Below, in pieces: positions 1-27,060 of a stretch of DNA of 27,060 bases. Each line of letters opens with the position of its first letter. Position 1 is the stretch's first letter. The translations under genes and the position numbers were made by a program. The notes under the pieces are model-generated. The model did no database searches, was not told where the DNA came from, and worked only from the letters and a program-made list of their open reading frames with translations. This DNA comes from a virus: the IMG/VR virus record IMGVR_UViG_3300008116_000224, positions 1 to 27,060 of that record. The stretch is one strand, 5' to 3'.

Positions 1-120
1 ATTAAGATGTTAGGTCAGCAACTCAAACAAAAGGGACAACCCAAGAAAGTCACATCTGTGACTACCGCCCCGAAGAAGGTTGGTAGGCCAAAGGGCAGTA
101 AAAACAGGGTAAAAAAATAG
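1..120 (+). CDS. AT-hook-like small basic protein (C-terminal part)
   Basis: The frame is open from base 1 and ends at TAG 118-120, so the gene may begin upstream of the window. A possible internal start is the ATG at 7, which would give 37 residues. The visible product is very basic (Lys/Arg-rich). Near its C-terminus it has a VGRPKGSKNR stretch, which resembles the GRP core of AT-hook minor-groove DNA-binding motifs. A DNA-binding or nucleoid role is inferred from that motif alone. A 36-nt gap separates it from the next gene. It could also be the tail of a longer protein whose function cannot be seen here. Confidence 0.5.
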   Translation: MKMLGQQLKQKGQPKKVTSVTTAPKKVGRPKGSKNRVKK

Positions 121-156
121 TATCTGATATGGATTCGGATCATTTTTGAGAGAGCC

Positions 157-603
157 ATGTTACTAGACACAATCTTCAAGAAGTTGCCAGATGGGGTCTT
201 ATGTAGAGAACTAAAACTTCTTTACGTGAGTGGACGGCTTTTTGAAGCCCTTCAAATGAGAGATCTTAATAGAATGCCCCTGACCACAATAGAAAAAATG
301 TTTTTAAAATGGGCGATGCGACAATGGAAAAAGTCCGAGGATGCTAAAAAATATGCACACAACCGAGAAGAATTTAAGCACTGGGCAACTAAACTTGCCA
401 TCACAGGGCAAGACGAAGTTATCGAATCCGGTGGCATCAATTCAAACCCATACATCCCGTACATCCCGCCACCCATCAGGGCTGACGTGGGAACGGTGGG
501 AGTGGCCCTTCAAAACACCACAGGAAAGACAACTTGTAGCAAAGTATTTCAATCGAATGAAGAACACAACCGACAAAGAAGAAAGACAGAAGATGTTAAG
601 TGA
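157..603 (+). CDS. hypothetical early phage protein, apparently frameshifted near its 3' end
   Basis: ATG at 157 follows a GAGAG stretch and reads 148 codons to TGA 601-603. Residues 1 to about 105 look like a real soluble, helix-rich protein with many Leu, Lys and Trp. After a Pro-rich PYIPYIPPPI segment (residues about 98-107) the composition becomes Thr/Asn/Gln-rich and less protein-like. At the same place the +2 frame becomes convincing (WERWEWPFKTPQERQLV...) and runs to a TGA that overlaps the next start as ATGA. The likeliest reading is one gene of about 156 codons with a +1 shift, either a sequence error or a recoding site. No family was recognised. Confidence 0.5.
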   Translation: MLLDTIFKKLPDGVLCRELKLLYVSGRLFEALQMRDLNRMPLTTIEKMFLKWAMRQWKKSEDAKKYAHNREEFKHWATKLAITGQDEVIESGGINSNPYIPYIPPPIRADVGTVGVALQNTTGKTTCSKVFQSNEEHNRQRRKTEDVK

Positions 604-625
604 ACTAGGAGATGCTTTGCTATGA
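479..625 (+). other. likely frame-2 C-terminal continuation of the 157 gene
   Basis: From about 479 the +2 frame encodes GLTWERWEWPFKTPQERQLV and then an amphipathic, charged tail ending SELGDALL at TGA 623-625. This has typical coding composition and meets the next gene in an ATGA stop/start overlap at 622-625, the arrangement used throughout this arm. The +2 frame does have an ATG at 341, but the residues between 341 and about 475 are Ser/Thr/His-rich and look like an out-of-frame shadow. An independent gene starting at 341 is therefore less likely than a frame change from the 157 gene. Confidence 0.4.
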
Positions 626-930
626 CTGACCTACGCAAATCAGCAGAGATGGCGTTGGAGGGGTTTGAAAAAATCCACGAAGGGTGTGGGTTTGTAAAAG
701 AGGAAGCAAAATTTAAGGAAGATAAAAACGTTAGAAATTTGGCAACAGAGGTAAGAAAAGACTGTAATAAGTATATGGAAGCACTACGCCAAGCACTAGC
801 GCAACCGGAAAAAGAAACCCTTACTTTAGATCGCGGGTGTTGGGAGCGTGGCTGTGTTGCCTACGATGAGCGTGATGGTGATGGCGTAACCATCGAAGCC
901 AAACTAAAGGAGAAGAACGGTGGCAGTTGA
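622..930 (+). CDS. small phage protein with an ALRQALAQPE-type motif
   Basis: The product is 102 aa. The start ATG 622 overlaps the preceding frame-2 stop, and AGGAG lies at 607-611 with a rather long 10-nt spacing. The N-terminus is helical (DLRKSAEMALEGFEKI) and residues about 52-64 read MEALRQALAQPEK. A helix of this ALRQALAQPE type occurs in small early proteins of many beta-proteobacterial phages; its function is not known. The C-terminal third has two cysteines (CWERGC) and a charged end. It is read as part of a string of overlapping early genes. Family recall is from memory and not from a search. Confidence 0.65.
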   Translation: MTDLRKSAEMALEGFEKIHEGCGFVKEEAKFKEDKNVRNLATEVRKDCNKYMEALRQALAQPEKETLTLDRGCWERGCVAYDERDGDGVTIEAKLKEKNGGS

Positions 931-1126
931 GATGACAGACTTTGAGCAGGGGGTGTGGGACTATTTGGTTTCTCATCCAAAAACTCCTGTCCAAGCAAAG
1001 ACAATTGCGAAGGAGTGGATCGTGAGCGAGAACAGAGTAGCCCGAACCCTAAACAGGTTTGTTGAGAACGGTATTGCGGACTTGATACGAATGGGTGCTA
1101 AAAAGTTTTATAGGGTGAAAGAATGA
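920..1126 (+). CDS. small winged-helix-like DNA-binding protein
   Basis: The product is 68 aa. The GTG at 920 is preferred because AAAGGAG at 906-912 sits 7 nt upstream; the ATG at 932 is an alternative. The gene overlaps its upstream neighbour by 11 nt. The sequence fits a helix-turn-helix followed by a wing: TPVQAKTIAKEWIVSENRVA, then a recognition-type helix RTLNRFVENG, then a basic strand KKFYRVKE. This resembles MarR/ArsR-like or replication-initiator winged helices. A role in transcription control or DNA binding is inferred; no specific family was identified. Confidence 0.6.
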   Translation: MAVEMTDFEQGVWDYLVSHPKTPVQAKTIAKEWIVSENRVARTLNRFVENGIADLIRMGAKKFYRVKE

Positions 1127-1272
1127 CTCCCGAAGAATACAAAGCCGAGATTGAACGCCTAAAGAAAGAAGTTGAGCATTTGAGACAGGCATACCACAGG
1201 GTCAAAGACGAGAACGAGCGGCTGGCTCTTGACTTAGGAATAAAGAATAAGGATTTTTATGACCAACGATGA
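1123..1272 (+). CDS. 49-aa coiled-coil protein
   Basis: A short gene starts at ATG 1123, overlapping the preceding TGA as ATGA, and ends at TGA 1270-1272 inside the next gene. The product is almost entirely charged helix (MTPEEYKAEIERLKKEVEHL...), with hydrophobic residues spaced as in a leucine-zipper coiled coil. GGTGAAAG just upstream is a weak ribosome binding site. The stop/start overlaps at both ends match the operon's style and support real translation. A partner or scaffold role is possible, but nothing specific can be assigned. Confidence 0.5.
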   Translation: MTPEEYKAEIERLKKEVEHLRQAYHRVKDENERLALDLGIKNKDFYDQR

Positions 1273-1879
1273 GTACGAATACACAACTGACTGGTTTTCT
1301 TGGTCTCCCCCCATTTGGACACAAGTAATAGCGCAGTTACCACAACGTAAAAGATTTTTAGAGATAGGTTCTTTTGAAGGCCGCAGCGCCGTGTGGCTTA
1401 TTGAAAATGCCATCGATGACGGCGGTGAGTTGTTATGCGTGGATACATGGGAAGGTGGTGAAGAACACGCCGCGCAAGGTCACGACATGGGGGCGGTTGA
1501 GGATCGGTTTCATAAAAACATAACGCTGGCTAGGAATAGGGTTAATCCAAAGAAAGTTTCTGTAACTTCTTTTAGAGATACCTCAGTAAACACTCTGGCA
1601 GCACTGTTAACCTTAACACCGGACTCCCGCAAACCTTTTGACTTCATCTACATAGATGGATCACATCAAGCACCCCATGTGCTGACTGATGCTTGTATGT
1701 CGTGGGAACTTCTAGCCGTTGGTGGTGTCCTAGTATTTGACGACTACGGATGGGGCGAACCCCTGCCACTCACACATAAACCCAAGATTGCTATAGATGC
1801 CTTTACAGAAATCTACAAAGAAAAATTACATATAATCCACAAAGCCTATCAACTAATCATCCAAAAAATGAAAGATTAA
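1259..1879 (+). CDS. class I SAM-dependent methyltransferase
   Basis: The product is 206 aa, a normal length for a stand-alone Rossmann-fold methyltransferase of the Methyltransf_24 type. Motif I is FLEIGSFEGRSA (residues 33-44), followed by the acidic strand-2 end CVDTW (60-64), FDFIYIDGSH (127-136) and GGVLVFDDY (155-163). The start ATG 1259 has AAGGA at 1249-1253 with 5-nt spacing. It lies 2 nt before a glycosyltransferase gene that is itself coupled to the DNA polymerase. Such enzymes often methylate sugars or small molecules; the substrate here cannot be read from sequence. DNA, virion glycan or host surface modification are all possible. Confidence 0.8.
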   Translation: MTNDEYEYTTDWFSWSPPIWTQVIAQLPQRKRFLEIGSFEGRSAVWLIENAIDDGGELLCVDTWEGGEEHAAQGHDMGAVEDRFHKNITLARNRVNPKKVSVTSFRDTSVNTLAALLTLTPDSRKPFDFIYIDGSHQAPHVLTDACMSWELLAVGGVLVFDDYGWGEPLPLTHKPKIAIDAFTEIYKEKLHIIHKAYQLIIQKMKD

Positions 1880-1881
1880 CT

Positions 1882-2685
1882 ATGACAACTTGGGACGAAA
1901 AGCCAATGAACCTTGAACCGACAAAGATCCAAATACAAGATCCTAACAAGCGACCAAGCATTATGATTGCCACGCCGATGTATGGTGGCATGTGTACAGG
2001 TCACTATGTAGCGGGTTTGCTTGGCACAATTAATAAACTAAAATCAGTTGGTGTCCCTGTTTACTGGGCGCAGATGATGAACGAAAGTTTGATTACCCGT
2101 GCCCGTAACGAGTTAGCCCGTCTGTTTTTAGAGAAAGGGTTTGACTACCTGATGTTTATCGACGCTGACATTTCGTTTGATGGGCACGCAGTAGCACAAC
2201 TTATGGCGGCTGACCGAGATATTATTTGTGGCATCTACCCCAAAAAAGAGGTTGATTGGAAGCAAATTAAGAAAGCCGTTAAAGCGGGTAAAGAAGATAT
2301 TGAGAACTATGGCGGTGCGTTTGTAATGAATATGGCGGGAGAGAAACAAGAATCTGATGATGATGGGGTGATTGAAGTACGCCACGGTGGTACGGGGTTT
2401 ATGCTAATTAAGCGTAAAGTGTTTGAGGATCTTATGCCACACGTACCTACCTATCGTGTATCTAGCCACAAAGAAAATGGTGAGTACATCAAGCCACTAA
2501 CCCATGAGTTCTTTGCTACGAGTATCGACGAGACAGGTGCGTTGCTATCTGAGGACTATCACTTCTGTGACCTGTGGCGAAAGCATGGCGGCAAGATCTT
2601 TGCCAACCCATTCATTAAACTAGAACACGTTGGAACGTATGTTTACACCGGAGACATTGTGAAGTCAGGTGGCAACCTTAAATGA
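1882..2685 (+). CDS. GT-A type glycosyltransferase (family 2-like)
   Basis: The product is 267 aa. A first beta strand SIMIATPMYGG (residues 26-36) opens a GT-A fold. FDYLMFIDADISF (87-99) contains the DAD metal/nucleotide-sugar motif (D94, D96). SEDYHFCDLWR (223-233) gives the acidic catalytic-region pair E224/D225, and H249 in LEHVG is a typical late metal-binding histidine. There is no signal peptide or membrane anchor, so it is probably cytosolic. Its stop overlaps the polymerase start by 4 nt (ATGA), so the two are translationally coupled. The acceptor is unknown; the pairing with a methyltransferase suggests that a glycosyl group is made or decorated. Confidence 0.8.
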   Translation: MTTWDEKPMNLEPTKIQIQDPNKRPSIMIATPMYGGMCTGHYVAGLLGTINKLKSVGVPVYWAQMMNESLITRARNELARLFLEKGFDYLMFIDADISFDGHAVAQLMAADRDIICGIYPKKEVDWKQIKKAVKAGKEDIENYGGAFVMNMAGEKQESDDDGVIEVRHGGTGFMLIKRKVFEDLMPHVPTYRVSSHKENGEYIKPLTHEFFATSIDETGALLSEDYHFCDLWRKHGGKIFANPFIKLEHVGTYVYTGDIVKSGGNLK

Positions 2686-4520
2686 GTCACATCTTAACCG
2701 TAGACTTTGAAACTTATTACGATAAAGATTTTGGTCTAAATAAATACACTACGGAGGAATACATCCGTCATCCGATGTTTGAGGTGATAGGTGTAGCCGT
2801 GCAAGTTAATGACGAGCAGCCAGAGTGGTTTAGTGGATCCCATTCTGAGATACAACAGTTTCTTTTGCAGTTTAATTGGCAGAACTCCTTGGCGTTGGCA
2901 CACAATGCCCAGTTTGATGCGGCGATTCTCAATTGGATCTTTAACATCACACCCAAAGGTTGGCTAGATACACTTAGCATGGCGCGACCCATTGATGGTA
3001 TAGATGCGGGTGGCTCACTAAAAGCACTTGCCGAGAGGTATGAGTTAGGGGAAAAAGGCACAGAGGTTGTCAATGCCTTGGGCAAACGCCGTGCGTTGTT
3101 TAGCAAAGAGGACTTGGCTAAGTACGGTGAGTATTGCAAAAACGATGTGGCTCTTACCTACAAACTGTTTAGTCTTTTTAAAAACGATGGCTTTCCCAAA
3201 AACGAACTCAAACTTATTGACTTGACGGTTAAGATGTTTTCAGAGCCAGTGCTAAGAATCGATGTGCCGGTTCTGGAGAAACATCTGCAAGAAGTGGTGG
3301 CTAGGAAAGAACTGCTACTAAAGGATGCAGAGTCCGACAAAGAGATCATCATGTCTAATGAGAAGTTTGCAACGGCATTGATGTCCCTCGGCGTTGAGCC
3401 TCCAAGAAAGAAGTCTCCCCGTACAGGCAAGATGACTTGGGCCTTCTCCAAGACGGATGAGGATTTTAAACTCTTGTTAGAACATCCTAGAGAGGAGGTG
3501 CAAAGTTTGGTCGCCGCCCGCCTAGGTGTTAAGACAACTCTTGAGGAGACCCGGACGCAACGGTTTATTGACATTGGCAAGCGTGGCACTTTGCCCGTGC
3601 CCTTGAAGTATTACGCCGCGCATACAGGCCGGTGGGGTGGCTCGGATAAGGTCAACCTGCAAAATTTACCGGCCCGTGATGGCAAATCTTTAATTAAGAA
3701 GGCAATCGTTCCTCCCCCCGGCTTTACCTTAATTGACTCTGACTCCTCACAGATTGAGGCAAGAACTCTCGCTTGGCTGGCCCAGCAGGAAGATTTAGTT
3801 GATGCCTTCTCCCGTGGTGAGGACGTTTACAAAATAATGGCTGGCAAGATATACGATAAACCCGTAGAAGAAGTTACTAAGGAAGAGCGGTTCTTTGGCA
3901 AGACCGTGATTCTTGGCGCGGGCTACGGCATGGGTGCTAAGAAGTTTCACCTGATGCTACGTCTACAGGGCGTAGACATTCCTGAAGGGGAAGCCGAGAG
4001 GATCATCACTATTTATAGATCTACCTACCCAAAGATTGCTACCCTTTGGAACCAAGGTGGGGATGCCCTGTCCTCTATGATGTCTACGAGCGGAACAAAC
4101 TTTGGTCGTGCTGGAGTCGTCAAGGTTGTTAAGAATGGTTTCACGCTGCCCAACAACTTAAAGTTGCTCTATAACAACTTATCCGTGCGTACCGAAGGCT
4201 TGCCCAACGGGGGTAGCCGTAAAGTCTACACCTATGATTCCCGCAGAGAAAAGGGTATCTACATCTATGGCGGTAAGGTCGTGGAGAACGTGGTACAGGC
4301 TCTTGCGCGGTGCATCATTGGTGAGCAAATGCTACTTATAGCCAAGAAGTTTAGGGTAGTCTTGACCGTGCATGACGCGATAATGTGTGTTGTACCCGAT
4401 GCCCAAGTTGAGGTGGCTGAGACTTATATCAAGTGGTGTATGACTAGAGTGCCAGACTGGGCGCAAGGATTGCCAGTTGGCTGTGAAATTGGATCAGGCA
4501 AAAGTTATGGAGATTGTTAA
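2682..4520 (+). CDS. polA: family A DNA polymerase with 3'-5' exonuclease domain
   Basis: The product is 612 aa, about the size of phage Pol A enzymes that lack the 5' nuclease domain. Exonuclease motifs are DFETY (D8, E10), AHNAQFD (73-79) and YCKNDVALTY (151-160, D155). Polymerase motif A is DSDSSQIEAR (catalytic D354). Motif B is R403-xxx-K407-xxx-L411-xxx-Y415-G416. Motif C is HDA at 564-566. Two positions stand out: L411 aligns with E. coli F762, and A566 replaces the Glu of the usual HDE. It should be the replicative polymerase, working with the helicase and primase genes downstream. Confidence 0.95.
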   Translation: MSHILTVDFETYYDKDFGLNKYTTEEYIRHPMFEVIGVAVQVNDEQPEWFSGSHSEIQQFLLQFNWQNSLALAHNAQFDAAILNWIFNITPKGWLDTLSMARPIDGIDAGGSLKALAERYELGEKGTEVVNALGKRRALFSKEDLAKYGEYCKNDVALTYKLFSLFKNDGFPKNELKLIDLTVKMFSEPVLRIDVPVLEKHLQEVVARKELLLKDAESDKEIIMSNEKFATALMSLGVEPPRKKSPRTGKMTWAFSKTDEDFKLLLEHPREEVQSLVAARLGVKTTLEETRTQRFIDIGKRGTLPVPLKYYAAHTGRWGGSDKVNLQNLPARDGKSLIKKAIVPPPGFTLIDSDSSQIEARTLAWLAQQEDLVDAFSRGEDVYKIMAGKIYDKPVEEVTKEERFFGKTVILGAGYGMGAKKFHLMLRLQGVDIPEGEAERIITIYRSTYPKIATLWNQGGDALSSMMSTSGTNFGRAGVVKVVKNGFTLPNNLKLLYNNLSVRTEGLPNGGSRKVYTYDSRREKGIYIYGGKVVENVVQALARCIIGEQMLLIAKKFRVVLTVHDAIMCVVPDAQVEVAETYIKWCMTRVPDWAQGLPVGCEIGSGKSYGDC

Positions 4521-4699
4521 TGAAAGTCGATGAAAAATTAGATTACGCAACACATGAGTTACAGGCCAAGAAACTCCTAAAAGAAGTCCATGAGTTGTTA
4601 TTAAACGGTGAATTTGTGGCGGCTGCTTCCACTATTGACGCAGTGATTGTAGAATTAAGGCTCTACAGAACAGCGGTCAAAAGCCACATACGAGAATGA
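4520..4699 (+). CDS. small helical hypothetical protein
   Basis: The ATG at 4520 overlaps the polymerase TAA by one base (TAATG), with a GGAG-type site about 7 nt upstream. A TTG six bases earlier is a weaker start. The product is 59 aa, charged and helical (LQAKKLLKEVHELLLNGEF and onward), with a repeated Leu/Val pattern suggesting two packed helices. It overlaps the following nuclease gene by 4 nt. No family was recognised. Its place between polymerase and nuclease suggests a small replication accessory or a regulator, by context only. Confidence 0.65.
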   Translation: MKVDEKLDYATHELQAKKLLKEVHELLLNGEFVAAASTIDAVIVELRLYRTAVKSHIRE

Positions 4700-5367
4700 G
4701 CAAACCTATATCTTGGTCTTACAGCAGCATCACCCTTTTTCAACAGTGCCCTAAGAAGTATTACCATCTTCGAGTAGCCAAGGATATTGTTGAGCCAGAA
4801 ACTGAGGTATTACTCTACGGCAAACGAGTCCATGAAGCCGCAGAAAAATATGTAAAAGATGGTGTCCCCATCCCGCCGGAGTTTGAGCAGTTTGCTCCGG
4901 TTATAGATAAGTTATCAAGTGTGCCCGGGGAGAAATACTGCGAGCACAAGATGGGTATAACTGAGCGCGGTGAGCCGACAGGGTTCTTTTCTAATAATGT
5001 TTGGCTCCGTGGGGTGGCTGACCTGATTATTGTTGATGGGGACAAGGCAAGGATTGTTGATTATAAAACCGGGAAGTCGGCTAAATATGCCGATACAAAA
5101 CAGTTAGATTTAATGGCGTTGTGTACATTTGCCCACTTCCCGCAAGTCAATGAAATAAAGGGTGGATTATTATTTTTAGTATGTCACGACCTTATAAAAA
5201 GAAGTTATACTAGGGACGATGTACTAGGTATAATGCGGGACTGCACGGCAAACTATTCTTGGTTGGTCAAGACGTATCAGGAAAATGTGTGGAATCCACG
5301 GCCTAACTTCTCTTGCCGTAGTTACTGCCCTGTTTTAAACTGCGTACATAACGGACGAAATGTATAA
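4696..5367 (+). CDS. PD-(D/E)XK nuclease, Cas4/RecB-like
   Basis: The product is 223 aa, similar in length to Cas4 and stand-alone RecB-type nucleases. SYSSITLFQQCPKKYY (residues 9-24) is the family's N-terminal signature. H46 lies in the YGKRVHEAAEKY helix. The core is GVADLIIVD (106-114, D109) followed by IVDYKTGK (120-127, D122 and K124), and Q136 follows in KQLDLMAL. Cysteines at 18, 207, 211 and 216 match the one-plus-three arrangement that binds a 4Fe-4S cluster in Cas4 and AddB. It probably acts as a DNA exonuclease in end processing or recombination next to the polymerase. No cas1, cas2 or repeat array is present, so CRISPR adaptation is not implied. Confidence 0.85.
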   Translation: MSKPISWSYSSITLFQQCPKKYYHLRVAKDIVEPETEVLLYGKRVHEAAEKYVKDGVPIPPEFEQFAPVIDKLSSVPGEKYCEHKMGITERGEPTGFFSNNVWLRGVADLIIVDGDKARIVDYKTGKSAKYADTKQLDLMALCTFAHFPQVNEIKGGLLFLVCHDLIKRSYTRDDVLGIMRDCTANYSWLVKTYQENVWNPRPNFSCRSYCPVLNCVHNGRNV

Positions 5368-5584
5368 AGTCGATGCTAACGGGGACAAGTATCGTGAGGT
5401 TTATTTACACACGGTGGTGGTGTTTACACCGCCCATGAAAAAGGATAAAAAGGTAACGATGTTTACCTACTTCGTACCAAAAGCATCGATGGCGGTAGAC
5501 GAGTTTTACAAAGCAAACCCAACCGTACCTATTATTAGGACATTTAGTTTGGGGACAAGACCCCATAGAATTTACGAGGACTAG
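5360..5584 (+). CDS. hypothetical protein, 74 aa
   Basis: ATG 5360 overlaps the 3' end of the nuclease gene by 8 nt; the stop is TAG 5582-5584. The product seems to be a small beta-rich protein (REVYLHTVVVFTPP, then VTMFTYFVPKASM) with a basic end. No cysteines, membrane segments or known motifs were seen. Two bases separate it from the HNH-like gene. Composition and overlap argue that it is real; the function is unknown. Confidence 0.6.
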   Translation: MYKVDANGDKYREVYLHTVVVFTPPMKKDKKVTMFTYFVPKASMAVDEFYKANPTVPIIRTFSLGTRPHRIYED

Positions 5585-5586
5585 CC

Positions 5587-5901
5587 ATGCCTTATGTGAA
5601 TAAAGCCAGACCCTATAAGAAAGAATACGAACAGCAAGTTGCCCGAGGTGAGCATGAGAAACGCATGGAGCGTCAGCGTGCCCGCCGTGCCCTAGATAAA
5701 AAAGGCAAAGATGCCAATGGCAACGGCAAGGCTGATGCCCGAGAAGGTAAAGATGTCCACCATAAAAAAGCGTTGTCCAAGGGTGGCTCCAATAAAGACG
5801 GCACAGTAGTGGTTTCCCCTAGTACAAACAGGTCTTTTAAACGGAACTCTAACCATAAGTTGGTGTCTGAAATAAGTACGAAAGAACGCAAGTCCCGTTA
5901 A
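5587..5901 (+). CDS. small HNH-like (HNN variant) nuclease candidate
   Basis: The product is 104 aa and strongly basic. After a Lys/Arg-rich N-terminal half comes KDVHHKKALSKGGSNKDGTV (residues 56-75) and then SPSTNRSFKRN. This matches the layout of small phage HNH nucleases: the HH pair at 58-59, Asn in GGSN (69), and a third-position Asn (N81) where many members have His. Zinc-knuckle cysteines are absent, so it would be of the non-zinc type. It could be a nicking or recombination nuclease for the replication block. The motif is short, so a non-catalytic DNA-binding role is also possible. Confidence 0.6.
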   Translation: MPYVNKARPYKKEYEQQVARGEHEKRMERQRARRALDKKGKDANGNGKADAREGKDVHHKKALSKGGSNKDGTVVVSPSTNRSFKRNSNHKLVSEISTKERKSR

Positions 5902-5913
5902 ATCAACCCCTCT

Positions 5914-5928
5914 TGGGCGGGTAGCCCA
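5914..5928 (+). other. short hairpin between HNH-like and helicase genes
   Basis: TGGGC-GGGTA-GCCCA forms a perfect 5-bp stem with a 5-nt loop inside the 39-nt gap between TAA 5901 and ATG 5941. There is no following T-run, so it is not a convincing intrinsic terminator. It could be an mRNA processing or stability element, or chance. Confidence 0.25.
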
Positions 5929-5940
5929 TGCTGAGAGCCT

Positions 5941-7533
5941 ATGCAACTTGTTCAAAACAATCGAGCCTTAGTGTTAAGGCTCAAGAATCCTGACCCCGTT
6001 TTAGCCACCATACCCAAAAGCAAACTGCTTTCTCAGGATGGAGAAGTCAGTCAGGTGCTAGTCAAGTGGGGGTTGGAAGAGTCTCAACAACTTAATCAAT
6101 TACGCATAAAGAACGTACCTAGTCCTATCCGTAGGGACTACAACTGGCCCGGGTTCCACAGACCGATGGCCCATCAGATCAAGACCTCTTCGTTTCTGAC
6201 CCTAAATAAAAAGGCATTTTGTTTCAACGAGCAGGGCACGGGTAAGACCGCCTCCTGTATTTGGGCGGCTGACTATCTAATGACGATAGGCGTGATCAAA
6301 CGTGTCCTAATTATCTGTCCCCTTTCCATCATGGACTCGGCATGGCGTTCTGACTTGTTTACCTTTGCCATGCACCGCACCGTGGATATTGCCTACGGGC
6401 AACCCAAGAAAAGAAGGAAGATTATTAACGGCAACGCAGAGTTCGTGATCATCAACTATGACGGGGTGGAGATTGTCCAAAAAGAACTTCAAGAGGCTGA
6501 CTTTGACCTAATTATTGTGGACGAGGCCAACGCCTATAAGAACAACACAACCCGCAGATGGAAGTGCTTATGGAACTTGGTGATGCCCAAGACTTGGCTT
6601 TGGATGCTGACCGGAACCCCGGCGGCGCAGTCCCCGGAGGATGCTTTTGGCTTGGCTAAGTTGATCTGCCCCGAGCGTGTTCCCAAGTTTAGAGGGGCTT
6701 GGAAAGACCAAGTGATGGTAAAGATCACACAATTTACTTGGATTCCTAGAAGAGATGCCGTGGCGTTAGTTCATGCTGCACTGCAACCAGCCATACGGTT
6801 TACTAAAGACCAATGCCTAGACTTGCCTGAGATGACCTATACCACCCGTATAGTTCCCCTGACCGCTCAACAGTCGCACTATTACAAAAAGATAAAGACC
6901 GAGATGTTGGTTCGGACGGCTGATGAACAAATCACGGCGGTCAACGCTGCCACCGTTATGAACAAACTCCTTCAGTTGTCATGCGGCGTTGTCTATTCCG
7001 ATAGTGGCGAGGCCGTTGCCTTTGACGGCAGAAACCGACTAAACGTCATGTTGGAAGTTATTAGGGAAACTACTAATAAAGTTTTGATTTTTGTGCCATT
7101 TCGGCACGCCATCGAGGTGGTATCGGAAACCCTAACTAAAGAAGGCATAACAAACGAGGTCATCTCAGGGAGCGTAAGTGCGACTAAACGAGCAGATATT
7201 TTCAGGAGATTTCAACAGGAGACAGACCCCCGCGTGCTGGTCATACAGCCCCAAGCAGTGGCTCACGGAGTGACCCTGACTGCCGCAGATACCGTCATTT
7301 GGTTCGGCCCCACCATGAGCCTAGAAACCTATCTACAAGCCAATGCACGGGTACACAGGCAGGGACAGACCAACAAGACAACCGTTGTCCATTTGCAAGG
7401 ATCAGGCGTAGAAGCACAAGTCTACGGGGCGCTTAGAAGAAAAGAAGATGTCCATTCAAAAGTCGTGGAACTTTTCCATAATGTTGTTGACAAAGTAAAC
7501 AACAGTAACGAGAATGGAGAAAATCATGGATAA
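5941..7533 (+). CDS. SNF2-like superfamily 2 helicase
   Basis: The product is 530 aa. The N-terminal 70 residues are variable; then RPMAHQIKTSSF (residues 74-85) sits where the Q-motif region is expected. Motif I is NEQGTGKTAS (96-105). Motif Ia lies near VLIICPLSI, motif II is VDEAN (193-197), and motif III is LTGTPA (223-228). The second RecA-like domain contains VLIFVPFRHA (381-390) and motif VI LQANARVHRQGQ (465-476), typical of Snf2/RapA-type ATPases. Motif II ends in Asn instead of the usual His. It probably unwinds or translocates on dsDNA during phage replication or repair. The gene ends 8 nt into the next one. Confidence 0.9.
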   Translation: MQLVQNNRALVLRLKNPDPVLATIPKSKLLSQDGEVSQVLVKWGLEESQQLNQLRIKNVPSPIRRDYNWPGFHRPMAHQIKTSSFLTLNKKAFCFNEQGTGKTASCIWAADYLMTIGVIKRVLIICPLSIMDSAWRSDLFTFAMHRTVDIAYGQPKKRRKIINGNAEFVIINYDGVEIVQKELQEADFDLIIVDEANAYKNNTTRRWKCLWNLVMPKTWLWMLTGTPAAQSPEDAFGLAKLICPERVPKFRGAWKDQVMVKITQFTWIPRRDAVALVHAALQPAIRFTKDQCLDLPEMTYTTRIVPLTAQQSHYYKKIKTEMLVRTADEQITAVNAATVMNKLLQLSCGVVYSDSGEAVAFDGRNRLNVMLEVIRETTNKVLIFVPFRHAIEVVSETLTKEGITNEVISGSVSATKRADIFRRFQQETDPRVLVIQPQAVAHGVTLTAADTVIWFGPTMSLETYLQANARVHRQGQTNKTTVVHLQGSGVEAQVYGALRRKEDVHSKVVELFHNVVDKVNNSNENGENHG

Positions 7534-7921
7534 CATTGGAGCCGATAAACTTGCCAAGGTCTACCTCAAGATGAGGGACAAACTAGAAGAGATGCGCCAT
7601 GAGTTTGAGACCCAAGAGGCCGAACTCAAAGGCAAGATGGAAGTCGTAGAGAAAGCCATGCTAGAAGTCTGCAAGGCCACAGGTGCGGACAGCATCAAGA
7701 CCCAGTTTGGCACGATCATCAAGTCGGTCAAAACCCGCTATTGGACTAACGATTGGGAGTCCATGCACCGCTTTGTTCGTGACCATCAAGTGCCTGACCT
7801 TCTTGAGCGGCGTATCCATCAAACCAACATGAAGACTTGGATTCAAGACAATCCCGGTCTCTTGCCCGAAGGACTCAATAACGAGTCCCGTTATTCTGCA
7901 ACTGTAAGGAGAAGCAAATGA
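7526..7921 (+). CDS. conserved-type phage protein with N-terminal coiled coil
   Basis: ATG 7526 is preferred because TGGAG at 7515-7519 is 6 nt upstream; ATG 7514 in the same frame has no good site. The product is 131 aa. Residues about 5-50 form a heptad-like charged helix (LAKVYLKMRDKLEEMRHEF). The C-terminal half has a distinctive aromatic segment, TRYWTNDWESMHRFV, followed by LLERRIHQTNMKTWIQDNPG. This type of protein recurs beside phage replication genes, as I recall it, but I know no proven function. It overlaps the helicase by 8 nt and the next gene by 4 nt. A Gam-like or accessory role is only a guess. Confidence 0.65.
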   Translation: MDNIGADKLAKVYLKMRDKLEEMRHEFETQEAELKGKMEVVEKAMLEVCKATGADSIKTQFGTIIKSVKTRYWTNDWESMHRFVRDHQVPDLLERRIHQTNMKTWIQDNPGLLPEGLNNESRYSATVRRSK

Positions 7922-8781
7922 GCGGAGAAATGACGCTTTTTAAAGGCAATTTGCCTGATTACCTGAAGAACCGTAGCCTCTCGGCTACCACCCGTGCGCT
8001 TATGGGTACGTCTCAAAACAAGCGTATCTCCATCCGTGGCGGTGTATTCCGCATGATGGTTGGTGGTCAAGAAACTGCGAAGTCTGACGAGCGCACCATG
8101 CAAGTTGTTATCGTGACTGCGGCGGAACACGTTAGTCGTACCTTCTACGCAGGGCAGTATGAGGAGGGAGAGCAAGTACCCCCGGCTTGTTGGTCTGCTG
8201 ATGGGGTGCGTCCTGATGCAAGCATCAAAGAACCACAGTGCCAAACCTGTGCCAACTGCCCACAAAACGTGGCTGGTTCCGGTCAAGGCGATTCCCGTGC
8301 TTGCCGTTTCTCTCGCCGTCTTGCTGTAGTTTTGGCTAACGATATGAATGGTGATGTGTTTCAGTTGGTGCTTCCGTCTAAATCAATCTTTGGCAAGGTT
8401 GAAAATAGCAAGATGCCTTTGGAAGCCTACGTTAAATACTTGGCGGCACATGGCGTCAACGTAGAAGATGTAGTTACGGAGATGCGTTTTGATACTGACA
8501 GCGCTACACCCAAACTTACGTTCTCACCTGTGCGTCCGTTGGAAGAGAACGAGCACAATATTTGCTCTTTGAAAGCACAAACCCAAGAGGCTAAAAACGC
8601 AATCACTATGAACGTCGCGCAAACCGATGGCGTAGTGGAGAAGCGTTTGTCTGTATCTCGCCCCGTTGCTAAGGCTGAACCCGCTGAAGCAGTCGAGGAA
8701 CCAACTAAACGACCTACTAAGAAGCAAGAAGAAGTTCCCGCCAAAGATGCGGCGGCTCTTGTGGACGAGTGGGACGACTAA
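7918..8781 (+). CDS. putative ssDNA-binding protein with Cys cluster and acidic tail
   Basis: The product is 287 aa. The start ATG 7918 has a strong AAGGAG at 7906-7911. The core (residues about 35-215) is beta-rich, as in an OB fold. It holds C91, C108, C111, C114 and C129 in PACWSADG, CQTCANCPQN and SRACRF, which could bind zinc. After about residue 250 comes a Pro/Ala/Glu/Lys linker and the acidic-aromatic end LVDEWDD. Short acidic tails with an aromatic residue are the protein-interaction tails of T7 gp2.5, gp32 and bacterial SSB. Context between helicase and primase supports an SSB role. Identity is inferred from architecture and not from a family match. Confidence 0.65.
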   Translation: MSGEMTLFKGNLPDYLKNRSLSATTRALMGTSQNKRISIRGGVFRMMVGGQETAKSDERTMQVVIVTAAEHVSRTFYAGQYEEGEQVPPACWSADGVRPDASIKEPQCQTCANCPQNVAGSGQGDSRACRFSRRLAVVLANDMNGDVFQLVLPSKSIFGKVENSKMPLEAYVKYLAAHGVNVEDVVTEMRFDTDSATPKLTFSPVRPLEENEHNICSLKAQTQEAKNAITMNVAQTDGVVEKRLSVSRPVAKAEPAEAVEEPTKRPTKKQEEVPAKDAAALVDEWDD

Positions 8782-8897
8782 GTTATGGGGGAAAGCAGGG
8801 GAATAACTGTTTCATGTTATGAGCGTGAGATGCGGTTGTTGGACACACCCTGCTAGTACCCCTCCCCCTTCCTACCCCTAGGAACGCCATCCATTAG
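8782..8897 (+). promoter_or_regulatory. structured, G/C-tract-rich non-coding element
   Basis: This is the longest gap in the left arm (116 bp). AGCAGGG (8794-8800) pairs perfectly with CCCTGCT (8848-8854). Inside that loop ATAAC (8803-8807) pairs with GTTAT (8816-8820). G-tracts at 8787-8791 and 8797-8801 face C-tracts CCCC, CCCCC and CCCC between 8859 and 8879. The minus strand thus has four runs of at least three G with loops of 1-8 nt, a possible G-quadruplex. No good sigma-70 promoter pair was found. It may be an operator for the adjacent HTH protein, an mRNA leader, or part of a replication origin. Confidence 0.4.
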
Positions 8898-9194
8898 GTG
8901 AGGCTCAACTCGCGTCGGGCGAGGTTAGTGGATCCCGACACCTTTTACTTACTGGGGATGACCGTGGTCGGCTACACACTTTCAATCGTAAAAAAGAACG
9001 CCGAAGCAGATCAATCTAAGATTGGTGTGCAGTTGGGCAGAATATGTATTGCGAAGAACGTGCCCGTGCAAACTGTGGCAAGTTACTTTGGTATGACAAG
9101 ATCAGGCGTGTATTACTGGTTCGCTGGAGAACGTGAGCCAAGGAAGGTTTCTGTAAAAGAAATCCAAGACTTCATAAAAAATTTAGCCGAGTAA
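8898..9194 (+). CDS. small helix-turn-helix protein
   Basis: The product is 98 aa from GTG 8898, the first possible codon after an in-frame TAG at 8895. GTG 8928 and ATG 8958 are later options, and no strong ribosome binding site favours any of them. The C-terminal half reads IGVQLGRICIAKNVPVQTVA followed by SYFGMTRSGVYYWFAGEREP, a clear Cro/XRE-type helix-turn-helix with the second helix at about residues 66-80. The N-terminal part (LVDPDTFYLLGMTVVGYTL) is hydrophobic and may be a dimerisation region. Its position directly behind the structured gap suggests autoregulation or origin binding. Confidence 0.75.
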   Translation: MRLNSRRARLVDPDTFYLLGMTVVGYTLSIVKKNAEADQSKIGVQLGRICIAKNVPVQTVASYFGMTRSGVYYWFAGEREPRKVSVKEIQDFIKNLAE

Positions 9195-9197
9195 ATA

Positions 9198-12041
9198 ATG
9201 CAAGAATTTTTAAGAGCCATTCTTGCCGGGGAAGGACACTATTGCATTACGGGACTGAAGAAGAACGATCAGCACCCAGCAATACAGTCGTTTTTTGACA
9301 AGTTAGAAGATACAGACCAAGCCATAAAGACTTTCCTTTCCGAGCGGAGAGATGTCTACTTTGCGCTGGCTACGTTCAAAGATCCTAATGCACCCAAGCC
9401 ACGCGCTCAGGAAAACGTAGTACGTATAAAGTCGTTATGGATTGATATTGATTGCGGTGAAGAAAAGGCCAAAGCCTTAAAAGGCTACCTCGACAAGGAG
9501 GCCGCTTTACTTGCGCTTGAAGAATTTTTAATCAAAACTAAGTTGCCAGAACCTGCCTTGGTTGATTCGGGCGGTGGGATACATGGGTACTGGGTGCTTG
9601 ATCGGGAGTTATCCCGCGAGGAGTGGCAACCCCTTGCCGATGGCCTAAAAGAGTTGTGCCTAAAAGAAGGTCTGTTAATTGACGCTGGATGCACAGCAGA
9701 TGCGGCACGGATTCTCAGGGTTCCTAACACCTACAATTTCAAGGAGGAGACACCAAGGCAGGTTCGGCTCCTATCGCCACCTGACACAACTTATAGCGTA
9801 GACATTATAAAAAGTGTTTTACCCGAAGTTGCACCTAAGCCTCTTGCAGGACTAAGTGGCAAAAAGAATCTCAGCCCTTTAACCAAAGCGCTAATGGGCA
9901 ATCAGGTATGTTACTTTAAAAATATTATGCTGCGTACCGCAAAAGGTACGGGGTGTCAGCAACTAGCCCACATCTATCAAAATCAACATGACTCTTCTCA
10001 GGTAGACTACAACATGTGGAGAGCGGCTTTGTCCGTTGCGGAGCACTGCGAAGATAGAGATCGTGCAATACATAAATTATCTGAAAAGCATCCAAACTAT
10101 GATCCTACTGAAACAGAAAACAAGGCATCTGATACTCGGGGTGAAGGCAAAGGCCCCTTCCTTTGTACGACGTTTTCGGAATATCGCCCCGGAGGGTGTG
10201 ATGGTTGTAAACATCTCGGGAAAATTAAAAGCCCTATCGTACTTGGTCGAGAGATTGCCGAATCCAAAGAAACCGAAGTAACCGTTAAGGAAGAAAGCGC
10301 TTCTGGTACGGTTAATGAAATAGTCTATGAGATCCCAGAGTTACCTGACCCTTACTTCCGTGGTCGCAAGGGTGGCATCTATAGGCGGGGCAAAGACGAT
10401 GACCAAGTGCTGGTCTATCCGCACGACCTCTACGTAGTACAAAGAATCTACGATCCCAACGAGGGCGAGAGTGCATGGATGCGACTGCACCTACCTAGGG
10501 ACGGTGTTAAAAACTTTACGGTGTCTATGGCTACCCTGTCGGGGCCTGACACTATGCGAACAGAACTCTCCAAGCGTGGTGTGATTTCCATGAATTGGAA
10601 AGAGATTCAAGCCTATTTAATTAGATCAGCGGGTGAGTTACAAGTGCAAAAACAAGCCGAAGTCGCCCACCATCAATTTGGTTGGACAAAACGTGGTTCC
10701 TTCGTAGTCGGGGATATGGAATTAGAAAACGGCAAAAGACGCTACGTTCCTCCTACCGTAACCACCTCAGACATGGTGGATTGGTATCACGAAAAAGGCA
10801 ACATCGAAGAGTGGAAAAAAGTTTTCAATGCCTACGCCCAAGAAGGTATGGAGGTACAGGGGTTTGCGGCACTAACTGGGTTTGGCGCCCCGCTGCTTAA
10901 GGTTGCAAGTAACCATAAAGGTATTTTGCTAAACCTGATTCACAAAGATTCCGGTTCTGGTAAGACAACCGTGCTTCGAGTGATTAACTCAATCTGGGGT
11001 CATCCTGAAGAACCATTACGCAGTGCTGATGACACGAAGGCATCTATGGTGCTACGCATGGGGGTACTAAATAACATCCCGCTGACTGTTGACGAGATGA
11101 CCAATACCAAACCGGAGGAGGTGTCTAACTTCTTATACGGCATTACCCAAGGACGAGGTCGTGACCGGATGAACTCTAACTCCAATACCCTGCGAGTCAA
11201 CACCACCACATGGCGCACAGTCGGGGTAGCCACAAGTAACTCATCATTCCATGACAAACTATATTTACTTAAGGACTTGCCCAAAGGGGAGATCTTTCGA
11301 TGCGTCGAGTTTCACATGGGTCTAAACAACATTATCTCCACTAAGGATGGCGTAACCCTGTTTGACGAAATACTCATGGAGAACTACGGACATGCTTGGT
11401 ATCCGTACATTACGGCGGTTCAGTCTAATAAGGCGGCGGCAATAGATTTAGTAAAAAAATACTTTGATGCTATTACTGATAAATTAAACCTATCTCCCTC
11501 CTATCGTTTCTATTCGGCACTTGGCGCAGTCAACCTAGCGGGTGGCAAGATTGCTCAAGACTTAGGGCTTATCGATTACCCCTTGCAACGGCTCTTTGAC
11601 TTCTATTGCGGTCAGATCAACGAAATCCGAGAGACCACCTTAAGCAAGGGTCAGGATTCAGAGGTCTTTATTTCGATGTTCATCCTCAAATACATGGCTC
11701 AAAATGCCCTCATTATTGATGATGCGTGTGACGCTCGAACCGGTATGGTCAGCAAACAGACACCGCGTGATGAGTTGTCTATCCGTATGGAGCCTGACAC
11801 TAAACGTATTTACATCGTGGCTTCTAAGTTCAAAGACGAGTGCGCTAAGAATCAGGTCACGTATAAAGAAGTTATAAAAGACTTGGAAACAAAGGGCTAT
11901 CTGATTGGTATCAAACCAAAAGGTATGTCCAAAGGGACGCTTATCGGCACACCTCCGGTAAGTGCAATAGTGTTAGATGCGGAGAAAATGGGCTTTGAGA
12001 TTCCTACAGACCCTTCGGAAGATGCGCTCAGACAGGATTGA
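9198..12041 (+). CDS. primase-helicase: AEP-like primase fused to a P-loop helicase (DUF927-like)
   Basis: The product is 947 aa. The N-terminal domain fits an archaeo-eukaryotic-type primase/primpol: LWIDIDCG (residues 80-87, D83 and D85 as the metal pair), SGGGIHGYWVLD (124-135, H129), then DAARILRVPNTYNFK (168-182). A putative zinc site follows: C323, C334, C337 and H339 in PGGCDGCKHLG. The C-terminal half holds Walker A KDSGSGKT (583-590) and Walker B LTVDEM (629-634), with ring-helicase-like spacing. It would both prime and unwind at the fork. No DnaB or T7 gp4-like gene is present in the window. It ends 20 nt inside the next gene. Confidence 0.8.
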   Translation: MQEFLRAILAGEGHYCITGLKKNDQHPAIQSFFDKLEDTDQAIKTFLSERRDVYFALATFKDPNAPKPRAQENVVRIKSLWIDIDCGEEKAKALKGYLDKEAALLALEEFLIKTKLPEPALVDSGGGIHGYWVLDRELSREEWQPLADGLKELCLKEGLLIDAGCTADAARILRVPNTYNFKEETPRQVRLLSPPDTTYSVDIIKSVLPEVAPKPLAGLSGKKNLSPLTKALMGNQVCYFKNIMLRTAKGTGCQQLAHIYQNQHDSSQVDYNMWRAALSVAEHCEDRDRAIHKLSEKHPNYDPTETENKASDTRGEGKGPFLCTTFSEYRPGGCDGCKHLGKIKSPIVLGREIAESKETEVTVKEESASGTVNEIVYEIPELPDPYFRGRKGGIYRRGKDDDQVLVYPHDLYVVQRIYDPNEGESAWMRLHLPRDGVKNFTVSMATLSGPDTMRTELSKRGVISMNWKEIQAYLIRSAGELQVQKQAEVAHHQFGWTKRGSFVVGDMELENGKRRYVPPTVTTSDMVDWYHEKGNIEEWKKVFNAYAQEGMEVQGFAALTGFGAPLLKVASNHKGILLNLIHKDSGSGKTTVLRVINSIWGHPEEPLRSADDTKASMVLRMGVLNNIPLTVDEMTNTKPEEVSNFLYGITQGRGRDRMNSNSNTLRVNTTTWRTVGVATSNSSFHDKLYLLKDLPKGEIFRCVEFHMGLNNIISTKDGVTLFDEILMENYGHAWYPYITAVQSNKAAAIDLVKKYFDAITDKLNLSPSYRFYSALGAVNLAGGKIAQDLGLIDYPLQRLFDFYCGQINEIRETTLSKGQDSEVFISMFILKYMAQNALIIDDACDARTGMVSKQTPRDELSIRMEPDTKRIYIVASKFKDECAKNQVTYKEVIKDLETKGYLIGIKPKGMSKGTLIGTPPVSAIVLDAEKMGFEIPTDPSEDALRQD

Positions 12042-12216
12042 ATTTGTCATACCGTGGGATAACTTCACACTAGGTACGTCTATATTTATACCTAGTCTAA
12101 ATCCGGGGGACACTCTAAGATCTTTTCGTAAAGAGGCAGAGCAACGAGCGGTTACTTATGTCTACAGAATTGTTGTGGAAAACGGAGTGCAAGGCTTGCG
12201 GGTGTGGAGGGCGTAG
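12022..12216 (+). CDS. small beta-rich hypothetical protein, last gene of the rightward block
   Basis: The product is 64 aa from ATG 12022, with GGAAG directly upstream; an ATG at 11977 in the same frame would overlap the primase gene much more. The protein begins IEFVIPWDNFTLGTSIFIPS and ends VENGVQGLRVWR, an alternating beta pattern with a basic middle helix (FRKEAEQRAV). The stop is TAG 12214-12216, followed by tandem terminators. No family was recognised. The strong terminators behind it support its being the last gene of the transcript. Confidence 0.65.
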   Translation: MRSDRIEFVIPWDNFTLGTSIFIPSLNPGDTLRSFRKEAEQRAVTYVYRIVVENGVQGLRVWRA

Positions 12217-12238
12217 CCCACAATGGAGAGGCTTCTCC

Positions 12239-12261
12239 AGCCCGTACTCCTCCGGGCTTTT
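12239..12261 (+). terminator. upstream hairpin of tandem intrinsic terminators
   Basis: AGCCCG (12239-12244) pairs with CGGGCT (12253-12258) around an 8-nt loop, followed by a short TTTT (12258-12261). A further small hairpin, GGAGA/TCTCC, lies just before it. It is weaker than the next hairpin but correctly oriented for rightward transcription. Confidence 0.6.
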
Positions 12262-12294
12262 GCCCCGGCTAATCTTCTTGCCGGGGCTTTTTTT
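12262..12294 (+). terminator. strong intrinsic terminator ending the rightward block
   Basis: GCCCCGGC (12262-12269) pairs perfectly with GCCGGGGC (12280-12287) around a 10-nt loop, followed immediately by seven T (12288-12294). This is a textbook rho-independent terminator for + strand transcripts. It overlaps the last codon of the convergent - strand gene (TAA at 12293-12295). Read leftward, the hairpin is followed by AAAA and not by T, so it should not work efficiently for the opposing operon. Confidence 0.95.
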
Positions 12295-15200
12295 AGTCTA
12301 AGTCACCAAGTAGGTCTTGCTCAATTAACAAGTCCTCAATCCGCTGATAGGGAGCAAATTTAGACCGTAACCCCTTGGCTACAAAAATACCTTTCTGGGT
12401 TTCTTCCGAGATAGATTCCCGCTTGTCTAGGGAGCGTTTAATAGTATTAGGGGTAATTGCTACACCTTTGTAAGGGTTGCGTTTGTTGAACTCCCTAATC
12501 TCTTCCATAATTTCTGAGGCTTCTTCACGGTCACGCTCCCGCACGGCTTTGGCGTACTGATCCATTAAACTCATGCGGCGCTGCAATATCTCCTGCTCCA
12601 TATCCTTGATTCGGTTATTAATCTTGTACTGGGTGGAGAGGCGCTGCGGCGTTAGCCCAAGTGCCTGAAACATAATTTCACGAGTTGTTATGTCCTCAAT
12701 GATTGGATCACCCCGAGAAGTTAATACTCCTTCGGTAGCAAACCGATAGGCTTTCATGGGGCTTCTAATAAAAGCAGGGGCGGCGGTTTCTATACCTCCA
12801 AATACATCGCCTTGCGCCATTTTTTCCCCACCTCTAGCGACCCCCACTGCGATACCAAAGCCAGCACCAGCGGCTTCTCCAAGGGCGTTGTAGAGAGTTT
12901 CCTGAGAAGTTTTGCCTTGTTTGATATCTCGTAGCCCCAGCACACGACCAATAAATGGCAGTTTTTCCGTGCCTCCAAGGAGAAACGATGATTCATAGGA
13001 CACCCGAGAACCAATATCTGCACCGGATACACCTAACGAACCACGGAACATCATGTTGCCAACCGTGTTGCCAAAGTTATCAATCAAAAATTCGTGCAAG
13101 TTCACATCAAAACTATACGGGTCGTCCTCATCTCCAAACAATTTATTCATTACGTCACGGATGATGTAGTAGAAAGGCATCCCCACCACACCAGACATAA
13201 GCGCAGTCATACCCATCATGCCGGTAAACTGCCGCCGTGCAATACGCCTAATGTTCTTTTGTTGCTCAGGAGTCAGGTTTGGATCTAGGTTGCCAAACAT
13301 CTCTTGGAACATCCTGATATAAATAGTCGCCATGTGAGCCGGAAACTTCTTAAACATCAAGATAACCCGCAGGGCTGGGTTCATAAATATCCGACCCGCT
13401 TGATCAGCGGCATATGCACCTTGAGACTTCTCTACGGCTTGCTCGGCAAACTTAATGGCTTCCTCGTGCGACATTGGCTTATCTTTGCCAATCATAGGTT
13501 TTGAACGGGCAAGACGATAAGCAGTTAAGGCTGTGGATTCACGGTTAACTAACTCAGCCTTTTGAAAAGCAAATCCTGCCCATCTTTGGAAAAGATACAT
13601 GCCATGAGAGAACGACCCGGGGTAAGCACCGCCTATATTGGCAATACTGCCGATGTCATAAATCTGCATCCCAGAGCGCAACGCACCCAATTGGTCTAGT
13701 TCCACCATCATGCGGACTTCATCAACCGTAAGGGCTGTGCCATTTTTGACTGCCTCTGGCCCAAACAAAGTGTTTAGTTGCCCTTGATCAAGAACTTTTA
13801 ATTGGTCTAGTCGCTCACTAGCCGTACCTTCAGTTAAGTAACTTTTACCAAATTTAGTTAAAGTTTTGTACGCACGGGTAAGTTCAGTTAGGTTACTTAC
13901 TTGACCCTCAAATCGAGCACTTAACCAAGGAAGTGCTACCCCCGGAACCTGTAACAAGTTAACCAAAGCCGAGGCTGGGTTTAAACCTAGATACCATAAA
14001 AAGCCCGCTTGGTTAATACTATTGGCAAGTTGATCGCCTAACGAAGGGGCCTGCTGCACTTTCATAACTCGCCGGGTAAGTTCTGAGGCCAACTCTATGG
14101 CCTCATCCTGCTCATCCCGACTACGGAAACGCTGTTTGTTTTCTTCGCCTTTTTCTTCAACGATGTTGCTTAGATTAGTCAAATCACGGCTAATTGCACC
14201 GCTGTACTCTAGTTGCGAAATTTGATTGGAATAACGGTCAGCCATCGCGCTATAGACCTTGAGCATATCCCGCATAAAGCCTTCAGTACCTTTACGTTTG
14301 GCTACTAGGTCACGACGAATCGAAGTTTCTGGGAACAATAAGAGAGACGCCTGATGAACTTTCTCCCGCAGACTGTCAATCATCTCCATTTCTTGACTAT
14401 AAGTGGCACTTCCCGGTGTAGATACGGGCTTAATTGCTGCAAGCGCAGGCTTAATCTTGTCAAAGAAAGCATTGACCGGAGCGCGACCCCCGGGGGTATA
14501 GAGGAGTTGTTCGATGTTGGATTTCTTAAATGCCTTAACAAAATCTCTACCAAGCAACCGCTCTTGCTCTTGAGCAAATCGTCTGGCCTCAGCCCGGCTT
14601 TCAAAAAAGCGAGATTCTCCAACGGTTAGCAGTGGCTCACCTGTATCCTCATCAGTTCCTGTAACTTCATAGGTGTTGACTACATAACGACCAGAGCGCA
14701 TTAACTTGAGATAAGCGTCATTATTTGCCTTAGCAAATTCTGCTTTGGTTTTCTCAATAGTCTCAAACAACTCAGGTGAGACTTGCGAATCCCTAAGATT
14801 ACCCTCACCAGCACGATCTTTTAGAGACTGAATGATGCCTCGTAACAATTGTCTGCGAAAGTATTGGTAGGAATCAAAAAGACTCTTTAGGTTTGAAGAC
14901 GGCAAAATCTCTGATGGTACAGGTTTAGCACCGTTCTGGGCTTTCCAATCCCGCTTAAAGATATCGTCAGCCTTCTTGAGTTCTGCATTTAATAAGTCCC
15001 AAGCCTCAGTCTTAGACATCTTGACATCATCAATCTCAACTTTGTCCAGATTAAGTTTCCGAAGATCCTCGCTTAAGTCTGTGTTATCAGCGGCATAACG
15101 ACTTTTAGAGTTAAACGGGTTAATCTCAGCAATCGTAGCGATGGCACCTATTTCATCCAGTTTAGCAGCGGCTTCTTTACTTACAGCGTTCATACGCACC

Positions 15201-15508
15201 ATCGGGCCAATTACGGTCTCGGCGTAGCGTTTCATTTTTTCGTTGTAAGCACGCTGTCTTTTTAGGTAGTCATTTATTTTGGCGGCTTGAGGTACACCTA
15301 GTTGCTCTAATCTTTCAACGATGTGCCACGTAAACTTAAGGGCTTGTAGGCTTTCATTCTTTATTTTGTTATATGTGTCTGAAGACATATCCAGAACAGT
15401 CTGGATTGGGCCAGCAAGAAACTCTCCCACCGCTTGACGCGGACGGGATACGCTAGGAGTTGAGCCACTTAGCCCACAGTAGGATTTAGGTATCTTAGCC
15501 ACAAACAT
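12293..15508 (-). CDS. large internal virion / ejection protein, PLxRFG-like
   Basis: The product is 1071 aa and the last gene of the leftward operon; its ATG 15508 overlaps the upstream gene by 14 nt. Residues 1-480 are long charged helices (for example residues 85-120 and 460-485). Residues 487-530 (APSLGDQLANSINQAGFLWY, then a hydrophobic stretch to PWLSA) look membrane-active. The segment 706-735, RIFMNPALRVILMFKKFPAH, resembles the PLxRFG-type segment of phage large polyvalent proteins, and 761-783 is another hydrophobic helix. Such proteins sit inside podovirus capsids and are ejected with DNA. No lysozyme or protease motif was seen. Function is inferred from size, character and position. 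Confidence 0.65.
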   Translation of the reverse strand: MFVAKIPKSYCGLSGSTPSVSRPRQAVGEFLAGPIQTVLDMSSDTYNKIKNESLQALKFTWHIVERLEQLGVPQAAKINDYLKRQRAYNEKMKRYAETVIGPMVRMNAVSKEAAAKLDEIGAIATIAEINPFNSKSRYAADNTDLSEDLRKLNLDKVEIDDVKMSKTEAWDLLNAELKKADDIFKRDWKAQNGAKPVPSEILPSSNLKSLFDSYQYFRRQLLRGIIQSLKDRAGEGNLRDSQVSPELFETIEKTKAEFAKANNDAYLKLMRSGRYVVNTYEVTGTDEDTGEPLLTVGESRFFESRAEARRFAQEQERLLGRDFVKAFKKSNIEQLLYTPGGRAPVNAFFDKIKPALAAIKPVSTPGSATYSQEMEMIDSLREKVHQASLLLFPETSIRRDLVAKRKGTEGFMRDMLKVYSAMADRYSNQISQLEYSGAISRDLTNLSNIVEEKGEENKQRFRSRDEQDEAIELASELTRRVMKVQQAPSLGDQLANSINQAGFLWYLGLNPASALVNLLQVPGVALPWLSARFEGQVSNLTELTRAYKTLTKFGKSYLTEGTASERLDQLKVLDQGQLNTLFGPEAVKNGTALTVDEVRMMVELDQLGALRSGMQIYDIGSIANIGGAYPGSFSHGMYLFQRWAGFAFQKAELVNRESTALTAYRLARSKPMIGKDKPMSHEEAIKFAEQAVEKSQGAYAADQAGRIFMNPALRVILMFKKFPAHMATIYIRMFQEMFGNLDPNLTPEQQKNIRRIARRQFTGMMGMTALMSGVVGMPFYYIIRDVMNKLFGDEDDPYSFDVNLHEFLIDNFGNTVGNMMFRGSLGVSGADIGSRVSYESSFLLGGTEKLPFIGRVLGLRDIKQGKTSQETLYNALGEAAGAGFGIAVGVARGGEKMAQGDVFGGIETAAPAFIRSPMKAYRFATEGVLTSRGDPIIEDITTREIMFQALGLTPQRLSTQYKINNRIKDMEQEILQRRMSLMDQYAKAVRERDREEASEIMEEIREFNKRNPYKGVAITPNTIKRSLDKRESISEETQKGIFVAKGLRSKFAPYQRIEDLLIEQDLLGDLD

Positions 15509-17993
15509 CCTTTGTAACTTTAGCCGCTACTTTATTACCAGTACCAGCGTTTCCTGTTGCATCTTTAGCCGCCTTTATCTCAGCGGGATTGCTGGGCGTA
15601 GCCCGATCTCGTAGTTCATCAAGCATACTAAATATATTAGTAGCCCTCTGAGTTGCATTATCTTGTTCAGTTTGCGATAACTTAGGATTGACCGAGTCCC
15701 TAGTAGCCTGAGCATAAGTCTGGGCTAACTGTGAAAGTTCTTTTGCTATGGTTGTATCTTTGGACTCTTCGGCCAGATTAACAAACTCATTCAGATCTTC
15801 AGCCAACCCACTTTCTGGGTCTACCCCAGCCAGCATCTCCCGCATCTGCGTTACGTATTTTTCATATGGCTGACCTGTAGGCTTTTTGCGAGTGCGAGGC
15901 GCTTTAGGCGGAGGGGCTGATGTGGGTGCGGGTGCGGCAGTAACTTCTGGCGCAACTTCAGGGGCAACTTCAGGGGCAACTTCAGGGGCAACTTCAAGGG
16001 CAACTTCAGGGGCGACTTCAGGGGCGACTTCAGGGGCGACTTCTGTCGTAGTCTCTTGGTCTTGTAAGTAAGTTGTTTCTGCTTGAGCCAAGGCTTCGGC
16101 TAGAGGCATCGTAACTTCCAGATCTTCTGCCATCTGTGTAATTTCTTTTACAGCATCTGGATTCTGTGGATAGCGCCCAGCGAGGTCTTTGTAGAGTTGA
16201 TCCCTAACCTCTTTAGCCTGACGAGCGGCAATATCTTCCGGTGTTTCTGTAGGCGCAGTTGGAGCAGTGGGTTTAGCAGGGATACCAAGTTTGGTATTAA
16301 TGTACTCCTGTGCCTCTGCCTCGGTCTTAAACTCTTTCTTGGTGTCGTACTTGTTAGTCTTTTTGTTAAATACGGTAAACACCCCGGCCTTAACCGGATC
16401 AGGCTGGATCTCTAAGTCCGCAGCCACAAGCACTTCTGGGCCTACCTTACCTTTTTTCTCTTGCTCTAGTTTCCCATCAATATATTTTTGAGCGTTCTCA
16501 GCACTAGCAAAGTTTTGGTTAGCAACATTCTTACCAGTGACAGGGTTAAATACTATGAACTTTTTCGGGTCTGTTGGAGATTGCTGCACCACAAAATTAC
16601 TTGGTGAGTTAACAGCCTGTCTTGGATTAAAAAATGCTTCATAAGTTTTTACAGCAGCAGTTAGCGTTTCATAGTCTTTGATCTTTTGGGCTAACTCGTC
16701 TGCCTCCATCCGTTTGGAGTCACGCTTAATTTCTTCGCCTAACTTAAACCGGTCATTACGAAACATACTAAGTAGTGCCGTACCAATAGTTTCATTACCA
16801 GTGTCGGCCTCAAGAACGTCTTTCATTGGGATATTGACACGTTGCTTGCCACCAATATTGATGGCTTTGGCTTCTGGGTTAATCCCTAGACGCTCTAACA
16901 AGTCAGGGGTGTATGGCAAAAAGTTGCCTTGATCATCCGTCAAATCAAATGCAGGAGCATCAACCTGTATTTGTTTACTGTAGTTATCCCACTCTTGACC
17001 TAGATTTATCTGTTTACCCTGCACCGCATCAGCGACTTGCTGAACGTAGTCTTTGCTATAAACACCTTTACGGATGTTCCCAGCATAAGTAGAGACGCCA
17101 CCTATCGGGCCACCAAGTATTCCACCGCCTACCGCAGACTCAAAATATTCTTCTAAGGCATCGTCACTAGCCAAGTCCAAACCAGCACCATAACGCTCCA
17201 GCGCTTGTTGCGCGACCTCTTGGGCGGCTTCAAATGCGGCACCTGTGGCAACACCGGCGGCAATACTCTTTTTACCAAGTAGTTTCTCAGCGGCTTTTAC
17301 TGGGTCTTTAGCGGCGGTTTCAGCAACTTCTTTAGCAATCTTCTCTGCGTTTTCTCGACCAGCCAAACCAATCATTTCACCTAACGGACGGAAAAGACGG
17401 AATCCAGCCACATCTAATCCAGCCTGCGCTGCGGAAGTCATGGCTATTTTAGTGGCCTCGGGGGGTTCTGCCGTTTTGCCTTCTTTGACTCTTCCTTCTT
17501 GTACGGCGGCTTGCCGGGTAGTGGTGTCGGTTAAGTATTGAGCACCAGCGGCAGTTAAAAAAGCACCGGTGGCAGCAAATGGTTTGAGGGGTAAAGGAGC
17601 AACCCTAGAGGCGGCAACGGAAGCAGCGACAGGAGCGGCAAGAAAGCCAGCCGCAGTACCGGCCTGTTCTTTAACAAACCTACCAAGACCACCAAGACCT
17701 TCAATTTCTTTTAGCCGTTGAAAATCGTATTCAGATTCACCAGCCTCTGCCGCAGCCTTACGGCGTTCAGCAGTGGGACTAAATAGATATCTGACGGACT
17801 CGGGTAAACCCCCAAGGGTTGAAATGCCCTCGCCAAACCCACCTGTAAACCCAGCCTCTTCTTTTGGGGGTGGTGGCAATTCTTCGACAGGAAACAACTT
17901 GTCTGCCAAGGCGGCATACATATCAAAATCAGATGTTCCTTTGGGGAACACCAGCGGTTCTTTCAGCGCTGGGTGTCTAAGTACCCGAGCCAT
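15495..17993 (-). CDS. large virion/ejection protein with VAPE tandem repeats
   Basis: The product is 832 aa. The N-terminus (MARVLRHPALKEPLVFPKGT) precedes a Pro/Glu linker. Ala/Gly-rich hydrophobic helices around residues 112-155 and 240-310 (for example GTAAGFLAAPVAASVAASRV) suggest membrane insertion. Two related blocks follow near residues 465-500 and 535-570 (KFIVFNPVTGKN and VFTVFNKKTNKY, each followed by a Phe-x-x-Ala/Glu-Glu-Ala-Gln helix), an internal domain duplication. Eight VAPE-type repeats occupy residues about 652-683, then a Pro-rich basic linker. It starts 2 nt after the 469-aa gene. A role with its neighbours in genome ejection is likely; no enzyme motif was recognised. Confidence 0.65.
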   Translation of the reverse strand: MARVLRHPALKEPLVFPKGTSDFDMYAALADKLFPVEELPPPPKEEAGFTGGFGEGISTLGGLPESVRYLFSPTAERRKAAAEAGESEYDFQRLKEIEGLGGLGRFVKEQAGTAAGFLAAPVAASVAASRVAPLPLKPFAATGAFLTAAGAQYLTDTTTRQAAVQEGRVKEGKTAEPPEATKIAMTSAAQAGLDVAGFRLFRPLGEMIGLAGRENAEKIAKEVAETAAKDPVKAAEKLLGKKSIAAGVATGAAFEAAQEVAQQALERYGAGLDLASDDALEEYFESAVGGGILGGPIGGVSTYAGNIRKGVYSKDYVQQVADAVQGKQINLGQEWDNYSKQIQVDAPAFDLTDDQGNFLPYTPDLLERLGINPEAKAINIGGKQRVNIPMKDVLEADTGNETIGTALLSMFRNDRFKLGEEIKRDSKRMEADELAQKIKDYETLTAAVKTYEAFFNPRQAVNSPSNFVVQQSPTDPKKFIVFNPVTGKNVANQNFASAENAQKYIDGKLEQEKKGKVGPEVLVAADLEIQPDPVKAGVFTVFNKKTNKYDTKKEFKTEAEAQEYINTKLGIPAKPTAPTAPTETPEDIAARQAKEVRDQLYKDLAGRYPQNPDAVKEITQMAEDLEVTMPLAEALAQAETTYLQDQETTTEVAPEVAPEVAPEVALEVAPEVAPEVAPEVAPEVTAAPAPTSAPPPKAPRTRKKPTGQPYEKYVTQMREMLAGVDPESGLAEDLNEFVNLAEESKDTTIAKELSQLAQTYAQATRDSVNPKLSQTEQDNATQRATNIFSMLDELRDRATPSNPAEIKAAKDATGNAGTGNKVAAKVTKDVCG
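15945..16040 (-). repeat. 12-bp tandem repeat, eight copies, encoding VAPE
   Basis: On the + strand the unit is TTCAGGGGCRAC. Three copies at 16005-16040 have GAC, one at 15993-16004 is TTCAAGGGCAAC (giving VALE), three at 15957-15992 have AAC, and the last at 15945-15956 is the diverged TTCTGGCGCAAC. The frame is preserved. The array encodes a Pro/Glu-rich, probably extended linker in the 832-aa virion protein. Confidence 0.95.
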
Positions 17994-17995
17994 TT

Positions 17996-19405
17996 TTAGT
18001 CTGGGGTATCTTCTAAGGTTGCGCCCGTGCCACGAGCGTATGCCATGCCTACGCCACCTTTAAGAATATTAATAAGTCTTTGCGTTTCGGCAATCGCTTG
18101 CTTATCTTTCTTGGGATCAAGCATCCTTAACTGAGTTTGTAGTTCATTTATGGCTTGTGTTGCCCTAGTCACATCTCCAAGTTTAAACCCAGCACCACCT
18201 GAAGCCTTGGCTTTTGCGGCAAGACCTAATGCGTCGTAGTAAGACTGCTTCATGCCAAGTTCTTGCAACTTAATGTCAGCACTAAATATGTCTTTCTTAG
18301 CCTGATTTGCCATTGTGGTAGCGTCTTTAACATTGCCACGCAGGTATTGTTCTTCTGCCAAAGCCATGCGCTCTTCACCTTGAGCCAACTTGTCCATAGC
18401 CCCAGTCTTTTCACGGCGCAGTTCAGCCATAGACTCACCGCCAGCACCCACCGCAGCCGCTAAGGCTTCTAATCCACTCTTGCGCTTTCCACCCACAGCC
18501 TTAGCCGCTCTTAAGAAAGGCTCAGACTCACCGGCTTTTGCGTACATGGCTTCAACATCACCACGGCGTTTTGCCTGTAATTCTTTTGTTTTAGCCCCAA
18601 ATTCACCAAGACCTTGTTCTCTTTCTAACTCTTTAATCTGTCTCAAAATCGCTCTTGGGTCATCTTCTAAACCTAAACCACGGCGTCGGGCAGCGGCAAC
18701 TATGTCCTTTCCGGCGATTCCTTGACCAGCGCTTGCAACATCACTACCACCTCGACCTTCTTGAATATCTTGAACTTCATATTGACGCTGTAGTTCTTCT
18801 GGGGTAAATGCCCCTTCCTCATCTTCACCCATCATGCCAAGACCAAATGGGACACCAGAGGCAACACCCGTAAGCGCTGTGGTTTTCTTAGGGTTCCTTC
18901 TTATTACTTCACGAAGTCCAGTAAGGCCACGCATAGCCAGAGGGCCAACGGCGCGAGCACCCTGAATTGCAGGGCCAAGAAAAACACCAGCGGCAAATCC
19001 CGGTACCTCACCACCACGGTCAAAAGCAACCATCCCACCACCAGCCATCTCAGCGGTCTCACCGTAAGGCTCACCAAACTCAAGCCCACCCTGCTCGGCT
19101 TGGGCTACAAGATTGTTTAATCCCATACTCTCGTCTGCGGCTAACTTATCAGCAAACTGTTGTTGTGCAAGTGCAGCAAGTTCACGATCTGCAACCGTAC
19201 CGCTACCACCCGCTTCCTGTGCTTGTTTTGCCGCCTGTGCCATTAACCGCTCTCGATTGCGCTTAGATACTTCAGCAAGAGCCAAAGAACCATATTCTCT
19301 GGTTGCGGTTAGTGAAGCCAACTGTTGCTCATCCATAAATGGAATACGGCGAGACATCGCCAAAAAGTCAACACTCGGATTTACTGCTTGACTAGCCTGT
19401 GCCAT
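17996..19405 (-). CDS. internal virion / tail-associated protein, 469 aa
   Basis: The N-terminal 100 residues are helical and Gln/Ala-rich (ERLMAQAAKQAQEAGGSGT). Residues 119-138, EMAGGGMVAFDRGGEVPGFA, carry a Gly-Gly motif also seen in the 693-aa virion protein. A short hydrophobic segment (residues 139-160) is followed by KKTTALTGVASGVPFGLGMM, possibly membrane-interacting. From about residue 200 to the end the protein is long charged coiled coil. It lies 10 nt after the Gln-rich gene and 2 nt before the 832-aa gene. Position and composition suggest an ejected core protein, as with T7 gp14-gp16, but sequence similarity to those is not evident. Confidence 0.6.
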   Translation of the reverse strand: MAQASQAVNPSVDFLAMSRRIPFMDEQQLASLTATREYGSLALAEVSKRNRERLMAQAAKQAQEAGGSGTVADRELAALAQQQFADKLAADESMGLNNLVAQAEQGGLEFGEPYGETAEMAGGGMVAFDRGGEVPGFAAGVFLGPAIQGARAVGPLAMRGLTGLREVIRRNPKKTTALTGVASGVPFGLGMMGEDEEGAFTPEELQRQYEVQDIQEGRGGSDVASAGQGIAGKDIVAAARRRGLGLEDDPRAILRQIKELEREQGLGEFGAKTKELQAKRRGDVEAMYAKAGESEPFLRAAKAVGGKRKSGLEALAAAVGAGGESMAELRREKTGAMDKLAQGEERMALAEEQYLRGNVKDATTMANQAKKDIFSADIKLQELGMKQSYYDALGLAAKAKASGGAGFKLGDVTRATQAINELQTQLRMLDPKKDKQAIAETQRLINILKGGVGMAYARGTGATLEDTPD

Positions 19406-19415
19406 GTCTTACCCC

Positions 19416-20228
19416 TTAACCAAGTCCTTTGTACAAACCAAGCCCACCTAGACCTAACTGCATTAAGTTCTGAGTTGTCGAGGGAGGAGCCTCATAAACT
19501 GCACGCCCGCCAGTCCCAGCAAGATTGCCAGAGCCACGTAAGATGTCAGACATAAAGCCAAGTTGGGCATACGGATAACGCTGTTGCTGTAAGAAGTCTT
19601 GATATGCCAAGTCAAGTTTGGCTTGGCTTTCTGCACGACCTAAGCCACCAAAGGCTTCCTGTGCTTTAGCCAAATCAAGACCCGCTTGTTGCTGACCAAT
19701 ACCTAATTGACCCAATGTAGCACCGGCTTGAGTTGCGGCTTGAGCACCTTGGAGACCAAGATTTCCACCAAATTGACGTGATTGCTCTGCCATACGTTGT
19801 GCTTCAAGAAGCGCTTGCTGATTAGCACGTTGTGACTCAAGATTTTGACCTGCGCCAAATTGTTGCACACCAAGAAGAGCCTGTAAGTTAGCCAGTCCAG
19901 TCTGAGTGCCTAATTGTTGAGTCTGCATACCAGCCTGTAGACCACGGCCTTGTTCTTGTTCAAACGCCCTTTGGGCGGCATCGTATGCGGATTGACTGCC
20001 GGTGGCCTGAATCCTAGCCATTTGATCTTGTAGGTTACGCTCACGTTCAGTACCAGCAAGAAGTTGACGTGCGCCTCCATAAGTACCTTGACGAGCGGCG
20101 GCTAAGTTTTGAGCCAATTGCCCTTTTTGGGCATCACGGATGGCTTCTTGTTTTTGAACGTCTACTACTTGTTGCATATACGGAGACATAAACCGGGCGG
20201 CAGTGCCTTGCCCAGTAAACGATTCCAT
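19416..20228 (-). CDS. Gln/Ala-rich virion protein, part downstream of an in-frame amber codon
   Basis: The 270 aa from ATG 20228 are rich in Gln, Ala, Gly and Leu and long-helical. SPYMQQVVDVQKQEAIRDAQ (residues 15-34) begins a heptad-like rod, and the end is Gly/Leu-rich (LMQLGLGGLGLYKGLG). The same frame is open upstream for another 49 codons, back to TAG 20379-20381, and then continues as the 20379-20705 gene. AGGG 6 nt before ATG 20228 could allow separate initiation. The intact form would be about 429 aa. Genes of this look sit among tail or ejection proteins in environmental podoviruses. Confidence 0.6.
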   Translation of the reverse strand: MESFTGQGTAARFMSPYMQQVVDVQKQEAIRDAQKGQLAQNLAAARQGTYGGARQLLAGTERERNLQDQMARIQATGSQSAYDAAQRAFEQEQGRGLQAGMQTQQLGTQTGLANLQALLGVQQFGAGQNLESQRANQQALLEAQRMAEQSRQFGGNLGLQGAQAATQAGATLGQLGIGQQQAGLDLAKAQEAFGGLGRAESQAKLDLAYQDFLQQQRYPYAQLGFMSDILRGSGNLAGTGGRAVYEAPPSTTQNLMQLGLGGLGLYKGLG

Positions 20229-20378
20229 ACCTGTCCCTACACCACTGGGCCCTTGTGCTTGAAACTGTTGTAATCCCTGTGCTTGAGTAAGTGGAGCAGC
20301 AAAAACACCGGGGGCATACTGTCCCGCTTGAAGTGCCTGTGCGCCACCAGCGGCGGCTAACCCCGTACCAGTGGCAAA

Positions 20379-20705
20379 CTAACCGGGTAATTGCATGCCA
20401 GCCACGTCTTGTCTTGCGGCTAATTGCTCTTGTGTAGACCCTGCAAGTCGTTCACCACCATAAGCCTGATAGGGCGAATCCGTTAATGCTTCGGCTTTAC
20501 CTAACGCACGCTCTGCATATGGCTTGGCGTATTCAGGAATCGTGGTTTGAGAAACTGAAGAAGGGGCAGGTGCTCCACCTCCACCACCACCACCATCATA
20601 TAGGCAAATCTTGCCTATTGCGTTTGGTTTAAACGCATCAGGATGCCCCGGTATCCAACCAGATTCTAGTAACGCATAATTATTTCGGCTCATCTTTTGC
20701 CTCAT
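20379..20705 (-). CDS. N-terminal part of the Gln/Ala-rich virion protein, ended by an amber codon
   Basis: The 108 aa end at TAG 20379-20381. ATG 20705 overlaps the upstream stop as ATGA; ATG 20693 is better served by GAGG at 20701-20704 and may be the true start. After a short N-terminus comes a run of seven Gly encoded by 20574-20594, then IPEYAKPYAERALGKAEALT and YQAYGGERLAGSTQEQLAA. The frame stays open past the TAG for 49 codons of the same Ala/Gln/Gly composition and joins the 270-aa product. It is therefore best seen as one split gene. TAG differs from CAG (Gln) by one transition, and Gln would suit the surroundings. Confidence 0.6.
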   Translation of the reverse strand: MRQKMSRNNYALLESGWIPGHPDAFKPNAIGKICLYDGGGGGGGAPAPSSVSQTTIPEYAKPYAERALGKAEALTDSPYQAYGGERLAGSTQEQLAARQDVAGMQLPG

Positions 20706-21127
20706 CCAAAGAACTTTTGATACATCACACTTCTTGTCTCGTAGCCTCGTTTTACAACGTGCTTGTGCCAGCCCGGCCTACCTATTAACTCGATACCAGC
20801 ACAACCACAATCTTTTGCATACCGCTCTAAGGTGTCATATACCTTATCTTCTACAAACTTCATGTGATTCTTCTCACCCGAGCAATACTGAATTACTAAC
20901 ATCTTGCACTGCGGATACTGCTTAATCTCTGTAATTATTTGACCGTAGATTTCTTTGTCATCTAATACTACCCATAACTGCATCTGACCGGTAAATAAAA
21001 ACTTTAAGATGTCATCTGTTGTCGATCTACCTCTTGTCCAACTCTCAGAAACTTCTAAATACTTAATGACTTTTGGGATGGCTGTCGATAACACCCCATA
21101 AGGCACCAAAGAAAAATCTAAGTTCAT
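20702..21127 (-). CDS. GNAT-fold-like phage protein
   Basis: The product is 141 aa. The arrangement fits a small N-acetyltransferase fold: an N-terminal helix pair, the strand MQLWVVLDDKEIYGQIITEI, a central strand CKMLVIQYCSG, a helix VEDKVYDTLERYAKDCGC, the strand AGIELIGRPGWHKHVVKRGY and a C-terminal strand. The GRPGW...RGY segment resembles the end of GNAT domains. The CoA-loop motif (Q/RxxGxG/A) is not clear, so it may be a structural relative without activity. Small GNAT-like proteins occur in podovirus structural blocks. It overlaps both neighbours by 4 nt. Confidence 0.5.
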   Translation of the reverse strand: MNLDFSLVPYGVLSTAIPKVIKYLEVSESWTRGRSTTDDILKFLFTGQMQLWVVLDDKEIYGQIITEIKQYPQCKMLVIQYCSGEKNHMKFVEDKVYDTLERYAKDCGCAGIELIGRPGWHKHVVKRGYETRSVMYQKFFG

Positions 21128-23205
21128 GCGGGCATATATCTTTCCGCCCTTACTTCAGGGGCTTGACGTTTTTTACCTGTCCGTGCTTTACGGATGCGGT
21201 TCATCATGGAATGTAATTTAGCAGCCCCTGCTTTACTAGACCCATTACCAAGATGTGATACCACATCAGCCGGGATGACAAACTCACCATCAGCCAGCCG
21301 TGCGGGTTGCGTATCGTTAATAGTGGCAGGGATAGAGTCGCTCATACCGTCACCCTTGCCCATCAAAAACCGAGGTTTATTAGGACTACCGCCAGCAGCC
21401 AAGGCTGTTAGCCCACCACCATAATATTCGTCTTGCCCATACTCATCGTCAAATGCCCGAATGTCGCCGTTTTTAACTCCTTCTTCAATGCTTCCACCCA
21501 TAGCATATGTACCGTAAGCAGGTTCAGTACCCGCCTTGTAAACGCCAACAGGAGTAAAACGAGAATCAAAATATGTTTGTTCAGCAGTAGATTCTCCACG
21601 CTCACCCGTGCGATACGGCACATTTTTCCGGCCCGGATCATATTTAAATGGACGGACAAACTGCTCTTGGATGGGTAGGCCGGTAGGCTCATTCATACCA
21701 GCAATTAACGGAGCGGCGGCTGCACCGCCGTATTTGGCTAACCCCATCGGGCCACCAACAGAACTCATAAAAGCACCCCGAGCACCCTCAGTGCCTTGGA
21801 CTACGTTGGAAAGACCTGTCCCCATTTGTTTAACTGTTGAGCCAAAACCACCCGGAGAAACAACCGTACTTGATGGGGTAGCAATAACATTCATAGCGGC
21901 ATCTGCTTGTTGTTGAGCCGCTAGAGTTTGTAATCCTTGAGGCGTGTAGGCCGCTGACGAGGTAAGAGGTGTTGTTGGGTACATACCAAACGCATCAGCC
22001 GCAGTCCCCGATAGTTCAATAGCCTGTGGAGCCGCCTGTGAAAGTGTTTGAGATGCAAGTTCAGGCGCTCCGGCTAGACCCGCTGAGGTTCCTGTTAAAG
22101 CCGGGGAAGCCGTGGCTCCAGCCGCAGAAAGCCCAGCCCCTATACCAGCCCCACCAAACGCCCCTAGACCAGCCATAAGACCTTTTGTAAGGCTCCCTGT
22201 AGCCAGACCGTAGCCACCACCTACCATTAATGCCGCCATAGGAGCACCAACCCCTGTAGCAGCCAAGGCCGCGCCAGCGACCATTGGGAGGATTGAACTT
22301 AAGAACCCTGCTTCAACGAGACCAGTTCTAGGGTTAATACTAAGAGAGCCACCATGCCGCATGGCTAGGTACTGCAATCCTTGGACTTCCCGAGGGGTCA
22401 TGTGGACAAGCATCTTGTCTTGACCACGGCCTTGAGATTGAACCTGATTGGCTAACGAAGTAATACCGCCTTGTTCATAATTCATAACCCGACCCCCCAT
22501 GCGCCATCCACCATCGCTATCGCTATCGCTATCACTATCACTATCGCTATCATCACCGGGAGCATCATTTGCATCAACCCCTACGGTAGATTCAGTGCTG
22601 TAGCCTCCAATACCCGCCCCAGAATCACCCATAGCGCTACCGCTAGTATCGGTACTTGTAGAAGGGGCGCCAGTAGTAGAAGTGGCGGCATCAACGGCGT
22701 CAACACCTACAGCCTCAGCAATGCCCATAGCAACATCTACAGGTGAAACTTGTGTCTCTTCCTCTGTTTGCTGTTGATTCATTTGTGTCAAAGCAATGGT
22801 TGGATCCGCAGGTACTGGGTCTATTGGAGTAACTTGTTGCGTGTTTGTCCGGCCTAAAGCGGTAGAAAGACTAGGATCAATACCTTGGGCAACAGTTTGT
22901 GCTTGCGCCACGCCAACGGGATCCATCATGTTTTGCATCATACCTAAAGACGTTAACCCAAAAGCCTGTTGCCCCATCTGAGTAACTGCCGCCATCGTTG
23001 GGTTTTCAGCGTAGTAAGCCGCCTGTTCGGTAGGTGTCATTTGACTAAACGGGCTTGGGTCTGCTTGATACCCACCATCCCCAGCGTAATCGTATTTCTG
23101 AGCCGCCCCCATTTGATTGGCCTGTTGCTCTGGGGTAAGCAAGGTATACGACTGAGTAGCCGGATTATATGAATATCGGGGTGGGAGGGAGGCGATACCG
23201 TTCAT
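21124..23205 (-). CDS. Gly/Ala-rich virion protein, 693 aa
   Basis: The N-terminal 210 residues are Gln/Pro/Thr-rich and low in complexity. An Asp-Ser run occupies residues 218-231. A Gly-Gly motif follows at 236-251 (MGGRVMNYEQGGITSLA). Residues about 299-363 are a long hydrophobic Gly/Ala region (GFLSSILPMVAGAALAATGV), likely membrane-active. Near the C-terminus come a second Gly-Gly motif (YYGGGLTALAAGG) and a SDSIPA...LADGEFVIPADVV...LGNGS block, a pattern common in aquatic phage virion proteins, ending in a basic tail. An AGGA site precedes ATG 23205. It is probably a tail-tip or ejection component; no enzyme motif was seen. Confidence 0.65.
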   Translation of the reverse strand: MNGIASLPPRYSYNPATQSYTLLTPEQQANQMGAAQKYDYAGDGGYQADPSPFSQMTPTEQAAYYAENPTMAAVTQMGQQAFGLTSLGMMQNMMDPVGVAQAQTVAQGIDPSLSTALGRTNTQQVTPIDPVPADPTIALTQMNQQQTEEETQVSPVDVAMGIAEAVGVDAVDAATSTTGAPSTSTDTSGSAMGDSGAGIGGYSTESTVGVDANDAPGDDSDSDSDSDSDSDGGWRMGGRVMNYEQGGITSLANQVQSQGRGQDKMLVHMTPREVQGLQYLAMRHGGSLSINPRTGLVEAGFLSSILPMVAGAALAATGVGAPMAALMVGGGYGLATGSLTKGLMAGLGAFGGAGIGAGLSAAGATASPALTGTSAGLAGAPELASQTLSQAAPQAIELSGTAADAFGMYPTTPLTSSAAYTPQGLQTLAAQQQADAAMNVIATPSSTVVSPGGFGSTVKQMGTGLSNVVQGTEGARGAFMSSVGGPMGLAKYGGAAAAPLIAGMNEPTGLPIQEQFVRPFKYDPGRKNVPYRTGERGESTAEQTYFDSRFTPVGVYKAGTEPAYGTYAMGGSIEEGVKNGDIRAFDDEYGQDEYYGGGLTALAAGGSPNKPRFLMGKGDGMSDSIPATINDTQPARLADGEFVIPADVVSHLGNGSSKAGAAKLHSMMNRIRKARTGKKRQAPEVRAERYMPA
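22513..22551 (-). repeat. 6-bp microsatellite encoding an Asp-Ser run
   Basis: On the + strand ATCGCT occurs three times (22513-22530), ATCACT twice (22531-22542), then ATCGCT and ATC. Read on the - strand this gives alternating Asp and Ser codons, residues about 218-231 of the 693-aa virion protein. It forms an acidic flexible linker. Confidence 0.9.
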
Positions 23206-23237
23206 AGCGTGATTATCCTGAATTCGTCAAGTGAAGT

Positions 23238-23918
23238 CTATGGGGTTGAGGCCGAAACGTAGGTTATAGAGCCAATGACCGATGGGATGGCTGGGCGGGC
23301 AAAGGGTGAGACTTGGGTTGGGCTGTGGAATAGATAAACACCATTAGTAGGGGTGGTGGGATTACCAGCCAGATCTGTTGCCCAATACAACTCAATTTCG
23401 TCCCCAATATCTATTTCAAAAGTAATTTCAGAATAGCCAACAACATACCCCTCTTCACCCGGACTAGCGCTTTTACGGGCAGGAACGGTAAAAATTGTGG
23501 CTGAATTAGGTACATCTACGTTATTAACCTTGAGCCAGACGGTAGCGTAGTGAACAGCGTTTGCCGTATTTATAAACTGAATACTATAAGTAATTTTATA
23601 AACTCCAGCATAATCAGATACAGCAGATCCGGGCGCATTTAGTGTCCATTCATAACCCGAATCAAGGGTATTAAAACTAATCTGAGTAGCAGTATTATTT
23701 CCTGTAGCCACCTGATCTGTAGAATCCGATGCGGCTATGTGTGGGAATATAATTCCAACTCCTTGACCATTTAGTGAGGAATTAACGGAATTTAAATACC
23801 CATCCAACAAATTAAAGTACAAACGTAAAGTACGAATAAAATCCGTGTGATATCTTTGATCATACTCAACTGGAGGTACCGGTAACGCAGGAGCAATAAA
23901 ACTTTTAACTGTGCTCAT
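23238..23918 (-). CDS. virion surface protein with C1q/TNF-like jelly-roll domain
   Basis: The product is 226 aa. Residues 1-55 form a Pro-rich start and an amphipathic helix (YHTDFIRTLRLYFNLLDGYL), a likely attachment or trimerisation stem. From about residue 75 there is a beta sandwich: ATQISFNTLDSG, YAGVYKITYSIQFINTAN (residues 103-120), HYATVWLKVNNVDVPNS, then GYSEITFEIDIGDEIELYW. The GxYxxxYSxQF and VWLKxNxxxVPxS pattern matches C1q-like jelly rolls used in phage fibres and decorations. Its start overlaps the upstream gene by 4 nt; the stop is TAG 23238-23240. It is probably exposed and may contact the host. Confidence 0.7.
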   Translation of the reverse strand: MSTVKSFIAPALPVPPVEYDQRYHTDFIRTLRLYFNLLDGYLNSVNSSLNGQGVGIIFPHIAASDSTDQVATGNNTATQISFNTLDSGYEWTLNAPGSAVSDYAGVYKITYSIQFINTANAVHYATVWLKVNNVDVPNSATIFTVPARKSASPGEEGYVVGYSEITFEIDIGDEIELYWATDLAGNPTTPTNGVYLFHSPTQVSPFARPAIPSVIGSITYVSASTP

Positions 23919-25822
23919 CGCTTACCATCCACACGAGCATCTAATCTAGGCACACCTAATTGCCAGTTAACCCCCAAGTCCTCTGAACTAATCTTTAGCG
24001 CCATCTGACGGGCACGGGCACGGATAAATACCTGCTCCGTATAAACATCTACCGCAGTCTCAATTACTGGCTTGGAGTCCGTAGTGCCCACAGGTTGAAA
24101 CCCCGACCCGGGGAAGTTACGGGGGCGGAGTTGTAGTGTCACCTCTGGTTGTGCGGCAGTAGACTTAGCAAAATTAATATCGGGCAACATACGACGGGTC
24201 AACATAAACTGCTCACCATCACCAAGATCAAAGTCAGATGACTGGATGTAAGCCGCTATTGGAGCACCATCCGCATCCAAACCGTTTTCTTGATCATAGA
24301 GAACCCCAGTGGTAGTTCCTAAAGGTGTATCAACCGCCACAGGATATTCACGCAGGGGGCTATCTAACCAAGCAGTACGATCAATATTTCCATAGTACCA
24401 AATACGCTCAAGGTAGTTATAGATTACGTACCGGTTAGGGTAAACAGAGTTAGCACTTGGGTACATCCACCAAACTTCGTTCCAACCCTCGTTTGTGCCA
24501 GAAATAATAACGTCTGCTTGGTTATAGTTAATATCTTGATAGACAAACTGACGCAAGGTGCAGGGCAACGTTTCGACACGGCCTGAATAGACATAAAACT
24601 TGTCATGCCCCATCCAGTAAGTGACGTTATTTACGGTTACAGTAGCCCGTGAACTTAGAATAGAGACGTTGTCTGCTAATTCTTGCAGTCCAAATACATC
24701 CGTGGTTCCAAGGAACTGAAACGAATAAAGGTGAGATTCCGTCCACACCAAAATTTCTTGCCGTGTGGGTAGAGCGCGAACAATCCTCGAACCCCTAGAA
24801 ACCCTTATAAATCCCGCAGAGTTGGTAGGCGTCGGAGTCCATTGACCCGGATTATCCTGATCAGCCCAGCGAATAAGAAGGGGGTCAAAATCAGCCACAT
24901 TAGTAGAACCAAAAGGCACACTCCCAAAAGCGAGAAGATGCTTATCGTTCTGTGATACAAGAACCTGCATGGCTTTAGTGGGTACTGCATTGGGGTCATA
25001 TCCATCTGCTGTAGCCTTTGCCGAAAGAAGAATTGCGTTAGTAGAAAAGGCCACTGTAGGATTAGCAGAAGAGCCTCGTACCCAATAATAAATTTCTCCG
25101 TCTTGAATATTGGCAACTAAATCGTTGTCAAGGTTGTCATACCACCAAAATCGTCCCGGTAAAACAATCGGGGATATACCACCAAGACCCCATTCAAGAC
25201 GACCCCAAGTATCAGTACCCCAACCATACCCAAACTCTCCACCAGAAGGAGCAATATTTATTTGATATTTACCAATTGTTAAAGAGCCCCCATTACCAAC
25301 ATCCGATGCATCAGCCGTTACCGGAACAACAATTGTGTATGCATTAGCGTTAATTACCGTAGTAATTTCATACCCTTGATCGGCGTTTAAAATTGCCGCC
25401 GTGACGTTACCACCCAAAGAAACGGCATCAACAAATTGAACGTAATTACCAACAGTTGCCGGTGCGCCAGTATCTAAAACTGTTATAGTAGAAGACCCAT
25501 TGGTTGCAGTAAATGTTACGTCCCCAGCAGCGGTTGTTTCTTGGAGGGGGGTGATGTCATAAAAGTATCCACCAGCCTCTAAATACAACTTTATATTTGT
25601 CCCAACGGCTAAAAGGTTGTCCCCAAAAGTCGTTACGTAATTAAACAGTTGTCTGCAAGTCCCCAGAAAAGTATTTGGCGTAGACTTAACCCAACCACCA
25701 ATCTTTTGGGGGAAACCCGAAAGGAAGCGAACCTTATCGCACTCGTACCAGCCACCTTCGTTAGAGTAGTTGGTCTGATCTCGGTTAACTCCGGGTCGAA
25801 ATTTTAAAGGTATGAACGGCAT
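23915..25822 (-). CDS. large tail or connector structural protein
   Basis: The product is 635 aa; ATG 25822 has GAGG a few bases upstream. The N-terminus, FRPGVNRDQTNYSNEGGWYE, then CDKVRFLSGFPQKIGGWV, is a pattern seen in podovirus virion proteins placed between tail and fibre genes. Residues about 100-185 look like an inserted Thr/Val/Ala-rich beta domain. The remainder has repeated W- and Y-rich beta segments (RFWWYDNLDND, EIYYWVRGS, WYYGNIDRT), as in a beta-propeller-like DNA-stabilisation or tail-hub protein such as P22 gp10. The P22 comparison concerns architecture only; no clear sequence match can be claimed. Confidence 0.65.
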   Translation of the reverse strand: MPFIPLKFRPGVNRDQTNYSNEGGWYECDKVRFLSGFPQKIGGWVKSTPNTFLGTCRQLFNYVTTFGDNLLAVGTNIKLYLEAGGYFYDITPLQETTAAGDVTFTATNGSSTITVLDTGAPATVGNYVQFVDAVSLGGNVTAAILNADQGYEITTVINANAYTIVVPVTADASDVGNGGSLTIGKYQINIAPSGGEFGYGWGTDTWGRLEWGLGGISPIVLPGRFWWYDNLDNDLVANIQDGEIYYWVRGSSANPTVAFSTNAILLSAKATADGYDPNAVPTKAMQVLVSQNDKHLLAFGSVPFGSTNVADFDPLLIRWADQDNPGQWTPTPTNSAGFIRVSRGSRIVRALPTRQEILVWTESHLYSFQFLGTTDVFGLQELADNVSILSSRATVTVNNVTYWMGHDKFYVYSGRVETLPCTLRQFVYQDINYNQADVIISGTNEGWNEVWWMYPSANSVYPNRYVIYNYLERIWYYGNIDRTAWLDSPLREYPVAVDTPLGTTTGVLYDQENGLDADGAPIAAYIQSSDFDLGDGEQFMLTRRMLPDINFAKSTAAQPEVTLQLRPRNFPGSGFQPVGTTDSKPVIETAVDVYTEQVFIRARARQMALKISSEDLGVNWQLGVPRLDARVDGKR

Positions 25823-25829
25823 ATTTTCC

Positions 25830-26294
25830 TCACGCTACAAGTCCCGGCAGATACACTGTTTTACCATCTTTTTTGGTAGCCGTTAAGTTCTGTTTCTTGA
25901 GATTAGCCGGGTCGTAGGAGACATGAACCCAGCCCGAATCAGGCACGCCGGGGGTGTAGAACTCAAGTATTAACTGGGTGTAGGTTAGGTTATCCATGAT
26001 CCACACGGCTAGGTCTGCGTTGGCAATACCGGGAATCTCAATGTCAGCGGCTTGTCCCTTACAATGGTCGGACGTTTTGGAGCCACCCACCCTTGCGTTG
26101 ACTTCGGGGTGCCTGAATCCTGAGTTGACCTTAACTCCGGTTTGGAAGTGGTCACGGACGGGCTGCAATACCTTTTCACAGAGTGTTTTAAGATTAGCAA
26201 TCTCAGCCTCCCCGGGTGTGTTATCCATGTCATGACGCAATGCAGTATCAGACTTAACCATCTCAGCAAGGGTGAAGTTGGTAGTCAGATTCAT
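25830..26294 (-). CDS. endolysin, peptidase M15A-type (zinc D,D- or L,D-peptidase)
   Basis: The product is 154 aa, the usual length of a single-domain M15A enzyme. SGFRHPEVNARVGG (residues 58-71) is the family entry motif. SDHCKGQAADIE (75-86) gives the SxHxxGxAxD zinc site (H77, D84), and the third ligand is H124 in WVHVSY. E111 lies in a suitable place for catalysis. There is no signal peptide, so export must depend on the adjacent holin, with which it overlaps by 4 nt. It should cut peptide cross-links in peptidoglycan at lysis. Confidence 0.9.
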   Translation of the reverse strand: MNLTTNFTLAEMVKSDTALRHDMDNTPGEAEIANLKTLCEKVLQPVRDHFQTGVKVNSGFRHPEVNARVGGSKTSDHCKGQAADIEIPGIANADLAVWIMDNLTYTQLILEFYTPGVPDSGWVHVSYDPANLKKQNLTATKKDGKTVYLPGLVA

Positions 26295-26692
26295 TTTTGC
26301 TTGGCCTTCATATCCATGATCTTCTCAAGCGTGCGTCCGCCAAAATAGAAGGACATAATCAGCATCCCCCACTGGCCCAAGAGTTCAACGTAGTTATTAT
26401 TAACTTCGATCTCCCAAGCGCTCATCATCCCAAAGACGGTGTAGGTCAGGAGGATAAAGATCAGCGTCATAGGCCGGATGTTCTTGGATAGCCAAGAGTC
26501 CGACTTCATGTCAGCCTCAGCCCGTTTGGTCAGGTTATCTTGCTCGTTCATGTCCGCTTGAAGTTTGGCAAGTTCACCTTTTTGTTGCATCTCTAGGAGC
26601 ATGGCCTGCGCCTTGGCACGAGCCTCTGGGTCTGGGAGAACCTTGTCGAGAACCTTCTCACCGATGGATAACAAAGCAGCGACTGGGAACAT
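26291..26692 (-). CDS. holin, GTA-type three-TM family
   Basis: The product is 133 aa. The N-terminus is amphipathic (FPVAALLSIGEKVLDKVL) and leads into a charged helix (residues 20-65). Then SWLSKNIRPMTLIFILLTYT (66-85) begins the first clear membrane segment (about 73-91), and LLGQWGMLIMSFYFGGRTLE (104-123) holds the second. A W-x-x-x-x-RPM segment before the membrane helix and the closing FGGRTLEK match the holin family named for gene transfer agent release, as I know it. It lies directly before the endolysin gene, with a 4-nt overlap, which supports the lysis role. Confidence 0.85.
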   Translation of the reverse strand: MFPVAALLSIGEKVLDKVLPDPEARAKAQAMLLEMQQKGELAKLQADMNEQDNLTKRAEADMKSDSWLSKNIRPMTLIFILLTYTVFGMMSAWEIEVNNNYVELLGQWGMLIMSFYFGGRTLEKIMDMKAKQK

Positions 26693-27060
26693 TATTTTTT
26701 ACTCCTTGAAAGCATGGTTGCGGCGATATTGAGCATCGCCCGGGTTTGATCTAAATCAGCGGGGGGCTTGTCCCATCCCACGGTAATCTGCCCTATGAAC
26801 CGACTCGGCTCAGGTGGGATACTGATCCTGCACCCAAACCGCATACCCTTCTCGATGTACCAAAGGCCAATCTCAGACTGTGCCGCCTTGTACTCACCAC
26901 ATGGAACGTTGCCAGCCATGAGCGCTACTACATCCTGATTATTAGACTGATTAGCGGTAAAGAGTCCTACGTCCAGTCCGTCGTTAGTTTTATCTCTACC
27001 TTCTTTGGTATACGCCCGATACTGCACCCGGGTTCCCAGCAGGGGGTTTACCTTAAACAC
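26692..27060 (-). CDS. hypothetical protein at the window edge, possibly incomplete
   Basis: The frame is open to the last base; GTG at 27058-27060 could be the start, but the gene may extend beyond the window. The 122 visible residues form a mixed alpha/beta domain: VALMAGNVPCGEYKAAQSEI, GLWYIEKGMRFGCRISIPPE, then FIGQITVGWDKP and a C-terminal helix. The layout of alternating strands around PCGxY and FGCRxS is reminiscent of a GAF-type fold, though that is a weak impression. It has no membrane segment or lipobox in view, so it is not an obvious spanin. It abuts the holin gene by one base, so a lysis-timing role is conceivable. Confidence 0.55.
   Translation of the reverse strand: MFKVNPLLGTRVQYRAYTKEGRDKTNDGLDVGLFTANQSNNQDVVALMAGNVPCGEYKAAQSEIGLWYIEKGMRFGCRISIPPEPSRFIGQITVGWDKPPADLDQTRAMLNIAATMLSRSKK

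Follow-up and report, generated by a model that had tools for sequence, protein, structure and literature searches.

We report an in-frame TAG in a late-operon gene of the window (the whole stretch of DNA that was analysed, a 27,060-base linear virus record), and believe it highly probable that this stop arose either by a nonsense substitution private to this contig or through an error in the consensus, the two being taken jointly. A single C-to-T change, in the contig of the window only, would turn a conserved glutamine codon into TAG. We give about an even chance to a recent real allele, from which mainly a 108-residue fragment would be made, with most of the protein lost. As a tentative alternative, to which we attach less weight, the consensus may be in error, or the metagenomic assembly may have picked up a chimeric or minority allele. 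The coordinates are collected in the table.

Table. Features of the split gene and its surroundings (positions in the window)
Feature	Position	Strand	Remark
Late-operon gene	19416..20705	-	430 codons, counting the internal TAG and the final TAA
In-frame TAG, codon 109 of 430	20379..20381	-	Stop in the row of the window only, among the matches listed
Codons 1-108, the product if the TAG terminates	20382..20705	-	Translation
Codons 110-429, the portion lost if the TAG terminates	19419..20378	-	Comparison with G001
First in-frame ATG past the TAG, with a weak AGGG upstream	20226..20228	-	Met in no other aligned row
Segment diverged or absent in the nearest relative G001, with the TAG at its 5' edge	19726..20400	-	Mosaic allele

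Translation of 20705-19416 (- strand) yields 108 residues up to the TAG at 20381-20379, after which 320 codons are open before the closing TAA; this agrees with the preliminary description of an amber codon interrupting an otherwise open gene. The open stretch after the TAG that it had pointed out is also there, but its length was given as 49 codons and our recount gives 50 between the TAG and the ATG at 20228. ATG, GTG and TTG were looked for in these 50 codons and none was found; no listed ORF of at least 60 aa overlaps 20229-20378 on either strand, so that the gap indeed appears to hold no gene of its own, as had been claimed. The start codon of the split gene shares bases with the stop of the 141-aa gene upstream (ATGA), and the downstream 469-aa gene begins 10 bases after it; hence we consider the gene to be part of a tight late operon.

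The frame was treated there as a single gene, and alignment of homologues across the junction bears this out. When the whole frame was used in tblastn with X at the stop, the closer homologues aligned across the TAG as one continuous ORF, and in closer relatives the gene is a single ORF of about 300-530 codons. Since the ORF of these homologues continues across the position, the openness past the TAG is not due to chance.

The TAG column was surveyed with a family HMM built from an alignment of 21 homologues among the 65 loci then in the set, and run over 152 related loci and the window; two of the scans contributing loci were represented by their best matches, the second viral scan by the best 80 of 506 relatives. 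The 217 domain rows included 79 with a gap at the column and 138 with a residue, of which 118 were distinct. Distinctness was judged on 120 bases around the codon, and near-identical strains therefore remain as separate rows. Among the matches listed, 86 of these 118 rows carry glutamine (52 CAG, 34 CAA), 31 carry other sense codons, and one, the window, carries a stop. Restriction to rows with at least 30 matched residues on each side leaves a similar picture (81 Gln, 27 other sense codons and 1 TAG; n=109, again among the matches listed). The TAG of the window is also the only in-frame stop lying more than 13 residues inside a matched stretch in the HMM rows, among the matches listed. When viral_contigs was scanned twice for the exact sequence surrounding the TAG, any base being allowed at the first codon position, no record matched; a lineage sharing the TAG could exist beyond this sample, given that the second scan covered the best 80 of 506 relatives.

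The nearest relative, G001, is a virus record of 62,171 bases with about 97% identity over about 70% of the window. Identity at the DNA level is 96.6% over 890-15339, 96.8% over 14434-19743 and 91.2% over 20356-22608; the remainder of the window is 67-79% identical or unmatched, except for the first 625 bases at 97.6%. The gene in G001 is an intact frame of 362 codons with CAG at the codon matching the TAG, and the statement that one transition separates CAG from TAG thus holds for codon 109. The stop is absent from G001 and from the other listed homologues. Both a fresh nonsense mutation and an assembly error, two of the options offered in the preliminary description, gain from the predominance of glutamine among the listed rows and from the CAG of G001. 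Twenty-five of the 26 genes of the window match stretches of G001, and a stop is inside none of these matches. A search of eight related records with the C-terminal part, for a second copy that might make up for a broken one, found G001 matching in one frame only.

The differences from G001 also bear on the age of the stop. There are 5 nonsynonymous and 22 synonymous differences in codons 1-108, and 5 nonsynonymous and 20 synonymous ones in codons 319-430; the last figures indicate that the 3' end has not decayed. As the codons at the 3' end are as constrained as those upstream of the TAG, the stop would be either recent or harmless. Codons 110-318 differ by 39 nonsynonymous and 48 synonymous changes, which suggests a weaker constraint, in a segment that is mosaic, hard to align and poorly aligned. 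Over about 20400-19726 the gene of the window is diverged from, or longer than, that of G001, and the flanks are about 97% identical; the long form resembles two other loci, L001 and L002, where the DNA identity in 75-base steps is mostly 55-80%. With near-identical flanks and a diverged or longer middle, the gene is a mosaic, and the TAG lies where the deviating segment begins on the 5' side; recombination or chimeric assembly could be the source of this middle part.

A second in-frame stop was found in the family, a TAA at 6489-6491 of locus L056, in a frame listed with 1133 aa and otherwise free of stops. It is 13 residues from the start of the match, yet the gene is already open for 540 codons ahead of it. 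Its column is mostly glutamine (98 of 130 distinct rows among the matches listed) and differs from that of the window TAG; a stop at a different glutamine column fits the expectation from random mutation or error. With the exception of this TAA, the remaining in-frame stops in the HMM rows, among the matches listed, are ordinary frame starts and ends.

As a control for the stop rate, the ten late genes of the window were compared with the 152 loci, and a stop was counted if it was at least 20 residues inside a match. Six such stops were obtained, the 693-aa gene and the split-gene family accounting for three each (L068, L069, L089 and L056, L059, L152, respectively). Review by eye kept only that of L056: those of L068, L069, L089 and L059 were set aside because the match crosses a gene junction, and that of L152 because the match begins in a frame with further stops. 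A stop in L022 and L023, 11 columns into their matches to the 469-aa gene and so under the 20-residue limit, was taken as a gene end. The coverage was uneven, as a gene contributed anywhere between 95 and 48,271 distinct codon positions, most of them in the split, 693-aa and 635-aa genes, and the control accordingly does not show the family to be unusually prone to stops.

Several alternatives leave the TAG as a functional element. Programmed or leaky readthrough of UAG, which would yield two virion proteins, one of 108 aa and one of 429 aa, would account for the 320 codons that are open downstream and constrained at the end of the frame, and glutamine tRNAs are able to misread UAG. We nevertheless consider it very unlikely. 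The position of the stop is not conserved, with 1 of 118 distinct rows carrying it among the matches listed and G001 lacking it, and pseudoknot-free RNA folding next to and across the TAG gives no more stability than is seen in dinucleotide shuffles (z-scores of +0.94 for the 120 nt downstream, +0.55 for the 120 nt upstream and +0.28 for the spanning stretch). The base directly after the TAG is U, and U after a stop is a strong-termination context in E. coli. The programmed readthrough proposed in the preliminary description is thus disfavoured by the rows, by G001 and by the folds. A variant in which a leaky UAG was gained in this lineage, the 108-residue short form being made with a little of the 429-residue long form and the dose of the long protein being lowered, seems to us distinctly unlikely; under it the TAA of L056 would be a parallel case. 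Expression as two separate proteins, with a restart at the ATG at 20228 or at codon 173, we regard as extremely improbable in spite of the AGGG that lies upstream of this ATG. The methionine, Met160, occurs in 1 of 68 distinct rows among the matches listed, namely that of the window itself, in an insert column that is loosely aligned, and the segment with this ATG is absent in G001. Codons 110-159 would be left out of both products, although homologues align with the first of them. Nor did we find homologues as two separate proteins meeting at the TAG: among the matches listed, none of the 117 remaining rows that have a residue at this column shows a stop there. With the methionine not conserved, we do not retain the earlier suggestion of split expression from this site.

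The remaining alternative is that TAG is decoded as glutamine late in infection, through genetic code 15 or through a suppressor tRNA of the phage or host. The homologous residue is mostly glutamine, and code 15 assigns this amino acid to TAG (PMC9523058, PMC11210395); a TAG at a mostly-glutamine position of a late gene is what the window has in common with code-15 phages. It differs from them in having one such TAG, a normal table-11 density and TAG terminators shared with relatives, and in that a tRNA was not found. According to PMC11210395, the median coding capacity falls to 67-69% when code-15 phages are annotated under table 11, and 375 of 715 predicted code-15 phages carry an amber suppressor tRNA while the rest do without one. 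In the window, the 27 table-11 ORFs cover 96.6% of the sequence and one late gene is split; the other nine complete late genes have none with more than 40 open in-frame codons after the stop.

Code-15 phages are expected to be without TAG as a terminator. Here TAG ends called ORFs at 5582-5584, 12214-12216 and 23238-23240, and at 118-120 it closes a frame cut by the left end of the contig. The preliminary description took TAG to be the normal terminator of at least four genes; this stands for 118, 5582 and 12214, which are also TAG in G001, while for 23238 termination is plausible and is not confirmed by the nearest relative, because the gene in G001 continues for 27 codons to a TAA. The 27 codons by which the window gene is shorter would favour decoding, but reading through TAG 23238 would add just 11 codons. 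Among 45 homologous rows reaching this gene end (repeat contigs kept), 33 have their stop no more than 8 codons away; the other 12, the nine closest among them, go on for 24-28 codons, and in the closest relatives other than G001 the longer frame ends in TAG or TAA. As an observation on its own, this 226-aa late gene, which ends with the TAG at 23238-23240 (- strand), is 27-28 codons longer in its closest relatives, and the tail length varies in the family.

A tRNA was found neither in the window nor in three loci of relatives, and none was found in 12 of 12 related records with the Rfam tRNA model, which was positive in 14 of 14 control genomes. Late suppression, another of the earlier proposals, is not supported by these searches. 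Since the window is probably a fragment, a suppressor tRNA could still lie elsewhere in the genome. The view that wholesale recoding is unlikely agrees with our results: the table-11 coverage and the three TAG terminators shared with G001 speak against code 15, the tRNA searches gave it no support, and we rate late decoding of TAG as glutamine, by either route, very unlikely.

We therefore return to the private substitution or consensus error. The gene is rich in glutamine (64 CAA or CAG codons of 429), and for this reason it offers a large target for C-to-T nonsense changes. We infer that the change ran from CAG to TAG, is recent and truncates the product. The closest known cases are lone in-frame stops in otherwise constrained prokaryotic genes. 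Belinky et al. 2021 (PMC7918605) describe such stops as widespread in bacterial genes under constraint, many of them being short-lived; the stops are also argued there to reflect readthrough. That pattern would suit a transient allele as well as basal readthrough. What the cases share is a constrained frame, open apart from one codon that is CAG in some sequences and TAG in others; in the worked example of PMC7918605 eight sequences carry TAG and ten carry CAG, whereas here TAG is confined to one contig. The case calls for caution: for a lone stop in a glutamine-rich gene, seen in one metagenomic contig, the cheapest account is one C-to-T change. If the TAG were truly decoded, it would mean readthrough in a phage without signs of recoding, which would be relevant to the translation of phage late genes.

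As to the identity of the gene, its position in the operon makes it likely that the split gene encodes a protein of the ejection type or one internal to the virion. The operon has holin and endolysin matches. Its 635-aa protein is 38.6% identical to the "stabilization protein" of Phage DSL-LC04 and matches a PHROG of virion structural proteins; an 832-aa protein has a weaker virion structural match. For either half of the split gene no family was found in PHROGs or Pfam, and the literature search gave no publication on the gene family among the matches listed. Searches of named phages, by blastn for distant matches to the region and by tblastn with the 270-aa part as query, gave no match, but the family HMM found one homologue in each of two. 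These are WJZ48114.1 of Phage DSL-LC04 (E 1.1e-26, 294 aa) and gp83 of Pelagibacter phage HTVC027P (E 2.4e-16, 286 aa), both matches with a high composition bias. Each is a single intact CDS annotated as hypothetical protein and shorter than the window gene, and each of the two genomes carries a homologue of the 635-aa protein. In DSL-LC04, WJZ48114.1 comes after the "tail tape measure protein" and two genes before the "DNA transfer protein". An AlphaFold model of an intact homologue (L001 first, 21-row alignment) has a mean pLDDT of 52 and a pTM of 0.21.

Other features of the window can be mentioned in passing. The 1071-aa gene at 12293-15508 (- strand) is the last of the late operon, and its residues 375-1049 match the C-terminal end of a DarB-like antirestriction PHROG. 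At 157-930 (+ strand), a 148-aa ORF ends in TGA and the frame is open for 108 codons more, covering the 102-aa ORF at 622-930. At 8898-12041 (+ strand), a 98-aa ORF and a 947-aa primase/helicase-like ORF are in a common frame, separated by one TAA and 3 bases; G001 matches both with close spacing. A 79-aa ORF at 11977-12216 (+ strand), whose frame differs from that of the 947-aa gene, overlaps the last part of this gene, and it is 98.7% identical in G001 over 78 residues.
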